DNA of 64,000 nucleotides. Source: Sphingopyxis panaciterrulae (GTDB lineage: Bacteria > Pseudomonadota > Alphaproteobacteria > Sphingomonadales > Sphingomonadaceae). Both the position numbers and the translations under genes were made by a program. Positions 1-64,000 of this stretch are shown piece by piece. The stretch lies in assembly GCF_014199295.1 (NCBI RefSeq), contig NZ_JACIJH010000003.1:124001-188000 (forward strand), written 5' to 3'. The first letter of the stretch is position 1; each line of letters starts with the position of its first letter. The notes under the pieces are model-generated. The model did no database searches and had not been told where the DNA came from. It was given only the letters and a program-made list of their open reading frames with translations.

Positions 1-302
1 TATCCACCAAGCGAGCCTTGGTTTCGAATAGCGGCGGCCGGACAGCCGGCCGGCGTGCAACCTCATTCAACCATCGCTGTATGCAGCGCGCAGCCTATAG
101 CCCGGCAAAGATGCGCGCGTGTCAAATCATGGGCTAAGGTCTCGTTTGAAGAGCCTGATTGCAGCCTGGTCCATCGGCCGAAAAGGTATGCGATCTTTTT
201 TGGGAAAGGCCGTTGCAATGCCCAGAACGGCGTGATAGTTGGCCCCTCGCTTCGCAGCCAAGAGGGCTTCTTCCCGCTGCCGGCGGTGCCAAAAATGGCA
301 AC
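1..302. other. Intergenic stretch, no gene recognised
   Basis: I find no reading frame with a convincing product, ribosome binding site or family motif here. The two short frames present run into the tRNA and look like chance. The stretch should hold the tRNA-Lys promoter, but I could not pick boxes with good spacing. Confidence 0.5.
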
Positions 303-378
303 GGGCCCTTAGCTCAGTCGGTAGAGCAACTGACTTTTAATCAGTAGGTCGCTGGTTCGAACCCAGCAGGGCTCACCA
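303..378 (+). tRNA. tRNA-Lys (anticodon TTT)
   Basis: The 76-nt cloverleaf can be folded by eye. The acceptor arms GGGCCCT and AGGGCTC pair with one G-U wobble. The T arm is GCTGG-TTCGAAC-CCAGC, the anticodon loop is CTTTTAA giving anticodon UUU, and the discriminator A is followed by an encoded CCA. Confidence 0.97.
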
Positions 379-655
379 TTATTATTCAATGGGTTATACT
401 TAAAGCCCGCCCCCCTCCTCGAACTGGCGACCAAGTCGTTCGCCACCGTCTGCCCCCGCTGATCCTGGTTGGCATGGCGTCATTCTGCCCGGCATCGCCC
501 CGGCCAGTTCAAAAACATCGTGCGGTCGGCGCACGGGTAGATACGGCGCGGGGCCCGCAACGCCGGATGCAGAAATTTCACAATAAACGTTGCTAATGAG
601 ATTGACTCGCATTAGTCGGCCATTCGACGAGCAATCGAGCCGAAGGGGGCCTTTC
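379..655. other. Upstream region of the iron-uptake operon
   Basis: This 277-bp gap between tRNA-Lys and the TonB receptor has no convincing gene. Frames crossing it on the minus strand are shadows. Its right end carries the Fur-like palindrome listed separately and the ribosome binding site GAAGGGGG before the ATG at 656. Confidence 0.55.
593..615. promoter_or_regulatory. Fur-box-like palindrome
   Basis: A 23-bp dyad has arms CTAATGAGA and TCGCATTAG around TTGAC, with outer CTAATG/CATTAG perfect and one mismatch further in. The AATGAGA...TCGCATT pattern matches the classical AATGAGAAT-type Fur box. It lies 41 bp before the start codon of a TonB-dependent receptor. Iron control is inferred from motif and target. 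Confidence 0.65.
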
Positions 656-2716
656 ATGACAGCCGCGCGTTTCACCCTGCTGATCTGCACCGCACTTGCA
701 AGCGCGCCGGGACTCGCTGACGAGACCGCATCGACGGAAGAGCAGTCGCAGGACCAGATCGTCGTCACCGGCTATGCGGGAACCAAGACAGATACCGCGC
801 TGACCGAGCTTCCGCAGCCGATCAAGGTCATCACCGCCGAGCAATATGAGGCGCAGGGCGCGATCAACATCAGCGACATGGTGAAATATGCCGCAGGGGT
901 CCTCGCCAATCCCTATGGCCGCGACACTCGCGTCGACGGCTTCAACGTGCGCGGCCTCGACGCGCTGCAGTTCCGCGACGGCATGCGCGACATCTTCTCC
1001 TATTATGCCAGCATCACGTCGGACCCCTACAACTTCTCCCGCGTCGAGATCGTGCGCGGCCCCGCATCGGTGCTGTTCGGCCAGGGCTCGATCGGCGGTA
1101 TCGTCAACCTCGTCAGCAAGACGCCCGACTTCACCACGCGCGGCGAAATCAACCTCGTCTACGGCAGCTATGACCGCAAGGAGGTGCTGGGCGACGTCAA
1201 CCTCGCGCTCGCCGACAATCTCGCGGTCCGGTTCGTCGGTCGCGCGCGCGATGCCGACACCTTTGTCGACCATGTGCCCGACGACCGCGTGATGTTCGCA
1301 CCCTCGATCCGCTGGCAACCGACGCCCGACACCGACGTCGTTCTGACCGGCCTCTATCAGGAGGACGACACCGGTTCGACCTCGCAATTCCTGCCGATAG
1401 TCGGCACCTTCAGGCCCAACCCGATCGCCGGCGAGCAGCTCGATCGCTACACTTTCGTCGGCAAGGCCGGCTGGGACCGCTATGCCGGCCGTTCGCTGCA
1501 AGGCGGCGGGTCGATCACCCACCGCTTCTCGGACGCCGTCAAGCTCAGCCTGAAGGCGCGCTATATCGACAGCGACCTCGAATATAACACCCATTATGCC
1601 GACAGCTACACGAACCCGCAGGATCCCTTCTCGGTCTACGGAACCGACGGCCGCACGATCGCCCTGATCGCGGACGCCAGCGATGCGCGGATGAACGTCT
1701 TTTCGACCGATAATAATGTCGAGTTCAACTTCGGCACCGGTGCCGATATCGAGCACAAGCTCCTCGTCGGCATCGACTATAGCTGGAACAAGGTGCAAAA
1801 ACGCAGTGCCGGCGGCTTCGAGCTCGTCGACCTCTACGACATCGATTATGACGCGCTGACGACCTACGACCCCGCCGATCCCTTCATCTCGGAAAGCCAG
1901 AAGCAGCTCGGCATCTATGTCCAGGACCAGATCCGCTTCTACGACCGCATCTCGGTCGTGCTCGGCGCTCGCCGCGACCGCGTCACCGGCTCGTCGGGCC
2001 AGAAGGATCATGCCACCACCTTCCGCGCCGGCATCATCGGGGAGATCGGCGCGGGCTTCTCGCCCTTCTTCAGCTATACCGAAAGCTTCCTGCCGGTCGC
2101 CGGCCGGATCGACAATGGCGACGGCAGCTTCGGCGACCCCTATCGGCCGCAGACCGGCACGCAGTACGAAGCGGGCGTGAAGTGGCAGCCGACGCCGAAC
2201 ACGCTGGTCACCGCGACCGCCTTCAAGATCAGGGAACGCAACCGCGTCCTCTATCTCGCCGCCGGTGGCACGGCCCAGTCGGGCGTGCTCAACACCAAGG
2301 GTTTCGAGATCGAGGCCAGCCACACACTGCCCGGCAATTTCGAGCTGCTCGCCAACTACGGCTATGCGAAGCTCAAGTCCGAAACCAACACCAGCCTCGA
2401 CTATATGCCGCGCCACACCGCGTCGCTCTGGTCGACCAAAACCTTCGGCCTTCCGGACGAAGCGCAGCTACGACTGGGCGGCGGCGTCGTCTATAGCGGC
2501 AAGAGCGTCTCGACCAGCCCGGTCTGGTCGATCGTCACGCCGTCGCGCACGACGATCGACGCGCTCGCCGAGATCAGGTGGGACAATTGGCGCTTCGCCG
2601 TCAACGCGACCAACCTCCTGGGCAAGCAATATTTCGCCTCCTGCCTCGCGCGCGGTGACTGTTTCATGGCCGCGCCGCGCAACGTGATAGCGACCGTCGG
2701 CTATCGCTTCCGGTGA
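656..2716 (+). CDS. TonB-dependent siderophore receptor
   Basis: This is an outer-membrane receptor of about 686 residues that should import a ferric siderophore using TonB energy. A signal peptide (residues 1-21, ending PGLA) precedes a TonB box DQIVVTG near residues 33-39. The plug follows with the motifs GFNVRGLD and IVRGPASVLFGQGSIGGIVN, then a long aromatic-rich beta-barrel ending in GYRFR. The terminal Arg replaces the usual Phe. I chose the ATG at 656 because GAAGGGGG lies just upstream and a clean signal peptide follows; the frame also opens at 590, inside the Fur-like palindrome. The next gene overlaps the stop by 4 bp, so it heads an iron-uptake operon. The exact siderophore cannot be read from sequence. 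Confidence 0.92.
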   Translation: MTAARFTLLICTALASAPGLADETASTEEQSQDQIVVTGYAGTKTDTALTELPQPIKVITAEQYEAQGAINISDMVKYAAGVLANPYGRDTRVDGFNVRGLDALQFRDGMRDIFSYYASITSDPYNFSRVEIVRGPASVLFGQGSIGGIVNLVSKTPDFTTRGEINLVYGSYDRKEVLGDVNLALADNLAVRFVGRARDADTFVDHVPDDRVMFAPSIRWQPTPDTDVVLTGLYQEDDTGSTSQFLPIVGTFRPNPIAGEQLDRYTFVGKAGWDRYAGRSLQGGGSITHRFSDAVKLSLKARYIDSDLEYNTHYADSYTNPQDPFSVYGTDGRTIALIADASDARMNVFSTDNNVEFNFGTGADIEHKLLVGIDYSWNKVQKRSAGGFELVDLYDIDYDALTTYDPADPFISESQKQLGIYVQDQIRFYDRISVVLGARRDRVTGSSGQKDHATTFRAGIIGEIGAGFSPFFSYTESFLPVAGRIDNGDGSFGDPYRPQTGTQYEAGVKWQPTPNTLVTATAFKIRERNRVLYLAAGGTAQSGVLNTKGFEIEASHTLPGNFELLANYGYAKLKSETNTSLDYMPRHTASLWSTKTFGLPDEAQLRLGGGVVYSGKSVSTSPVWSIVTPSRTTIDALAEIRWDNWRFAVNATNLLGKQYFASCLARGDCFMAAPRNVIATVGYRFR

Positions 2717-3294
2717 GCGGCGCCTCGCCCCTCGTCTGGGCCGGCGCGGCCGCCGCGGTCCTCGGCGTGCTGCTGCTTCGCCGCGCTTGGGGCCTGCCCC
2801 GGCGCTCGGCAGCACTGAACGGCGCGGCGTGGGCGCTGCTCCTCGTCGGCGCCGCGCTCGGCATAGCCGGAAACGGCGCGTGGGGCGCGGCGATGGTGTC
2901 GCTGTTCGGCATGGGAGTGGCGGCGCTGCTCCTCGCGCAGGCCGCCGCGGCATCGCGCCCGGGCAAGACGCGCGCCTCCGACCGCAAGGCGCACATGCTC
3001 CCCGCGAAGGGCGAGCCGCGCCGCATCGGACGCCGCCTGCTGACCTTTCTCGTCACCGTGCCGCTCGCGATGCTCACCTCACTGCTCGCCGCGCTCGCCG
3101 CGCGCTCGCTCGCGGGGCTCGGCGGCTGGGCGGAGGCCGACGGCAACGGCCTTACCCTGCTCTTGCTGCCGCTCCTCTGGGGCATCCTCGCCTTCGCGCT
3201 GCTCATGATGCCGCGGCGGCGCACGCAATTCGCCTGGCTGCTGCTCCCCACGGCGGCGAGCCTCGGGCTGATCTGGATCGGAGGGGCGGCATGA
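2713..3294 (+). CDS. Membrane protein of the PepSY iron-uptake unit (DUF3325/DUF3649-like)
   Basis: The protein has 193 residues and starts at a GTG overlapping the receptor stop codon (GTGA). It has about three hydrophobic helices in residues 1-80, a basic linker near 85-105, then two or three more helices. Small DUF3325 and DUF3649 proteins commonly sit between siderophore receptors and PepSY proteins; this looks like both halves in one chain, but that family call is from memory of context and hydropathy. The molecular function of these families is unknown, and a role in ferric siderophore handling at the inner membrane is inferred. The stop overlaps the next start by ATGA. Confidence 0.7.
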   Translation: MSGASPLVWAGAAAAVLGVLLLRRAWGLPRRSAALNGAAWALLLVGAALGIAGNGAWGAAMVSLFGMGVAALLLAQAAAASRPGKTRASDRKAHMLPAKGEPRRIGRRLLTFLVTVPLAMLTSLLAALAARSLAGLGGWAEADGNGLTLLLLPLLWGILAFALLMMPRRRTQFAWLLLPTAASLGLIWIGGAA

Positions 3295-4634
3295 CAGGAC
3301 CGGTCGACAAGGGGATGGTGCAGCGCGCCCTCTCGGCGCACGCCGCGATCGGGCTGCTCGCCTCGGCGCTTCTCTACCTCGTCTGCCTGACGGGCACGAT
3401 CGTCGTCTTCTATCAGGAATGGCAGCGGATCGAGCAGCCGGCAGCGCCCGAAATGGCGCGCATCGCGCCGGGCGCGGTGCAAAGCGCGGTCGCCGCGGTC
3501 CTCGCGACCGAAGAGGGCAAGCCCGCGACGACGCACCTCTACGTCCACCTCCCGGTCCCCGACCTGCCGCGCGCCACGATCACGACCGACAGCCAGGCGG
3601 TGCACGTCGACCAGGCCGGCGCGATCGCGGGGCCCGAAGGCAACGCCTGGTCCGAATTCCTCCTCGCCGTCCACTACCGGCTCAACATCCCCGGCCTGAT
3701 CGGCCTGATCCTCGTCGGCATTTTGGGGGTGATGATCGTCGCCCTGTCGCTGTCGGGGGTGATCGCGCACCCGCGCATCTTCCGCGACGCCTTCCGCCTC
3801 CGCGCCCGCGACAAGGAAGGAGTCGGGCTCGCCGACTGGCACAACCGGCTGAGCGTCTGGTCGCTGCCCTTCGCGCTTGCGATCGCGCTCACCGGCGCAA
3901 TGATCGGGCTCGGCACGATCGGCGCCTACGGCCTCGCGGCGAGCTTCTACAAGGGCGATGTCGAGGCGGCCTACGCCCCGATCTTCGGCGGCGAGGGCAA
4001 GCCCGACGCGCGCTCCGCTCCGCTCGCCGATGTTGCGACGCCCCTCGCGTGGATCGCCGCCACCCATCCCGAGCTGCGCCCGACCTACATCATCCTCCAC
4101 GACCCCGGCACGCGCGGCCAGCATGTCCAGCTTCTCGCCGAGCATCCGCAGCGGCTGATTTACGGCGAAAGCTATAATTTCGACGCGAACGGACGCTTCC
4201 TCGGCGCCGTGGGCCTCGCCGACGGCCATATCGGGCAACAGATGGCCGCCTCGACCTATAATCTCCATTTCGGCAATTTTGGGGGATTACCGGTCAAATT
4301 CGCCTATTTCGGCCTCGGCCTCGCGCTCACCATCGTCGTCGCGACCGGCACCTCGATCTGGCTCGGCAAGCGCGCGCGCCGCGGCCTCCACGAGCCGCGG
4401 CTGCGCAGCCTGTGGGACGCGGCGCTGTGGGGCGTGCCGCTCGCGCTGGCGCTGACTTTCCTCGCACGGATGCTCGCCGGCAACGATGCGCCGCTTACCG
4501 CGATCTTCTGGATCCTGACAGCGCTGATCCTGCTCGCGGCGCTGCTGCGTCCTGAACCGCGGCCGAGCCGGCTTCTGAAAAGGCTCTCCATCGCCGGGCT
4601 GTTGGCCGGCCTGCTCGCCGTGCTCCTGGGATAA
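3291..4634 (+). CDS. PepSY-associated transmembrane protein
   Basis: A 447-residue inner-membrane protein of the PepSY-TM family, typical of iron-siderophore operons and thought to act in reductive iron release or receptor support. The first helix lies near residues 15-40 (GLLASALLYLVCLTGTIVVF). A periplasmic PepSY-like segment follows, then a helix pair after AVHYRLNIPG, a second soluble domain and C-terminal helices. The start ATG at 3291 overlaps the previous stop by 4 bp, so the three genes 656-4634 form one translationally coupled operon. It converges on the response regulator gene with only 35 bp between stops. Confidence 0.88.
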   Translation: MTGPVDKGMVQRALSAHAAIGLLASALLYLVCLTGTIVVFYQEWQRIEQPAAPEMARIAPGAVQSAVAAVLATEEGKPATTHLYVHLPVPDLPRATITTDSQAVHVDQAGAIAGPEGNAWSEFLLAVHYRLNIPGLIGLILVGILGVMIVALSLSGVIAHPRIFRDAFRLRARDKEGVGLADWHNRLSVWSLPFALAIALTGAMIGLGTIGAYGLAASFYKGDVEAAYAPIFGGEGKPDARSAPLADVATPLAWIAATHPELRPTYIILHDPGTRGQHVQLLAEHPQRLIYGESYNFDANGRFLGAVGLADGHIGQQMAASTYNLHFGNFGGLPVKFAYFGLGLALTIVVATGTSIWLGKRARRGLHEPRLRSLWDAALWGVPLALALTFLARMLAGNDAPLTAIFWILTALILLAALLRPEPRPSRLLKRLSIAGLLAGLLAVLLG

Positions 4635-4669
4635 TCGGCTGCTTCGGAAGGAGGGAGCGGCTTGCGCGA

Positions 4670-5362
4670 TCACTCCACCAGCGCGGGAGCCGTAAAGGTA
4701 TAACCGACCCCATAGACGACCTTGATGGGCGTCGAAAGATTGGTACGGCGTTCTATCTTGCGGCGCAGCCGGCTGACCACCGCATCAAGGTGCCGGTCGT
4801 CGAAGTGCGAACGCGGGCGGGCGGCAATCGCGATCAATTCATCGCGGGCGCAAACCTCCCCGCTCCGGCCGCAAAGCAGGTTCAGAAAGGCGAATTCGGT
4901 CGCGGTCAGCTTGATCGTATGCCGGTTCGGCGCGGTCAGCAGCCAGTCGGCGCCGTTCAGCACCCACCGGTCAACGCCATTCGCGCCGCCGCTCGCCCTG
5001 CCGGTCCGTCGCAGCAGGCTGCGGATCGCCGCCTCGATTTCGCGCAGCGTGCTGTCCTTGACCAGATAGATATCGGCGCCGCTGTCGAACCCACGGATGC
5101 GATCCACGCTGTCGTCGAGCGCGGTCAGCATGATGATGCCGCAGTCATGGCTGCTGCGGATTTCGGCGGCCAGGTCGAAACCGTTCCCGTCGGGCAGTCC
5201 GACGTCGAGGACGACGACCGCCGGCGGGTCGCCGTCCGCTAGCACCCGGCGCAGATCCCGGGCGGCCGCGACCCCCGTTGCCGCGAAGCCGCTGAGCGTC
5301 AGGAAATCGACCAGATCGGCGCGCAGCCGGGGCTCGTCCTCGACGACCAGAATCGATGTCAT
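4670..5362 (-). CDS. OmpR-type response regulator
   Basis: A 230-residue transcription factor. The receiver domain has acidic residues VEDE at 7-10, the phospho-acceptor Asp53 in VVVLDVGLPDGNG, Thr80 and Lys102 (YLVKD). The C-terminal half is a winged helix of OmpR type (LTATEFAFLNLL, then VVSRLRRKIE, VYGVGYTF). Its start overlaps the stop of the kinase gene by 4 bp, so the two form a cognate pair. The adjacent convergent iron operon is a possible target, but nothing in the sequence proves it. Confidence 0.93.
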   Translation of the reverse strand: MTSILVVEDEPRLRADLVDFLTLSGFAATGVAAARDLRRVLADGDPPAVVVLDVGLPDGNGFDLAAEIRSSHDCGIIMLTALDDSVDRIRGFDSGADIYLVKDSTLREIEAAIRSLLRRTGRASGGANGVDRWVLNGADWLLTAPNRHTIKLTATEFAFLNLLCGRSGEVCARDELIAIAARPRSHFDDRHLDAVVSRLRRKIERRTNLSTPIKVVYGVGYTFTAPALVE

Positions 5363-6798
5363 GCCATCGCGCCTTCCAGCGACCGCCGCTCGCGACCTGC
5401 AACGTCCGGCAGCGGCACGCGCGCTTCGGCGGTCGTCCCCCCATCCGGGTTACCGAACAGGCGCAATATGCCGTCATGATAGGCGAGCAGCTTGCGCGAC
5501 GAATAGAGGCCGAGTCCGGTGCCGGCCCGCGTCGCCGCGTTGGATGCGCGAAAGAAGCGCCGGCCGATGCGCGAAAGCTCCTCCGCCGGAATGCCAATAC
5601 CGCGGTCGCGGACCCGGATGACGAGGCCGCCCCCGTCATCGTGCGCGTCGATCTCGATCGGGCGATCCGAATATTTGAGCGCATTGTCGACGAGGTTGAT
5701 GATGGCGGTTCCCAGCATCTCCGGGTCGGCGAACAGGCGGAGACCGCGATCGGCGATCGAGATATTCAGGCGCCCATCCTGGTCGGTCATCGCGAAATGC
5801 AGTCGCACGCTTTCGAGCAGGAGGCCGACCTCGATCGGCTCGGGCTGAAAGCCGGCCTCGCGGTCATCGGCCATGAAGCGGTCGATCAGCGCGAACAGCC
5901 GGTCGAGCGCTTCGCCGATCCCCGCGATCCGTTCGCGAACTGCCGCCGGCGCCGCGTCACCCGCGAGGCCGATCATCTCCGCCGAATTGCGGATGATCGC
6001 GAGCGGGGTGCGGAATTCGTGACTGACGATACGCATGAAATCGGTTTGCTCGTCGCGCAGCGCGCGCTCGGTCTCGATACTGGCACTGAGTTGTGCCTCG
6101 AGGCGTCGGCGTTCGGCGATTTCGCGCGACAGCGCCTCGTTCTTCTCGCGCAGATGCGCCGACAGCCGCGCACTGACCATGAACAGCAGGCAGGCGAAAA
6201 ACGCGATCTGGAACAGCGCGCCCTGCAACAGGTACCAGGCGTGGCGGTCGGCCAGCACCGATCCCGCGGCGGCGCCCGAGACATACTCGATCGCGCTCTG
6301 CACGATGCTCGCGAACATATATTCGGCGAGGAAACCGATCGCGATCCAGCGCAGCAGCGCCGGTTGCGTCCGGTCGCGCGCCAGACACAGGATCATGATC
6401 GACATCATGACCGCGGTGAACAGCGTCGACAGATGGATGCGGACGGCGACATTCGCGGGATCGATAGCGACCGCGACGGTCCAGGATAGGATATAGAGAG
6501 CGAGCAGCGGAATGCCGAGCCAGGCGCGGCGCGGCTGCCCCAGAAAGCGGGCGAGGCCGTCGGCGAGCAGGACGAGGCCGAGCTTGATGACGATATTGGC
6601 GAGCACGACGGTCCAGACCGCCGGCTCCACCCCGCGCAGGATCATCAGCAAAAGGCCAAGGGCGATAGCGGCGAAGCCGGCGGCTAGAAACCGCAGTTCG
6701 TACAGGTGACGCCACGCCAGCCAGACGAAAATCCAGGCCAGCGCCTGAAGTCCCGCAATCGCGAAGCAGACGATCAGAACCGTTTCGAGATCCATCAT
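5359..6798 (-). CDS. Membrane histidine kinase with seven to eight N-terminal helices
   Basis: A 479-residue sensor. Residues 1-210 hold about seven hydrophobic helices with little periplasmic sequence, as in kinases that sense within the membrane. A coiled linker (about 215-250) leads to the dimerisation helix with His260 in the motif IVSHEFRTPLA. ATPase boxes follow: NLVDNALKYSD (N), RDRGIGIP (G1) and GTGLGLYSSRKL (G2). Start choice: paired ATG codons at 6798/6795 follow an AGGG; a longer frame reaches 6984 but lacks support. The stop overlaps the response regulator start. The stimulus is unknown. Confidence 0.9.
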   Translation of the reverse strand: MMDLETVLIVCFAIAGLQALAWIFVWLAWRHLYELRFLAAGFAAIALGLLLMILRGVEPAVWTVVLANIVIKLGLVLLADGLARFLGQPRRAWLGIPLLALYILSWTVAVAIDPANVAVRIHLSTLFTAVMMSIMILCLARDRTQPALLRWIAIGFLAEYMFASIVQSAIEYVSGAAAGSVLADRHAWYLLQGALFQIAFFACLLFMVSARLSAHLREKNEALSREIAERRRLEAQLSASIETERALRDEQTDFMRIVSHEFRTPLAIIRNSAEMIGLAGDAAPAAVRERIAGIGEALDRLFALIDRFMADDREAGFQPEPIEVGLLLESVRLHFAMTDQDGRLNISIADRGLRLFADPEMLGTAIINLVDNALKYSDRPIEIDAHDDGGGLVIRVRDRGIGIPAEELSRIGRRFFRASNAATRAGTGLGLYSSRKLLAYHDGILRLFGNPDGGTTAEARVPLPDVAGRERRSLEGAMA

Positions 6799-7477
6799 CC
6801 CTAGATCGTCACATCCGGTCCCTGAGCGCCCAACCCACAGCGCGACCCTTTGCAGGAGTTCCATGCCGAGGCAAGCCACGCAACGAAAGATTCTGTTATA
6901 ATTCAATAGAATTGTTCGGTAAATTCGTCCGCCGCGGTCGCTCTGTCCTCCGGGCAAGGTCGTGCCATCATTGCGCCGGCGCACATCGCCGGAAGGCCTT
7001 CATGTCGTTTCAGCGCCGATCCATCATCGAACGGAGCGCTGGTTCGCGCTCTCGCGCTCGCGACGCAACCCGCACAAGCGCAGTCTGCCACCGCCGTGAG
7101 CGAGTCCTCCCACCCCCTTCCCCAATCCCACACCGGTCGGAACGCCGCTGGCGATGTCCACGGGGAGGTTTATGGATCAGGATGATGCGCTTTTACTGGT
7201 TGATCCGGCCGCCGCCTGCGTGCGTCAAAAGCACAACGTCGACATCTTCACTTTTAGCTAATATCGCATTGGGCAGGCGAATCCGGAAGCGGACAGAACC
7301 GCCCATCCCGGCGACTCGGACGAATCGCGATGGAATCCAGCGTGGTCCAGCGGCCTTCGTCGCATATCGACGGCAGTCGCCCGGCCCGCCCCTTGATCTC
7401 GTAAACCATCGAAACGCCCGGTTTGCGGCCAACTCTTTGCATTTGTCCCAAAAAGATACGGAAACCGCTCGACTCTA

Positions 7478-7551
7478 TTCACGATAAAAGGACTATTTTT
7501 TCACGATTGAAGGACGGCATCGCGGTCACAAGGGTTAGGTAAAAGTTAAGG
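7478..7551 (+). promoter_or_regulatory. Helically phased direct repeats, putative activator sites
   Basis: TTCACGAT-NN-AAGGAC occurs at 7478-7493 and 7500-7515 (14 of 16 bases identical), start to start exactly 22 bp, two helical turns. Just downstream GTTAGG (7534) and GTTAAGG (7545) are 11 bp apart. SARP-family regulators are known to bind short direct repeats spaced by whole helical turns, and a SARP-like gene closes this locus, so it is the natural candidate to bind here. That link is inference. Confidence 0.45.
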
Positions 7552-7743
7552 ATTGAATCTTGTGGGGGAACAAGGACGGGACGTGGGGTCGTCCGTCCTG
7601 TGACCGGTATTCGATCACCAAGGATCGAAGCGGTCATCGGCCTTAATGCCAACACACATGCAATCCGGGAATGAGTTTTGTCGGCGAGCCGCGTGCTTGC
7701 CGGCGGAATTGCGGCTGCGCCCTTCGGGGCAAGGCCCAATCTC

Positions 7744-7898
7744 GGGGCCATCGGCCCCGCCGCAGGTTCGTGGCCAATCCCGGCGCGGACAGGCGGATGC
7801 GCGCCGAGCGATCGGCGCGTAAAAATGGGGCCGGATTCCCGCCATTTGGGGAGGGGGGACGGTCTTCCGGGACGCTGAAATCCGGCCCGCCGGGCCGG
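7744..7898 (+). promoter_or_regulatory. Structured 5' leader of the pilus operon
   Basis: Three perfect stem-loops lie between the direct repeats and the first pilin: GGGGCC-atc-GGCCCC (7744-7758), CGCGCCGA-gcga-TCGGCGCG (7800-7819) and CCGGCCC-gcc-GGGCCGG (7882-7898). The last ends 9 bp before the GGAGG ribosome binding site. Roles in mRNA stability or translation control are possible; I recognise no known riboswitch. Confidence 0.4.
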
Positions 7899-7918
7899 GG
7901 ACTTTTGTGGAGGAAAAG

Positions 7919-8503
7919 ATGAAGACCTTGTTTGCTGCTGTTTCGGCCATTGGCCTGCTTGCCGCTTCGCCCGCCTATGCGGACACGACCGGCACCGGCG
8001 AAATCGCCCTGAACGCAACCGTCGCTCCGGCTTGCGGTATCGACGCCCATAAATCGGGCGCGCAGTCGGCTCCGGGCTGGGACCAGAATGACATTACCGT
8101 GGATCTGACCAACGGTGGCAATGGCCAGTTCATCGGCCAGACGGAAACCAACCGCAGCTTCGGCAACGTGTGGTGCAACAATGCCGCCACGGTCACGATT
8201 TCCGTGGCTGCGCTGACCAGCTCGGCGACGACGGGCGATGTCGGGTCGTTCACCAACCGCTTCGACGTGAAGGTCACGACCGATGCGGGCGTTTATGTGG
8301 GCCAGGGTGAAGACCTCGTCCTCGATACCACCGGTACGAGCGGCACTGCGAGCGCCACCGGCAACTCGGGCGGTGCGTTCGAAACGGGCCTTCAGCGCTT
8401 TGGCGGCGCCGATTCGATCGAGATCCTTCAGGATGCGACGAACCGTCGCGCCGTCGCCGGCAGCTATAGCGGTTCGGTGACCTTCACCGCCACCACCAGC
8501 TAA
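7919..8503 (+). CDS. Spore-coat-U-domain major pilin (CsuA/B-like)
   Basis: A 194-residue secreted subunit that should polymerise into an archaic chaperone-usher fibre. Residues 1-21 form a signal peptide (ending ASPAYA). The mature part has the SCPU layout: an early Cys in VAPACGID, a second Cys in NVWCNNA, alternating beta-strands, and a final donor/acceptor strand YSGSVTFTATTS. ATG 7919 follows GGAGGAAA. It is the first gene of the locus and is followed by a strong hairpin (8514-8549), the usual way to make the major subunit in excess. Family assignment rests on pattern and on the chaperone and usher downstream. Confidence 0.8.
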   Translation: MKTLFAAVSAIGLLAASPAYADTTGTGEIALNATVAPACGIDAHKSGAQSAPGWDQNDITVDLTNGGNGQFIGQTETNRSFGNVWCNNAATVTISVAALTSSATTGDVGSFTNRFDVKVTTDAGVYVGQGEDLVLDTTGTSGTASATGNSGGAFETGLQRFGGADSIEILQDATNRRAVAGSYSGSVTFTATTS

Positions 8504-8513
8504 TGGTGAACCC

Positions 8514-8549
8514 CCTCTCGCCCCGTCGTCACGATGGCGGGGCGAGAGG
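8514..8549 (+). terminator. Strong hairpin after the first pilin, terminator or attenuator
   Basis: A perfect 12-bp stem, CCTCTCGCCCCG (8514-8525) and CGGGGCGAGAGG (8538-8549), has a 12-nt loop and is followed within a few bases by GGTTTTCG. It starts 10 bp after the pilin stop. Partial termination would make the first pilin more abundant than downstream subunits. Confidence 0.7.
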
Positions 8550-8592
8550 ATCGGTTTTCGACGCTCTGTTCGGACGGCCATCGGATCGTTTC

Positions 8593-9216
8593 ATGCGCGG
8601 ATTCACCCTTCCCCTGCCCAAGGCTTGTGCCCTGCTGCTCCTGCTCGGCGGGTTCGGCAACGCGGCAACCGCCTCTGCGGCGGACGCGGGCCTATCGGCG
8701 CTCGGCGCGGGCTATACGGCGCATGACGCACCGCTCGGCGATCCGACCGAGTTGCGGATCGACCTGCGCGGCGAAGTTCCGGCGCGTTGCCGGATGGCGT
8801 CGCCGCCGGTGTTGGGACAGCGACTGGACTTCAATCGCGCCGGCGATGTCGAGGCCCGCTTCGGGCTCGATTGCAACGCGCCATTCTTGCTGCGCGTGCG
8901 GTCGAACGAAGGCGCCTTTGCCGCCGAGCAGATGCGCGAAGGAATTGCGGACCGTATCGCCTATGACGTCGCGATCGACGTGAACACCGATGCGGGCCCC
9001 AATGCCCTCGGCTGGTGCGGCGCCGACCAGTTGACCGACCAGCCGCACGGACGCTGCGTGTTCGGGACGGGGGACGGATGGTCGTCGGGCGACGCCACCG
9101 CGATCAACCGCACCGGAACGATGCGCCTGCGCTGGAACGCACCCGGCGAAGGGGATGAACCCGTGCTGGGCCGCTATCGCGACACCATCGTCGTCGAACT
9201 GGCGGTGCGTGCATGA
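8593..9216 (+). CDS. Minor pilus subunit, spore-coat-U-like
   Basis: A 207-residue secreted protein. The ATG at 8593 gives a clean signal peptide (residues 1-29, LLLLLGGFGNAATASA). The frame also opens at 8503, but that start would put the strong hairpin 8514-8549 inside the coding region and add a charged, non-secretory N-terminus, so I prefer 8593. The mature part has four cysteines (RCRM, LDCNAP, WCGAD, RCVFG) and a terminal strand RDTIVVELAV like the neighbouring pilins. Within the fibre it is probably a low-copy subunit. Confidence 0.72.
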   Translation: MRGFTLPLPKACALLLLLGGFGNAATASAADAGLSALGAGYTAHDAPLGDPTELRIDLRGEVPARCRMASPPVLGQRLDFNRAGDVEARFGLDCNAPFLLRVRSNEGAFAAEQMREGIADRIAYDVAIDVNTDAGPNALGWCGADQLTDQPHGRCVFGTGDGWSSGDATAINRTGTMRLRWNAPGEGDEPVLGRYRDTIVVELAVRA

Positions 9217-9311
9217 CAGACAAATATTCATTCGCCGATGTCATGATGGCACGCGGCGACCCGCCCTCATCGCTCACCCTCCGCCCTGCGGACGAGTTTT
9301 AGGAGAAGATC

Positions 9312-9848
9312 GTGAGAATCACCCTGCTTAGCGCGTTCCTGGTGGGCGCCTCCGCCTTTGCGGTTCCCGCATCGGCGCAGAATGTGGACAGCAAGACGCT
9401 GATCGTTCAGTCGACCATCCCGTCCTATTGTTCGGAACTGGGGATGCAGGACGAAACGCTCGACCTGGGCAACCTGACCGGTACGACCGGCCAGTTGGTG
9501 ACCGAGTTCGCGCAGAACGACACGCTGACGCTGGAGACCGGCTTTTATTGCAACGCGCCGTCGACGGTGAAGATCGTGGCCGAGCCGCTGCGGCACGATA
9601 CCGTCACGACGGTGGCCGATTTCACGTCCTTCACCAATCGCGTCGACTATACCGCCTCGCTCAAGTGGAACGACCAGGATCTTCCCGTTGTCAGCACCGA
9701 CAGCGATGGCGCGGAATTCAACATCACGCAGGCCAATATCGGGGATATGGAACTGAAGATTTCCGACCCGACCGTAGCCGACAATCTGCGCCCCATCGCC
9801 GGCGGCTACGCCGGTCTGGTTCGCCTCACCATTTCGCTCGCGCAGTGA
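9312..9848 (+). CDS. Spore-coat-U-domain pilin subunit
   Basis: A 178-residue secreted protein starting at GTG 9312, 4 bp after the AGGAGAAG at 9301-9308. Signal peptide residues 1-22 end ASAFAVPASA. The mature chain has Cys in PSYCSELG and FYCNAPS, the two-cysteine SCPU signature, and closes with GGYAGLVRLTISLAQ, the strand used for subunit exchange. It is the third of five subunit genes before the chaperone. Confidence 0.78.
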   Translation: MRITLLSAFLVGASAFAVPASAQNVDSKTLIVQSTIPSYCSELGMQDETLDLGNLTGTTGQLVTEFAQNDTLTLETGFYCNAPSTVKIVAEPLRHDTVTTVADFTSFTNRVDYTASLKWNDQDLPVVSTDSDGAEFNITQANIGDMELKISDPTVADNLRPIAGGYAGLVRLTISLAQ

Positions 9849-9876
9849 TTCTGGCTCAAATACGGGAGTGACGATA

Positions 9877-10458
9877 ATGTTTCATCGCCGCAAATTGTTG
9901 ATGGCCGGGATCGCAGCCTTGGCTGTGCCGGGTATCGCCCATGCGGACAGCGTATCGCAGCAGATCGACATCGACGCGACCGTGGACGGTGCCTGCGGCA
10001 TGGGCACGCCGGTCAGCGACGAAATCGACGTCGGCGACCTGAGCGGTCCCGACGGGACGCTCGACGGCAGCCTGACCGGCGCAATGGTGCAGGGCAACAG
10101 CACGATCATCGCCGACGCCTGGTGCAATACGTCGCACAAGCTGACGATGACGGCGACCCCGATGGAGCTGCAAAATCTGCCGGCCTATGCCCAGCCTGCC
10201 TATATGGCGCGCAAGGTGACCTATGACGCAACATTGATCGGTTGGTCGTCGCCTCTTGGCGTGCGGCCGCACAACGGAGGGGACCTGGCGTTTCTTCCTC
10301 CGGTCGCCGGCGCCCACGCCGCCCCGGCGCCCGGACTGGAACTTCAGATTTCCGCGCTGGAAACTTTGAACCAGAACAACGTGGAGCAGTCCGACCTGAT
10401 GCTGGAGGTCGGCGAGTATCGCGGAACCGTGACCATCACGCTGGCGACGAACCCATGA
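9877..10458 (+). CDS. Spore-coat-U-domain pilin subunit
   Basis: A 193-residue secreted protein. ATG 9877 follows GGGAG with 8-nt spacing and starts a basic signal peptide (MFHRRKLLMAG...IAHA). Paired cysteines occur in GACGMG and AWCNTSH, and the last strand is YRGTVTITLATNP. A Pro/Ala-rich insertion near residues 125-150 distinguishes it from its neighbours. Its stop overlaps an ATG in the frame of the next gene, but the better start of that gene is at 10509. Confidence 0.77.
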   Translation: MFHRRKLLMAGIAALAVPGIAHADSVSQQIDIDATVDGACGMGTPVSDEIDVGDLSGPDGTLDGSLTGAMVQGNSTIIADAWCNTSHKLTMTATPMELQNLPAYAQPAYMARKVTYDATLIGWSSPLGVRPHNGGDLAFLPPVAGAHAAPAPGLELQISALETLNQNNVEQSDLMLEVGEYRGTVTITLATNP

Positions 10459-10508
10459 CCCGGTTGTCGCGCCATCATTCCATCGAAACCCATGGGGGAC
10501 TATCCGTC

Positions 10509-11183
10509 ATGAAATCCATCCTTTCCCTTTTCGGCGTCGCGGCGCTTGCGGCCTCGTCCGCGCCGGCCCTGGCCCAGACGGTGGCCCAAACCACCGACGA
10601 CGCGGCAGTCGACGTCATCGGCAATGCCGAAGCGATCTGCAGCCTGCCGACGAGCTGGACCTTCATATCGGCCGCCGGCCCCGCGAACGCCGGGCAATTT
10701 TCCGGTAATACCTGGACGATCCCGTCAACGGCGCTCGCCAGCCCCGACGGTACAGCGGTGGACACGACCACCGCCTATGCGATCCGCGTCCGCGGTGCCG
10801 CGATGTGCAACACCAGCCATGAGATCATGATCACGAGCCAGAATGGCGGCCTCGTGAACACGACCTACGCGGGGGCCTCGCCGCCGCCGCTGCCCGCCGG
10901 TTTCACCTGGAAGCGGAACATGGTGTACAGCGCCCAGTGGCAGGACGATGTTACCCCGGGCACCAGCAACAATCCGACACCGATCGGCGCCAATGGATGG
11001 GGCATCGTGAACTGGATGCCGCAAAGCGCGGGCGCCAGCGACACCTACATCCACACCGTCCAGCCTCCGGGCAATCGCAATTTCGATGTCAAGATGAGCG
11101 TGCGACGCGACGGCGCGTCCGGACCGTTGCTGGCCGGACTCTATCAGGACGTGATTACCGTCACGCTTCAGCCGCTGTCATGA
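10509..11183 (+). CDS. Pilin-like subunit of the chaperone-usher locus
   Basis: A 224-residue secreted protein. ATG 10509 follows a run of G (ATGGGGGA) and gives signal peptide MKSILSLFGVAALAASSAPALA. An upstream ATG at 10455 would add an unlikely basic leader. The mature chain has cysteines in EAICSLP and AAMCNTS, spaced as in its neighbours, and ends in LYQDVITVTLQPLS. A long central region rich in Asn, Thr and Pro (about residues 120-185) makes it the most divergent subunit before the chaperone. Confidence 0.7.
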   Translation: MKSILSLFGVAALAASSAPALAQTVAQTTDDAAVDVIGNAEAICSLPTSWTFISAAGPANAGQFSGNTWTIPSTALASPDGTAVDTTTAYAIRVRGAAMCNTSHEIMITSQNGGLVNTTYAGASPPPLPAGFTWKRNMVYSAQWQDDVTPGTSNNPTPIGANGWGIVNWMPQSAGASDTYIHTVQPPGNRNFDVKMSVRRDGASGPLLAGLYQDVITVTLQPLS

Positions 11184-11231
11184 CGATGGCTCCACCGTGG
11201 CACTGGAGCAACGGATAACGAGATGATCCAG

Positions 11232-11257
11232 GCAGGCGCCGGCTATCCGGCGCCTGC
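11232..11257 (+). other. Intercistronic hairpin before the chaperone gene
   Basis: A perfect 11-bp stem GCAGGCGCCGG / CCGGCGCCTGC with loop CTAT lies 48 bp after the last subunit gene and 48 bp before the chaperone start. No T-run follows closely, so mRNA stabilisation or processing is as likely as termination. It is the second strong hairpin within this operon. Confidence 0.55.
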
Positions 11258-11304
11258 TGCAATATTTGCGCCGCATCTCTGGCGGCGCCTTGTCTGGGGG
11301 CGAC

Positions 11305-12096
11305 ATGTTGAAGTCGAAGTTTTCCGTCTTCGCCGCGTTGGCGATGCTGATGAGCCTGTTTTCCGTCGCAGCGCATGCCGCGATGACCGTCCAGCCCGTC
11401 ATTCTCGACCTGAAGATGGCGGGACGCGACATGGGCGGACAGATCCGGGTCCAGAATACCGGCACCACCCCTTTGCCGGTCGAGATCCGGCTGGTCGAGG
11501 CGGAATTGCTGCCCGATACGGTCAAGGCGTCCGACCGCCCGACCGACGACCTGATCGCCCTTCCGACGCAGGCGATCATCCCGCCGGGCGCGACCCAGGC
11601 CTTTCGCATCCAGTATATCGGCGATCCGGAAGTCGACCACAGCCGGCATTATTATGCCGAGGTCGCACAATTGCCGGTCGAGATTCCGGGCGGCCAGTCG
11701 ACGATCCAGATCCTCTATAATTTCCAGGCGATGGTCAATGTCGCGTCGATCACCGCGGGCGCCCCGGACCTGAGCGTGGAAAGTGCGGAAATCGTGCGCC
11801 CTGATCAGCCTGCTGGCGCCGCACCCGACGCCCCGCCTCCGCCGGCGCGCATCGCCTTCACCGTCCACAACGCCGGACGGAATTATGGCTATCTCAGCAG
11901 CGGTTCGCTGACGCTGGTGCAGCGCGATGCGGCGGGCAAGGAAATGTTTCGCCGCACGCTGGGTGACAGCGATGTCCAGCAGATGATCGGCTTTGGCCTG
12001 GTGGGACCCGAAACCAGCCGTAAATTCATCGCCCCCATCGATCTGGAAAGCCCGGACGGCACCGCGGAAGTGATCCTGTCCGGCCGCGGACGGTGA
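11305..12096 (+). CDS. Periplasmic pilus chaperone (PapD/CsuC-like)
   Basis: A 263-residue periplasmic chaperone that should hold unfolded pilins by donor-strand complementation and pass them to the usher. ATG 11305 after GGGGG gives signal peptide ending SVAAHA. The N-terminal Ig-like domain starts MTVQPVILDL and contains the PapD-type edge strand QIRVQNTGTTPLPVEIRL and QAFRIQYIG. A Pro/Ala linker (about residues 170-190) leads to the second domain. It lies directly before the usher with a 7-bp gap. Confidence 0.87.
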   Translation: MLKSKFSVFAALAMLMSLFSVAAHAAMTVQPVILDLKMAGRDMGGQIRVQNTGTTPLPVEIRLVEAELLPDTVKASDRPTDDLIALPTQAIIPPGATQAFRIQYIGDPEVDHSRHYYAEVAQLPVEIPGGQSTIQILYNFQAMVNVASITAGAPDLSVESAEIVRPDQPAGAAPDAPPPPARIAFTVHNAGRNYGYLSSGSLTLVQRDAAGKEMFRRTLGDSDVQQMIGFGLVGPETSRKFIAPIDLESPDGTAEVILSGRGR

Positions 12097-12103
12097 GCAA
12101 AAA

Positions 12104-14800
12104 GTGCGGGGGGCACGAAAACAGGGTTGGGCACTCGGGGTCTGCACCGTCGCCGTTGCGGCCGCCATGGCGTGGAGTTCTCAGGCGCTGGCGTGGGATG
12201 GCCCTGCTGACGGCCTGACTCCACGCGCGGCGCTTTCGCCCGGCATCCGTTCCTGGCAGGCGCCCCGCGATGCCGCACCGCGCCCCCGCTGCATTCCGCG
12301 CCCGCTATCCGTCTGTGCGATGATTCGCGGCTACAGCGGGCTGGGCGCGGTTCTCGATCAGGCCGAGGAAGTACCGGCGCCCACAACCGCCGCATCCCCT
12401 GCCCCCGAACCGCCGCAGCAAGCGGCTCCGGCCGCAGCACCGCCACCCGCAGACGAACCGCGGCTGAACCGTACCGGCCGCACCATGACGATCGTCGTGC
12501 CGGTGAAGGACGGCCCGCGGATGCTGGGCGATGTCGATGCCCAGATCACCCCCGATGACGCTCTCTTGCTATCGGTAGAAGGCCTGGCCACGCTGCTGTC
12601 GCGACAATTGTCCACCGATAAGCTGGCCGAGTTGCGCAGCACGCCGGCACAGGACGGCTTCGCTCCCCTCGCCGCCTTCGAGCGACTGGGACTGCCGTTG
12701 CAGTTCGACAAGCGCTCGCTCGAACTGACGCTGACGATCGCGACGCAGGATCGCGCGCTGCGCTCGATAGGCATCGCCGCCCGCGATCGCGACACGATCG
12801 GCGAATTCGCCGCGCCCGAGGACTTTTCCGCCTATGTGAATATCCGCGGCTCGCTCGACTATATCCACAAGGGTAGCAACACCGGCTTCGACGACCCCTT
12901 CTTCCTGTTCGACGGCGCCGCACGGCTGGGCGGGGTCGTGCTCGAATCCGAAGGGCAATGGGACGGCCGCGACAAGCGCTTCCGACGCACTGGGTCGCGG
13001 CTCGTCTACGACGATGCCAAGCGCCTCATCCGCTGGACGGCGGGCGATGTGTCGTCACAGAACCGCGGGTTCCAGGGTTCGATGGACCTGGCCGGGCTCG
13101 GCCTGACGCGCAGCTATGCCCTGCTCGACCCGCAGCGTAGCGTCACGCCGCGCGGCGGGCGCACCTTCTCGCTCGATCGCGACGCGACGGTCGAGGCGAT
13201 CGTCAACGGGCGCATGGTACGAACGATGCGGCTCCAGCCCGGCACCTACAATGTCAGCGACTTTCCTTTCGCGCAGGGCGGCAATGACGTCGAACTGGTG
13301 ATCACCGACGACACCGGCCGGCGCGACGTCATTTCCTTCACCATGTTCATCGAACGCAGCCAGCTCGCGGCGGGATTGTCCGAATATTCACTGAACGTCG
13401 GGGTACTCGAAACCCGCAGCCGCGGAATCGATTATAGCAACGACATCGCACTTTCGGGCTTCTATCGCCGCGGTCTGTCCGACCGGCTGACGCTCGGCGG
13501 CAATTTTCAATATGCCAACAAGGCCTATCTGGTGGGCAGCGAAATCGTCCTCGGCACCGACTGGGGCACGATCGGCGGCGATGTCGCATTCAGCCACCTT
13601 CCCGCCGGCGGCAACGGCTGGGCGGCCAATTTCTCGCTCGAGCGCGTGACCCAGGGCACCGCCAACGGATCGTCGCTAATCGCGACGGTCGAGGCGCGCA
13701 GCCGCCGGTTCGGCGCGGTCGGGCAGCTCGCGCCCGACAATCCCTATCAATACAATGCGATGATCAGCTACAACAAGTCGATCGACGAAGGGTCCTTCGT
13801 CGGCGTTCAGGCGCGCTATGCCCACGCCCGCCGCGGTTTCGCCAATGAACGTTCGGTCCGGCTCAGCTATGGCCGGCGCCTCGACCGCGCGACCAACCTG
13901 GTTTTCGACGCCGAATGGAGCCGCGGCATCCGCGGCGACGACAAGAGCTTTCGCATTTCGCTCGTCCGGCGCTTCGGTATCCGTTCCTCGGCCCGCGCCG
14001 AATATGACAGCAGCAACGATCGCGTCCGCCTGGGCTATCAGAGTTCGGGCGGTTATGGGGTCGGCGCGTGGAGCGGGTCGGCGAACGTCGATATCGGCCC
14101 CGACACGCGCAGCCTCAACGCCAATGGCAGCTATGTCGCGAACCGCGCCGACCTCAGCCTCGCACATACGACCGCCTATTCGACGCAGACCGACAGCATC
14201 AGCGACCAGCGCACGTCGCTGCGCGTCGCGTCCTCGCTGGCCTTTGCCGGCGGTTCCTTTGCGGTCGGCCGGCCGATCAGCGACGGCTTCGCGATCATCC
14301 GGCCCTATAAGAGCGGCCAGGGCCTGAAAGTGGAGGTCGAACAATCGCAGGGCAGCTATCAGGCACGCTCGGGCACGTTCGGCCCAGCCCTCTATCCGCA
14401 GATCGGGTCCTATTCGCCGCGCACGCTGGTCTATGACGTTCCCAATGCCTCGGCGGGACTGGATATCGGCACCGGGTCGCTGCGAGTGCTGCCACCTTAT
14501 CGCGCCGGCTATGTGGTGAGCGTCGGGTCGGACTATAATGTCATGGCCATCGGGCAGTTGACGGCGCCAAACGGAGAGCCGCTGGAACTGCGCGTCGGCT
14601 ATGCGACCGAGATCGGCGGCGATCGCCGCGTCGAATTGTTCACCAACCGCCAGGGCAAGTTCGCGATCAGCGGGGTCAAGGCGGGACGCTGGCGCATCGA
14701 GATGTCCGGAACGCCGCCGATCGTCTATGAACTGGACATCGCGGAAACGGATTCGGGCATCGCCCGCGTGGGCACGATCACCCCGACGGACGAGAGGTAA
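12104..14800 (+). CDS. Outer-membrane usher (fimbrial biogenesis, CsuD-like)
   Basis: An 898-residue outer-membrane pore that assembles and secretes the fibre. It starts at GTG 12104, with a secretion signal over about residues 1-30 (MAWSSQALA). A Pro/Ala-rich stretch near residues 85-115 precedes the usher N-terminal domain. The barrel and plug include DRDATVEAIVNGRMV, GTYNVSDFPFAQGGNDVELV and repeated FxYANKAY-type strands. The C-terminal domain (GKFAISGVKAGRWRIEM) resembles the usher plug/CTD2 fold. Length fits the archaic usher family. Confidence 0.87.
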   Translation: MRGARKQGWALGVCTVAVAAAMAWSSQALAWDGPADGLTPRAALSPGIRSWQAPRDAAPRPRCIPRPLSVCAMIRGYSGLGAVLDQAEEVPAPTTAASPAPEPPQQAAPAAAPPPADEPRLNRTGRTMTIVVPVKDGPRMLGDVDAQITPDDALLLSVEGLATLLSRQLSTDKLAELRSTPAQDGFAPLAAFERLGLPLQFDKRSLELTLTIATQDRALRSIGIAARDRDTIGEFAAPEDFSAYVNIRGSLDYIHKGSNTGFDDPFFLFDGAARLGGVVLESEGQWDGRDKRFRRTGSRLVYDDAKRLIRWTAGDVSSQNRGFQGSMDLAGLGLTRSYALLDPQRSVTPRGGRTFSLDRDATVEAIVNGRMVRTMRLQPGTYNVSDFPFAQGGNDVELVITDDTGRRDVISFTMFIERSQLAAGLSEYSLNVGVLETRSRGIDYSNDIALSGFYRRGLSDRLTLGGNFQYANKAYLVGSEIVLGTDWGTIGGDVAFSHLPAGGNGWAANFSLERVTQGTANGSSLIATVEARSRRFGAVGQLAPDNPYQYNAMISYNKSIDEGSFVGVQARYAHARRGFANERSVRLSYGRRLDRATNLVFDAEWSRGIRGDDKSFRISLVRRFGIRSSARAEYDSSNDRVRLGYQSSGGYGVGAWSGSANVDIGPDTRSLNANGSYVANRADLSLAHTTAYSTQTDSISDQRTSLRVASSLAFAGGSFAVGRPISDGFAIIRPYKSGQGLKVEVEQSQGSYQARSGTFGPALYPQIGSYSPRTLVYDVPNASAGLDIGTGSLRVLPPYRAGYVVSVGSDYNVMAIGQLTAPNGEPLELRVGYATEIGGDRRVELFTNRQGKFAISGVKAGRWRIEMSGTPPIVYELDIAETDSGIARVGTITPTDER

Positions 14801-14805
14801 ATGGC

Positions 14806-15723
14806 GTGAAGAAGTTGATGATGACCTTGTCGCTCGCCGCCGCGCCGGCGGCCTTCTGCGCCCCGGCGGCCGCCCAATGCGTGACGATCGATCCGGTGGT
14901 CGTGCCCGATCTGCGCATCGATCCGCTCGATGCGACCGGACCGGCCCAGGTGATGCAGCCGACGATGCTGAATTTCCGGCGCACCGGGTCCGACACCGCG
15001 GCGCCGCTGACCGTCATCTATCAAATCCTGGACGAGGATTCGACAGTCCAGTCGCGGGTCGGGGCGAGCGCCGGCCCGCAGATCGAATGGCGCAGCAACG
15101 ATTCGGGAAACAATATCGCCGCGTCGCGCAGCGAAGCCTATGCGCTGCTGCGTTCGGCCAAGGTGACGCTCGACCCGACCGAGGCGAGCAAGCAGAGCGG
15201 CCTGCGCCTGTTCCTGACCAATTTGCGCGAGGATCTTCCGGCGGGGGTCTATCGCGAGCAGTTCACCTTGCGCTATTGGTGCGATGCCACCGAATTGTCG
15301 ATGCCCTATGAATCGCCCGGTATCGTGACCGTGACGGTTCAGGTTCCCAACGTGCTGAGCGCCAATATCGCCGGCGCCTCATCTCATGGCGAGATCGACT
15401 TCCTCGATTTCGCGGCCCGGTCGCGGTCGCTCGCCGTTTCGGTTCGCAGCACCGGCCGCTATGCGGTGACGGCGCGGAGCCTGAACGGAAGCGCAATGGT
15501 GCGTGAAGGCAGCGGCGGCGCATCCGGCGCGGACCGGATCGCCTATGAAGTCCGCTTCGGCGGCCAGCCACTGACGCTCGGTTCAGAAGCAGGGTTCGTC
15601 AATCCGCGGGCGGGGCTCGGCGGCGAGCAAATCCCGCTGGAGGTCGAGGTGGAGGATGTATCGGACAAGCGCGCCGGCACCTATGCCGACACGCTGATCC
15701 TGACCCTGGCGCCGGTCGCCTAA
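14806..15723 (+). CDS. Two-domain tip adhesin, spore-coat-U C-terminal domain (CsuE-like)
   Basis: A 305-residue secreted protein, last gene of the operon. The GTG at 14806 follows GAGAGG; signal peptide residues 1-23 end PAAAQ. Residues about 25-170 form a distinct N-terminal domain, the presumed receptor or surface-binding part. Residues about 175-305 resemble the SCPU pilin domain and end in DTLILTLAPVA. Position after the usher and the two-domain layout match the tip subunit of Csu-type pili. The ligand is unknown. Its stop codon overlaps that of the convergent gene by 3-4 bp. Confidence 0.78.
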   Translation: MKKLMMTLSLAAAPAAFCAPAAAQCVTIDPVVVPDLRIDPLDATGPAQVMQPTMLNFRRTGSDTAAPLTVIYQILDEDSTVQSRVGASAGPQIEWRSNDSGNNIAASRSEAYALLRSAKVTLDPTEASKQSGLRLFLTNLREDLPAGVYREQFTLRYWCDATELSMPYESPGIVTVTVQVPNVLSANIAGASSHGEIDFLDFAARSRSLAVSVRSTGRYAVTARSLNGSAMVREGSGGASGADRIAYEVRFGGQPLTLGSEAGFVNPRAGLGGEQIPLEVEVEDVSDKRAGTYADTLILTLAPVA

Positions 15724-16142
15724 TATTTGGCTTCGATGCGCAAGCCGAGATGGCTGAGCTTTTCGGGATCGCTCCCGACGTCGATGGCAAGTTGCCGGAC
15801 ATGGAATCCCGGCCGGTCCGAATCGGACAACACGGTTTCGCCGCTGTCCGACAGCGGAATGCGATTGGCGTCGATCACGATCGCCGCGTCGGGCACGTCG
15901 GTCGGATGCTGAAGGATCACGCGATAGCCGCGCGGCGCGTTGCACAATTCCTCCGTCACGCCGAGATCGACCGTGCCGCCGGTTGACACTGCTCCGATCT
16001 GGGGGAACCAGCCAACGTTGCAATAGACCGGAACATGCGCCCGCAGGTGAATGGTCTTGCTGATCTGCCCCGTCGATGCCGGGGTCGCCAGCGTCGTGGC
16101 GGCAAGCGCGGCCACCGCAGCAAATCCTTCGTTCAAAAACAT
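15720..16142 (-). CDS. Orphan secreted pilin-like protein, opposite strand
   Basis: A 140-residue secreted protein convergent with the adhesin; stop codons overlap. ATG 16142 after GCGGAG gives signal peptide MFLNEGFAAVAALAATTLATPAST. Two cysteines (VYCNVG, ELCNAP) and alternating strands resemble the SCPU subunits, but the chain is shorter and the typical final strand is replaced by LSHLGLRIEAKY. It may be an extra subunit expressed separately from the operon, or an anti-assembly or stop subunit. The frame extends to 16319 without support. Confidence 0.65.
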   Translation of the reverse strand: MFLNEGFAAVAALAATTLATPASTGQISKTIHLRAHVPVYCNVGWFPQIGAVSTGGTVDLGVTEELCNAPRGYRVILQHPTDVPDAAIVIDANRIPLSDSGETVLSDSDRPGFHVRQLAIDVGSDPEKLSHLGLRIEAKY

Positions 16143-16471
16143 GGGCGTGGCTCCGCTTTCATTCGAGGCTCCTTTCTCTAATAGACAATCGTTAATAAGC
16201 GGTTCGAACGCGGGCTTTTCCGAAGACCCCGAATATCCATCGCCTATCTGCCTGGAATTCCCGGCACTTCTCTGCACCTGGTACGAGGAGATGCTTGAAT
16301 TCCCAAAGCGCTCTCCCATCCCGAATGGTCGGTTTCTGGCCGGACGACGGTCCCGGCGCTGTTCCGAAACCGGTCACACCCTGCGCGAAAAGTAACGGGG
16401 TTTCGGATACAAGAACCTATTGCGGCCCACGCTGGAGTTAATGTAGAACTCGTGGTGTGGGGGATGACATT
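16143..16471. promoter_or_regulatory. Divergent regulatory region with inverted repeat at 16363-16407
   Basis: The 329-bp gap between the orphan pilin and the regulator gene holds no convincing gene. A perfect 9-bp inverted repeat TCCGAAACC (16363-16371) / GGTTTCGGA (16399-16407), 36 bp start to start, lies 64 bp before the regulator start. It may be an operator for the regulator gene. Confidence 0.4.
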
Positions 16472-18145
16472 GTGTCGGGGAATTCAGCGTTTCGCCTGGA
16501 TTTGATCGGCTCGTTCCGGCTGGTGGGGCCGGATGGGGCGCGGATTCTAATTCCGTCGAAGAGATCATGCATTTTGCTGGCCATGCTGGCGACGTCGCGT
16601 TCGGGCGAACGGTCGCGCCGCTGGCTGCAGGAACGCCTGTGGGGCAGTCGCGAGCGTACCAATTCGCAGGCCAGCCTGCGCCGTGAATTGTCCAATCTGC
16701 GGCCGCTGGTCAATATCGGCGATCCGCCGCTGCTGATCGTCAATCATGAAGCGGTTGCGCTCGACCTGAAACAAGTGGTCGTCGACATTCGCGACCCCGA
16801 TCAGGTCGTCCAGTTGCGCGGCGAATTCCTTGAAGGTATCGATATCGCCTGGGAAGAAAGTTTCGAGGACTGGCTGCGCGAGGAACGGCAGGCGATCGCC
16901 GCCGCGCGCGAGGCGGCCGAAACCGGCGCCCTTCCCGTCGGTCCGCGCGACGACCAGACGTCGTCGAGCGGGCGGCCGACCATCGGCATCGTTGTGCATC
17001 AGCAGGAACTGCCCGCGCAGCAGATGGAGCGGATCGACGATATCGCCGGCAAGCTCGCCGAACGCATCACCCGCCTGCGATGGCTGCCGCTGATCGGCGC
17101 ATCGGCCGGTCCGGTTCAGATTCAGGCCGGCGATACGCTGGTGCGCGCGGGACGCCGGCTGGGCGTTGAATATCTGCTCCACTGCCGATCGAGTTTCGGC
17201 CGCAGCATCGTCATCGCACTGTCCGAAGCGCGGAGCGGCCGAATGCTCTGGTCGAACCGCGAGGAACTGGGCGATGCCGTTTCGCCCGTGGAGATCGATC
17301 GCATCCTGACCGATGTCGTGGCCGCAGTGTCGATGCAGGTCGCGACCGATCAGGAAGAGCGGGTGCGCGACCGCAGCATTCATGACCTGAACGCCGACGA
17401 ACTGTTGTGGCGTGCGCGCTGGCACATGCGCCGCTTGACCGTAGCCGACCTTCAGATCGCGGATAATCTGCTGGACATGGCGGCGCAGGCCCGGCCGGGC
17501 TCAGCAGAAATCCTGATCGAAAAAGCCTATGCGGAAGCATGGAAGCTCTGGGCCGATGGCGAGCCGTTGACGTCGATCGAGACGCTGCGCAGCCAGGTCA
17601 TGTTAGCTCGCGACACCGATCCTTATGACGCGCGAGCGTGGCTGCTGCTCGGCATCCTCGATACATGGCTCGGGCGCCACGACAGCGCCGCGGCGCTGAT
17701 GCAGGAGGCGATTACCCTCAACCCCAGCCTGTCGTCCGCCTATGCGCATCTCGGGAGCTGCTATTCGCTGTCGGGCTGTCCCGAGGACGGGCTGGCGATG
17801 GTGCGCACCGCACTGCGCCTCAATCCGCTCGACGCCCAGAATTTCCACCAGTTCGGCGAACTGGCGCTCGCGACGCTGATGCTCGGCCACCACGACCGGT
17901 CGGTGATCGAAGCCGACAACGCCCTCGCCCGCCGGCCGGGTTATGTCTACGGCCATGTCTTCAAGATTTCGGCGCTGTGGATGATGGGCGAACATGCACG
18001 GGCGCGCGAGGCGAGCGCAGCGCTGCTGCAGGTTCGGCCGAACTTCGATCCCGCGACGCTCGAATGGCTACCCTTCAAGGATCGAAGCTGGAACCGGCGG
18101 CTGCGCGATACACTCACCGACGCGCTGCAATTCCAGCGCGCCTGA
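16472..18145 (+). CDS. SARP-like transcriptional regulator with TPR domain
   Basis: A protein of about 557 residues. Residues 1-90 form an OmpR/SARP-type winged helix (FRLDLIGSFRLVGPDG, RLWGSRERTNSQASLRRELS). Residues about 90-150 are helical like a bacterial transcriptional activator domain. Residues 160-290 resemble the TolB-like domain of CadC/HilA-type regulators. Residues 300-557 are TPR repeats (DARAWLLLGILDTWLGRHD, SSAYAHLGSCYSLSG). I prefer GTG 16472, 7 nt after GGGGGA, over GTG 16457. Its place at the end of the pilus locus suggests it controls the pilus genes. No membrane helix is apparent, so it should act as a soluble factor. Confidence 0.8.
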   Translation: MSGNSAFRLDLIGSFRLVGPDGARILIPSKRSCILLAMLATSRSGERSRRWLQERLWGSRERTNSQASLRRELSNLRPLVNIGDPPLLIVNHEAVALDLKQVVVDIRDPDQVVQLRGEFLEGIDIAWEESFEDWLREERQAIAAAREAAETGALPVGPRDDQTSSSGRPTIGIVVHQQELPAQQMERIDDIAGKLAERITRLRWLPLIGASAGPVQIQAGDTLVRAGRRLGVEYLLHCRSSFGRSIVIALSEARSGRMLWSNREELGDAVSPVEIDRILTDVVAAVSMQVATDQEERVRDRSIHDLNADELLWRARWHMRRLTVADLQIADNLLDMAAQARPGSAEILIEKAYAEAWKLWADGEPLTSIETLRSQVMLARDTDPYDARAWLLLGILDTWLGRHDSAAALMQEAITLNPSLSSAYAHLGSCYSLSGCPEDGLAMVRTALRLNPLDAQNFHQFGELALATLMLGHHDRSVIEADNALARRPGYVYGHVFKISALWMMGEHARAREASAALLQVRPNFDPATLEWLPFKDRSWNRRLRDTLTDALQFQRA

Positions 18146-18155
18146 GATCCCAGGG

Positions 18156-18911
18156 CTAATAGCGGCCCGAGAGCAGGGCGCCGGCGCCGGGAACCCCGGT
18201 CGGCAAGCCGAGGCGCGTCAGCATCTGGTGCGCGGTGCAGATCGCGGCCGATACGACCGGCAGGCCGATCGCATCCTCGATCTTTTGCACCGACGGCAGC
18301 GAGGGCATCTGGACGCAGGCCGACAGGACGAGCGCGTCGATGCCGGTGAGGTCGAGGCGCTTGTAATGGTCGAGCAGATGGATCGGATCCTGCGCCGCGA
18401 CTTCCAGATTGTCGGGGATTTCGAGCGCGAGCCAGTCGGCGACCGCGACGCCCTCCTCCTCGATATAGGAGACGACCATCTGCGTGAGCGGCTTCATATA
18501 GGGCGCGACGAGCGCGATGCGCTTCGCCTCCAGCGCCTTCAGCCCCTCGATCAGCGCCCCCGCGCTCGTCACGACGGGCGCAGCGTGGCCGTTCTCCACC
18601 GTGCACTGGTGGAGCCGCGCCTCGGACACACGGTGATAGCCCTGCCCCATGCTCATGATCGCGACGAGGCAGGCATAGCCGAGGACGTCGACCGCGGCGT
18701 CGGACAATTCGAGCGCGCAGCGGTCCGAGTCCGCGTCCATCGCGGCGAGTTCTTCCTTGGTCACCTTCCTCATCCGCATCCGCGACGAGTGGAAAGTGAA
18801 GCGCTCGGGCGCGATGGCCTCGCGGGCGCGGAGCAGCGCCGGAATCTCGGTCTCCATCGTGACGTTGGAGCTGGGCACGATCTGCCCGATGCGGATGGGT
18901 CGTGCCGTCAT
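18156..18911 (-). CDS. Maleate cis-trans isomerase (Asp/Glu racemase superfamily)
   Basis: A 251-residue enzyme predicted to convert maleate to fumarate. The two catalytic cysteines of the maleate isomerase/arylmalonate decarboxylase family are visible in LGYACLVAIMSMG and LSACVQMPS, and the N-terminal IVPSSNVTMETE motif is typical. ATG 18911 lies 8 bp after the upstream stop; longer frames lack support. As last gene of the operon it would finish breakdown of a maleyl intermediate, feeding fumarate to the TCA cycle. Arylmalonate decarboxylase or another racemase activity is possible but less likely beside a ring-cleavage dioxygenase and an FAH hydrolase. Known NicE in nicotinate degradation plays the same role. 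Confidence 0.83.
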   Translation of the reverse strand: MTARPIRIGQIVPSSNVTMETEIPALLRAREAIAPERFTFHSSRMRMRKVTKEELAAMDADSDRCALELSDAAVDVLGYACLVAIMSMGQGYHRVSEARLHQCTVENGHAAPVVTSAGALIEGLKALEAKRIALVAPYMKPLTQMVVSYIEEEGVAVADWLALEIPDNLEVAAQDPIHLLDHYKRLDLTGIDALVLSACVQMPSLPSVQKIEDAIGLPVVSAAICTAHQMLTRLGLPTGVPGAGALLSGRY

Positions 18912-18919
18912 GGCGCGCC

Positions 18920-19828
18920 TCAGACCGCGACGACCGGGTTGCGCAGCATGCCGATCTTCTCGATCTCGCATTCGACGACGTCGCCCGGCCACAGAAACTC
19001 CTGCGGATCGCGCCCGGCACCGACGCCCGCCGGCGTGCCGGTCGCGATGATGTCGCCGGGTTCGAGGGTCATCACGCTCGATATGTCGGCGACAAGCTGC
19101 GCCACGTTGAACAGCATGAAACGTGTGTTGCCGTTCTGCTTCTCCACTCCGTTGATGCGCGTCTTGAGGCTCAGGTCCTGCGGGTCACCAATTTCATCGG
19201 ACGTGACGATGCACGGCCCCATCGGCGCGAAGCTGTCCTGTCCCTTCGACACGATCCACTGCCCGGCGCGGCGGCAATCGCGCGCCGAGACGTCGTTGAT
19301 CACCGTATAGCCGAAGACATGATCGAGCGCGTCGGCCTCGGCGACGCGGCGCGCGGTGCGGCCGATGACGACCGCGAGCTCGGTTTCCCAGTCGAGCTGC
19401 TGCGTCACCGCCCCATTGTGGCGGATCGGGTCGTCCCACGCGGCGACCGCGGTCGGCGGCTTGGAGAAGATCACCGGCTGCTGCGGCAGATCCTTCGACG
19501 TGTCGAGACTGCGTGCCGATTCCGCGACATGCTCGGTATAGTTGAGGCCGATGCCGAAGATATTCTTGCGCGGCCGCGGGATCGGCGCGAGCAGCGCGAC
19601 ATTGGCTTGCGGCAGCGAGGTGCCGACGAAATCGGCGGTCGAGGCGTTGGTCACCGCCTCTTGCAGGAAGCGCGGCGCGATCGGCCCGAGGTCGATGAAA
19701 TCGAGCATCGTCGAGGGCAGATCCTGCCCGATCGCGGCACCGAAATATTCGACGTCGACCACGAGCCCGTCGTGGAGAAGGCCGAGCCGCGGTTCGGTCA
19801 GGGCCGTGCGATAAGTCACGAAACGCAT
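18920..19828 (-). CDS. Fumarylacetoacetate hydrolase family protein, probable maleylpyruvate hydrolase
   Basis: A 302-residue C-C bond hydrolase. The C-terminal FAH fold (from about residue 90) has NYTEHV, the metal-binding DWETELAVVIG and NDVSARD, and ATGTPAGVG. Between a gentisate-dioxygenase-like enzyme and a maleate isomerase, the natural substrate is maleylpyruvate or its amide, cleaved to maleate (or maleamate) and pyruvate. This is the glutathione-independent branch of gentisate breakdown; no maleylpyruvate isomerase is present. The gap to the upstream gene is 24 bp. Confidence 0.82.
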   Translation of the reverse strand: MRFVTYRTALTEPRLGLLHDGLVVDVEYFGAAIGQDLPSTMLDFIDLGPIAPRFLQEAVTNASTADFVGTSLPQANVALLAPIPRPRKNIFGIGLNYTEHVAESARSLDTSKDLPQQPVIFSKPPTAVAAWDDPIRHNGAVTQQLDWETELAVVIGRTARRVAEADALDHVFGYTVINDVSARDCRRAGQWIVSKGQDSFAPMGPCIVTSDEIGDPQDLSLKTRINGVEKQNGNTRFMLFNVAQLVADISSVMTLEPGDIIATGTPAGVGAGRDPQEFLWPGDVVECEIEKIGMLRNPVVAV

Positions 19829-19852
19829 GGATTTAATCCTGTCTGTTTGCAG

Positions 19853-20986
19853 TCAGGCGGGCTGGTGGCCGCCATGGTCGGAATAGGGTTCCTCGATCCG
19901 GACGCCGAGCGCCTCCATCACGGGGAAATCGTTGAACGAGAAGAGGAAAGCCTCTTCGTTGAGGTCGAGATTGACATGCTCGTGCCACGTCCACGCGGGG
20001 ACGCAGAAGATGTCGTGCGTCTGCCAGTCGAAACGCTTTCCGCCGATGATCGAATAGCCGCGCCCGCCCGCGACATTATAGACGACATTGCCGGTGTGCC
20101 GGTGCGCCTGCCCGCGAAAGCCGCCGGGCAGCATCTGCATATGCGCGCCCATCGTCTGCAGCGCCCAGCCGCCGGTCAGCGGGTTCGCATAGCGCATCAT
20201 ATGCCCGTCGAAGGGCGTCCCGCCCGAAACCTTGGCGAGGTTCCAGAGCGCGTCGCGCACCGCATCCCAGCGATAGACCATCACCGGCGAATAGGGCTTG
20301 TCCCATGCCCCGACACCCTCGGGCCGCAAACCCGCGCCGCCATAGCTCAGCGGCAGGTCGTTCGAGGGGAAGGCGGCAGTCTGCGCGGGCTGCTCGTACA
20401 CCGCGTAGAAATTGGTTTCGAGGCAGTTCATCAGCGGGATGTCGAGCCCGTCCTGCCAGATCGACACCTCGCCATCGGCCGTGACGCCATGGTCGTGCCA
20501 GCAGCCGTTCGGGGTCAGCACATAATCATTGGCGCCCAGCGTGATAGGATGCCCGTCGACGACGGTATAGGCGCCTTTCCCTTCCATGATGAAGCGGTGC
20601 GCCGAGGCGGTGTGCTTGTGCGCGGGGGTAATCTCGCCGGGGCGCATCGCCTGCATGCCGCTGAACAGCCAGCCGCAGACCGCGACATTCGCGCGCCCCG
20701 CGTCGCTGTCGTTGAGCAGGGTGACGACGCGGCGCCCCGCTTCCTCGGGCTTCACCAGGTCGATCGCGCGCAGGCACATCGCGCGCATATCGGCATAGCG
20801 CCACAGCGTCGGGCGATAGCGCGTCTCGGGCTCCCACGGCTCGATCGCATTGGCGCGCTTCCAGAAGGCGCCAGCGTTGCGCCGCGCGAGGTCGTCGTAG
20901 AACGCCTCGAGTTCGGGCGTGTCGGTGACGCGCGACCGGCCGAGAACGGCGTCGCGCGGGTCGATGGTGGCGGGATGGTCGGTCAT
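19853..20986 (-). CDS. Gentisate 1,2-dioxygenase-like cupin, proposed 5-hydroxyanthranilate dioxygenase
   Basis: A 377-residue bicupin ring-cleavage dioxygenase. The first cupin has the iron ligands in PAHKHTASAHRF and CWHDHG. The second cupin has QAHRHTGNVVYNV and PAWTWHEH. WQDGLDIPLMN matches the family's QDGLDIPL region. Homologues open gentisate between the carboxyl- and hydroxyl-bearing carbons. Here the gene is co-transcribed with kynureninase, whose product is an anthranilate, so a 2-amino analogue of gentisate is a plausible substrate; opening it would give an amide. Salicylate or 1-hydroxy-2-naphthoate dioxygenase activity also occurs in this family. The start overlaps the upstream stop (ATGA). 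Confidence 0.82.
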   Translation of the reverse strand: MTDHPATIDPRDAVLGRSRVTDTPELEAFYDDLARRNAGAFWKRANAIEPWEPETRYRPTLWRYADMRAMCLRAIDLVKPEEAGRRVVTLLNDSDAGRANVAVCGWLFSGMQAMRPGEITPAHKHTASAHRFIMEGKGAYTVVDGHPITLGANDYVLTPNGCWHDHGVTADGEVSIWQDGLDIPLMNCLETNFYAVYEQPAQTAAFPSNDLPLSYGGAGLRPEGVGAWDKPYSPVMVYRWDAVRDALWNLAKVSGGTPFDGHMMRYANPLTGGWALQTMGAHMQMLPGGFRGQAHRHTGNVVYNVAGGRGYSIIGGKRFDWQTHDIFCVPAWTWHEHVNLDLNEEAFLFSFNDFPVMEALGVRIEEPYSDHGGHQPA

Positions 20987-22002
20987 GACGCCTTCTCCTC
21001 GCTGGGATCGTCCGCGGGCGGGACCTCGTCCACGAACAGGGCCGACGCGCGGGGAGTCCGGTCGACCGTCAGGTTGAAGATGTCGAAGCGGTTATAGCCG
21101 CCGACGATGTCGTGCATCAGCTTGGGGCGCACGCAGTCGCCGAGGTCGATCTCGGCATAGACGATGCCCTCGTCGTCGATCAGCGCGTCGCCGATCAGGT
21201 TGCCGTGCGGGTCGATGACGCCCGAAAAGGCGCTGTTCGGGCGCGACAGCAATTCGCGGTTCGCCGGTCGGTCGGCGCTCATCGCCACGATGATCTCCTC
21301 GCTCACCGTCGAGCAGGCGACGATGGTGAAGACCTTGCCCTCGAAGCTATGCGCGGTGGCGCGGATCTTGATCGCCTCGGCCATATTGTACGACGCGGGC
21401 GCGACGAGCAGCGCGATATAATTGGCGACGTGGACGAGTTCGCCCTGCGACAGCAGCGCGAAGCGCGCGAGGGTGTTGGTATTCTCCCCGCACGCGAGCG
21501 TGCCGAGCGACCCCACGGGCGTGTCATAGACACGGATCGAGGCGCCGTCGCCGCCCGCCCATGTGAGCTTCTCGGCCCAGGTCGGGACGAGCTTGCGGTG
21601 GCGCCCGAGCAGGCTGCCGTCGGCACCGATGATGAGGTTCGTGTTGTAGATGGTGCCGACGCTGACCGGATCGCGCTCGTTGATCCCGATCACCACCGTG
21701 CAGTCATGATCGCGCGCGGCGGCGCACAGCGCCGCGACCTCGGGCCCCTCGGCGAGGATCGAGGCGCGATAGAGGCGTTCGTGCCATTCGGCCCCCTCGA
21801 TCGGAGTCATCAGCCAGTTCCAATAGGGATAGGCGGCGATGAATACCTCGGGAAAGGCGACGAGCTTCGCGCCGTTTCCCGCCGCCTCGGCGATCAGCGC
21901 GCACGACTTGTCGACCGTCGCGGCGGGATCGAGGAAGACCGGCGCGGCCTGCACCGCGGCCACCTTCGACTTGGGCAGGAAGGGCATCGACACCTCGCTC
22001 AT
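20983..22002 (-). CDS. Nitrilase-superfamily carbon-nitrogen hydrolase, proposed ring-cleavage-product amidase
   Basis: A 339-residue enzyme with the Glu-Lys-Cys triad visible in VAFPEVFI, GRHRKLVPTW and TLACGENTN. Annotation as a nitrilase is usual for this branch, but members hydrolyse nitriles or amides. No nitrile source is evident in this operon, whereas opening of an aminated ring by the next enzyme would yield a primary amide, which this enzyme could hydrolyse with ammonia release. ATG 22002 overlaps the kynU stop by 4 bp; the frame extends to 22041 but that start would break the ATGA coupling seen at the neighbouring junctions. Substrate is inferred from context only. Confidence 0.8.
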   Translation of the reverse strand: MSEVSMPFLPKSKVAAVQAAPVFLDPAATVDKSCALIAEAAGNGAKLVAFPEVFIAAYPYWNWLMTPIEGAEWHERLYRASILAEGPEVAALCAAARDHDCTVVIGINERDPVSVGTIYNTNLIIGADGSLLGRHRKLVPTWAEKLTWAGGDGASIRVYDTPVGSLGTLACGENTNTLARFALLSQGELVHVANYIALLVAPASYNMAEAIKIRATAHSFEGKVFTIVACSTVSEEIIVAMSADRPANRELLSRPNSAFSGVIDPHGNLIGDALIDDEGIVYAEIDLGDCVRPKLMHDIVGGYNRFDIFNLTVDRTPRASALFVDEVPPADDPSEEKAS

Positions 22003-23240
22003 GTCACCGCCGCCCGCTCTTGATATTCGGGCTTGGCCCACGCCTCGGTCGCGCAGACCCTTTCGAGCCGCTCGACCGTCTCGACGATGTCGCGGTAGCG
22101 GAGATAAAGCGGCGTCAGCCCGAAGCGCAGCACGTCGGGGGTGCGGAAGTCGGCGATGACGTCCAGTTCCTTGAGCGCCTGGACGATCTCATACCCCCGG
22201 GGATGGGCATAGGCGACCTGGCTGCCCCGGCGCGCCGGGTCGCGCTCGCTGGCCAGCGCGAAGCCGTAGCGGGCGCAAAGGGGCTCCATCCGCTCCATGA
22301 ACAGGTCGCCGAGTGCCAACGATTTGCGGCGCAATTCGCCCATGTCGGCCTCGAGCAGCAGGTCGACGCCCGCCTCGAGCGCCGCGAGCCCGAGCACCGG
22401 CGGCGTGCCACAGAGGAAACGCTCGATCCCCGGCGCCGGATCATAATCTTCCTCGAACGAAAAGGGCCGCGCGTGGCCGAACCAGCCCGAGAGCACCGGC
22501 GTCGCCGCCTGATGCCGCGCCGCGGCGAACAGATAGGCGGGCGCACCGGGGCCGCCGTTGAGGAATTTATAGCCGCAGCCGATCGCGAAATCGGCGTTGG
22601 CGCCGCCCAAATCGACGGGGATGGCCCCGGCGCTATGGCTCAAATCCCAGATGACAAGCGCGCCCGCGTCATGCGCCTTGCGCGTGACCTGTGCCATGTC
22701 GCGGACGCGGCCCGACTTATAGTGGACCTGGGTGAGGAGCAGCACCGCGACCTCATCGTCGAGCGCGTCCAGAACCGCATCGGGGTCGGCCGTCACCGCC
22801 CTCACCCGCCCGCCCGAAAAGGCCTCGATCCCCTGCATCATATAGACGTCGGTCGGGAAGTTCGTCGCCTCGGAGAGCAGCTTCGCCCGCCCCGGCCGCA
22901 GCGACAGCGCGGCGGTCAGCGCCTTGAAGATATTTACTGACGTGGAGTCGGTCGCGATGATTTCGCCGGACGCCGCGCCGAGCAGCCGCGCGATCTTGTC
23001 GCCGATCCGGCGCGGCGCGGTCGACCATAAGGCGCCGAGCCATGAGGTGATCAACCCTTCGCCCCACTCCTGAGCGATCACGCGCGCCAGCCGGTCGGCG
23101 GTCGCCTTCGGCAGCGCGCCGAGCGAATTGCCGTCGAGATAGATGAGGCCATCGCGGAGCTGGAAGCGATCGCGGAAACCCGCGAGCGGATCGGCCGCGT
23201 CGCGTTCCGCGGCATCGGCGGCGAGGAGCGTCCCGGTCAT
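21999..23240 (-). CDS. kynU: Kynureninase
   Basis: A 413-residue PLP enzyme that splits kynurenine (or a ring-hydroxylated kynurenine) into an anthranilate and alanine. Visible features are YLDGNSLG near residues 34-41, TNFPTDVY, WDLSHSAGA with the PLP-contacting Asp, and the PLP lysine in GCGYKFLNGGPGAPAY. Length matches the family. It lies between kynB and the amidase gene with ATGA overlaps on both sides, so its anthranilate product is probably handled by the downstream enzymes. Confidence 0.93.
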   Translation of the reverse strand: MTGTLLAADAAERDAADPLAGFRDRFQLRDGLIYLDGNSLGALPKATADRLARVIAQEWGEGLITSWLGALWSTAPRRIGDKIARLLGAASGEIIATDSTSVNIFKALTAALSLRPGRAKLLSEATNFPTDVYMMQGIEAFSGGRVRAVTADPDAVLDALDDEVAVLLLTQVHYKSGRVRDMAQVTRKAHDAGALVIWDLSHSAGAIPVDLGGANADFAIGCGYKFLNGGPGAPAYLFAAARHQAATPVLSGWFGHARPFSFEEDYDPAPGIERFLCGTPPVLGLAALEAGVDLLLEADMGELRRKSLALGDLFMERMEPLCARYGFALASERDPARRGSQVAYAHPRGYEIVQALKELDVIADFRTPDVLRFGLTPLYLRYRDIVETVERLERVCATEAWAKPEYQERAAVT

Positions 23241-23866
23241 GGCAGATCCCTCAAGATCGCGCGCACCGGGCTCGCGTCGGCGCCGACGATGCGCAGCGGC
23301 AGCGCGACGAGTTCGTACCGGCCCGGCGGCACGTCATCGAGGACGAGCCCCTCCAATATCCGCATGTCGGCGGCCTTGACGGCGTGGTGCGCGTCGAGCG
23401 TCTTCGACTGTTCGGGGTCGAGCGAGGCGGCGTCGGTGCCGATCAGGCGGACCCCCGTCGCGCCGAGCCGCGCGATCACCTCGCTCGCGATCGCGGTGAA
23501 ATCGCTATCCCAGCTTTCGTGCGGGAAATTCTCATACGTGCGCAGCAACACCCGCTCGGCGCCCGCGACCGCGTCCCAGTCGATATCGTCCACCTCCACC
23601 CGGCCGCGCGCATGGCGGACGTCGAGCAGCACGCACGGCCCGATATAGGGTTCGAGGTCGCACTCGGCCGACGACGCGCCGTCATTGGCATAGTGCAGCG
23701 GCGCATCGCCGTGCGTGCCCGCGTGGAGCGGCGTGACCATCGCCCCGACATTGACCGGGCAGCCCTCGCCGATCACCGCATGGCGGTGGAGCGCGAAGGG
23801 CGGCTCGCCCGGCCATACGGGCACCGCGGCGTGGAGCGGCTGCGAAATGTCCCACATCCGGCTCAT
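23237..23866 (-). CDS. kynB: Kynurenine formamidase (cyclase family)
   Basis: A 209-residue metal-dependent hydrolase that removes formate from N-formylkynurenine. The family motif HAGTHGDAPLHY is present near residues 50-61, with WDISQPLHAAVPVWPGE at the N-terminus. Length matches bacterial KynB. It overlaps kynA upstream and kynU downstream by ATGA. Confidence 0.93.
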   Translation of the reverse strand: MSRMWDISQPLHAAVPVWPGEPPFALHRHAVIGEGCPVNVGAMVTPLHAGTHGDAPLHYANDGASSAECDLEPYIGPCVLLDVRHARGRVEVDDIDWDAVAGAERVLLRTYENFPHESWDSDFTAIASEVIARLGATGVRLIGTDAASLDPEQSKTLDAHHAVKAADMRILEGLVLDDVPPGRYELVALPLRIVGADASPVRAILRDLP

Positions 23867-24783
23867 GCGCCCGTCCCTTGAGCATAATCCCCACCCCCAT
23901 AATCACCCCCTTGGCGCGGCGCGACCATCTCGGTGCGCATCGACCAGAGCTCGGGGAAGAAGCTGAGGTTCAGCGCCTTGACCAGATAATTGACCCCCGA
24001 CGAGCCCCCGGTTCCCGGCTTGTGGCCGATGACGCGCGCGACGGTCTTCATGTGCTTGAAGCGCCATTCCTGAAAATAATATTCGAGCGCGGTGATCTTC
24101 TCGGCGAGCGTGTAGAGATCCCAGTGGCGCTCGACGTCGGTGTAGATGGCGAGCCACGCCTTCTCGACCGCCTCCGACGGCTCATAGGGCTGGGTCCAGT
24201 CGCGCTCCAGCCGGTCGGCCGGAATGTCGAACCCGCGCCGCGCGAGCAGCTTCAGCAGTTCGTCATAGAGCGACGGCGCTTCGAAAGCCGCGCGCAGCCG
24301 CGCCATCGCCGCCGCATCGTCCTTGTGGACAACCATCATGTCCGCGCGCTTGTTGCCGAGCAGATATTCGAGCTCGCGATACTGCTGCGACTGAAAGCCC
24401 GAGGCGCGGCGCAAAAACCCGCGAAAGGTCAGGAAATCATGCGGGGTCAGCGTCGCGAGCACTTCCCAGCTATGAATCATGTGGCGCTGGATCGTCGCGA
24501 TGCGGTCGAGCCCCTTGCCCGCAAGCTCCAGCCGGTCGGCGCGGATCGCCTCGACCACCAGCCGCACCTCGTGGAGCACCAGCTTGATCCACAGTTCCAT
24601 CGTCTGGTGCATGATGATGAACAGCATCTCGTCGGGCTTGTCCGACACCGGCACCTGCGCCGACAGAAGCTGCTGCGTCTGGATATGGCGCGCATAGGTC
24701 AGGCCATTGTCCCACTGGATCGTCTCGCCGTCGATCTCGGTCTCGAAGATGTCGGTGCCCCCGTCCTTCGTCTGCCTGATCAT
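23863..24783 (-). CDS. kynA: Tryptophan 2,3-dioxygenase, divergent pocket
   Basis: A 306-residue haem dioxygenase that opens the indole ring. Family motifs are clear: MLFIIMHQTMELWIKL with the distal His59, SGFQSQQYRELEYLLGNK, EWRFKHMKTVARVIG with the haem-ligand His, and GTGGSSGVNYL. The N-terminal motif that is usually Y-G-x-Y-L in this family, where the second Tyr lines the indole pocket, reads Y-A-R-H-I here (residues 30-34). With the unusual hydroxylase upstream this suggests a modified substrate such as 5-hydroxytryptophan. Activity on tryptophan itself remains possible. Confidence 0.93.
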   Translation of the reverse strand: MIRQTKDGGTDIFETEIDGETIQWDNGLTYARHIQTQQLLSAQVPVSDKPDEMLFIIMHQTMELWIKLVLHEVRLVVEAIRADRLELAGKGLDRIATIQRHMIHSWEVLATLTPHDFLTFRGFLRRASGFQSQQYRELEYLLGNKRADMMVVHKDDAAAMARLRAAFEAPSLYDELLKLLARRGFDIPADRLERDWTQPYEPSEAVEKAWLAIYTDVERHWDLYTLAEKITALEYYFQEWRFKHMKTVARVIGHKPGTGGSSGVNYLVKALNLSFFPELWSMRTEMVAPRQGGDYGGGDYAQGTGA

Positions 24784-25748
24784 CGCCGCGTCTCCCCGTT
24801 CATGAAGGCCGGTCCCGGCCGGACCGGTTGCAGCGGACCATCATAGGCGCGGTCGCCGGGAAAGGCATCTTCGGGTTCGAGCGCAGCTTCGCTCGCAATC
24901 TTCCTGTAAACGCTGGCAAAGTCCGTTTCCTCGGTCGCGCGCAGCAATTCCTCGAAACCCTCGACCACGAAATAGATGCGCTGGAATTCGTCGAAATGAT
25001 ATTTGGTCCGCATCACCCGCTCGATATCGAGCCAGATGCGCCGCGGTTCGGGCGAGGTGAGCGCCGCAATCGTCTCGGCATGGCTCGACAGCAGCCCGCC
25101 GCCGAAGGCGCGCAATTCACCCTTCTCGACGACAAGCCCGAACTCGGTCGTATAAAGCCAGAGCCGGCCGAGGAAATCGGACGCGCCCAGCCTTTCGGCG
25201 CGCAGCCCTGCCTGACCATATGCGACCAGAAAATCGGAAAAAGCGGGGCTTGCGAGCATCGGGACATGGCCGAAGATGTCGTGAAACATGTCCGGCTCTT
25301 CGCTGTAGCCGATCTGTTCGGGCGGCCGCAGGAAATTGGCGGCGGGAAAGCGGCGGTTCGCCAGATGCTCGAAGAAGGGTTCATTCGGTATCCAGCCCGG
25401 AACCGCGACGATCTCCCAGCCGGTCGCCGGCTTCAAATGCCTGTTGAGCGCGGCAAAATCAGGAACGCCCGGCGCGACCGACCGCAGCATATCGAGGCCG
25501 CGCAGAAAATCCGCGCAGGCATAGCCGCGCAGCGCCGCCAACTGCTGATCGAACAGCGCGCGCCAGGTCGAATGTTGCGCGGGCGTGAATGCCCGCCAGT
25601 CCTGGGACATCGTCCAGTCCGCCGCCGCCCCTTCGGGCGGCGCGTCGAAGATATGCGTCGCAGCCACTTCGGCTCTCTCTCCCGGCCTGCCGGAAAGATA
25701 GGTTTGTTTGGAACGAACATTGTCCGCAATTTTTCGACGATGATGCAC
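24780..25748 (-). CDS. Aromatic amino acid hydroxylase, proposed tryptophan 5-hydroxylase
   Basis: A 322-residue non-haem iron, pterin-dependent hydroxylase of the bacterial PhhA family. The iron triad is His156, His161 (FHDIFGHVP) and Glu202 (TTEFG). Standard annotation would be phenylalanine 4-hydroxylase. However, the two positions that distinguish phenylalanine from tryptophan hydroxylases are exchanged: Trp119 in VAVPGWIP, where PAH has Leu, and Leu198 in RLWLYTTEF, where PAH has Trp. Tryptophan hydroxylases have Tyr and Phe there. With kynA, kynB and kynU downstream, 5-hydroxylation of tryptophan is the likely role. The GTG at 25748 is the frame limit and only GGGA lies near it, so the true start could be slightly downstream. 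No pterin dehydratase gene is nearby. Confidence 0.85.
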   Translation of the reverse strand: MHHRRKIADNVRSKQTYLSGRPGERAEVAATHIFDAPPEGAAADWTMSQDWRAFTPAQHSTWRALFDQQLAALRGYACADFLRGLDMLRSVAPGVPDFAALNRHLKPATGWEIVAVPGWIPNEPFFEHLANRRFPAANFLRPPEQIGYSEEPDMFHDIFGHVPMLASPAFSDFLVAYGQAGLRAERLGASDFLGRLWLYTTEFGLVVEKGELRAFGGGLLSSHAETIAALTSPEPRRIWLDIERVMRTKYHFDEFQRIYFVVEGFEELLRATEETDFASVYRKIASEAALEPEDAFPGDRAYDGPLQPVRPGPAFMNGETRR

Positions 25749-25901
25749 CTGTCCCGACGGCTGTTCCGTAAAATCTCTTCATCATGGACCTATCGTTCTT
25801 CGCAATTGCAAAATACTCTGCCCAGAAGAAGGAATTTCGAATCGCAGCAGAACGACCCGGCGCGCGCGACACCGTGCGCCCGATGCAGGAGGCCGCCGCC
25901 C
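25749..25901. promoter_or_regulatory. Divergent promoter region with Lrp/AsnC-type palindrome
   Basis: The 153-bp gap separates the tryptophan operon from its regulator. It contains the palindrome GCAATTGC at 25802-25809 within TTCGCAATTGCAAAA, resembling the AT-centred dyads bound by AsnC/Lrp proteins. Both promoters must lie here. The assignment is by pattern and position only. Confidence 0.45.
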
Positions 25902-26375
25902 ATGGACAGACTCGACTGGAAAATCATCGCCGCGCTCGAAGAAGACGGACGCCGCTCCTTCGCCGAACTGGGCGAGACGGTCGGCCTTTCCAAATCGCCC
26001 TGCTGGTCGCGGGTCCGCAGCCTCGAAGGATCGGGCGTCATTCACGGCTATGCCGCGCGCCTCGACCCCTTCGCCCTCGGCCTCGCGGTGCAGAGCTTCG
26101 TCGAGGTGCGGATCGGCCTCGATGCCCATGCCGATTTCGAAGCCGCGGTGATGGCGCACCCCGCCGTCGTCGAATGCCACACGACCGCGGGCGACAGCGA
26201 CTATATGCTCAAGATATTCGCGCGGTCGGTCGATCATCTCGACGAACTGCTCCGCCACGACCTTTCCAAGCTGCCGAGCGTGCATCGGCTATCCACCGTT
26301 GTCTGCCTGAAAACGATCAAGCGGCAAGGCCGCATCGCCGAATGGGCACGGATGACCGAACAGCAGCAGCGCTGA
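25902..26375 (+). CDS. Lrp/AsnC family transcriptional regulator
   Basis: A 157-residue regulator. The N-terminal helix-turn-helix (DRLDWKIIAALEEDGRRS, SFAELGETVGLSKSPCWSR) is followed by the RAM ligand-binding domain (VIHGYAARLDPFALGL, VVECHTTAGDSDYMLKI). ATG 25902 follows AGGAGG. Its divergent position makes it the probable regulator of the tryptophan operon, with tryptophan, 5-hydroxytryptophan or a downstream metabolite as likely effector. Confidence 0.92.
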   Translation: MDRLDWKIIAALEEDGRRSFAELGETVGLSKSPCWSRVRSLEGSGVIHGYAARLDPFALGLAVQSFVEVRIGLDAHADFEAAVMAHPAVVECHTTAGDSDYMLKIFARSVDHLDELLRHDLSKLPSVHRLSTVVCLKTIKRQGRIAEWARMTEQQQR

Positions 26376-26379
26376 CGGC

Positions 26380-26395
26380 CGCCGGATAGCCGGCG
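26380..26395. terminator. Small hairpin between convergent genes
   Basis: The stem CGCCGG / CCGGCG with loop ATAG sits between the AsnC-type gene stop and the kdpD stop. It is short and lacks a clear T-run, so it is only a weak terminator candidate. Confidence 0.35.
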
Positions 26396-29050
26396 CTATT
26401 CGGCCGGGATAGCCAATTCGCCCGGAAAAATCAGGGTAAATGCGGCCCCTCCCTCCGGATGGTTGGCCGCGGCGATCCCGATACCGAGCGCTTCGGCAAA
26501 ACCCCTCGCGATCGCCAGCCCCAGCCCGCTGCCGCCATGCCGGTCGCCGCCTCTGCCCTGGGCAAAGGTATCGAAGATCGTCCGCTCGGCGCCTGGCTCG
26601 ATCCCCTCGCCGCGATCGCGCACGGTCAATGTCACGCTGTCGGGCGTCCGCCGCCCGGCGATGGTGATCGGCCCCGCATTGCCGCCATGTTGAATGGCGT
26701 TGGCCAACAGGTTGAGCAGGATGTGATGCAGCAAGCGGGCATCGACGCGGACCAGCGGCAGGCCGGCGGGAACCTGAAAGTCGATGGGATGGCCGCGGAG
26801 CAGATCCTTGAGGTCATGGACGACACCCGCGACCACATCGGTCAGGTCCACCGGCTCGACGTCGAGGCGTATCCCCCCGGCATCGAGCCGGACCAGTTCG
26901 ACCAGATTGTCGAGGAAGCGGCGCAGCCGCGACACCTCTGCGCGCGCGACCGGCAGCGCGGCGGCATCGGGATGCTCCCCCGCCAGCGCCTCGATCGCGG
27001 CGGTGATGCCGGTGAGCGGAGTGCGCAGGTCGTGGCCGATCGACGAAAGCAGCGCGGCGCGCAGCCGATCGCGCTCTTCGAGCAGCGACAGGCCGCGCAT
27101 CTCGTCTTCCAGCCGCAGCCGTTCGTGCGCGTGCGCCGCCTGCCCCACCAATGTCGCCAGCAACGCAGCCTTGTCGGCCGAGACCGGGTCGCGATCGTCG
27201 TCGCGCGCGATGCCGAGCACCGCGAGCACGCCCAGCCCGGTCTTGAGCGGATGGAACTGCCAGTCCGACGCAAGCAAGGTGTTCGTGCCGCGTCCTGCGG
27301 GCTCTCCGCTGGTCCACGACCATTCGGCAGCCGCCTGATCGACCGGCGAGATCTGCGCGTCGGGCGGCCGCGCCACGACCGGTCGCAACATCCCCTCCCT
27401 TTCGATCATCACCACGGCACGGACGCCAAGCAGCCGCGAAACCTCCTCACAGGTGGCGGTGGCCGTGGCGTCGAGGTCGGCGGCGCGCGCCAGCGTCTGC
27501 GCGAAGGCGGCAAGCGCGGCGTTTTCCTGCGCGCTGCGCACGCCGATCTGCGCGCGGGTACGCAGGCGCCCCGCGAGATTGCTCGTCACGGCCGCGACGC
27601 CGGTCAGCACCAGCATCGTCAGCACGCTCTGCGGGTCGGTGATGGTGAAGCTGTGGATGGGTTCGAGGAAGAAGAAGTTGAACGCCAGCGCCGCGGCGAT
27701 GCTCGCGAACAGCCCCGGCCGGAGGCCGTACAGCGTCGCGGCGACGATGACGGGAACCAGATAGAGAAGGTCGATCGCGCCGCGTCCGATAACCGGCTCT
27801 GCAAGCTTTGCGAGCAGGGTCATCGCGGCGATCAGCAGCATCGCGGCGCCATAGGCCTGCGGCCGCCCCCAGCCCCGCGCCCACGCTCCCCGGCGCCCCT
27901 CGGCCGCTGCGAGTTCGGGCGACGGGATGACGTGGATCGCCAGGTCCTGCGAGCCGCGGATCAGGCTTTCGACGACCGACCCGTGGCGCAGTTCGAACCA
28001 CCAGCTCCGCTGCGACCGGCCGATGACGAGTTGCGTCGCGCGCTGCGCCTCGATCTGGCCTTTCAGCCCCACGATGACATTTTCGGCCGGAATGGTCGCG
28101 ATCGTCGCGCCAAGCGTCGCGGCGAGCCCCAGCGCGGCGGCGACGCGGCGCTGCGCCTCCTCGTCGAAGCCGCGACTGCGCGGGGTTTCGATATGCACCG
28201 CGGTCCACGGGGCATTGAGACCGTCGGCCAGCCGCTTGGCGGTGCGCGCCAGCGCATCCGCACCCGGCTGTTCGCTGATAGCGACCAGGATGCGCTCGCC
28301 CGCGGCATAGGTACCTGCAACGCCGCCCGCGTCGAGGTCCTGCAGCATCTGCCGATCGACGCTGAGCGCCGCGCGGCGCAGCGCCATCTCGCGCAGCGCC
28401 GACAGATTCGGCTTCGAAAAGAAGTGGCCCAGCGCACGGCTCGCCTCCTCTGGCACATAGACCTTGCCGTCCTTCAGCCGCTCGATCAGTTCGTCGGGCG
28501 GCAAGTCGACCAGCTTGATCTCGGCGCCCTCGAAGACGCCGTCGGGCACCGTTTCGCGCACGCGGACGCGCGTGAAGCTCGCGACGACGTCGTTGAGGCT
28601 CTCGACATGCTGGATGTTCAACGTCGTGTAGACGTCGATCCCCGCGTTCAGCAGCTCCTCGACATCCTGCCAGCGCTTGGGATGGCGGCTTCCCTCGACG
28701 TTGCTGTGCGCATATTCGTCGACCAGCGCGAGCGCCGGTGCCCGCCGCAGCACAGCATCGAGGTCCATCCCGGTCAGGCGGTGGCCGCGATATTCGACCT
28801 CGCGGCGCGGGAGCACCTCCATGCCCACGAGCAGCGCCTCGGTCTCGGCGCGGCCGTGGGTCTCGGCGACCGCGACGACGACATCCTCGCCCTCGCGCTT
28901 CAGCGCCGCGCCTTCGCCCAGCATAGCAAAGGTCTTGCCGACTCCGGGCGCGGCGCCGAGGAAGATCTTGAGTTGCCCGCGCTCCTCGCGCTTCGCCTGG
29001 CGCAGAAGCGCCTCTGGCGACGGTCGTTTTTCCGGCGGCGACGAGGTCAT
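26396..29050 (-). CDS. kdpD: Osmosensitive potassium sensor kinase KdpD
   Basis: An 884-residue sensor that phosphorylates KdpE when potassium is limiting. Domains in order: KdpD N-terminal domain with Walker A GAAPGVGKT (residues 32-40) and DEYAHSNVEGSRHPKRW; a UspA-like domain ending IGRSQRSWWFELRHGSVVESL; four membrane helices (about 395-495); a GAF-like segment; the phosphorylated His in SSIGHDLRTPLTG; and ATPase boxes (NLLANAIQHGG, RDRGEGI, GGSGLGLAIARG). ATG 29050 is preferred to 29092 because the conserved protein starts near KRPSPEALL. It is transcribed away from kdpFABC-kdpE, unlike the common kdpFABC-kdpDE order. Confidence 0.95.
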   Translation of the reverse strand: MTSSPPEKRPSPEALLRQAKREERGQLKIFLGAAPGVGKTFAMLGEGAALKREGEDVVVAVAETHGRAETEALLVGMEVLPRREVEYRGHRLTGMDLDAVLRRAPALALVDEYAHSNVEGSRHPKRWQDVEELLNAGIDVYTTLNIQHVESLNDVVASFTRVRVRETVPDGVFEGAEIKLVDLPPDELIERLKDGKVYVPEEASRALGHFFSKPNLSALREMALRRAALSVDRQMLQDLDAGGVAGTYAAGERILVAISEQPGADALARTAKRLADGLNAPWTAVHIETPRSRGFDEEAQRRVAAALGLAATLGATIATIPAENVIVGLKGQIEAQRATQLVIGRSQRSWWFELRHGSVVESLIRGSQDLAIHVIPSPELAAAEGRRGAWARGWGRPQAYGAAMLLIAAMTLLAKLAEPVIGRGAIDLLYLVPVIVAATLYGLRPGLFASIAAALAFNFFFLEPIHSFTITDPQSVLTMLVLTGVAAVTSNLAGRLRTRAQIGVRSAQENAALAAFAQTLARAADLDATATATCEEVSRLLGVRAVVMIEREGMLRPVVARPPDAQISPVDQAAAEWSWTSGEPAGRGTNTLLASDWQFHPLKTGLGVLAVLGIARDDDRDPVSADKAALLATLVGQAAHAHERLRLEDEMRGLSLLEERDRLRAALLSSIGHDLRTPLTGITAAIEALAGEHPDAAALPVARAEVSRLRRFLDNLVELVRLDAGGIRLDVEPVDLTDVVAGVVHDLKDLLRGHPIDFQVPAGLPLVRVDARLLHHILLNLLANAIQHGGNAGPITIAGRRTPDSVTLTVRDRGEGIEPGAERTIFDTFAQGRGGDRHGGSGLGLAIARGFAEALGIGIAAANHPEGGAAFTLIFPGELAIPAE

Positions 29051-29100
29051 GCCTCCATTTACGCCAGCCGCCGCGGCGCGGCCAAGCGGCAACGCGCAAT

Positions 29101-29150
29101 CTTTATGGAAACTTTATGCGTTTCGCCGGAATCGCCCGCGAAACTTTACG
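29101..29150 (+). promoter_or_regulatory. Putative KdpE operator and kdp promoter region
   Basis: CTTTATG occurs at 29101-29107 and 29112-29118, exactly 11 bp apart, with CTTTACG at 29144-29150. Phased, T-rich direct repeats in the kdpD-kdpF intergenic region suit binding of an OmpR-type dimer such as KdpE. E. coli KdpE also binds T-rich direct repeats. The site could serve both divergent transcripts. Confidence 0.5.
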
Positions 29151-29219
29151 GCGAAGGGGCGTAGCGGCGGTCCCGTACTGACCGGCTCCTCCCGGAGTCC
29201 TTTCGCCGGAGACCCTTCC

Positions 29220-29303
29220 ATGTCCGATTTCCTGTGGCTCGGCCTGGCCGCCCTGCTCTTTGCCGCGACGCTCGGCTACGCACGCCTCTGCGATCGGGCC
29301 TGA
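29220..29303 (+). CDS. Small membrane peptide upstream of kdpF
   Basis: A 27-residue open frame (MSDFLWLGLAALLFAATLGY..., ending CDRA) that would form one transmembrane helix followed by a short basic tail. It lies 2 bp before the kdpF start, so it reads as the first gene of the kdp operon. I believe similar short ORFs precede kdpF in other proteobacteria, but no function is known to me. A ribosome binding site is not obvious; GGAGACCC lies just upstream. Confidence 0.55.
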   Translation: MSDFLWLGLAALLFAATLGYARLCDRA

Positions 29304-29305
29304 GG

Positions 29306-29395
29306 ATGAACATTCCCCTGATCCTCGCGGGCAGCACGGCGGCGCTCCTTCTCCTCTATCTCGTCGCCGCGCTGCTGCGGCCCGAACGTTTCTGA
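29306..29395 (+). CDS. kdpF: KdpF small subunit of potassium-transporting ATPase
   Basis: A 29-residue single-helix membrane peptide, [20 protein letters not shown]..., ending in RPERF, the hallmark C-terminus of KdpF. The family stabilises the KdpABC complex. It starts 2 bp after the preceding small ORF and 13 bp before kdpA. Confidence 0.85.
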
Positions 29396-29408
29396 TCGGA
29401 GAGCGACT

Positions 29409-31112
29409 ATGACCGCATCCGGCTGGGCCCTCATCCTCCTCTTCATCGCCATCCTCGCGGCGCTCGCCAAGCCGATCGGGCTCTGGCTCTTCGCACTCTA
29501 CGAAGGCCGCCCCACCCCGCTCCATCGATTCCTCGGCCCCGTCGAGCGCGGCTTCTATCGCCTCGCGGGGATCGACCCGACCGAGGAGCAGGGCTGGCGG
29601 CGCTATGCGCTGCACATGCTGCTCTTCAACCTCGCGCTGCTGCTCTTCACCTATGCAGTGTTGCGGCTCCAGGGCGTGCTACCGGGAAATCCGCGAGGCT
29701 TCGATGCGATCGGGGCCGATGGCGCATTCAACGCCGCGATCAGCTTCACGACCAACACCAATTGGCAATGGTATGCCGGAGAGGCGACGATGTCGAACCT
29801 CAGCCAGATGCTGGGGCTCACGATCCATAATTTCCTGTCGGCGGCAACCGGCATCGCGGTCGCCTTCGCGCTGTTCCGAGGCTTCGCGCGCCGCGAGACG
29901 AACGCGCTGGGCAATTTCTGGGCCGATGTGACCCGCGTGACGCTCTATCTCCTGCTGCCGATCTGCATCGTTTATGCGCTCTTCCTGATCGCAAACGGCG
30001 TGCCGCAGACGCTCAGCAGTTCGGTCGATGCGACGACGCTCGAGGGGGCGAGGCAGACGATCGCGCTCGGCCCCGTCGCAAGCCAGGAAGCGATCAAGCT
30101 GCTCGGCACCAACGGGGGCGGCTTCTTCAACGCCAACAGCGCGCATCCGTTCGAAAATCCCACCGCGCTCACCAATTTCGTCGAGATGCTGTCGATCCTC
30201 GCGATCGGGGTCGGCCTGACCTGGTGCTTCGGCAAGGCGGTCGGCGACACGCGCCAGGGTTGGGCGATCCTGACCGCGATGGGCGTGCTCTTCCTCGCCG
30301 GCGCCGCCATCGCTTACTGGCAGGAAGCGGCCGGCAATCCGCTGCTCCATCAGCTCGGCGTCGCCGGCGGCAACATGGAGGGCAAGGAGGTGCGCTTCGG
30401 CATCGCCGCATCCGCGCTGTTCGCCGTCGTCACCACCGCCGCCTCGTGCGGCGCGGTCAACGCGATGCACGACAGCTTCACCGCGCTGGGGGGCCTAATT
30501 CCGCTCTTCAACATGCAGCTTGGCGAGGTCATCGTGGGCGGCGTCGGCGCGGGCATCTATGGCTTCCTGCTCTTCGCGATCCTCGCCGTGTTCGTCGCGG
30601 GGCTGATGGTCGGGCGCACCCCCGAATATGTCGGCAAGAAGATCGAGGCGCGCGAGGTCAAACTCGCGGTGCTCGCGATCGCGGTCCTGCCACTCGTCAT
30701 TCTGGGCTTCACCGCGCTCGCCAATGTGCTGCCCGCCGGCCTGGCCGGGCCGCTTAACAAGGGGCCGCACGGCTTCTCCGAAATCCTCTACGCCTTTACC
30801 TCGAGCGCGGGGAACAATGGCTCGGCCTTCGCCGGCCTCTCCGCGGGCACGCCCTTCTACAACCGCCTCACCGGCATCGCGATGTGGCTCGGGCGCTTCT
30901 TCGTGATCGTGCCCGTGCTCGCGATCGCGGGCAGCCTCGCCGCAAAGCGCCATACTCCAGCAACAAGCGGCTCCTTCCCCACCACCGGGGGGCTGTGGAT
31001 CGGGTTGCTCATCGGGATCATCCTGATCCTCGGCGGCCTCACCTTCCTCCCCAGCCTCGCTCTCGGCCCCGTCGCCGATCATCTCGCGATGATCGACGGC
31101 CGGCTCTTCTGA
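29409..31112 (+). CDS. kdpA: Potassium-transporting ATPase subunit KdpA
   Basis: A 567-residue inner-membrane subunit that selects and binds K+. Its four filter-loop regions are recognisable: [45 protein letters not shown] and [13 protein letters not shown]. Length and helix pattern match the family. It is co-transcribed with kdpF, kdpB, kdpC and kdpE. Confidence 0.97.
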
Positions 31113-31124
31113 CGGATCTCCGAT

Positions 31125-33155
31125 ATGACCGCACCCACCTCGATGTTCAGCGCCGCCCTCGTCGTTCCGGCGATGCGGGGTGCCGTCGAAAAGCTCGACC
31201 CGCGCGCACTGATCCGCAACCCGGTGATGTTCGTCACCGCGTGCATCGCGCTCTTGCTCACCGCGCTGCTCGCGATCGACGAACCCGGTCTGTCGCTGGG
31301 TTTCCAGATTCAGCTCGTTCTCTGGCTTTGGCTCACCGTGATTTTCGGCACCTTCGCCGAAGCGCTGGCCGAAGGTCGCGGCCGCGCGCAAGCCGCCTCG
31401 CTCCGGGCGACGCAGGCCGAACTGAAGGCCAAGCTGATGCTCGGCGTCGGCGACACCTACGAGATCGTTCCCGCAAGCCAGGTCGAAAAGGGAGAGATCG
31501 TGCTCGTCGAAACCGGCGACCTGATCCCCGCCGACGGCGAGGTGATCGCGGGCGTGGCCTCGGTCAACGAGGCCGCAATCACGGGCGAAAGCGCGCCGGT
31601 GATCCGCGAGGCGGGCGGCGACCGCAGCGCGGTGACCGCGGGGACGCGCGTCCTCTCCGATGGGATCAAGGTGCGCGTCACCGCCGAACCCGGCCAAGGT
31701 TTTCTCGACCGCATGATCGCGCTCGTCGAAGGCGCCGAGCGGCGCAAGACGCCGAACGAGATCGCGCTCACCATCCTGCTCGTCGGGCTGACGATCATCT
31801 TCCTGATCGCTGTCGCGACGATCCCCGGCTTCACCGCCTATGCAGGCGGCGCGGTGCCCGTGGCACTGCTCGCCGCGCTGCTCATCACCCTCATTCCGAC
31901 GACCATCGCCGCGCTGCTGTCGGCGATCGGCATCGCGGGGATGGACCGCCTCGTCCGCTTCAACGTGCTCGCCAGGTCGGGCCGCGCGGTCGAGGCGGCG
32001 GGCGACGTCGACGTGCTGCTGCTCGACAAGACCGGTACGATCACGATCGGCGACCGGCAGGCCAGCGAGTTCCGTCCCCTGGCGGGAGTCGATGCCGGCG
32101 CGCTCGCCGATGCAGCCCTGCTGTCGAGCCTCGCCGACGAAACCCCCGAGGGCCGCTCGATCGTGGCGCTGGCACGCGAACGTTATGCGGTACGCGCCGC
32201 CGCGCTGCCCGCAGGGTCAAAGGTGATCCCCTTCACTGCCCAGACGCGCCTGTCGGGCGTCGTCGTCGCGGGCGTGACGATCCGGAAGGGTGCGGTCGAT
32301 TCGGTGCTGCGCGCGCATCCCGCGGCTGGAACGGGGCCCGCCACCGCTGAGCTGCGCAAGATCACCGAAGAGATCGCGCGTTCGGGCGGCACGCCGCTCG
32401 CGGTGGTCAGGGACGGCCGCCTGCTCGGCGCGATCCACCTCAAGGACGTCGTCAAGGCGGGCATCCGCGAGCGTTTCGGCGAGCTTCGCAACATGGGCAT
32501 CCGCACGGTGATGATCACCGGCGACAACCCGCTCACTGCCGCCGCGATCGCGGCGGAAGCCGGAGTCGACGATTTCCTCGCGCAGGCGACGCCGGAGGAC
32601 AAGCTCGCGCTGATCCGGCGCGAACAGGGCGAGGGGCGGCTGGTCGCGATGTGCGGCGACGGGACCAACGATGCGCCCGCACTCGCACAGGCCGACGTCG
32701 GCGTCGCGATGAACACCGGGACGCAGGCCGCGCGCGAGGCGGGCAATATGGTCGACCTCGACAGCGATCCCACCAAGCTGATCGAGATCGTCGGTCTCGG
32801 AAAACAGCTCCTGATGACGCGCGGCGCGCTCACGACCTTCTCGGTGGCCAACGACGTCGCCAAATATTTCGCGATCATCCCCGCGATCTTCGTCGCCATC
32901 TATCCGCAGCTCGGTGTGCTCAACGTGATGGGGCTGTCGAGCCCGCAAAGCGCCGTCCTCTCGGCGATCATGTTCAACGCACTGATCATTCCGGCACTCG
33001 TACCGCTGGCGCTTGGGGGCGTGCGCTACCGCCCGATGGCGGCGAGTCCGCTGCTCGCGCGAAACCTGTCGGTCTTTGGTCTCGGTGGGCTCGTTGCGCC
33101 CTTCGCTGGCATCAAACTGATCGACCTTGCCGTTTCCGGCCTCCATCTCGCCTGA
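31125..33155 (+). CDS. kdpB: Potassium-transporting P-type ATPase subunit KdpB
   Basis: A 676-residue P-type ATPase that drives K+ uptake. Actuator motif ITGESAPV, phosphorylation site [10 protein letters not shown], nucleotide-binding and hinge motif [17 protein letters not shown] are all present, with helices at both ends. It starts 12 bp after kdpA. No family residue appears missing. Confidence 0.97.
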
Positions 33156-33165
33156 GGAGCTTTCC

Positions 33166-33753
33166 ATGCTTTCCGACCTCGCATCGGCCGTTCGCCCCGC
33201 ACTGGTGTTGACCCTGCTCTTCGCGGCGTTGCTCGGCGTCGCCTATCCCCTCACGCTCACCGGTCTGGGTCAGGCGTTGTTCCCCGCCCAGGCAAACGGC
33301 AGCCTGATCCGCGACAACGGCAAGGTGGTCGGTTCGGGATTGATCGGCCAGAGCTTTGCGAGCGACGTCTATTTTCACGGCCGTCCCTCGGCCGCGGGCG
33401 CCGACGGCTATGATGCCGCAGCATCGGCGGGGTCGAATCTCGGCCCTACGAGCCTCGTGCTCGCCGGTCGCGTCTCCGCCGACATCAAAAGCCTTTCCGA
33501 AACGGCACCGGGCCGCCCCGTCCCGCCCGACCTGGTGACGACCTCCGCCTCGGGACTCGATCCCCATATCAGCCCCGAGGCGGCCTTTTTCCAGGTCGAC
33601 CGTGTCGCGGAGGCGCGCAATGTGCCGCAAGCAGACGTCCGTCTGGTCGTGGAACAGGCGATCGAACGCCCGTTGGCGAGCTTTCTGGGCGAACCGCGAG
33701 TCCATGTCCTGCGTCTCAATCGCTCGCTCGACGCCCGGTTCGGACGGCAGTAA
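33166..33753 (+). CDS. kdpC: Potassium-transporting ATPase subunit KdpC
   Basis: A 195-residue accessory subunit. One N-terminal helix (ALVLTLLFAALLGVAYPLTLTG) precedes a periplasmic part with GSGLIGQSFASDVYFHGRPSA and SGLDPHISPEAA, both family motifs. ATG 33166 follows GAGGAGC; the frame extends upstream inside kdpB without support. Confidence 0.95.
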   Translation: MLSDLASAVRPALVLTLLFAALLGVAYPLTLTGLGQALFPAQANGSLIRDNGKVVGSGLIGQSFASDVYFHGRPSAAGADGYDAAASAGSNLGPTSLVLAGRVSADIKSLSETAPGRPVPPDLVTTSASGLDPHISPEAAFFQVDRVAEARNVPQADVRLVVEQAIERPLASFLGEPRVHVLRLNRSLDARFGRQ

Positions 33754-33762
33754 GACGCGCTT

Positions 33763-34455
33763 GTGCCGCAGACCGCGAAAATCCTGATCGTCGAGGACGA
33801 CATGCATATTCGCCGGTTGCTGCGCGCGACGATGCAGCGCGCCGGGCACACCGTCGTCGAAGCGGCGGATGCGCGCCAGGCGATCGCGCTGCTCGACATC
33901 GAACGGCCCGATATCGTGCTGCTCGATCTCGGGCTCCCCGACCGCGACGGTCTCGAACTCATCGAGCCCGTTCGCCTGCGGTCGGCGGCAACACTCATCG
34001 TCGTTTCCGCACGCGAAGACAGCGCCGAGAAGGTCGCCGCGCTCGATCTCGGCGCCGACGACTATATCACCAAGCCTTTCGACACCGACGAACTGCTCGC
34101 CCGCATCCGCACCGCGTTGCGTCATCAGCGCGCGGCAGCGGACGGGGACGAGATCGGCGTGGTCGAAACCGGCGCGGTACGGATCGACCTCGATCACCGC
34201 CGCGTCTTTCGCGACGATATCGAGGTCCATCTGACACCAAAGGAATATGCCGTCCTCGCCGAACTTGCCCGCCGGGCGGATCGCGTGCTCAGCCACGCCC
34301 AGTTGCTGAAGTCGGTATGGGGGCCGGCGCACGCCGACAAGGTCGAATATCTCCGGATCGCGGTGCGAGGGCTGCGCCAGAAACTCGAAGTCGATCCGTC
34401 CCAGCCGAAACTGATCATCAACGAGTTGGCCGTCGGCTACAGGCTACGCCAATGA
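33763..34455 (+). CDS. kdpE: KDP operon response regulator KdpE
   Basis: A 230-residue OmpR-type regulator, partner of KdpD. Receiver: VEDD (residues 10-13), phospho-acceptor Asp55 in LLDLGLPDRDG, ADDYITKPFD with the conserved Lys. The effector domain has LTPKEYAVLAELARR and VAVGYRL-type C-terminus. It starts at GTG 33763, 9 bp after kdpC, so the activator lies in the operon it controls while its kinase is divergent. Confidence 0.94.
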   Translation: MPQTAKILIVEDDMHIRRLLRATMQRAGHTVVEAADARQAIALLDIERPDIVLLDLGLPDRDGLELIEPVRLRSAATLIVVSAREDSAEKVAALDLGADDYITKPFDTDELLARIRTALRHQRAAADGDEIGVVETGAVRIDLDHRRVFRDDIEVHLTPKEYAVLAELARRADRVLSHAQLLKSVWGPAHADKVEYLRIAVRGLRQKLEVDPSQPKLIINELAVGYRLRQ

Positions 34456-34474
34456 CCCGGATCATCGACCGCTC

Positions 34475-35170
34475 TCAATCGGCCCAACCCTTGTCGCGCG
34501 CGACGCGCTCGGCGGCGGCATCGAGCGGGGCACCCGCCATCATTGCAGCCGCATCGGCGGCCAGATCGCCCGACGCGGCCTGGCGATAGGCTGGGCGCGT
34601 CTCGCCGCGCAGCGTTCGTTCGAGCGTCCAGCGGCTTCCCTCGCGACATCCGATGCCGGCAAGGCCGTCGCCTTCGAAGCTACGGCAATAACGACCTGTC
34701 TCGTCGCGAAAGCTGAGGCCAATGCGCACCGCAGCATCGGCGGGCTGATTCGAGGCAAGCTGTGTATCGAGGGCCTCGGCCAGCGTCCCCGACGCGACGA
34801 GTGCGCCGTTCGCATCGACGACCCCGGCGGCGGGCATCCACGGACGAAGGCCGATCGTCAGCCCCAGCACCAGCGACGCCGCGATCGCGCCCCAATGGAT
34901 CGGCGCGAAGCGTGCGCGCCTCGCCTCGCGGCGATCGGCCAGGCTGGTATCGACCTGATCGTCGACCAGCAGCGCCCGCAGTCTTTGGGGGGGCTCTTCC
35001 TCGGCAATGGGAGCGAAATGCGTCGTCAGCCGTGCCTTCAGTGCGCGGTGGCGCGCGATCTCGGCCGCCAGCGCAGGATCGCTTTCGGCCTCGCGCGCGA
35101 TCCGGCGGGCGGTCAGATCGTCGAGCTCGCCATCGACGAAGGCCGCGACGGTGGCGGGGTCGAATGTCAT
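34475..35170 (-). CDS. Anti-sigma factor (membrane-anchored)
   Basis: A 231-residue protein. The N-terminal cytoplasmic part (FDPATVAAFVDGELDD) matches the start of many anti-sigma domains, though without zinc-finger cysteines. One helix follows near residues 92-112 (WGAIAASLVLGLTIGL), then a periplasmic domain with LSFRDETGRYCRSFEGDGLAGIGC. Its start overlaps the sigma gene stop by ATGA, the standard ECF sigma/anti-sigma arrangement. Release is probably triggered in the periplasm; the signal is unknown. Confidence 0.85.
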   Translation of the reverse strand: MTFDPATVAAFVDGELDDLTARRIAREAESDPALAAEIARHRALKARLTTHFAPIAEEEPPQRLRALLVDDQVDTSLADRREARRARFAPIHWGAIAASLVLGLTIGLRPWMPAAGVVDANGALVASGTLAEALDTQLASNQPADAAVRIGLSFRDETGRYCRSFEGDGLAGIGCREGSRWTLERTLRGETRPAYRQAASGDLAADAAAMMAGAPLDAAAERVARDKGWAD

Positions 35171-35655
35171 GCCGCCTCTCCCAGCAAATGCATCAGCGTC
35201 TCGCGCCCGCGCGCGAGGCGCGAGGTGACGGTGCCGATCGGCACCTCCAATATCGCGGCGGCCTCGCGATAGGCATAGCCTTCGACAAGCACGAGCATCA
35301 CCACCTCGCGCTGCTCGTCGGGCAGGCGCGCCATCGCGCCGTCCACGTCGCCGCGCAGTGCGCCGGCCTCGACCTCGGCGGCGCCGTCGCCCGCGATCTG
35401 CGTGATCGCATCGTCGATCGGGGTGTGAACGCCGCGCCGGCCCGCGGCGCGGCGCTCATCAATCCAGAGGTTGCGCGTGATGCGGTACATCCAGCTATCC
35501 AGTCTTGTCCCATTCTGCCATTGATCGCGTGATTTCAGGGCGCGTTCGATCGCCGCCTGGCACAGGTCGTCGGCATCGCCGGCGCTTCCTGCCAGCCCGC
35601 GCGCGAAGCGGCGCAGGCGGGGCAGTAGTTCGACCAGTTGCTCTTCGAAGCGCAT
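35167..35655 (-). CDS. ECF RNA polymerase sigma factor
   Basis: A 162-residue group IV sigma factor. Region 2 covers residues 8-75 (RFARGLAGSAGDADDLCQAA, RLDSWMYRITRNLWID) and region 4 covers about 105-155 (LPDEQREVVMLVLVEGYAYREAA, IPIGTVTSRLARGRETL pattern). ATG 35655 follows AGGAGGGCG. It should direct transcription from the GGAAG-N17-CGTT sites at 35681-35712 and 37057-37082, including its own. The anti-sigma gene overlaps downstream. Confidence 0.93.
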   Translation of the reverse strand: MRFEEQLVELLPRLRRFARGLAGSAGDADDLCQAAIERALKSRDQWQNGTRLDSWMYRITRNLWIDERRAAGRRGVHTPIDDAITQIAGDGAAEVEAGALRGDVDGAMARLPDEQREVVMLVLVEGYAYREAAAILEVPIGTVTSRLARGRETLMHLLGEAA

Positions 35656-35680
35656 CGCCCTCCTTTTCGGCCTGTTCGAA

Positions 35681-35712
35681 GGAAGAAACGACAGCCTATT
35701 ATCGTTTCTTCC
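35681..35712. promoter_or_regulatory. Symmetric bidirectional ECF promoter
   Basis: A perfect 11-bp inverted repeat, GGAAGAAACGA (35681-35691) and TCGTTTCTTCC (35702-35712), is centred on 10 bp. Each strand therefore reads GGAAG-N17-CGTT, matching the GGAAC-N16/17-CGTT style of ECF promoters. Plus-strand transcripts would start near 35714 before the subtilase (ATG 35760); minus-strand transcripts near 35680 before the sigma gene (ATG 35655). Sigma recognition is inferred. Confidence 0.65.
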
Positions 35713-35759
35713 GCATCCTGCTAAATTTTTCCGGAAAAAAGACCCGTGCGAGCCATGCG

Positions 35760-37037
35760 ATGACATATTGGACGCCCCTGCTCTCAGCCCTCCTCTGCCT
35801 CCTGCCTGCCGGGATGGGACCGCCCGCCGCGGCGCAGATCGCCTTGCCGCCGATCCAGCTTCCCGACGCAACCCGCACGCTGCCGCCGCTCCCCGACCTC
35901 CGCGCCGAGCCCCTGATATCGGTCGTCGACCGCCTGGCGCAGGGCCGTCTCGACCGCATCGCCGCGCTGCTCCACGACCGCCACGAATACATCGAACGCG
36001 ACGAACAAGGCGAGCCCGCCGTGCGCGGGGTCCTCGTCGCGAGCGGGATCGACTCGACGATGATCGCGCGCGCCGCGGACGCAGGCTTCGCGCTGCTCGA
36101 CCGCGACCGCATCGAAGGGCTGGGCCTCGACATCGCGCGCTTTCGCATTCCCGAGGGACGCAGCCTCGGACGCGCCCGCAAGCAGCTCGCGAAACTGCTC
36201 CCTGAGGCAGAGGTCGACGTCGATAATATCTATGCCGCGAGCGGCGCAGCAGGCGGTGCGCTTTCACACGCGACGCTGGCAGCGGCAAGCAGCGGCGGCG
36301 GCACCACAACCCTGGGGCTGATCGACGCCGGCGTCGCGGCGCACCCGTCGATTGCGGGCCGCATCGAACAGCGCGGATTTGCACAGGGCGCGCCGACGCC
36401 CAGCCGCCACGGCACGGCGGTCGCCTCGCTCCTCGTCGGGAGCGGCGCGGTGCGCGGCGCCGCGCCGGGACAGCGGCTGCTCGCCGCCGACGTCTATGGA
36501 ACCGATCCCGCGGGCGGCAGCGCCAGCGCGATCGCGCGCGCGCTCGGCTGGCTGGCCCAGCGCGGGGTCGCGGTCGCGACGATCAGCCTCGTCGGCCCCG
36601 ACAACAAGTTGCTGGCAGCGGCCGTCACGCGGGCGCAGCAGCGCGGCATGTTGATCGTCGCGGCGGTCGGAAACGACGGGCCGGCCGCGCCGCCCGCCTA
36701 TCCCGCATCCTATCGCGGCGTACTCGCAGTGACGGGCGTCGACGCGAAGGACCGCCTGCTGCCCGAAGCGGGCCGTGCGCTCCATGTCGATTTCGCCGCG
36801 CCCGGCGATGATGTGCTCGCGGCAACCGGCACGGACAGCAGGGACCGGCTGCGCGGCACCTCCTTCGCGGCGCCGCTCGTCGCCGGCCGGCTGGCGCTTC
36901 GCTATCCCGCGCCCGCGGTGGCGCGTATCGGCCCTGCCATTGCTGCGCTCGTTCTCGAGGCGCGCGACCTGGGCCAGAGGGGCCGCGACAAAATCTATGG
37001 CCACGGCCTGATTTGCGGCGACTGCGGCGGGCGCTGA
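35760..37037 (+). CDS. Secreted subtilisin-like serine protease (S8)
   Basis: A 425-residue exported protease. Signal peptide residues 1-26 end GPPAAAQ. A pro-region (about 30-165) precedes the catalytic domain with Asp in LGLIDAGVA, His in SRHGTAVASLL, Asn in VAAVGNDGP and Ser in GTSFAAPLVAG. All catalytic positions are present. The C-terminus carries a CGDCGG motif. It diverges from the ECF sigma gene across the symmetric promoter, so it is probably induced by that sigma. Extracytoplasmic protein turnover is a plausible role. Confidence 0.88.
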   Translation: MTYWTPLLSALLCLLPAGMGPPAAAQIALPPIQLPDATRTLPPLPDLRAEPLISVVDRLAQGRLDRIAALLHDRHEYIERDEQGEPAVRGVLVASGIDSTMIARAADAGFALLDRDRIEGLGLDIARFRIPEGRSLGRARKQLAKLLPEAEVDVDNIYAASGAAGGALSHATLAAASSGGGTTTLGLIDAGVAAHPSIAGRIEQRGFAQGAPTPSRHGTAVASLLVGSGAVRGAAPGQRLLAADVYGTDPAGGSASAIARALGWLAQRGVAVATISLVGPDNKLLAAAVTRAQQRGMLIVAAVGNDGPAAPPAYPASYRGVLAVTGVDAKDRLLPEAGRALHVDFAAPGDDVLAATGTDSRDRLRGTSFAAPLVAGRLALRYPAPAVARIGPAIAALVLEARDLGQRGRDKIYGHGLICGDCGGR

Positions 37038-37056
37038 CTCCCCTCGCGCTTTTTTT

Positions 37057-37082
37057 GGAAGAAAAGCGAAACCACCATCGTT
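37057..37082 (+). promoter_or_regulatory. Third GGAAG-N17-CGTT promoter
   Basis: GGAAG (37057-37061) and CGTT (37079-37082) are separated by 17 bp, the spacing seen in the symmetric site at 35681-35712, and the extended sequence GGAAGAAA is also shared. It lies 48 bp before the start of the Gly-rich secreted protein, predicting membership in the same sigma regulon. Confidence 0.6.
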
Positions 37083-37129
37083 CTCTCCCCAGGTCCGCCC
37101 CCTCCGGACCGCGTTTCAGGAGAAGGACA

Positions 37130-37987
37130 ATGACGCATCGTATCTTCCTCTCGGCCACCGCGCTCGCCGCGGCGACGCTGGCATTCTCAGCCCCCGCCTC
37201 GGCGCAGCTTCTCGGCGGCAGCGGGGGTCTGGGCGGCGGTCTCGGCGGCACGTTGGGCGGCACGCTCGGCAACCCTACCGGCCCCATCGGCAGCACGCTG
37301 GGCACCACAGGCGACCTGACCGGATCGGGCCGCGGCGACGCCCATATCGACCGCCGTTCGGGCCGTGTACAGGGCAAGGGCAGCGCCAACGCCCATGGCC
37401 GCGGCTCGGCGGACGGCCAGGGCGATCTACTGGGCCAAACCATAGGCGGCAGCGCGAGCGGATCGGGCGATGCTTCGGGCAGCGGCAGCCTCGACGCGCA
37501 GGCCGTCGGCACCGATTTCGTCGGCCAGACTGCGCGCGGCGCCGTCGGCAGCGTCCGGGGCGCCGCCTCATCCGCCGCCGGCGCCGCTCGCGGCACGGTC
37601 GGGACTGCCCGCGGCTCTGCAGGTCAGGCGCTGTCGAACGTCTCGGGCAGCGCCGACGCGACCGGCTCGGCCGCGGGCAGCTTCCAGGGCAGTCTCGGTC
37701 AGCTTGCCGCCGCAGGAACCGGCGCGGCAGACGGCGCGGGCATGTTCGCGATCGAACCGGGCATGGCGGTCACCGACGCGCGTGGCAAGGTGATCGGCCA
37801 TGTCCAGGAACTGCGGCAGACGGGACGCGGCGTCGTCGAAACCGTGACGGTCGAGGTCGGCAACCGCGTCGCCACCCTTCCCGCCGCCAGCTTCACCGGC
37901 TCGGGCGACGTCCTCGTCACCGGCATGACCAAGGGCCAGCTCAAGGACACCGCCGAACAGCAGGATGCTCGCGCCGGGCGCCGCTGA
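37130..37987 (+). CDS. Glycine-rich secreted protein with PRC-barrel-like C-terminus
   Basis: A 285-residue exported protein. ATG 37130 follows AGGAGAAGG; signal peptide residues 1-25 end SAPASAQ. Residues 26-200 are Gly/Ser/Ala-rich with degenerate repeats of GG(L)GGTLG and later GSASGSGDASGSG. The last 75 residues (FAIEPGMAVTDARGKVIGHV, VEVGNRVATLPAASF) resemble a PRC-barrel domain. Function is unknown; a cell-envelope role under ECF sigma control is inferred from the promoter and neighbours. Confidence 0.72.
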   Translation: MTHRIFLSATALAAATLAFSAPASAQLLGGSGGLGGGLGGTLGGTLGNPTGPIGSTLGTTGDLTGSGRGDAHIDRRSGRVQGKGSANAHGRGSADGQGDLLGQTIGGSASGSGDASGSGSLDAQAVGTDFVGQTARGAVGSVRGAASSAAGAARGTVGTARGSAGQALSNVSGSADATGSAAGSFQGSLGQLAAAGTGAADGAGMFAIEPGMAVTDARGKVIGHVQELRQTGRGVVETVTVEVGNRVATLPAASFTGSGDVLVTGMTKGQLKDTAEQQDARAGRR

Positions 37988-38013
37988 ACGACAGGATCGG
38001 AAATGAAGGAAGG

Positions 38014-38042
38014 ATGCGCCGGCGCTTGGGCCGGCGCATTTT
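38014..38042 (+). terminator. Intrinsic terminator after the Gly-rich protein gene
   Basis: A perfect 10-bp stem ATGCGCCGGC (38014-38023) / GCCGGCGCAT (38030-38039) with loop GCTTGG is followed directly by TTTT. It ends transcription 27 bp after the stop codon. Confidence 0.85.
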
Positions 38043-38151
38043 CCTTGGATAAATCTCCCGAATCCCTTCTTGGTACAGGCTTCGTCCCATTCCTCCATTG
38101 GCTTGGCGCTCCGGCTTCTTTACGCCGCAATAACCAATCAGGGGGTTTCCG

Positions 38152-38868
38152 ATGAAAAGCCGTATCTTGCCCGTCTTCGCCGCCGCCGCGCTCGCCGCGC
38201 TTCCTGCTATTGCGCATGCCGATGTCATCAAGCTTGACAGCGGCGACGTCGGCAACAGCTTCACGGTCGATTACGACGGCTATACCGGCAGCGGAACGAT
38301 CGACGGGCTCGCGTCGCAGATCGTCTTCACCCTGACCGGCACGACGGACAACAGCTATACGCTCAGCTACGCGGTGGCGAACACCTCGGACACTCCGATC
38401 ACGGGTTCGCGCGTTTCGGGCTTCGGCTTCAACACCGACCCGACCATCAGCGGCGCATCGAGCACCGGAACCTATACGGTGACTGCACTCGATTCCAACG
38501 TACCCAACGTCGGCACGGTCGATGTCTGCTTCAAGGGCGGCGGCGGCACCAACAGCTGCGCTGGCGGTGGCGGCGGCGGCGTCAGCCTGGGCGATTCGGG
38601 CTCTGGGTCGCTGACGCTCTCCTTCTCGTCGCCCGTGACTTCGCTGACGCTCAGCGATTTCTTCACGCGCTATCAGTCGATCAGCGGCGCCGGCTCGACA
38701 ACCTCGGCGGTCGGCAGCGGCACGATCAGTTCGTCCTCGGGCGGCAGTTCGGGCGGCACGCCGGTTCCCGAACCCGGCATGTTCGGCCTGTTCGCGCTGG
38801 GCGTCGGCGCCTTGATGTTCCGCCGGCGGCGCAAGTCGGCGCCTGCGCCGCAACTCGCGATCGCCTGA
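38152..38868 (+). CDS. PEP-CTERM anchored secreted protein
   Basis: A 238-residue exported protein. Signal peptide residues 1-23 end AIAHA. A beta-rich, Thr/Ser/Gly-rich body contains one Cys pair (VDVCFKGGGGTNSCAGG) around a poly-Gly stretch. The C-terminus is a PEP-CTERM sorting signal: PVPEPG, a hydrophobic helix (GLFALGVGALMF) and RRRRK. Such tails are cut by exosortase/archaeosortase-type enzymes, and the protein should end up at the surface or in extracellular polymer. The cistern-type PEP-CTERM family is a possible match from memory. A TPR lipoprotein typical of PEP-CTERM systems is adjacent and convergent. Confidence 0.82.
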   Translation: MKSRILPVFAAAALAALPAIAHADVIKLDSGDVGNSFTVDYDGYTGSGTIDGLASQIVFTLTGTTDNSYTLSYAVANTSDTPITGSRVSGFGFNTDPTISGASSTGTYTVTALDSNVPNVGTVDVCFKGGGGTNSCAGGGGGGVSLGDSGSGSLTLSFSSPVTSLTLSDFFTRYQSISGAGSTTSAVGSGTISSSSGGSSGGTPVPEPGMFGLFALGVGALMFRRRRKSAPAPQLAIA

Positions 38869-38883
38869 TCCGGATCTGCGCGG

Positions 38884-38905
38884 CCGCTGATCTTCGGATC
38901 AGCGG
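38884..38905. terminator. UUCG-capped hairpin between convergent genes
   Basis: A perfect 9-bp stem CCGCTGATC (38884-38892) / GATCAGCGG (38897-38905) is closed by the very stable TTCG tetraloop. It works on either strand and includes the stop codon (38899-38901) of the minus-strand lipoprotein gene. The following T-run is weak. Confidence 0.6.
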
Positions 38906-40419
38906 TTCGTCGCTTCCCAATGCGACTTTATCGCGGCGCTGCCCGGCGCCAGGCGATGCGCCTTGGCCAGATAGTCGCGTCCGACCGCGCGATCCGTCCC
39001 GGACGACCAGAGCACCCAGCCCAGACTGTCGAGAATCGAAGCATTGTCGGGTGCCTGCTTCAGCGCATCTTTCAGCAGCGTGATCGCCTGGTCCGCCTGC
39101 CCGTCCTGAAAATGCGCCCAGCCCAGATTGTTGAGAATCAACGCGTCGGGCCGGACGCCCTCGCGCTCGATCAGCGCCTCATATGCCAGGATCGCCCCTT
39201 TCCAGTTCTTCACCGCCAACGCCCGATCGGCCCGAACGAGCAAATTGGCCGTCCGGGCGGGCGATGGCTTCGCGGCCCGCGCCGCATAGCCGGCCGCGGC
39301 CTTGGCCTGTCCCGCCGCCTTCGCATGGCGGGCGAGCGCCGCGAGGACCGCGCGCGACGGATCGGGACGGGCAGCCAGGGGTTCGAGCGTCGCCACCGCG
39401 CGCCCGGGATCGTCCGTCGCCGCAAAGGCGGACGCCAGCATCAGCGCGGCATCCTCGTCCCGCACCCCGCCACCCAGATAGCGCGACAGTTCGGCGATCG
39501 CGATGTCGTGATTGCCCAGCGCCATCGCGACCCGCCCCGCCAATAGCTGAATCGCCGGGCGGTCGCCGGCGAGCTGGCGGGCGGCCAGCAATTTTTCCTG
39601 CGCCGCTCGCGGATCGCCGCGCAGCAGCGCCAGCCGCGATTCGGCGATCGCGGTCGCCGGCGATTGCGGCGCCATCCGGTGCAGCCGCTCGACGACCGCG
39701 CTCAAGCCCTTCGCATCCTCGATCGCCGCGAGCAGTTCGGCCTGCGCGGCAAGCGGGCCGCTGTTCAGCGGATTCCGCTTTTCGGCCGCCGCATAATGCG
39801 CCAGCGCGCCGCTGACATTGGCACGGCGCTGATCGAGCGCGCCCGCGACCATCTCGATCTCGAACCCGTCGCCTCCCGCCTTGCGCGCGGTCGCGATCAG
39901 CCGCTCGGCTTCGGGCAGGTCGCCGCGCACGATCGCGAGGCGCGCCGCCACCGGCTGGAGCCCGGCATCGCCGGGATGATCGGTCAGGCCGGCAGCGACC
40001 TCCTTCTCCGCAGCCCCCGTGTCGCCGCCGTCGATCGCGCACAAGGCACGCACGCGCCGCAGCGTGGCGGACAAAGGCGTCTTGCCCGGCGCGGCCGCCA
40101 GAAGATCGCCGCACTGGCCGCGAAGCATGTCGGCTTCCGCGCGCATGTCCGTCAGTTCGGCCGATGCGGCCCCGTCGCCGAGGCGCGCCAGGGTCGCCGC
40201 CGCCCCGACGCCGTCGCCGCTCGCGATCTGAATCCGCGCCATGAGCGTCAACGCGCCCGCGTTGGCGGGCTCTGCCTTCAGAAGATTCATGAGTTCGATT
40301 CGCGCATCGGCCCATTGCCCTCCGGCATAAAGGCGCTGCGCCTCATCGAGGCTCGCGTCGCGCCCCGGCTGGCAGGCAGCGAGGAGCGCGAGCGCGGGCA
40401 AAATCAGTAATGGGCGCAT
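38899..40419 (-). CDS. TPR-repeat lipoprotein, probably PEP-CTERM system type
   Basis: A 506-residue outer lipoprotein. The lipobox LALLAAC lies at residues 10-16, and most of the remainder is tetratricopeptide repeats (YAGGQWADARIELMNLLKAEP; LNNLGWAHFQDGQADQAITL near the end). Proteins of this layout accompany PEP-CTERM/exosortase systems and help export or polysaccharide assembly. The convergent neighbour is a PEP-CTERM protein, which supports this, but no exosortase gene is in view. A general TPR lipoprotein is the alternative. Confidence 0.75.
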   Translation of the reverse strand: MRPLLILPALALLAACQPGRDASLDEAQRLYAGGQWADARIELMNLLKAEPANAGALTLMARIQIASGDGVGAAATLARLGDGAASAELTDMRAEADMLRGQCGDLLAAAPGKTPLSATLRRVRALCAIDGGDTGAAEKEVAAGLTDHPGDAGLQPVAARLAIVRGDLPEAERLIATARKAGGDGFEIEMVAGALDQRRANVSGALAHYAAAEKRNPLNSGPLAAQAELLAAIEDAKGLSAVVERLHRMAPQSPATAIAESRLALLRGDPRAAQEKLLAARQLAGDRPAIQLLAGRVAMALGNHDIAIAELSRYLGGGVRDEDAALMLASAFAATDDPGRAVATLEPLAARPDPSRAVLAALARHAKAAGQAKAAAGYAARAAKPSPARTANLLVRADRALAVKNWKGAILAYEALIEREGVRPDALILNNLGWAHFQDGQADQAITLLKDALKQAPDNASILDSLGWVLWSSGTDRAVGRDYLAKAHRLAPGSAAIKSHWEATNR

Positions 40420-40494
40420 CCGGTCGAACCTCCCTCGGAACCTTTGCGAGGGAGTCTAGAGGCCAATGGTCACCGGTGCGTTAAGCAGCCATGC

Positions 40495-40869
40495 TCAGCG
40501 GCACTTCAATTCGCCGCGATCGATCGCGCGCCCGAGCAGGCCTCCGCCCGCGGCGCCGATAATCGTCCCGACGGTCCGGTCGCGCCCGCCGTCGAGTTCG
40601 CGGCCGAGAAGCGCACCCGCGGCCGCGCCGATGATGAGCCCGGTCGTCCCATTGTCGCGGCGGCAGTGATAACGGCCGTCGTCGCCGCGCCAGACGCGAT
40701 CGTCGCGCGACAGGCGCCGCGGCTCATAATAGCGTCCATAGCTGTCATAGAGCGCGCGATCCTTGGCGCGCTTGCCGTGCGCCGGAGCCCAGGGCGGCGG
40801 GTCGGCCCAGGCCGAAGCGGAAGGCATGGCGACGGCGGCAAGAACCGCGGCGGCGAGAAATTTCTTCAC
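40495..40869 (-). CDS. Glycine-zipper 2TM domain protein
   Basis: A 124-residue exported protein. GTG 40869 follows AGGAAAG and gives signal peptide VKKFLAAAVLAAVAMPSASAWA; the frame extends back over the tRNA gene, which rules out longer starts. The C-terminal half holds two glycine-zipper helices, LIIGAAAGALLGRELDGG and VGTIIGAAGGGLLGRAID, typical of outer-membrane or periplasmic envelope proteins. Function unknown. Confidence 0.82.
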   Translation of the reverse strand: MKKFLAAAVLAAVAMPSASAWADPPPWAPAHGKRAKDRALYDSYGRYYEPRRLSRDDRVWRGDDGRYHCRRDNGTTGLIIGAAAGALLGRELDGGRDRTVGTIIGAAGGGLLGRAIDRGELKCR

Positions 40870-41015
40870 GGCACTTTCCTTTCTCTGCTCCGCATCGAAT
40901 AGCCCCCGCCGCCCGAACCCGCGATGAACGGCCAAGCAGCGAAGCGGTTGTTTCGAAGCTGGATTCCAAGACACGAATTGACAGGGCTGGACGTTGCTGA
41001 CTGGCAAAAGATAGG

Positions 41016-41108
41016 TGGCGGAGACGGAGGGATTCGAACCCTCGGTACCGGATTTACCAGTACGACGGTTTAGCAAACCGTTGGTTTCAGCCACTCACCC
41101 ACGTCTCC
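41016..41108 (-). tRNA. tRNA-Ser (anticodon GCT)
   Basis: A 93-nt class II tRNA. Acceptor arms GGAGACG / CGTCTCC pair fully. The anticodon stem-loop CGGTTTGCTAAACCG gives anticodon GCU. A long variable arm (TACTGGTAAATCCGGTA) marks tRNA-Ser. The T arm is GAGGGTTCGAATCCCTC, followed by discriminator G and encoded CCA. Confidence 0.96.
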
Positions 41109-41357
41109 GCATGGCTGCCGCGCTAACGGCAGTTTGGCCTCGGCGGGCGCTATAGCCAGCACCGCGACGCGCCGCAACGCCCAATATTGCCCTTTTTCGC
41201 TGCCGTTCCAGATCAGCTACGCCAAAAGCGATTCGACCCGGCGTAAAATCGACTCGGGTCATCGCCGGTTCATTGCCCGCGATTCAAAGAGAGAGTCATG
41301 GTCGAAAGCGGGTCGCGCGTTTATCGTGGGTCGCCAGCGAAGAGAGTGGGGAAGATT

Positions 41358-42176
41358 ATGCGTTCCAGTTTAACCAGATTTGCCGCGATGGCGATGGCGA
41401 TCGCGACCGCCGGCCTGATCCTGTCGCCGCTCCCCGCCGCGGCGCAGATGACGGAGGTCGACCCCAATACGGCGATCGATTCCGACCTCGACAATCCGAA
41501 CCAGACCCCTCCGCCCCCCGCGACGAATGAAACGCCCGATTACGGCACGGATTACGGCGCCCCCACCCCTGATCCTTCGCTCGACGGCGACCTCGCGACC
41601 GGCAACGAACAGGTCACGGGCGTTCCCCAGGATTCCGCTGCGGGTACGACCCCGACCGATCCCGGAACCGCCGCGACCAGCGTCGACCCCAGCACCACCT
41701 ACAAGGAGGACGATCTCATCGGCGCCGCGGAGGGCGTGTTCGGCAAGGGCGCGCAGGGTCTTGCGGGCCTGATCGAGGATATCCTCAAGAAGCAGGGCGA
41801 GCCCAATGCCTATATCGTCGGGCGCGAGGCAGGCGGCGCGCTCGTGGTCGGCCTGCGCTATGGCTCGGGCACGCTCTATCACAAGGTCGAGGGCGAACGC
41901 CCGGTCTATTGGACGGGACCGTCGATCGGTTTCGACGCGGGCGCCAATGCGGGCAACACCTTCGTTCTCGTCTATAACCTCTTCGACACCGAGGACCTCT
42001 ACAAGCGCTTCCCCGCCGGCGAAGGCGCCGCCTATCTGGTGGGCGGTTTCAACGCCTCCTATATGCGGAGCGGCGATGTGGTCCTCATCCCGATCCGCGT
42101 CGGCGTCGGCGCGCGGCTCGGCGCCAATGTCGGCTATATGAAGTTCAGCAAGAAGCAGCGCTGGCTGCCTTTCTGA
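41358..42176 (+). CDS. DUF1134 family secreted protein
   Basis: A 272-residue exported protein. ATG 41358 follows GGGGAAG; signal peptide residues 1-30 end SPLPAAAQ. A Pro/Thr/Asp-rich low-complexity linker (about 31-125) precedes the conserved DUF1134 domain (IVGREAGGALVVGLRYGSG to KFSKKQRWLPF). The family is widespread in alphaproteobacteria and of unknown function; the conserved part looks like a membrane-associated lipid-binding fold (Ysc84-like), which is only an impression. Confidence 0.85.
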   Translation: MRSSLTRFAAMAMAIATAGLILSPLPAAAQMTEVDPNTAIDSDLDNPNQTPPPPATNETPDYGTDYGAPTPDPSLDGDLATGNEQVTGVPQDSAAGTTPTDPGTAATSVDPSTTYKEDDLIGAAEGVFGKGAQGLAGLIEDILKKQGEPNAYIVGREAGGALVVGLRYGSGTLYHKVEGERPVYWTGPSIGFDAGANAGNTFVLVYNLFDTEDLYKRFPAGEGAAYLVGGFNASYMRSGDVVLIPIRVGVGARLGANVGYMKFSKKQRWLPF

Positions 42177-42201
42177 TCCCCGGCTTGCCAAGGGGGCGAC
42201 C

Positions 42202-42230
42202 GCCCGCGCTTCGCTGCGGGCTTTTTCTTT
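42202..42230 (+). terminator. Intrinsic terminator after the DUF1134 gene
   Basis: The stem GCCCGC (42202-42207) / GCGGGC (42216-42221) with loop GCTTCGCT is followed by TTTTTCTTT. It sits 26 bp after the stop codon. Confidence 0.82.
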
Positions 42231-42308
42231 GACGATCGCGATGATCGTGGCAGCAGAGTTCCGGTGGAAGCGACGGCGATTTCCGACCCGAAATGCCGTC
42301 CTGCGTCC

Positions 42309-42863
42309 CTAATCCCCGTCAAAGGCGATCAGCGTTTCGCAGGCGATCCCGGCGTCGGCCAGTCGCTGCGAGCCACCGAGGTCGGGCAGGTCGATGACGA
42401 AAAGCGCAGCGGCAACCTCTGCCCCCACCTGCTTCATCAGCCGCGCGGTGGCGAGGATCGTGCCGCCGGTCGCGAGCAGGTCGTCGATCAGTACGACGCG
42501 GTGCCCCACCACGACCGCGCCTTCATGCAGCTCAAGCCGGTCGACGCCATATTCCAGTTCGTAATCGACCCCGATCGTCACGCCGGGAAGCTTGCCTGCC
42601 TTGCGCACCGGAACGAGGCCCAGCCCCATGGCGGTCGCCATCGCGGCGCCGAACAGAAAGCCGCGGGCCTCCACCGCGACGATCAGATCGGGGCGATAGA
42701 CGGCGGCGCGCGCGCTCATCCGCCGGACGCTCTCGGCGAAACCGGCCGCGTCGGCGATCAGGGTGGTAATGTCACGAAACTGGATACCCGGCTTCGGAAA
42801 GTCGGGAATCGTGCGGACGAGCGCCGCCAGATCGAGGTCGGGACGGGGAGGAAGCGCGATCAT
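42309..42863 (-). CDS. apt: Adenine phosphoribosyltransferase
   Basis: A 184-residue purine salvage enzyme making AMP from adenine and PRPP. The PRPP-binding motif VVLIDDLLATGGT is clear, and the N-terminus IPDFPKPGIQFRDITTL is diagnostic. It follows the cytochrome c1 gene by 25 bp and may be co-transcribed with the bc1 genes. Confidence 0.96.
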   Translation of the reverse strand: MIALPPRPDLDLAALVRTIPDFPKPGIQFRDITTLIADAAGFAESVRRMSARAAVYRPDLIVAVEARGFLFGAAMATAMGLGLVPVRKAGKLPGVTIGVDYELEYGVDRLELHEGAVVVGHRVVLIDDLLATGGTILATARLMKQVGAEVAAALFVIDLPDLGGSQRLADAGIACETLIAFDGD

Positions 42864-42888
42864 GGCGCCGCCCTTCCCCTCCGTCCGA

Positions 42889-43698
42889 TCAATGCTCCTT
42901 GTCGGCCCAGATGTTCCGGTACGACAGATAGGCGAGAATGCTGAAGATGCTCAGGAACAGGAAGGCGGCCCAGCCCACCCGCATCCGCTGCACCAGCTTG
43001 GGCTCCGCGGTCCACACAAGGAAAGCCGTGACGTCGCTCGCCATCGCCTTCACATCGTTCGGCGACCCGTCGGCGAACGTAACCTGGCCGTCGGTCAGCG
43101 GCGGCGCCATCGCGAGGTTGAGGTTCGCGAAATAGGGGTTGTAGTGGAGCCCCGTCGCCGGCTGCAATTCCTTCGGCAGATTCGCTGGCGGGTTCTGGAA
43201 ACCGGTCAGCAGCGAATAGACATAATCCTTGCCGTCTTCGCGCGCCTTGGTGATCAGCGACAGGTCCGGCGGCAGCGCATTGTTGTTCGCCGCGCGCGCC
43301 GCGACCTCGTTCGCATAGGGCGCCGGGAAATGATCCGACGGCAAGCCATCGCGCGTCGCCGGCTCGCCCGTGTCGGGGTTGATCGACGGCACCTGGAAGC
43401 CCTTGGCGAAGGTTTTCACCTGCCCCTCGGTGTAGCCGAGTTCGGCAACATCGCGCAGCGCGACATGATCGAGGCTGTGGCAGGCCGAGCAGACTTCCTT
43501 GTACACCTGAAGGCCGCGCTGCAGCTTGGCCTTGTCCCAGTGCGGAAACAGGCCGTCACTCGACAGCGGGAGGTGGCGCGCCTCCTTGTGGAACGCGTGA
43601 GCGGCTTGCGGCTCATTCGACAGGGGCGTCGTAACGATCGCGCACAGCAGCGCGACGATGAAACCCAGGCCGACGAGAAATCCGAGCGGACGAACCAT
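42889..43698 (-). CDS. petC: Cytochrome c1 of the bc1 complex
   Basis: A 269-residue membrane-anchored haem protein that passes electrons from the Rieske centre to cytochrome c. An N-terminal hydrophobic segment (residues 5-25) precedes the haem site CSACH at residues 70-74; the axial Met is probably in NLAMAPPL. A C-terminal helix (about 238-260) anchors it. ATG 43698 is preferred over the 22-residue-longer frame. It is last of the three bc1 genes. Confidence 0.93.
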   Translation of the reverse strand: MVRPLGFLVGLGFIVALLCAIVTTPLSNEPQAAHAFHKEARHLPLSSDGLFPHWDKAKLQRGLQVYKEVCSACHSLDHVALRDVAELGYTEGQVKTFAKGFQVPSINPDTGEPATRDGLPSDHFPAPYANEVAARAANNNALPPDLSLITKAREDGKDYVYSLLTGFQNPPANLPKELQPATGLHYNPYFANLNLAMAPPLTDGQVTFADGSPNDVKAMASDVTAFLVWTAEPKLVQRMRVGWAAFLFLSIFSILAYLSYRNIWADKEH

Positions 43699-43729
43699 GG
43701 CTGTATCAGCTCCTATAAAAGTCCGGCGC

Positions 43730-45013
43730 TCAGGCCGTTGCCGAGGCCGACGATTTGTCGGCATGCTTTGCGAGAACCGCTTCCGTGATCGAGTTCGGCA
43801 TCGGCAGCGGCCGCTCGATCCGCGAGATGATCGGCAGGATGACCAGGAAATGCGCGAAATAATAGGCTGCGCCGATTTGGCTCAGGATCACCCACGGCTG
43901 TTCGGCCGGCATCTTGCCACAGACGCCGAGCAGCAGCACGTCAGCCACCAGCACCCAGAAGAAGATGCGATTGAGCGGACGATAGCGCGACGACTTCACC
44001 GGCGAGCTGTCGAGCCACGGCAGGAAGAACAGCAGCGCGATCGAGGCGAACATCGCGATGACGCCCCACAGCTTCGCGTCGATCCACAGGAAGTTGAAGG
44101 TGAAGGCGCGCAGGATCGCGTAGAAGGGCCAGAAATACCATTCGGGAACGATATGCGCCGGCGTCGAAAGCGGGTTCGCCGGAATATAGTTGTCGGCGTG
44201 GCCGAGCATGTTCGGGCTGAAGAAGGTCAGCGCGACGAACACGAGCAGGAAAATGCCGAGCCCGAAGCCGTCCTTCGCGGTGTAATAGGGATGGAACGGG
44301 ACCGTGTCCTGCTCGTCCTTCACATCGATGCCGGTCGGGTTGTTCGACCCCGGAATGTGCAGCGCCCAGATGTGCAGGATCACGACGCCCGCAATCACGA
44401 AGGGCAGCAGATAGTGCAGCGAGAAGAAGCGGTTGAGCGCGGCGTTGTCGGGCGCGAAGCCGCCGAGCAGCCAGACGCGGATCGGCTCGCCGACCGCAGG
44501 AATGGCCGAGAAGAAGCCGGTGATGACCTGCGCCCCCCAGAAGCTCATCTGCCCCCAGGGAAGCACATAGCCCATGAAGGCGGTCGCCATCATCAGCAGG
44601 AAGATCACGACGCCGAGCAGCCACACCATTTCGCGCGGCGCCTTGTACGATCCATAGTAAAGGCCGCGGAAGATGTGGAGATAGACGACGATGAAGAACA
44701 TGCTCGCGCCGTTCATGTGCGCATAGCGGATGAACCAGCCGGCGTTGACGTCGCGCATGATATGCTCGACCGAGTCGAAGGCGACGCCCGCATTGGCGGC
44801 ATAGTGCATCGCCAGCACGATGCCGGTGACGATCTGGATGACCAGCGCGGCGCCAGCAAGGACGCCGAAGTTCCAGAAATAGTTGAGGTTGCGCGGAACC
44901 GGATAGCCCGGACCGGTGGCGTTGTAGATAAGCCGCGGAATCGGCAGTTTCTCGTCCATCCACTTCATCAGCGGATGCTGGGGTTCGTAGCTCTTGGCCC
45001 AGGGAAAGCTCAT
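43730..45013 (-). CDS. petB: Cytochrome b of the bc1 complex
   Basis: A 427-residue eight-helix subunit holding two b haems and both quinol sites. Motifs include [37 protein letters not shown] with the Qo loop, the PEWYF motif in [15 protein letters not shown], and paired haem histidines in helices B and D. Starts 13 bp after the Rieske gene. Confidence 0.96.
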
Positions 45014-45026
45014 CTTATCTCGCTCC

Positions 45027-45584
45027 TCAGCCGATCGTCACGACGGTGTCGCTGGTGAAGTCATAGGGCGGCACCTCCAGATTCTTGGGCGCCGGGCCTT
45101 TGCGGATGCGCGCCGCGGTATCGTAGTGCGAGCCGTGACACGGGCAGAAATAGCCCCCGAAATCGCCGCGCGGCTCGCCCTCGGCCGCGCCGAGCGGGAC
45201 GCAGCCCAGGTGGGTGCAGACGCCGAGCGTGATCAGCCAGTTTTCCTTGCCGGGCTTGGTCCGCTCATCGATCGTCTGCGGATCGCGCAGATCGCTGAGC
45301 GGCACCTTCTTCGCCGCCTCGATCTCGGCCGGAACGAGGTTGCGGACGAACACGGGCTGCTTGCGCCAGCTCGTCTTGATCGCCTGGCCGGGCTGGATCG
45401 CCGAAATGTCGATCTCGGTCGACGACAGCGCGAGCACGTCGGCCGACGGATTCATCTGGTTGACCAGCGGAAGCACCACCGTGGCGGCACCGACCCCGGC
45501 GAAGCTGACGGCGGCGATATTGATGAAATCCCGGCGCCGCACGCCATCTTCGATGTCGGCGTTGAGACTGGTTTCACTGGCCAT
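45027..45584 (-). CDS. petA: Rieske iron-sulfur subunit of the bc1 complex
   Basis: A 185-residue subunit with a twin-arginine-type N-terminus ([18 protein letters not shown]) serving as signal anchor. The 2Fe-2S cluster ligands are in [10 protein letters not shown] and [12 protein letters not shown] 45584 after AAGGGCAATCG fits the family length; the frame extends upstream across the neighbouring gene's region and is rejected there. First gene of the petABC operon. Confidence 0.95.
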
Positions 45585-45806
45585 TCGATTGCCCTTGCAT
45601 GGCTGAACTGACAAATTCGCACGGTATGCAGGGTGCCCTGTTTGCGCATGCTGGACGCGGCGCAGCCCGGCGGCCCCTCCGGGAATTGCCGGCCTGATAG
45701 CCGCACATCCCGGCCTTGCCAACAGGCAATTTCCCTTTGCCGCGTCGGGCATGACACCGCGGGCATCGACCTCGATTCCCGCACCGGCGCGCGCTATGGC
45801 GACCGG

Positions 45807-46265
45807 ATGGACATCGCCCTCTTCCAGCCCGATATCGCCGGGAACGTCGGCACGATGCTGCGCACCGCCGCCTGTTTCGGCGCGCCCGCGCATATCGTCG
45901 AGCCCTGCGGCTTCCCCTTTTCCGACGCGGCGCTGAAGCGCGCGGGGATGGATTATGCCGTGCGTGCGAATGTCCGCCGCCATGCCGACTGGGCAGCCTT
46001 CGAAGACTGGCGCACCGCGGCGGCGAAGCGTCTCGTGCTGCTTACCACCGGGGGCGCGACGCCGCTGCCCGATTTTGACTTCGATCAAGGCGATCTGCTG
46101 TTGTTCGGGTCAGAGAGCGCCGGCGTTCCGCCGCATGTCCACGCGGCGGCCGCGGCGCGGGTCGCGATTCCGATGCAGCCGAGCTTTCGTTCCTTGAATG
46201 TCGCGGTGGCTGCTGGCATCGCGCTCGCCGAGGCGCTCAGACAGACGAAAGGCTTTGCGGCATGA
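45807..46265 (+). CDS. trmL: tRNA (cytidine(34)-2'-O)-methyltransferase
   Basis: A 152-residue SPOUT methyltransferase that modifies the wobble base of some leucine tRNAs. Motifs are IALFQPDIAGNVGTMLRTAACF, LLLFGSESAGVPPHV and SLNVAVAAGIALAEALRQ, which form the knotted AdoMet site. ATG 45807 gives the standard N-terminus. It diverges from petA and overlaps hemF by ATGA. Confidence 0.92.
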   Translation: MDIALFQPDIAGNVGTMLRTAACFGAPAHIVEPCGFPFSDAALKRAGMDYAVRANVRRHADWAAFEDWRTAAAKRLVLLTTGGATPLPDFDFDQGDLLLFGSESAGVPPHVHAAAAARVAIPMQPSFRSLNVAVAAGIALAEALRQTKGFAA

Positions 46266-47122
46266 TCTCGCTCGATTCCCAGCAACAGGCGACGCGCGAC
46301 TGGTTCGAGTCGCTGCGCGACCGCATCTGCGCCGAATTTGAGGCGATTGAGCGCGAGGCGGGCAGCGATGCCGCCTTCGCCTATACGCCCTGGGACCGCG
46401 AGGCCGACGGAATCGAGCCCGGCGAAGGCGGCGGCGGGGTACGCGGCGTGATGACCGGGCAGGTGTTCGAAAAGGTCGGCGTCAACGTCTCGACCGTCGG
46501 CGGCCAGTTCGCGCCCGATTTCGCGCAATCGATCCACGGCGCGGGCGAGGATCCGCGCTTCTTCGCGACCGGCATCAGCCTCGTCGCGCATATGGCGAAC
46601 CCGCATGTCCCGGCGGTGCATATGAACACGCGCTTCCTCGTCACGACGAAGCGCTGGTTCGGGGGCGGTGCCGACCTCAATCCGCCGATTCCCTATGCGC
46701 AGGACACCGACGATTTCCACGCCCGGCTGCGCGCCGCCTGCGCGCCCTTCGGCCCCGACGTCTACGAACGCTACGCCAAATGGGCCGACGATTATTTCTA
46801 TATCCCGCACCGCGGCGTCCACCGCGGGGTGGGCGGTATCTTCTACGACCATCTCGAATGCCGCGACGATGCCGAGTTCGACCGCCAGTTCGAATTCACC
46901 CGCGCGGTGGGCGAAGCGTTCCTCGACATATTTCCGCAGATCGTGCGGCGGCGGATGGCGACGCCCTTCACCGACGCCGAGCGCGAGGCGCAACTCGTCT
47001 GGCGCGGCCGCTATGCCGAGTTCAACCTCGTCTACGACCGCGGAACCCTGTTCGGGCTCAAGACCGGCGGCAATATCGACGCGATCCTGATGAGCCTGCC
47101 GCCGCTCGCCAAATGGAGCTGA
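46262..47122 (+). CDS. hemF: Oxygen-dependent coproporphyrinogen III oxidase
   Basis: A 286-residue haem-pathway enzyme that decarboxylates coproporphyrinogen III. Recognisable blocks are GGGGVRGVMTGQVFEKVGVN, HMNTRFLVTTKRWFGGGADLNP, FYIPHRGVHRGVGGIFYDHLE and EFNLVYDRGTLFGLKTGGN. Length is normal. Start overlaps trmL stop. Confidence 0.96.
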   Translation: MISLDSQQQATRDWFESLRDRICAEFEAIEREAGSDAAFAYTPWDREADGIEPGEGGGGVRGVMTGQVFEKVGVNVSTVGGQFAPDFAQSIHGAGEDPRFFATGISLVAHMANPHVPAVHMNTRFLVTTKRWFGGGADLNPPIPYAQDTDDFHARLRAACAPFGPDVYERYAKWADDYFYIPHRGVHRGVGGIFYDHLECRDDAEFDRQFEFTRAVGEAFLDIFPQIVRRRMATPFTDAEREAQLVWRGRYAEFNLVYDRGTLFGLKTGGNIDAILMSLPPLAKWS

Positions 47123-47128
47123 CCGGCA

Positions 47129-47158
47129 AAGAGGCGCCCCGCCGCCGGAGCGCCTCTT
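47129..47158. terminator. Terminator between convergent genes
   Basis: A perfect 9-bp stem AAGAGGCGC (47129-47137) / GCGCCTCTT (47150-47158) with a 12-nt loop sits 7 bp after the hemF stop and 22 bp before the stop of the convergent membrane gene. It can serve both strands. Confidence 0.65.
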
Positions 47159-47179
47159 CCGTTTCCGCGTCGGAACCCG

Positions 47180-48061
47180 TCAGGCGAAAATCTCACCCGA
47201 AGTCGTGCCCGACGAAATCGCCCGATAGATGCCGACGGGCATCGACAGCGACAGCATCAGGATCGGCAGATAGACGATCAACCCCAGGACGATCATCGCC
47301 ACCATCGCGCCGACTGCGGAGCCGCCTGCCAGCGCCCCCGTAATTCCGCCGAAGATCAGGCCGGCGATGAAAGCATAGACGACCATCAGGATGGTGAAGA
47401 GGATATAGAAACCCACGATCGCCCACTGCGAAGCCCCCGTCAGCTTCCAGGATTCGGTGATGCCGGTGACCGGATTGCGCGTCAGCTTCTGCGCCATCAC
47501 CGGCCCGGCGACCGACAGCCGCCCCTGCAGCCACAGGAAGAAGACCAGCACCGCCACATAATAGACGAATGCGACCGCCATCGCGCCGCCGCTGAGCGCC
47601 CCCGACTGGAACGCGCCGGGCGAGAACGCCCCCGCCCCGCCGAGCACCGCCCCGAAGATAAGCATCAGGACGAAGGAAATGATCATCATCACGATATAGG
47701 CGATGGCCATCACCACGAACATGCCGAGCGCGAAGGCCGGACCGGCCTGAAAGGCCCAGCCGAAGTTGGGTGCCTCGTCCGGATGCAGCCCCCCGCGCCA
47801 GATCAGCATTCCCACGGCATAGAGAATGACGGCCGCCAGAATCGCGAACAGGAAGATTCGGCTGAAAGCCCCCAGCATCACGGACGGGTCGTTGGTGGTC
47901 GTCGCCATCGCCATGGCGGCGAAGGTCGAGCCGAGCATAAGATAGCCGAGGATGCCGAGCACGACGATCGTACCGCCCATCCACATCAGCATCTTGGTCC
48001 AATTGGCCTTCAGAAACGCGAAGGTTTCCGAAAAGGCTGCCCCGATACTCATCTTGATCAT
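47180..48061 (-). CDS. Multi-helix membrane protein, glycerophosphodiesterase-membrane-domain-like
   Basis: A 293-residue inner-membrane protein with about six to seven hydrophobic segments. It resembles its neighbour at 48183-48929: both have a repeat of long helices and a conserved stretch of the form AQKLTRNPVTGITESWKLT here and [19 protein letters not shown] there. That motif is typical of the GlpQ-type membrane domain (DUF7847/YciC-like). Function unknown. Confidence 0.75.
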   Translation of the reverse strand: MIKMSIGAAFSETFAFLKANWTKMLMWMGGTIVVLGILGYLMLGSTFAAMAMATTTNDPSVMLGAFSRIFLFAILAAVILYAVGMLIWRGGLHPDEAPNFGWAFQAGPAFALGMFVVMAIAYIVMMIISFVLMLIFGAVLGGAGAFSPGAFQSGALSGGAMAVAFVYYVAVLVFFLWLQGRLSVAGPVMAQKLTRNPVTGITESWKLTGASQWAIVGFYILFTILMVVYAFIAGLIFGGITGALAGGSAVGAMVAMIVLGLIVYLPILMLSLSMPVGIYRAISSGTTSGEIFA

Positions 48062-48182
48062 GTTGTTTCCCCTGCTTGTTGAGCCTCGTTCTTCCTTTCG
48101 TGTGAAATACGACCCCGCTTATGGTCTACAGCAACCAGCGTGCATCCGCGACCTTTTCCTTCCGTTACGGAAAGGTACCCGT

Positions 48183-48929
48183 TCAGCCGAAGACATCGCC
48201 CGCATTGCGCATCGCGAGCTGGCGATAGGTCGCCGCCGTGACGGCCAGCGTTACCATGCCGGCGACCGCGGCGATGCCGCCTTCGACAAGGCCGCTCACG
48301 ATATGCCCGACCCCCTCGTTCGTCCCGGAAATGGCCATGATGATGCCGCCGAAGATCATCGCGACGATCATCGTCACCAGCGCGACGAGGAACAGGAAGA
48401 GGAAAATCCGCCAGCCATTGTCCTTCGTCAGCGCCCAGCCCTGCCGAAACGCCGTGATCGGATTGCGTTCGGAGCGATCCGCGACCACCGGCGCGACCAC
48501 CGCGAACCGGCCCCACAGATAAAAGGCAGGAAGGATCAGAAGCAAGGCGCCAGCCGCGATCATCAGTCCCAGCATGATCTGGATCGCGATCATCGTCGGC
48601 GCCATCATGAGCGCGAAGGTCAGCGCTTCGCCGACGCTGACGCCGCTCCGCGACAGCCAGAGACGCAGAATGCCGACGCCGCCGATGGCGGAGATCAGGC
48701 CGACCAGGATTTGATAGGGGATCGCGTGCTCCAGATTCTCACGCGTCGCGAGCATGATCTGGTCGAACGTCGCACCGGCGGGCGGTTCGATCGGTGTCGG
48801 CCCGAACCAGCTCACCGCCAATGTCGGCAGGAAAAGGAAAACGGCGGCGATGGCCCACGTCAGGCCGCTATAGGAGCGCAGCAGGACCAGACTGTCGTCC
48901 CAGGCTGCGCTCATGTCGAATTTCGGCAT
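48183..48929 (-). CDS. Multi-helix membrane protein, paralogue of its neighbour
   Basis: A 248-residue inner-membrane protein with about six helices. It shares with the gene at 47180-48061 the R-NP-[VI]-T-x-[IF]-x-x-[SG]-W motif between helices, so the two probably arose by duplication. The 121-bp gap between them may hold a separate promoter. Function unknown. Confidence 0.75.
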
Positions 48930-49054
48930 TTATGCTCCGTCTCTGTTTTCCCGTTGCGGGGGAGACTGGCGTCCAGCTTCCTGCTTGTCCAGCCTTGTTA
49001 ACGATTTGGACCACCCCCTTGCGCTCGCCGGCCGGCGCGGGCAGGAGGCACGCA

Positions 49055-49708
49055 ATGACCCATCTGCCGTCACCGGAATGGCGCGTTTCGCCGGACCTTA
49101 CCGACTATCCCCCGGCGCTGGCCGACATGGAGCAGCGCGCGGCGGCGATTCATGCCGGCGAAGCGAACGAACGCATCTGGCTGCTCGAGCACCCGCCGCT
49201 GTATACCGCCGGCACCAGCGCCGATCCCGCCGAGCTGCTCGAGGCGCGCTTTCCCGTCTATGACGCCGGGCGCGGCGGGCGCTATACCTATCATGGCCCC
49301 GGCCAACGCGTCGGCTATGTCCAGCTCGACCTGACACGGCGCGGGCGCGACGTGCGCGCCTATGTCCATGCGCTCGAAGGCTGGGTCATCGACGCGCTTG
49401 CCGCGCTGGGCGTTCCCGCGCGCCGTGCCGAGGGCCGGATCGGCATCTGGACCGACGACGCGCAGGGCCGCGAGGCCAAGATCGGCGCGATCGGGGTCCG
49501 CGTGCGCCGCTGGGTGACGCTGCACGGCTTTTCGCTCAACGTCGCGCCCGACCTCGCGCATTTCGGGGGCATCGTGCCGTGCGGGATCGCCGAATATCCG
49601 GTCACCAGCCTCGCCGCGCTCGGCATCGACGCGGGATTCGAGGACGTCGACGCCGCGCTTCGCGCCAGCTTTCCCGCCTTTCTCGACAAGCTTTCATCGA
49701 GCGACTAG
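49055..49708 (+). CDS. lipB: Octanoyltransferase
   Basis: A 217-residue enzyme that moves octanoate from acyl carrier protein to lipoyl domains. Motifs are [20 protein letters not shown], the catalytic Lys in [19 protein letters not shown] and the catalytic Cys in [18 protein letters not shown] 49055 follows AGGAGG. Divergent from the membrane protein gene. Confidence 0.95.
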
Positions 49709-49717
49709 GACATCGGC

Positions 49718-50053
49718 ATGACCCGCCTTCTCCTTGCCTCCGCTCTCTTCCTCTCGCTTACGGCCTGTGGCGGCAGCGATTCGGGCACCAAGACCACGAC
49801 CAAGCTCGATGCGGTCGAGGTGCAGCCGGGAACGATCAGCGATTCGATGATTACCCTCGACGACACCGATATCGACGGCACGGCGGTCGACAACCGCGTC
49901 CCGGATGACGCCAAGACGCCGAAAAAGGAAGATGAGGCAGCCGGCGACGAAGCAGCCGACACGACCGAAGAAGCGGCCGATCCCGACGCGGTCCCGGCTC
50001 CGGCCGCGCGCAAGACCCTGCCCCCGACGCCCGCACCGGCAAAGAGCGAATAG
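49718..50053 (+). CDS. Small acidic lipoprotein
   Basis: A 111-residue protein with a short signal peptide and lipobox LSLTAC (Cys17). The rest is hydrophilic, rich in Asp, Glu, Thr, Pro and Ala, with no recognisable fold. It follows lipB by 9 bp. Its stop codon (50051-50053) abuts that of the convergent queE. Function unknown. Confidence 0.75.
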   Translation: MTRLLLASALFLSLTACGGSDSGTKTTTKLDAVEVQPGTISDSMITLDDTDIDGTAVDNRVPDDAKTPKKEDEAAGDEAADTTEEAADPDAVPAPAARKTLPPTPAPAKSE

Positions 50054-50686
50054 CTAGCGCAACCCCAGCGCCTTGTGCGTCTGCAATGACAGGCGCCAGC
50101 GCGGGTCCGCCATCACCAGGTCGATACAGGCGCGGACATTGGCGGCCGCGTTCGCATCGTCGAGCGGCTGGATCAGCCGATGCGCGAAATCGAGCTGCGC
50201 GAGGCGTTCGACGTCGCTCCCCGGCTGGGGCCAGACGAGTTTCAACTCATCGCCGTGCGTCTGGACGAGGGTGCTGCCGGCCTTGGGGCTGACGCAGATC
50301 CAGTCGATGCTGCGCGGCACCGGAAAAGTGCCGTTGGTCTCGATCGCAATCGTGAAGCCCTCGGCGTGCAGCGCGTCGATCAGTGCCGCGTCGACCTGCA
50401 GCATCGGCTCGCCGCCGGTCAGCACGACATAACGGTCCGCATCGCCCATCCCCCAAGCCTCTGCCACGGCCGCGGCAAGCCCGGCCGCGGTCGGATATTT
50501 ACCGCCGAGCGTGCCGTTGGTGCCGACGAAATCGGTATCGCAGAACCGGCACGTCGCCTTGGCCCGATCCGCCTCGCGTCCGCTCCACAGATTGCAGCCC
50601 GAAAAGCGGCAGAAGACTGCGCGCCGCCCCGCCTGCGCGCCCTCCCCCTGCAGGGTCAGGAAAATCTCTTTGACGGCATAGGCCAT
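50054..50686 (-). CDS. queE: 7-carboxy-7-deazaguanine synthase
   Basis: A 210-residue radical-SAM enzyme in queuosine/deazapurine synthesis. EIFLTLQGEGAQAGRRAVFC opens the protein. The iron-sulfur cysteines follow the C-x14-C-x2-C variant (CNLWSGREADR... then CRFCDTDF), known in some QueE proteins. VVLTGGEPMLQ is also typical. ATG 50686 fits; the longer frame overlaps queC. Confidence 0.92.
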   Translation of the reverse strand: MAYAVKEIFLTLQGEGAQAGRRAVFCRFSGCNLWSGREADRAKATCRFCDTDFVGTNGTLGGKYPTAAGLAAAVAEAWGMGDADRYVVLTGGEPMLQVDAALIDALHAEGFTIAIETNGTFPVPRSIDWICVSPKAGSTLVQTHGDELKLVWPQPGSDVERLAQLDFAHRLIQPLDDANAAANVRACIDLVMADPRWRLSLQTHKALGLR

Positions 50687-50687
50687 G

Positions 50688-51371
50688 TCAGGCGTAGCGG
50701 GTCGGGTCGGCCAGCCCGGCATCGGCAAAACCCTTGCGGCGCAGGCGGCAACTGTCGCACTGGCCGCAATGCAGCCCCTCAGGCGTCGGGTCGTAGCAGG
50801 ACCAGCTCATCCCCGCATCCATGCCAAGCCGCGCCGCCTCGGTCGCGATATCGGCCTTGCTCATATGCTGGAGCGGGGCGTGGATATGGAAATCGACGCC
50901 CTTGTCGCCATCGCGCGTCGCGAGCCGCGCCAGCGCCTCGAAGCCCGCAATGAACTCCGGGCGACAGTCGGGATAGCCCGAATAATCGAGCGCGTTGACG
51001 CCGATGACGATATCCTGCGCCCTCCGCGCCTCGGCAAGCCCGAGCGTCAGCGACAGGAAGATCAGGTTGCGCGCCGGCACATAGGTGACCGGAATATCGT
51101 CGCCTACCCCGTCCTTCGGCACGTCGATATCGGCCGTCAGCGCCGAGCCGCCGAAACGGCGCAGATCGAGCGGCAGGACGATGTGCTCGGCGGCGCCCAC
51201 GAAATCGGCGATCCGCGCCGCCGATTCGAGCTCGACGCGGTGGCGCTGGTTGTAGTCGACCGTCAACGCGACGATCCGCGCGCCCGCCTCGCGCGCGAGC
51301 CCCGCGCAAACCATCGAGTCGAGCCCGCCCGACAGGAGGACGATCATCGTTTTTCCGTGCATATCGTGCAT
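50688..51371 (-). CDS. queC: 7-cyano-7-deazaguanine synthase
   Basis: An enzyme of about 227 residues that makes preQ0 from carboxydeazaguanine using ATP and ammonia. The ATP-binding motif MIVLLSGGLDS lies near the N-terminus, and the zinc-binding cysteines are in LHCGQCDSCRLRRKGF. The start could be ATG 51371, 51362 or one just before IVLLSGG; I give 51371. One base separates it from queE. Confidence 0.92.
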   Translation of the reverse strand: MHDMHGKTMIVLLSGGLDSMVCAGLAREAGARIVALTVDYNQRHRVELESAARIADFVGAAEHIVLPLDLRRFGGSALTADIDVPKDGVGDDIPVTYVPARNLIFLSLTLGLAEARRAQDIVIGVNALDYSGYPDCRPEFIAGFEALARLATRDGDKGVDFHIHAPLQHMSKADIATEAARLGMDAGMSWSCYDPTPEGLHCGQCDSCRLRRKGFADAGLADPTRYA

Positions 51372-51434
51372 CGGCGCCCGATACGCCGGGGCTGCGGTCA
51401 GCGCAAGGCGGGTGCCGCGATGCGGCAAAGAAAC

Positions 51435-51462
51435 GGGCCGCGCGACAATTGCCCCGCGGCCC
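51435..51462 (-). other. Hairpin in the queC leader
   Basis: Read on the minus strand, GGGCCGCG pairs with CGCGGCCC around a 12-nt loop and is followed by GTTTCTTTG. It lies about 64 bp before the queC start and could attenuate transcription. I did not find the preQ1 riboswitch consensus, so a metabolite role is unproven. Confidence 0.4.
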
Positions 51463-51565
51463 AGTTCGGCATGAAAGCCGTTTAGGGAGAAGAACACACA
51501 ATAGTGTGCCGTAGGTCGATCCTAATCACCGATGGTTAACGGCGCGTTACAGACGAGTGGCGGGC

Positions 51566-51991
51566 TCAGCCGCCGGTGCACGCTCCGACCCGGCGCGCCT
51601 CGATCGCCTGCGAAAAGGGTTTGCCCTCGGCGATGCCCTGGGTATCGATCTGGACCAGCCGGTTGGTTTCCGAACGGATCGTGGTGCGGCCATGCCCGGC
51701 ACCCGGACAGGTATAATGGACCGTCACCGAATTGGGCTTGTCCTCGATCACGAAGCGCGAGCAGCCGCTGCGCGGGTGCCGAATCTGGATCATCCGCCGC
51801 GCGTCGCCCAGGCACAAGCTGTGCAGCGCGTTCTGCGTTCCGCGCTCGGTGAGCTGCCAGCGCCCCTTTTCCAGCCTGTCGAGCATCGCAAGCGACGGCG
51901 CCTGTGCCGGGGCCGCGACAGCGGCCATCAGCACGAGCGTCGTACCAGTCAAAGCCCATCGAAACAAAGGAGTAAAGATCGCCATTTCCAT
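51566..51991 (-). CDS. DUF3617-like secreted protein
   Basis: A protein of about 141 residues with a signal peptide (IFTPLFRWALTGTTLVLMAAVAAPAQA). The mature part (LEKGRWQLTERG, SLCLGDARRMIQIRH, SRFVIEDKPNSVTVHYTC, RTTIRSETNRLVQID) resembles DUF3617 proteins, which are small secreted beta-rich proteins of unknown function. ATG 51991 follows GGGGAATGG; 51985 is equally possible. Confidence 0.72.
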   Translation of the reverse strand: MEMAIFTPLFRWALTGTTLVLMAAVAAPAQAPSLAMLDRLEKGRWQLTERGTQNALHSLCLGDARRMIQIRHPRSGCSRFVIEDKPNSVTVHYTCPGAGHGRTTIRSETNRLVQIDTQGIAEGKPFSQAIEARRVGACTGG

Positions 51992-52108
51992 CCATTCCCC
52001 GATCCACACGGGATTAGAGTGCGACCCTGTGCAGCGGCAGATAGCGATTCCCCCGGCCGATTTCAACCGCTTGGCGGCTCATCCCCGTTTCATCGCGAAA
52101 CGCACCGG

Positions 52109-53026
52109 TCAGTCGTGGCTGGCTATCTCGTCCAAGGGGATCGGAAACAGGCGCGAGCAGAAGGCGCAATCGACCTCGATCGTTCCGCTTTCGTCAGCCA
52201 TCTCGCGCCGTTCCACTTCGGGGAATTTAGAGAGCACGCCGGCAAAATAATCGAGGCTGCAGCGGCAGCCGCGCGACACGGCGAGGCCCGGCTCGATACG
52301 CACCTCCTCTTCCTCGTGAAACAGGCGCCAGGCCAGCGTTTCGAGCGAGGTCGCGGGATCGGTGAGTTCCTCCGGCTTGAGCGTTTCGGCGATGGTCCGC
52401 GCATGCGCCCATTCGGGATGATCGTGCCGGACGTGCAGCCGGTCGCGTCCGACCTCCCCTTCCGGCAGATGCTGAAGCAGCAGCCCGCCCGCGACGCACC
52501 CCGCCTCGGCATCGTGACGCGCCGCGAGCCGGATCAGGCTCGGGATCTGCTCCGATTGCCCGAAATAATGCTCGGCGGCATCGCCGATCGATGCGCCCTC
52601 GAGCGGCACGATGCCCTGATAGCGCTCGCCGCTTGCCGCCTGGTCGAAGGTGATCGCCAGGAATCCCTCGCCGAACAGGGCGAAGAGGGTCGGATCGGTC
52701 CCGACCTCGGCTAGGCGCTCGGCATCGAACCGCAGATAGCCGCGCAGTTCGCCGCCCCTGTAGTCGCAGACGAGCAGTTCGACCGGCCCGCCGCCGGTCT
52801 GCGCCTGCAGCGTCAACTGGCTTTCCGGGTCCTTGAGCGTCGAGCCGAGCAGCACGGTGAGCACCAGCGCCTCGGCAAGCAGCTTCTCTGCCGTCGGCGG
52901 ATAGCTATGCGCCGCCATGATGCTGTTCAGCACCGGCCCCAGCCGCACCAAACGTCCCCGCACATGCCGTTCGGCGATGGTGAACAGCAGGGGCTGGTCG
53001 AACCAGGTCTCGATCGTCTCGCTCAC
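52109..53026 (-). CDS. hslO: Redox-regulated chaperone Hsp33
   Basis: A 305-residue chaperone activated by oxidation. The C-terminal zinc site is visible as GCRCSLDY and CAFCSRLF (C-x-C and C-x2-C). The N-terminal domain has [22 protein letters not shown] and a [19 protein letters not shown] block. It starts at GTG 53026 after GGAGAAATT, overlapping the argF stop by GTGA. Confidence 0.94.
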
Positions 53027-53946
53027 AATTTCTCCAGCGCCCAGAGCAGGATCGACTTCTGCGCATGAACGCGGTTCTCGGCCTCGTCCCAGACGCGCGA
53101 GCGCGGGCCGTCGATCACCGCGTCGACCACTTCCTCGCCGCGGTGCGCGGGCAGGCAATGAAGGAACAGCGCGTCGCCCTTCGCTTCGCCCATCAGCCGT
53201 TCGTCGATCTGGTAGGGCGCCATCGCCGCCAGCTTGTTGTGGGCATGGTCCTGCCCCATCGAGACCCAGGTGTCGGTGACGACGACATCGGCGTTCGCGG
53301 CCGCCGCGCGCGCGTCGCGCACGATGTCGATCCGCGCGCCCCTTGCGCGCGCCGCCTCGACGAACGTCGCGTCGGGTTCATAACCCTGCGGGACGCCGGC
53401 GCGAACGTTGAAGCCGAACAGGCCGGCCGCCTCGATCAGCGAGGCAAGGACATTGTTGCCGTCGCCGAGCCAGGCGAGTTCGAGTCCGGGCAACGCCTTG
53501 CCATGCTCGACGAGCGTCAGCAGGTCGGCAACGATCTGGCACGGATGCGACAGGTCGGTCAGGCCGTTGATGATCGAGACCGAGGCATGGGCGGCCATCT
53601 CCTCCACCTTGGCATGGTCGTCGGTGCGGATCATGATCGCATCGGCATAGCGCGACATGACGCGCGCGGTATCGGCGATCGTCTCGCCGCGGCCGAGCTG
53701 GGTCGTTCCGGCATCCATCACGATCGACGTGCCGCCGAGCTGACGGATCGCGATGTCGAACGAAGCGCGGGTGCGCGTCGACTGCTTTTCGAAGATCATC
53801 GCGAGTACATGCCCCGCGAGCGGCGCATCGGCGTCGGCCTTGCCCTTCGGCCAGCCCGCGCGCGCTGCCTTGCGATCGATCGCGTCGGCCAGCATCGCGG
53901 CGACGGCATCGCCGCCGGCGTCGGACAGGTTCAGGAAATGCCGCAT
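53023..53946 (-). CDS. argF: Ornithine carbamoyltransferase
   Basis: A 307-residue arginine-pathway enzyme. Carbamoyl-phosphate motif [18 protein letters not shown], and [11 protein letters not shown] with the catalytic Cys are present. Starts 31 bp after argD and overlaps hslO. ATG 53946 gives the standard N-terminus ([12 protein letters not shown]). Confidence 0.96.
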
Positions 53947-53977
53947 CAGCCCCTCCGTTCTACAGGAACGGAAAACA

Positions 53978-55165
53978 TCAGGACTCGGGCGGCGTATAGC
54001 TCGCCGCGCCCGCCGACAATTTCTCGATGCATTCGTCGATATGGCTCTGTTCGATATTGAGCGGCGGCAGGATGCGCACGACATTGTCGCCCGCGGCCAC
54101 CGTCAACAGCCCGTGATTGTCGCGCAGATGCGCGACGAACGCACGGCTTTCGCTCTTGAGCTTGATGCCGAGCATCAGCCCCATGCCGCGCACGCTGTCG
54201 AACAGATGGTCGTGGTTCGGGATCAGTTGTTCGAGCGCGCCGCGCAACCGGTCGCCGGTCGCCTTCACCTGATCGAGGAAGCCCTCTTCCAGGATCACGT
54301 CGAACACCGCCTGCCCCGCCGCCATCGCGAGCGGATTGCCACCATAGGTCGAACCATGGGTACCGAACACCATGCCGCGCGCCGCCTTTTCGGTCGCGAG
54401 GCACGCGCCGAGCGGGAAGCCGCCGCCGATCCCCTTCGCGCTCGCCATGATGTCGGGTGTCAGGCCATATTGCTCATGGGCATAGAGGGTGCCGGTGCGC
54501 GCGACGCCGCACTGGACTTCGTCGAAGATCAGCATCAGGTCGCGCTTGTCGCAGATATCGCGCAGCGCCTGCAGGAAGGGCTGCGACGCCGGACGGATAC
54601 CGCCCTCGCCCTGCACCGGCTCGACCAGGAAACCGGCGGTGTTGTCGTCGACCAGGTCGAGCGCGGCATTGATGTCGTCGAAGGGCGCATAGGCAAAGCC
54701 GGGCAGCAGCGGATCGAAGCCCTTGCGCAGCTTCTCCTGATTGGTCGCCGAAATCGTGCCGAGCGTGCGGCCGTGGAAGGCATTGTTGAAGGTAATCAGA
54801 ACATGCTTCTCGGCATTGCCCGCGCTGGAATGATAGGCGCGCGCGGTCTTGATCGCGCATTCGACCGCCTCGGCGCCCGAATTGGTGAAGAAGACCGTGT
54901 CGGCAAAGGTGTTCTCGACGAGCCGCGCCGCGAAGGCCTCGCCCTGCGGGCTGCCATAAAGGTTCGACACATGGATCAGCGTCGCCGCCTGCTCCTGGAT
55001 CGCCTTGGTCAGATGCGGATGGCCGTGGCCGAGCAGATTGACCGCGATGCCGCTCGCGAAATCCAGATAGCGCTTGCCGCGATCGCCGATCAGATACGCG
55101 CCCTCACCGCGAACCGGACGCACCCCGCACCGGGGATAGACGGGCATCAGCGGCGTGATCGACAT
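53978..55165 (-). CDS. argD: Acetylornithine aminotransferase
   Basis: A 395-residue PLP transaminase. [36 protein letters not shown] and the PLP lysine in [14 protein letters not shown] identify it. It may also act as succinyldiaminopimelate aminotransferase. ATG 55165 matches family length. First gene of the argD-argF-hslO operon. Confidence 0.95.
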
Positions 55166-55275
55166 GGCACAGCACCTTTCCAAGGAACCAAAGGAAAAAG
55201 GCGACCCCAAAGCGGGCCGCCCTTGTTCGGGCCGCTCCTATACTGCCGCGGCGAGAGCCGCGTCAACACAGGGGT

Positions 55276-56262
55276 CTAAAGCGATTTCGCGGCCTCCATC
55301 GCCAGCGCGACCGAGCGCTTGCGTGCGCCATGGTCGTACATCGACGAAGCGACGATCACCTCGTCGGCCCCGGTACGGGCAACGAAGGCCTTGAGGCCCG
55401 CGGCGACATCGTCGACGGTACCGACCGCCGAGCATTGCAGCACATGATCGAGGATCGCGCGCGCGTTGGGCGGCAGGCTGTCCTTGTAGCCGGCGACCGG
55501 CGGCTTCATCTTGCCCGGATTGCCGGTGCGCAGCGCGACGAACGCCTGCTGCTGCGACGAGGCGAGCCGTTCGGCCTCTTCGCGCGTGTCGGCGGCGAAG
55601 ACGTTGAACGCCGCGGCGGCATAGGGTTCGGAAAGCTGCTCCGACGGCTTGAACTGGCGGCGATAGATGTCGAGCGCCTCGTCGAGCGCGTCGGGCGCAA
55701 AATGACTGGCAAAGGCATAGGGCAGGCCCAGCGCCGCGGCGAGCTGCGCGCCGAACAGGCTCGATCCCAATATCCACAATGGCACATGGCTCCCCTCGCC
55801 CGGCACCGCGCGGATGCCGAGCCGCTCGTCGCCGGCAAGGAAGGCCTGCAATTCGACCACGTCCTGCGGGAACTGCCGCTCATCGCTCGCCAGCGTCCGG
55901 CGCAGCGCCTGCGCGACGCGCTGGTCCGATCCCGGCGCGCGCCCGAGCCCAAGGTCGATGCGCCCCGGAAACAGCGCCTCGAGCGTGCCGAACTGTTCGG
56001 CGATCACCATCGGCGCGTGGTTGGGCAGCATGATCCCGCCCGCGCCGATCCGCATCGTGGACGTCGCATGGCCGATATGCGCGAGCACGACCGCCGTCGC
56101 GGCGCTCGCGATTCCCGCCATGCCGTGATGTTCGGCCACCCAATAGCGATGATAGCCCAGCGCCTCGGCATGGCGCGCGAGGTCGGCCGCGTTGGCGAGC
56201 GATTGCGCGATCGTCCCGCTGTCGGTGACGGGGACGAGGTCGAGGAAGGAGAGTTTCAGCAT
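55276..56262 (-). CDS. LLM class flavin-dependent oxidoreductase
   Basis: A 328-residue luciferase-like monooxygenase family protein. [52 protein letters not shown] and [14 protein letters not shown] are typical of the MsnO8/luciferase-like group. Substrate unknown. ATG 56262 lacks a strong ribosome site but gives the conserved start. Confidence 0.88.
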
Positions 56263-56338
56263 GCGGGCCGATATGCGGTGGGGGTGCGCGAGGTTCAAGG
56301 CGCGAAAGCTCCTCCTCTTCAGAGGAGGGGTTTGCAAA

Positions 56339-56800
56339 CTATGCCCGCTCGTCCTTCGGCGAATCCATCAGCACATAGGTGGTGAGCGCATTGACCTGCG
56401 GCAGCACGCCCAGCACCTCGGTATGAAAATGCTTGTAGGCGGCAAGGTCGGCCGCCTCGACGCGCAGCAGATATTCGATCGAACCGGTGACATTGTGGCA
56501 CTCACGCACCTCGGGCGCTTCGGCCATTGCCGCCTCGAACCCGGACTGCGCGTCCTTGGTATGGCGCGACAGGCCGACTGCGACATAGGCGATGAAGCCG
56601 GTCCCGACCCGCGCCGGGTCGATCCGCGCCCGATAGCCCCGGATCACCCCGCTTCGCTCGAGTTCCTGCACCCGGCGCAGGCAGGCCGAGGGTGACAGGC
56701 CGACGCGCTCGGCCAGCTCGAGATTGGAGATTCGCCCCTCGCGCGACAGTTCGCGCAATATCTTGCGGCCAATGGCATCAGTTTCGTTCATAGATTGCAT
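56339..56800 (-). CDS. Lrp/AsnC family transcriptional regulator
   Basis: A 153-residue regulator with N-terminal helix-turn-helix ([37 protein letters not shown]) and RAM domain ([21 protein letters not shown]). ATG 56800 or 56791 may be the start; neither has a clear ribosome site. It diverges from a LysE-type exporter, its likely target, with an amino acid as likely effector. Confidence 0.92.
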
Positions 56801-56864
56801 ATATTACCATCACGTCAGCCAACTTTGCAATCATTTGTCTCCCATATCGAATTATATTGCGCGC
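56801..56864. promoter_or_regulatory. Divergent promoter region of the AsnC/LysE pair
   Basis: The 64-bp AT-rich gap contains the related half-sites TTTGCAATCA and ATTATATTGC, spaced about 30 bp, as expected for a multimeric AsnC-type operator. Both promoters must lie here or run into the coding starts. Confidence 0.45.
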
Positions 56865-57455
56865 ATGGAACAGACCACCCTTGCGGCGCTTTCCGCCTTC
56901 GCGTTCGCCACCTCGATCACGCCGGGGCCGAACAATATGATGCTGATGGCGTCAGGCGCCAATTTCGGCCTGCGCCGCACCGTGCCGCATGCGCTCGGCG
57001 TCGGCATCGGCTTCACGCTGATGATCGTGCTCGTCGGCGTCGGGCTGATGGAATTGTTCGACCTCTTTCCCGCCCTGAACCTGATCCTGAAGGTCGTGAG
57101 CGTCGTCTATCTCCTGTGGCTGGCGTGGAAGATCGCCAACGCCGCGGCGCCCGAAACCGGGGGCGGCGCGCGGGGCAAGCCGATGAGCTTCGTCCAGGCG
57201 ATGCTGTTCCAATGGGTGAATCCCAAGGCCTGGTCGATGGCGTTGACCGCGATGGCGCTCTATGCCCCCGACCGCAATCTCGCCGCGGTCGCGCTGGTCG
57301 CCGCGGTGTTCGGCGTCATCAACCTGCCCTCGACCGGCCTGTGGGCGGTGATGGGACAGGCGCTGCGCGGCTGGCTGTCGAGCGCGGCGCGGCTTCGCGC
57401 CTTCAACTGGACGATGGCGGCGCTGCTTGTCGGATCGCTGGCGCTGCTGATCTGA
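56865..57455 (+). CDS. LysE/RhtB family amino acid exporter
   Basis: A 196-residue membrane protein with about six helices. The motif SITPGPNNMMLMASGANFGLR near residues 16-36 and QAMLFQWVNPKAW identify the family. Substrate is an amino acid of unknown type. Controlled presumably by the divergent Lrp/AsnC gene. Confidence 0.9.
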   Translation: MEQTTLAALSAFAFATSITPGPNNMMLMASGANFGLRRTVPHALGVGIGFTLMIVLVGVGLMELFDLFPALNLILKVVSVVYLLWLAWKIANAAAPETGGGARGKPMSFVQAMLFQWVNPKAWSMALTAMALYAPDRNLAAVALVAAVFGVINLPSTGLWAVMGQALRGWLSSAARLRAFNWTMAALLVGSLALLI

Positions 57456-57524
57456 TTGCAAGGGCCGGATGCGGTCCTTATGCACGGCGCTCTCTCCCCT
57501 CCGGCAACAAGAGAGTCCATATCC

Positions 57525-58544
57525 ATGAAGACCCGCCGCCTCGGCCGCAGCGCCATCACCGTCACCGATATCTGCATGGGCACGATGACCTTCGGCAGCC
57601 AGGCCGACGAGGCGACGGCGTTCCGCGTCCTCGACCGCTGCTTCGAGGCCGGAATCAATTTCTACGACACCGCCGAGGGCTATCCGGTGCCGCCCGACAT
57701 CCAATGGGTCGGCCGGACCGAGGAGATCGTCGGCCGCTGGATGAAGACGAAGCCGCGCGACGCGATCATCCTCGCGACCAAGGTGTCGGGGCCGAGCCAC
57801 GTCTGGTTCAAGTCGCCGTGCCGCGGCGGCACGACCGCGCTCGACCGCCACCATATCCGCGCCGCGGTCGAGGGCAGCCTGACGCGGCTGCAGATCGATT
57901 ATATCGACCTCTATCAGACCCACTGGCCCGATCCTGACGCGCCTTACGATGCGATGATGGAGGCGCTGGACGAACTGGTGTGCGAGGGCAAGGTCCGCAT
58001 TCTCGGTTGTTCGAACGAGACAAGCTGGGGTTTGATGAAGGCGCTCGGCGCATCCGAGCGGCTGGGGCTGGCGCGCTACGAGACGATCCAGAATAATTTC
58101 AGCCTCAACAACCGCCGTTTCGCGGACGAACTGGCGCAGGTATGCCGGCAGGAGGGCGTCAGCCTGATCCCCTATTCGCCGCTCGCCGGCGGAGTGCTGT
58201 CGGGCAAATATCAGGGCGGCGCCCGGCCCGAGGGTGCGCGCTTTTCGCGCTATCTGGCAATGGAGGGACAGCGGCAGGCGGCGATGGGGCGCCGTTTCGT
58301 CAACGACAAGTCGCTCGCCGCGACCGAGCGCTATCTGACGATTGCCGCCGAAGCGGGACTGCATCCGGTGACGATGGCGACCGCCTGGTCGAAACAGCAC
58401 GACTTCGTCGCCTCCACCATCGTCGGGGTCAGCGCCGACGACCAGCTCGATCCGATCCTCGATGCCATCGATCTCGAACTGACGGACGATGTGATGAAGG
58501 CACTGAACCAGGTGGGCAAGGATATCCTCTATCCGATGGGATGA
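57525..58544 (+). CDS. Aldo/keto reductase
   Basis: A 339-residue NADPH-dependent oxidoreductase. FYDTAEGYP holds the catalytic Asp and Tyr, ILATKVSG the Lys, and LYQTHWPDPD the His. The family's coenzyme loop is in the C-terminal third (STIVGVSADDQLD). It is of the Tas/YajO-like type; substrate unknown. Confidence 0.9.
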   Translation: MKTRRLGRSAITVTDICMGTMTFGSQADEATAFRVLDRCFEAGINFYDTAEGYPVPPDIQWVGRTEEIVGRWMKTKPRDAIILATKVSGPSHVWFKSPCRGGTTALDRHHIRAAVEGSLTRLQIDYIDLYQTHWPDPDAPYDAMMEALDELVCEGKVRILGCSNETSWGLMKALGASERLGLARYETIQNNFSLNNRRFADELAQVCRQEGVSLIPYSPLAGGVLSGKYQGGARPEGARFSRYLAMEGQRQAAMGRRFVNDKSLAATERYLTIAAEAGLHPVTMATAWSKQHDFVASTIVGVSADDQLDPILDAIDLELTDDVMKALNQVGKDILYPMG

Positions 58545-58545
58545 G

Positions 58546-59118
58546 CTAGCGGGACCGCTCCAGCGTCGGCCATTCGAGCACCAGCGCCTCGCCGACCCGG
58601 AGCGCCCGCCACGCCGCCGACAGCGCGTCGAATACTTCGAACACCCGCGGCGCGGCGGCGTCGAAGCGCGCCCGCTCGTCGGAACTCAGCGATCGGCGCA
58701 CCCGCCCGGCCTCGCCCAGCGCCGCCTGCTGCGCCGCGCTGTCGGGACGCAAGCGGCGGCGCCATTCGATGTCGAACAGGAAGGCAGCGAGTTCCGAGAG
58801 TTCGCCCTCGCGGCCCTGTGCCTTCACCAGCCTCTGCCCTTTGGCGGCCTGTTTGCGCACCGTTCGGCGATGGTCCTTCGCGTCCCTGACGCCTTCCGCC
58901 GCGTCGACGCGAAAGCCGCCGGCATCGCCACCCGCGGCGATCTGCCCGAACACGCCGGCCTTCAGCCCGAGTACGCCCTCAACAACGAAATGCACCAGAT
59001 CGTGCGGCAGATCGCGGTCGAAGCCCGGCGCAGGGTCCATGACCAGCGTCGGCGCATCGGCGCGCTCGACCCGCACGCTGTAGCGGCGCTCGCCCGACCG
59101 GATGAAATGCACCTTCAT
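58546..59118 (-). CDS. Uncharacterised protein
   Basis: A 190-residue soluble protein that I do not recognise. The N-terminal part (KVHFIRSGERRYSVRVERAD) is beta-rich, DLVHFVVEGVLGLKAGVFGQIAAGG follows, and the C-terminal half is helical and charged. ATG 59118 fits better than the frame limit at 59178. It lies 20 bp after the dienelactone hydrolase gene and may be co-transcribed. Confidence 0.7.
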   Translation of the reverse strand: MKVHFIRSGERRYSVRVERADAPTLVMDPAPGFDRDLPHDLVHFVVEGVLGLKAGVFGQIAAGGDAGGFRVDAAEGVRDAKDHRRTVRKQAAKGQRLVKAQGREGELSELAAFLFDIEWRRRLRPDSAAQQAALGEAGRVRRSLSSDERARFDAAAPRVFEVFDALSAAWRALRVGEALVLEWPTLERSR

Positions 59119-59138
59119 CGCATCGAAGGGCGGCAGCG

Positions 59139-60008
59139 TCAGAGCGCCGCCTTGAACAGCACGAGCATGCGTCCCCACGCCTTTTCGGCCGCCGCCTCGT
59201 TATAGGCGCGGCCGTCGGGCGGGCACCAGCCGTGGAGTGCCCCCTTGTAGACCTCGACCTCGTGCCATTCGGGGCGCGGATCGAGCACCGCCTTCAGCCG
59301 GGTCTTTTCCTCGGGGTTCTGCTGATCGTCATTGTCGGCGATCGCGAACAGGTAACCCGCTTTGGTCTCGGGGATCAGCAGGTGCGGGCTGTCGGGCTTG
59401 TCGGTCCCGACGCTCGCGCCATGGAAGCTCGCCGCCGCCTTGACCCGCTCGGGATTGAGCGCGGCGGTATAGATGACCATCGGGCCGCCCATGCAATAAC
59501 CGGCGGTGCCGACGCCCTTCGCGGTGTCGACTTCCTTCTGCGCGTCGAGGAAGGCGAGATGCGCCTTGGCGTCGGTCGTGACCGTCGCCCGGTCGAGCCG
59601 CTTCAGATAGCCGAACAGCGTGTCGCGCACGCCCGGGTCGTCGAAATCATGGCCAGCATAGACCACCGGCGATTTCGCCCAGCGATAGAAGGGATTGACG
59701 CACAGCACGGCATACCCCTCCCCCGCCAGCCGGTCGGCCATCTGGCGGAAGGCGGGGCGCAGGCCGCGAATGTCGGGCCACATCAACACGCCGGGATGCT
59801 TGCCCTCGCCGGGCGCGGTGAAATAGGCGTCGCAGGTACCGTCGGCCGTGGCGATCTCCACATCGCGTCCCTGCACGCCTTCCGCCGCGCAGGCCGAGGC
59901 GGGGAGCATCGACGCGATCGCCCCGGCCCCGACCAGCGCCCCGAATTCGCGGCGCCGCACCGGCAGGCCGGCGCGGTCGAGATCGGCTTCGGTAATATCG
60001 TCGCACAT
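59139..60008 (-). CDS. Exported dienelactone hydrolase family protein
   Basis: A 289-residue alpha/beta hydrolase. The N-terminus has a twin-arginine-like motif (VRRREFGALVGAGAIASML) ending ASACAAE, so export by Tat is likely. The nucleophile is Cys in GTAGYCMGGPM as in dienelactone hydrolases; the His is probably in KGALHGWCPPDG. ATG 60008 follows GGAGAG. Substrate unknown. Confidence 0.87.
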   Translation of the reverse strand: MCDDITEADLDRAGLPVRRREFGALVGAGAIASMLPASACAAEGVQGRDVEIATADGTCDAYFTAPGEGKHPGVLMWPDIRGLRPAFRQMADRLAGEGYAVLCVNPFYRWAKSPVVYAGHDFDDPGVRDTLFGYLKRLDRATVTTDAKAHLAFLDAQKEVDTAKGVGTAGYCMGGPMVIYTAALNPERVKAAASFHGASVGTDKPDSPHLLIPETKAGYLFAIADNDDQQNPEEKTRLKAVLDPRPEWHEVEVYKGALHGWCPPDGRAYNEAAAEKAWGRMLVLFKAAL

Positions 60009-60038
60009 TGCATCTCTCCTTCGCACTCGCTTTTCGAA

Positions 60039-60177
60039 AAGAGCGGAAAAGCGTGCAACTTCACTCGTGAATCCATGCGATCGCCGCCGGTTGTACAGCG
60101 GCGCTGCGGGCGAGCGAGCCATTTTTACGGCAACGCGAAAAAGCGCGGAAAACTGCGCAACTTCACACGCGATTTCC
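60039..60177. repeat. Imperfect direct repeat, about 36 bp, two copies
   Basis: Copies at 60039-60074 and 60141-60177 share AAG-N-GCGGAAAA-N4-GCAACTTCAC-N-CG-N-GA, 102 bp apart, in the region upstream of the dienelactone hydrolase. The first copy overlaps its probable promoter or leader. It may be a dispersed repeat or paired operator sites. Confidence 0.5.
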
Positions 60178-60257
60178 TATTTTCCCGATCATGCCGACGT
60201 CTGCGAAGTGCAGGCTAACCGACCGTGGCTTTGTAGGACAGCGGTTTTTCGCCGGGG

Positions 60258-60917
60258 TCAGGCAGCAACGTTAATCTCGTCGAAACCATGGGCCACATGA
60301 TGGACCCCGACCTCGCGCAGCAAGGCGCCGTGGGCGGCACGGTCGACGATGTGGCCGGCGCCGCAGAAGCCGATCACCGTCATCCCGGCAGCGAGCGCCG
60401 CGCGGGCGCCGGTCGGCGAATCCTCGATCGCGAGGCAGGCGGCCGGATCGACGCCCAGTCCCTCGGCGGCGGCGAGATAGATGTCGGGGTGCGGCTTGCC
60501 GCGTTCCCAGCCGTCGGCGCTGTAGACATGGTCTGCGAAATGATGCGCGAGACCGAAGCGATCCAGCGCCCAGCCGATATATTCGGCGCGGCTCGACGAG
60601 GCGATCGCGCGCCGCATCGTGCCGAGGCCGGCGAGAAAATCGGCGGCGCCCGGCACCGCGTCGAACCCATCCATGAAGCGCGCCCGTGCGCGTTCGCGGT
60701 GGCGCTCGCGGAAATCGGCGGGCAGCGGCCGCCCGAAGCGTGCCTCGATCCGCCGCTGCGTCTCCTGCCAATTATGGCCGTAATAGTCGCGCAGGCATTC
60801 GTCATAGCTGGCCGCCATGCCGATCGCGGTCAGGCTCTCGGCCAGCGACCGATTGGCGCGCACCTCGCTGTCGGCGATGACGCCGTCGAAATCGAAGATG
60901 ATCGCGGCGGGGGTCAC
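60258..60917 (-). CDS. HAD-IA family hydrolase (beta-phosphoglucomutase-like)
   Basis: A 219-residue phosphatase or phosphomutase. HAD motif I IFDFDGVIADSE has the nucleophile Asp, motif II is in IASSSRAEYI, and motif III/IV in GKPHPDIYL and LAIEDSPTGARAA. Overlaps the glmS stop by ATGA. Substrate unknown. Confidence 0.9.
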   Translation of the reverse strand: MTPAAIIFDFDGVIADSEVRANRSLAESLTAIGMAASYDECLRDYYGHNWQETQRRIEARFGRPLPADFRERHRERARARFMDGFDAVPGAADFLAGLGTMRRAIASSSRAEYIGWALDRFGLAHHFADHVYSADGWERGKPHPDIYLAAAEGLGVDPAACLAIEDSPTGARAALAAGMTVIGFCGAGHIVDRAAHGALLREVGVHHVAHGFDEINVAA

Positions 60918-62737
60918 TCCACCGTCACCGACTTCGCCAGGTTGCGCGGCTGGTCCACGTCGGTGCCCTTCGCGACCGCGACGTGATAGGCGAGGAGTTG
61001 CACCGGCACCGCATAGACGAGCGGGGCGATCAGCGGGTGGACGCGGGGCATCTCGATCGTCGCCATGCTGCCCTCGCCTGCTTCGGCGAGCCCCTCGGCG
61101 TCGGAGATGAGGACGATCTTGCCGCCGCGGGCCATCACCTCCTGCATGTTACTGACCGTCTTTTCGAACAGCGGGCCGCTGGGCGCGAGCACGATCACCG
61201 GCACCGCTTCGTCGATCAGCGCGATCGGGCCGTGCTTCATTTCACCCGACGCATAGCCCTCGGCATGTATATAGCTGATTTCCTTGAGTTTTAGAGCACC
61301 TTCGAGCGCGAGCGGATAGTCGGGACCGCGGCCGAGGTAGAGGACGTCGCGCGCCGGGGCGACAAGGTGCGCCATCGCCGCAATCTCTTCGTCATGCGCG
61401 AGCGCGGCGTTGAGCGCGGCGGGCGCCTCGATCAGATGCCGGACGATCTCGCGCTCCTCGGCCGCCGAGAGCTTGCCCTTGCGGAGCGCGAGGTGCGCCG
61501 CGAGGGCGGCGAGCACCGCGAGCTGACAGGTGAAAGCCTTGGTCGAGGCGACGCCGATCTCAGGACCCGCATGGGTCGGGAGCAGCAGGTCGGCCTCGCG
61601 CGCCATGCTGCTGGTCGGCACATTGACGACGACTGCGATCGTCTGTCCCTGCGCCTTGCAATGGCGCAGCGCCGCGAGCGTGTCGGCGGTCTCGCCCGAC
61701 TGCGAGATGAAGAGCGCGAGCCCGCCCGGCTGCAGCACCGGGTCGCGATAGCGGAATTCGGAGGCGACATCGATGTCGACCGGCACGCGCGCGAACGTTT
61801 CGAACCAATATTTGGCGACCATGCCGGCGTAGAAGCTGGTACCGCAGGCGACGATGGTGATGCGGTCGATGCCGTCGAGGTCGAAATCCATCTGCGGCAG
61901 CGCCACCGTCTGTTCGAGCGGGCGGATGTAGGAGGAGAGCGTCTGCGCGACCACTGTCGGCTGCTCGAAGATCTCCTTTTGCATGAAATGGCGATACGGC
62001 CCTTTTTCGACTGCGGCGGCGGTGACGCCGGAAGTCGTAACGTCGCGCTCTACCTCTTTGTTTTCCCGGTCGAAAATACGCACGCCATCGCGCGTGATGA
62101 CGACCCAGTCGCCTTCTTCGAGGTAGGCGATCCGTTGCGTCAGCGGTGCGAGCGCGAGCGCGTCGGAGCCGAGATAGGTCTCGCCCTCACCATAGCCGAC
62201 GACGAGCGGCGAGCCGAGCCGGGCGCCGATCAGCAGATCGGGATGCTGGCGAAAGGCGATGGCGAGCGCAAAGGCACCGCGAAGCTGCGGCAACACCGCC
62301 TCGACGGCTTCCTGCGGGGATTTTCCGGCCTCCACCTGTTCGGAGATCAGGTGCGCGACCACTTCGGTATCGGTTTCGCTTTCGAAGCGGCGGCCGCGCG
62401 CGATCAATGCCTCGCGCAGCGGCCTGAAATTCTCGATGATGCCGTTGTGCACGAGTGCAACCTCGCCCGTGGCGTGCGGATGCGCGTTGCTCGTCGTCGG
62501 CGCGCCGTGCGTCGCCCAGCGGGTGTGGGCGATACCTACCGTGCCCGGCGCGGGATGGGCCGCGAGTTCCTTGACCAGATTGGCGAGTTTCCCTTCGGCG
62601 CGGCGACGGACCAGCGCGCCGTCCTTGACCGTGCAGACCCCGGCCGAATCATAGCCGCGATATTCCATGCGGCGCAGCCCGTCGACGAGGCGATCCGCCA
62701 CCTGATCCTTGCCGATGATTCCGATGATTCCGCACAT
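60914..62737 (-). CDS. glmS: Glutamine-fructose-6-phosphate aminotransferase
   Basis: A 607-residue enzyme making glucosamine 6-phosphate for peptidoglycan and lipopolysaccharide. The catalytic Cys is at position 2 (MCGIIGIIG). Glutaminase motifs RWATHGAPTTSNAHPH and HNGIIENF precede two SIS domains (ACGTSFYAG, SQSGETADTLAAL) and the C-terminal DQPRNLAKSVTVE. Length is normal. Confidence 0.97.
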   Translation of the reverse strand: MCGIIGIIGKDQVADRLVDGLRRMEYRGYDSAGVCTVKDGALVRRRAEGKLANLVKELAAHPAPGTVGIAHTRWATHGAPTTSNAHPHATGEVALVHNGIIENFRPLREALIARGRRFESETDTEVVAHLISEQVEAGKSPQEAVEAVLPQLRGAFALAIAFRQHPDLLIGARLGSPLVVGYGEGETYLGSDALALAPLTQRIAYLEEGDWVVITRDGVRIFDRENKEVERDVTTSGVTAAAVEKGPYRHFMQKEIFEQPTVVAQTLSSYIRPLEQTVALPQMDFDLDGIDRITIVACGTSFYAGMVAKYWFETFARVPVDIDVASEFRYRDPVLQPGGLALFISQSGETADTLAALRHCKAQGQTIAVVVNVPTSSMAREADLLLPTHAGPEIGVASTKAFTCQLAVLAALAAHLALRKGKLSAAEEREIVRHLIEAPAALNAALAHDEEIAAMAHLVAPARDVLYLGRGPDYPLALEGALKLKEISYIHAEGYASGEMKHGPIALIDEAVPVIVLAPSGPLFEKTVSNMQEVMARGGKIVLISDAEGLAEAGEGSMATIEMPRVHPLIAPLVYAVPVQLLAYHVAVAKGTDVDQPRNLAKSVTVE

Positions 62738-62753
62738 GGTTGGCCGGCTTTCC

Positions 62754-63134
62754 TTACAATGTATAGGGGATGCGGATGCCCGGCATGGAGGCCGGAAAAT
62801 CCTTCGTGTTCCGCGTCACCAATACGCGGCCGCGAATCTGGGCGGTGGCGAGGATGATGGCGTCGGGCGATTTCAATCGCGGCCGTTCGCGGCGAAGCGC
62901 CGCGGCGCGATGCGCAATCTCGTCGTCGATCTCGTCCAGTCCGAAACGCGACAGGAACGACAGGATATCGCGCGCGGCCGCGTCGTCGCCCTTCGACAGG
63001 GCCTCGATCCAGGCGATCCGGCTGATCCACATGCGCGCACCGCTCTCGGCAATACGCGTCATCTCGCGATAGGCGGGACGATGATCCAGCAACGCGTCGA
63101 TCAGGATATTGGCGTCGAGGCTATAGCCGCTCAT
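62754..63134 (-). CDS. PIN-domain toxin (VapC-like)
   Basis: A 126-residue nuclease-fold protein. The acidic residues of the PIN active site appear in YSLDANILIDALL, WIEALSKGDD, SPDAIILATA and TRNTKDF. It overlaps the upstream gene by ATGA, the usual antitoxin-toxin layout. The target RNA is unknown. Confidence 0.88.
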   Translation of the reverse strand: MSGYSLDANILIDALLDHRPAYREMTRIAESGARMWISRIAWIEALSKGDDAAARDILSFLSRFGLDEIDDEIAHRAAALRRERPRLKSPDAIILATAQIRGRVLVTRNTKDFPASMPGIRIPYTL

Positions 63135-63493
63135 GCGCGACGCTTGTCGCGCTTGGCCGCCGCCTTTTTGGTCAGCGCCAGATAATGCGCGCGTTCGCGG
63201 TCGTCCTCTTCGGTGAAATATTCGGGAGATTCGGCGCGAACCTCTTCATAATCGTCATCCCACGGGCGCGTCCATTCGGCGCTCCGCTGCCGATCATGGT
63301 CGCGCGGATCGATAGCGACGCCGTGGCGCGCCCATGCGCCGAAACCCGCCTCGATCCAGTCGAGCGGACCTTGCGGGCGATAGGCGGCCACTGCCTCGCG
63401 CAGGACGGCCGCGCGCGACTTGCCCTGCTCGGCGGCGAGCTGGTCGAGCCACTTGATGTCCTCATCGGGCAGGTCGGCTAGGATGCGAGTCAT
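63131..63493 (-). CDS. Ribbon-helix-helix antitoxin (VapB-like)
   Basis: A 120-residue protein. Residues 1-40 (TRILADLPDEDIKWLDQLAAEQGKSRAAVLREAV pattern) form a ribbon-helix-helix DNA-binding domain. The C-terminal 60 residues are highly charged (WDDDYEEVRAESPEYFTEED), as expected for toxin neutralisation. It should repress its own promoter at 63501-63521. Confidence 0.82.
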   Translation of the reverse strand: MTRILADLPDEDIKWLDQLAAEQGKSRAAVLREAVAAYRPQGPLDWIEAGFGAWARHGVAIDPRDHDRQRSAEWTRPWDDDYEEVRAESPEYFTEEDDRERAHYLALTKKAAAKRDKRRA

Positions 63494-63500
63494 GATATAC

Positions 63501-63521
63501 TGATATCATATCATGATATCA
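63501..63521. promoter_or_regulatory. Antitoxin operator
   Basis: Two perfect palindromes TGATATCA at 63501-63508 and 63514-63521 lie 13 bp apart, 8-28 bp before the antitoxin ATG. Another ATGATAT half-site overlaps the start region. This is the standard position for autorepression by a ribbon-helix-helix antitoxin. Confidence 0.65.
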
Positions 63522-63523
63522 TG

Positions 63524-63838
63524 TCAAGCACGGCCGAAATTGCGGTCGACGAAGATCATCGCGAACTGCACCGGGTCGGCCGGGCGGCCATTCGCCTGTT
63601 CGAACTTCGCCTGGCCGTCGGCCCAGATGCGGCGGATCTGCTCGGGCAGTTCGGGCGGAAAGTTCATTTGCTGCGCCACGATCGCGTCCCAACTTCCTGT
63701 CTTGCCAAGACTTTGGCGAAGCTGCGGTTCCATCGCCACGCAATAGGCGCGGGTCGGTTCGTCGAGTGCGCCGATCGCGTTCAGCACCCAGGCATCGACA
63801 TAGCGCAGGAAGGGCTTGTCGTCATAGCGGTCGCTCAC
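63524..63838 (-). CDS. Small uncharacterised protein
   Basis: A 104-residue soluble protein (DKPFLRYVDAWVLNAIGALD, MNFPPELPEQIRRIWADGQ, FAMIFVDRNFGRA) that I do not recognise. It starts at GTG 63838, 1 bp after the GNAT gene stop, so the two are probably co-transcribed. Its stop lies 2 bp from the antitoxin operator. Confidence 0.75.
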   Translation of the reverse strand: MSDRYDDKPFLRYVDAWVLNAIGALDEPTRAYCVAMEPQLRQSLGKTGSWDAIVAQQMNFPPELPEQIRRIWADGQAKFEQANGRPADPVQFAMIFVDRNFGRA

Positions 63839-63839
63839 A

Positions 63840-64000
63840 TCATCTCTCCGTCAGTGCCGGCCATTCGCTGCGCAGCAGGCCGAAAATCAGCGAATCGCGC
63901 ACGCCGATATGCGTTTCCCATTCGCCGCGCAGCCGCCCCTCCCGCTGAAAGCCCAGCCGTTCGAGCAGCGCCACCGATCCGCAATTGTCGGGGTCGGTAT
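63840..64000 (-). CDS. GNAT acetyltransferase, truncated by the window edge
   Basis: Only the last 53 residues are in view: TDPDNCGSVALLERLGFQRE followed by GRLRGEWETHIGVRDSLIFG and LLRSEW. This is the C-terminal part of a RimJ/RimL-type N-acetyltransferase, including the NxxSxxLxxxxGF acetyl-CoA region in variant form. The 5' part lies beyond base 64000. Confidence 0.8.
   Translation of the reverse strand, partial: TDPDNCGSVALLERLGFQREGRLRGEWETHIGVRDSLIFGLLRSEWPALTER

Follow-up and report, generated by a model that had tools for sequence, protein, structure and literature searches.

We analysed a window of 64,000 nucleotides from Sphingopyxis panaciterrulae (contig NZ_JACIJH010000003.1). 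In its ORF list, eight ORFs, all on the minus strand, run from 25748 down to 18156. They encode enzymes of 209 to 413 residues, and a regulator gene lies beside them:

24780..25748, minus strand: pterin-dependent aromatic amino-acid hydroxylase, PAH-family paralogue (TIGR01267), putative L-Trp (or L-Kyn) 5-hydroxylase; start uncertain
23863..24783, minus strand: tryptophan 2,3-dioxygenase family (TDO; TIGR03036, below cut-off), putative 5-hydroxytryptophan 2,3-dioxygenase
23237..23866, minus strand: arylformamidase KynB, cyclase family (TIGR03035, 246.6 bits, cut-off 223.05)
21999..23240, minus strand: kynureninase KynU (TIGR01814, 284.5 bits, cut-off 246.4)
20983..22002, minus strand: Nit, nitrilase-superfamily hydrolase (CN_hydrolase), candidate amidase of maleamoylpyruvate or maleamate
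19853..20986, minus strand: Cup, bicupin ring-cleaving dioxygenase (3bu7 match), candidate 5-hydroxyanthranilate 1,2-dioxygenase
18920..19828, minus strand: FAH, FAA hydrolase family (PF01557, 245.5 bits), candidate maleylpyruvate/maleamoylpyruvate hydrolase
18156..18911, minus strand: Iso, maleate cis-trans isomerase family (Amdase; 4fq7 match)
about 25902-26375, plus strand: divergently transcribed Lrp/AsnC regulator that probably controls this operon (NF008370 below cut-off; PF01037/PF13404)

ATGA overlaps were found at 24780, 23863, 23237, 21999 and 20983, and the Cup/FAH and FAH/Iso junctions have gaps of 24 nt and 8 nt. Because of the ATGA at its junction, the start of Nit was placed at ATG 22002 and not at the longest-ORF start 22041; the start of Iso is most likely ATG 18911. 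A promoter and terminator scan showed nothing above chance. The first-pass annotation had described an eight-enzyme operon with five ATGA junctions, and the ORFs, their strand, their families and all five overlaps were verified.

The presence of the operon in other genomes was investigated. All eight families occurred together in 25 of 29 alphaproteobacterial loci (L105 and L110 excluded), and one of the remaining four (L104) is cut by a contig end. The PAH-family hydroxylase, TDO, KynB, KynU, Nit and Cup were each present in 29/29 of these loci, FAH in 28/29 and Iso in 25/29; Iso was not in the fetched stretch of alphaproteobacterial L089, L095 and L098, nor in that of gammaproteobacterial L099-L101. 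The gene set is more than chance, since it recurs in 29 loci with mostly unchanged order. A KynU-amidase-cupin-FAH core without hydroxylase was found in six gammaproteobacterial loci and one actinobacterium. The synteny search that the first-pass annotation had proposed thus showed a gene set that crosses genera and families, extends with fewer of its genes to a second class and a second phylum, and does not dissolve outside this genome.

Judged from the protein families and their residues, from which every substrate is assigned, it is reasonably likely that the operon degrades L-tryptophan through 5-hydroxyanthranilate. The pterin-dependent hydroxylase would convert L-tryptophan to 5-hydroxytryptophan, and TDO would open the indole ring to give N-formyl-5-hydroxykynurenine. 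KynB would take off formate, and KynU would yield 5-hydroxyanthranilate and alanine. The bicupin is predicted to cut the C1-C2 bond, which would turn the carbon that carries the amino group into a carboxamide and give maleamoylpyruvate. Nit would remove ammonia and FAH would release pyruvate, in either order, leaving maleate, which Iso would convert to fumarate. The route is probably a new pathway. 5-Hydroxyanthranilate was reported as an intermediate in 1968, and the available part of a 2018 review gives the genes of the anthranilate-gentisate branch as unknown at that time. If true, the proposal would add an aerobic catabolic route for tryptophan and 5-hydroxytryptophan, and supply the genes for direct 5-hydroxyanthranilate ring cleavage.

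The hydroxylase scored 281.7 bits with TIGR01267 (cut-off 264.75), and a canonical PAH is encoded elsewhere in the window genome. PAH-family genes were found in 22 of 28 carrier genomes (two in 20 genomes, three in one and one in one); no match was found in the other six; these are the six gammaproteobacteria, and several of their genomes are small or incomplete. In trees built with FastTree, the operon hydroxylases formed a clade apart from canonical PAHs with support 1.0. The Fe site of two His and one Glu (CvPAH H138, H143 and E184) was kept in 31/31 operon rows. The operon hydroxylase also kept Arg123 and the SSxxE motif, which we take to be amino-acid contacts. At CvPAH 180, the PAH/TPH selectivity position, Leu was present in 31/31 operon rows (30 distinct, L038 and L104 being one contig) and Trp in 22/22 canonical enzymes. 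Position 101 was Trp (22), Val (7) or Phe (2) in operon rows and Leu in 22/22 canonical enzymes. Position 180 is hence neither the PAH-type Trp nor the Phe that tryptophan 5-hydroxylase carries there according to the available text of PMC11885754. Both sites were engineered to raise Trp hydroxylation, as described in the accessible part of PMC4029321. These observations support a dedicated paralogue with an apparently remodelled pocket. PCD, for pterin recycling, was present in 25/25 genomes. If true, a natural bacterial hydroxylase would become a candidate for 5-HTP production.

On the other hand, XcPAH W179L, as well as the I and M variants, gave no 5-HTP in whole cells (PMC11885754, available text). 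The operon enzyme has Leu at this position, so this result counts against Trp hydroxylation. It favors another order of steps, in which the lower pathway is unchanged and the hydroxylase, as a pterin counterpart of kynurenine monooxygenase, acts on L-kynurenine after TDO and KynB to give 5-hydroxykynurenine. The kynurenine 5-position is para to the amine, like Trp C5 to the indole N, and the presumed amino-acid contacts that are kept would also suit this substrate. We consider this order rather unlikely: TDO would then remain a plain Trp enzyme, contrary to its remodelled indole pocket, which is shared by the TDOs of gammaproteobacteria whose genomes gave no PAH match.

The operon TDO, the sole TDO found in the window genome, scored 358.9 bits with TIGR03036, under the cut-off of 390.7; among the 80 genomes of the order that gave a match, only 31 passed it, so the low score is a weak marker. 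His240, His55, Arg117 and Thr254 (XcTDO numbering) were kept in 35/35 rows, whereas Y27, S58 and G121 were changed to His, Met and Arg in all 35 (34 distinct, for the same shared contig). Position 27 lines the indole pocket in MarE, according to the available part of PMC11904535. In 64 other TDOs of the order, it was Tyr in 60, His in three and a gap in one. This comparison comprised the 30 TDOs that scored best in the order scan, which are a biased sample, and 34 lower-scoring ones added later; weak-scoring fragments, one partial gene and operon copies were left out. The three additional His27 TDOs (L234, L238 and L239) came from the lower-scoring set. After the 34 were added, the operon and gammaproteobacterial TDOs alone formed no clade, and formed one with support 1.0 together with these three. 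These results support a change of the TDO indole pocket. The gammaproteobacterial TDOs also have His27 in genomes without a PAH match, which points to a TDO that meets an already hydroxylated substrate. The Embleya TDO retains Tyr27.

Among the three His27 exceptions, one lies beside a Leu180 hydroxylase (L260) and one beside a sulfatase and a symporter (L261). His27 therefore seems to accompany 5-oxygenation or genes of an import type also where the lower module is missing. None of Nit, Cup, FAH and Iso was found within about 9 kb of the His27 TDO and KynU in L260-L262, and no operon-type cupin was found in these three genomes. The proposed pathway does not explain what becomes of the product there, and this leans against it. 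Two further comparisons were rejected. The second gammaproteobacterial TDOs could not serve as a canonical contrast, as the three that were read have Tyr27 but Gly for His55, plus Phe113; Y113F was dropped as an operon-specific marker because it also occurs in them.

KynU gave no marker of specificity: it formed no operon-specific clade in FastTree, and the residues near its PLP site match P. fluorescens KynU. For Nit, 42 near orthologues kept the Glu (42/42), the Lys (42/42) and the Cys motif CGENTN (41/42, one with X). The solved proteins closest to it are nitrilases that have CWEH or CAEH in place of its CGEN, which leans against an amide as substrate. FAH has the maleylpyruvate hydrolase 6jvv among its solved relatives (122 bits). 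Iso is closest to the maleate cis-trans isomerase 4fq7 (346 bits, E 9.9e-103, residues 16-278) and kept the Cys contexts YACLVAIMSMG and SACVQMPSL, whose two Cys are presumably catalytic.

The closest solved chain to Cup is 3bu7 (523.7 bits), published as a gentisate dioxygenase and 100% identical to the module cupin of Ruegeria pomeroyi. Cup reached 289.4 bits with the gentisate equivalog TIGR02272, below its 442.1. The Fe-binding His, Arg83, Gln108, Arg127, His162, Trp172 and Asp174 (SDO numbering) were kept in 31 operon and six gammaproteobacterial cupins, with one Cys for Trp172. Cup might thus be a true gentisate dioxygenase, with 5-hydroxyanthranilate deaminated to gentisate first and another job for the nitrilase: 3bu7 carries that name, most gentisate contacts are kept, and such a route was proposed by Cain in 1968 for Nocardia opaca, as cited in the available part of a review (PMC4539516). 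This appears quite improbable. Family profile searches found no deaminase in the operon. Position 38 was Phe in 37/37 operon and gammaproteobacterial cupins, against Leu in 19/20 related (one gap) and 16/17 ordinary ones; Leu38 is said to be conserved in all gentisate dioxygenases in the accessible text of PMC11264262. Moreover, in 20 related non-tryptophan cupin loci, orthologous nitrilase and isomerase occurred together in five, nitrilase only in one and isomerase only in none (Fisher p=0.0004, phylogeny not corrected). The orthologous nitrilase, with or without the isomerase, was near 6/20 related versus 0/9 ordinary gentisate-dioxygenase cupins, which is not significant (p=0.14). A count of any CN_hydrolase (14/20 vs 0/9, Fisher p=0.0007) was rejected, as 8/14 were distant nitrilases with a CWENYMP motif.

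The amidase-cupin-FAH-isomerase module recurred in plasmid records next to indole-type genes (IorAB, thioesterase, MarR). In S. canadensis (L223), a TDO-KynB-KynU-Nit-Cup-FAH-Iso cluster holds a cupin 85% identical to an indole-type one, so the tryptophan-type and indole-type cupins look interchangeable. 5-Hydroxyanthranilate would be the simplest node common to both cluster types. Since upper and lower parts also occur separately, and every family has ordinary members with such roles, the operon could be read as unrelated functions, with phenylalanine as the hydroxylase substrate, the usual kynurenine route ending at anthranilate, and gentisate breakdown as a pathway of its own. The canonical PAH elsewhere in the genome, the ATGA coupling, the conservation across genomes and the residue changes in hydroxylase and TDO make this highly improbable. 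The first-pass annotation had drawn a complete Trp-to-fumarate scheme with one step per enzyme. Its genes and families stood, and synteny, the paralogous hydroxylase, the pocket changes and reuse of the nitrilase-isomerase module were observed in its favor; its substrate steps stay provisional in view of XcPAH W179L, the name of 3bu7 and the three genomes with upper genes and no ring-cleavage genes.

The operon was compared with known systems. It shares TDO, formamidase and kynureninase, in equal logical order, with the kynurenine pathway (3-hydroxyanthranilate branch via KMO and HAAO); KMO hydroxylates C3, whereas the operon would hydroxylate C5 by a pterin enzyme and open the ring by a gentisate-type bicupin. 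Of 25 genomes searched for 3-HAO, 18 gave no match, among them the window genome. The gentisate pathway (gentisate 1,2-dioxygenase, maleylpyruvate hydrolase) has the same cupin fold, Fe ligands, most substrate contacts and an FAH hydrolase, but the expected operon substrate has NH2 for OH and gives an amide product, and the operon adds a nitrilase-family enzyme, a maleate isomerase and Phe for Leu38. In the 5-aminosalicylate 1,2-dioxygenase pathway (mab cluster, Comamonas QT12; PMC9584955, available text), a cupin also cleaves an amino-hydroxybenzoate; NF049978 gave 249.4 bits on the operon cupin, far under the model cut-off of 650. 5-Aminosalicylate is isomeric to the operon substrate, and a deaminase, not an amidase, is therefore expected downstream. 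In the nicotinate/nicotine maleamate branch, a maleamate amidase of another family than Nit is followed by the maleate isomerase NicE. Amide hydrolysis and then maleate to fumarate are thus alike, with Iso closest to 4fq7, but the ring substrate is unrelated. The iad indole-3-acetate degradation is alike in IorAB, homologues of which are named in iad loci in the available text of PMC9613470. Published iad work stops at anthranilate, and 'cupin' and 'fumarylacetoacetate' are absent from the available main texts (PMC9613470, PMC12633357).

A broader reading is tentative, and we hold it possible though not favored: amidase, bicupin dioxygenase, FAH hydrolase and maleate isomerase may form a common, unrecognised lower pathway for 5-hydroxyanthranilate in at least two phyla. 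It might be fed from Trp through the new pterin-dependent hydroxylase. Gammaproteobacteria and some alphaproteobacteria might supply it with 5-hydroxytryptophan taken up ready-made, or as the sulfate ester, through a neurotransmitter-type symporter, and indole/isatin-type compounds might enter by way of 5-hydroxyanthraniloyl-CoA. The solved gentisate dioxygenase 3bu7 would then have a different physiological role, its natural substrate being 5-hydroxyanthranilate and not gentisate.

The divergent Lrp/AsnC regulator gene, absent from the gene list of the first-pass annotation, was present in 28 of the 29 alphaproteobacterial loci.

The first-pass annotation had proposed eight co-directional reading frames with ATGA overlaps at five junctions. 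All eight were found on the minus strand, from 25748 to 18156, together with all five overlaps, and the family assignments were borne out by Pfam and NCBIfam matches: hydroxylase (PAH), TDO, KynB, KynU, nitrilase-superfamily protein (Nit), bicupin dioxygenase (Cup), FAH and maleate isomerase family protein (Iso). Given the ATGA at its junction, the Nit start was reset to 22002; for Iso, 18911 is the probable start. A regulator gene lies upstream:

25902-26375, plus strand: Lrp/AsnC regulator, divergent from the operon

Past the regulator, a KdpD-like gene (26396-29092, minus strand) and a KdpA-like gene (29409-31112, plus strand) were recognised from translation only.

The distribution of the operon was measured by genome scans. 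In Sphingomonadales, the cupin had matches in 31 of 296 genomes (E 1e-60), and close cupins (at least 70% identity) were found in six of these 31: the window genome, three congeners, G093, where the operon is present as far as the contig end, and G003, with Nit-Cup-FAH-Iso alone. Across Pseudomonadota, 12 of 398 genomes passed E 1e-90, among them the window genome and one already found; the ten new cupins showed 53-61% identity. Scanning a named genome collection with alignment A1 gave 37 loci. Six are gammaproteobacterial, one is a Sphingobacterium record, and the others come from Sphingopyxis, Sphingomonas, Novosphingobium, Aurantiacibacter, Erythrobacter and Kordiimonadaceae. The alphaproteobacterial tally of 29 omits the gammaproteobacterial six, L105, where only the lower module is present, and L110, whose contig begins shortly before Cup. 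The association put forward from a single genome extends well beyond it: PAH, TDO, KynB, KynU, Nit and Cup were present in 29 of 29, FAH in 28, Iso in 25 and Lrp in 28. In L091-L093, PAH sits beside Lrp on the opposite strand, and in L094 both genes are found a few kilobases downstream; the gene association outlives operon order. The reading of the operon is well supported by genome comparison, with all substrates predicted. No description of this route was seen in searches of an open-access library that were aimed at the route and at single enzymes. For Nocardia, a review (PMC4539516) describes the conversion of anthranilate into gentisate by way of 5-hydroxyanthranilate; according to another review (PMC6221969), the genes responsible for that branch were not known in indole degraders, and published iad work stops at anthranilate in the accessible portions of PMC9613470 and PMC12633357. 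The lower module is also carried by L105, a record labelled Sphingobacterium cellulitidis, perhaps as a result of horizontal transfer or contamination.

The ring-cleavage step was considered with respect to gentisate. Fe ligands and most gentisate contacts are retained in the cupin, among them Asp174, the residue that binds the 5-OH (contact roles as given in parts of PMC11264262 and PMC10306065). Leu38 is reported, in the part of PMC11264262 available, to be conserved in all gentisate dioxygenases; this position is Phe in 37 of 37 operon and gammaproteobacterial copies. Beside Arg127, 30 of 31 alphaproteobacterial copies carry His, all six gammaproteobacterial copies carry Gln, and the 20 related non-tryptophan copies all carry Leu or Ile. 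The solved gentisate dioxygenase 3bu7 was identified as a Ruegeria cupin gene (100% over 368 residues):

L209:8995-10119 (NC_006569.1): 3bu7 gene, inside a Nit-Cup-FAH-Iso module adjoining IorAB

This location makes gentisate questionable as the natural substrate of 3bu7. Iso matches the maleate isomerase 4fq7.

The operon gene is one of two Biopterin_H genes in the window genome; the other lies on a different contig and has canonical residues. Among 28 carrier genomes picked from the 37 loci, Biopterin_H genes were found in 22 (two in 20, three in one, one in one); none was found in the six gammaproteobacterial carriers, several of which are MAGs or small partial genomes. The operon hydroxylases form a single clade (support 1.0) and retain the Fe ligands and Arg123. 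At the position of CvPAH W180, Leu is found in 31 of 31 operon rows and Trp in 22 of 22 canonical copies, and at that of L101 Trp, Val or Phe is found in the operon copies. Both positions have been mutated to raise Trp hydroxylation (PMC4029321, in part). In XcPAH, Leu at the W180-equivalent position gave no 5-HTP, and the Phe and Tyr variants made 5-HTP (PMC11885754, in part), which counts against Trp hydroxylation by the Leu-bearing operon enzyme. Leu at 180 with a changed 101 indicates a pocket neither PAH-like nor TPH-like. Position 179 is Trp in 23 of 31 operon rows, which may compensate for Leu at 180. The pterin-recycling enzyme PCD was present in 25 of 25 genomes tested, and in G682 and G685 it is encoded no more than about 1 kb from an operon-type PAH.

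The window genome has a single TDO. Operon TDOs (30 alphaproteobacterial and five gammaproteobacterial rows) keep His55, Arg117, His240 and Thr254 and carry Tyr27 to His, Ser58 to Met and Gly121 to Arg changes. A further 64 TDOs from the order, the 30 top-scoring and 34 with lower scores, were compared at residue 27, which was Tyr in 60, His in three and a gap in one. All 38 His27 TDOs group in a single clade (support 1.0). Residue 27 of the adjacent subunit forms part of the indole pocket lining in MarE (PMC11904535, in part); from matching residue numbers and motif, this residue appears to correspond to TDO position 27. The extra cases include:

L260, 7193-11493: stand-alone Lrp/PAH-TDO-KynB-KynU unit with a His27 TDO and PAH Leu180
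L261 (alphaproteobacterial), 7204-12781: sulfatase, TDO (His27), KynU, sodium:neurotransmitter symporter

The L260 PAH falls in the operon hydroxylase clade (support 1.0), and L262 has a His27 TDO with KynB and KynU only. Two of the three extra cases thus pair His27 with the hydroxylase or with a sulfatase plus a symporter. The lower module is absent from the L260 locus, as are ring-cleavage genes and lower module from that of L261; such genes are not always near a His27 TDO, which counts against the upper and lower parts being strictly coupled. His27 is shared by gammaproteobacterial genomes without a PAH match, making it more likely that the TDO meets an already hydroxylated substrate. The Embleya TDO retains Tyr27. 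The added TDO controls cut both ways and left the odds for the overall reading of the operon unchanged.

All six gammaproteobacterial loci have KynU, Nit, Cup and FAH, five have TDO (the other, L102, begins inside KynU) and three have Iso; no PAH or KynB match was found in the six. An alpha/beta hydrolase in L099 and L100 could replace KynB. A sulfatase gene lies divergent upstream of TDO in all five loci with upstream sequence (one partial), and four loci have a symporter gene downstream, immediately so in L099-L101 and at a distance of about 6.5 kb in L103; the L107 contig ends before that point. L099/L100/L101 are close relatives, likewise L103/L107, so about two lineages are represented, and their symporters are only 34% identical. 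The layout is repeated in L261. Two further clusters were found:

L223 (Sphingomonas canadensis), 1786-8441: second tryptophan-type cluster, TDO-KynB-KynU-Nit-Cup-FAH-Iso, without PAH
L213 (Embleya, Actinomycetota), 2716-11863: TDO, amidohydrolase, KynU, AraC-like reading frame, Nit, Cup, FAH, Iso

A neurotransmitter-type symporter lies about 5 kb from L223. The L223 cupin is of the isatin/indole type and shares 85% identity with the cupin of L039, a cluster that also holds IorAB, thioesterase and a cyclase read as isatin hydrolase-like. No recognised hydroxylase was found in L213. No match to these symporters or the sulfatase (E 1e-8) was found in the 29 PAH-containing loci or in L213. The presence of these genes in PAH-less loci and their absence from PAH loci suggest, from few lineages, that PAH-less versions may take up a hydroxylated or sulfated substrate.

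The related cupin clade comprises 20 loci, some with IorAB, thioesterase and a protein named bifunctional salicylyl-CoA 5-hydroxylase/oxidoreductase (1298.8 bits versus a cut-off of 1078). Its domains, an FAD monooxygenase and an old yellow enzyme, are arranged as in 2-aminobenzoyl-CoA monooxygenase/reductase; the database name would lead to gentisate instead. Orthologous Nit occurs in six of the 20 loci, five of them also with Iso, and Iso never without Nit (0 of 20; p=0.0004 for the association, kinship ignored). The cupin was found in 16 plasmid records, eight of which also carry Nit. In the neighbourhoods examined (seven cupin matches and three of 11 Nit matches), Nit, Cup, FAH and Iso occur together in Ruegeria, Sulfitobacter, Shinella (two replicons), Sagittula, Leisingera, Caballeronia and Embleya, adjoined by IorAB and thioesterase in five of these records. 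The cupin is absent from the Polaromonas and Salinigranum records, two of the three Nit matches examined. L215 and L216, from a Polaromonas plasmid and a haloarchaeon, hold Nit homologues (53-54%) but no cupin. Related cupin loci L039-L043, L070, L071 and L178 encode a distant nitrilase bearing the motif CWENYMP, which may be a true nitrilase with an indole nitrile as its substrate. In L176, a divergent TDO-superfamily gene (7323-8141; 31% to the TDO of the operon) is placed head-to-head with Nit-Cup-FAH-Iso, possibly encoding another heme oxygenase feeding the module, and an IclR regulator follows Iso.
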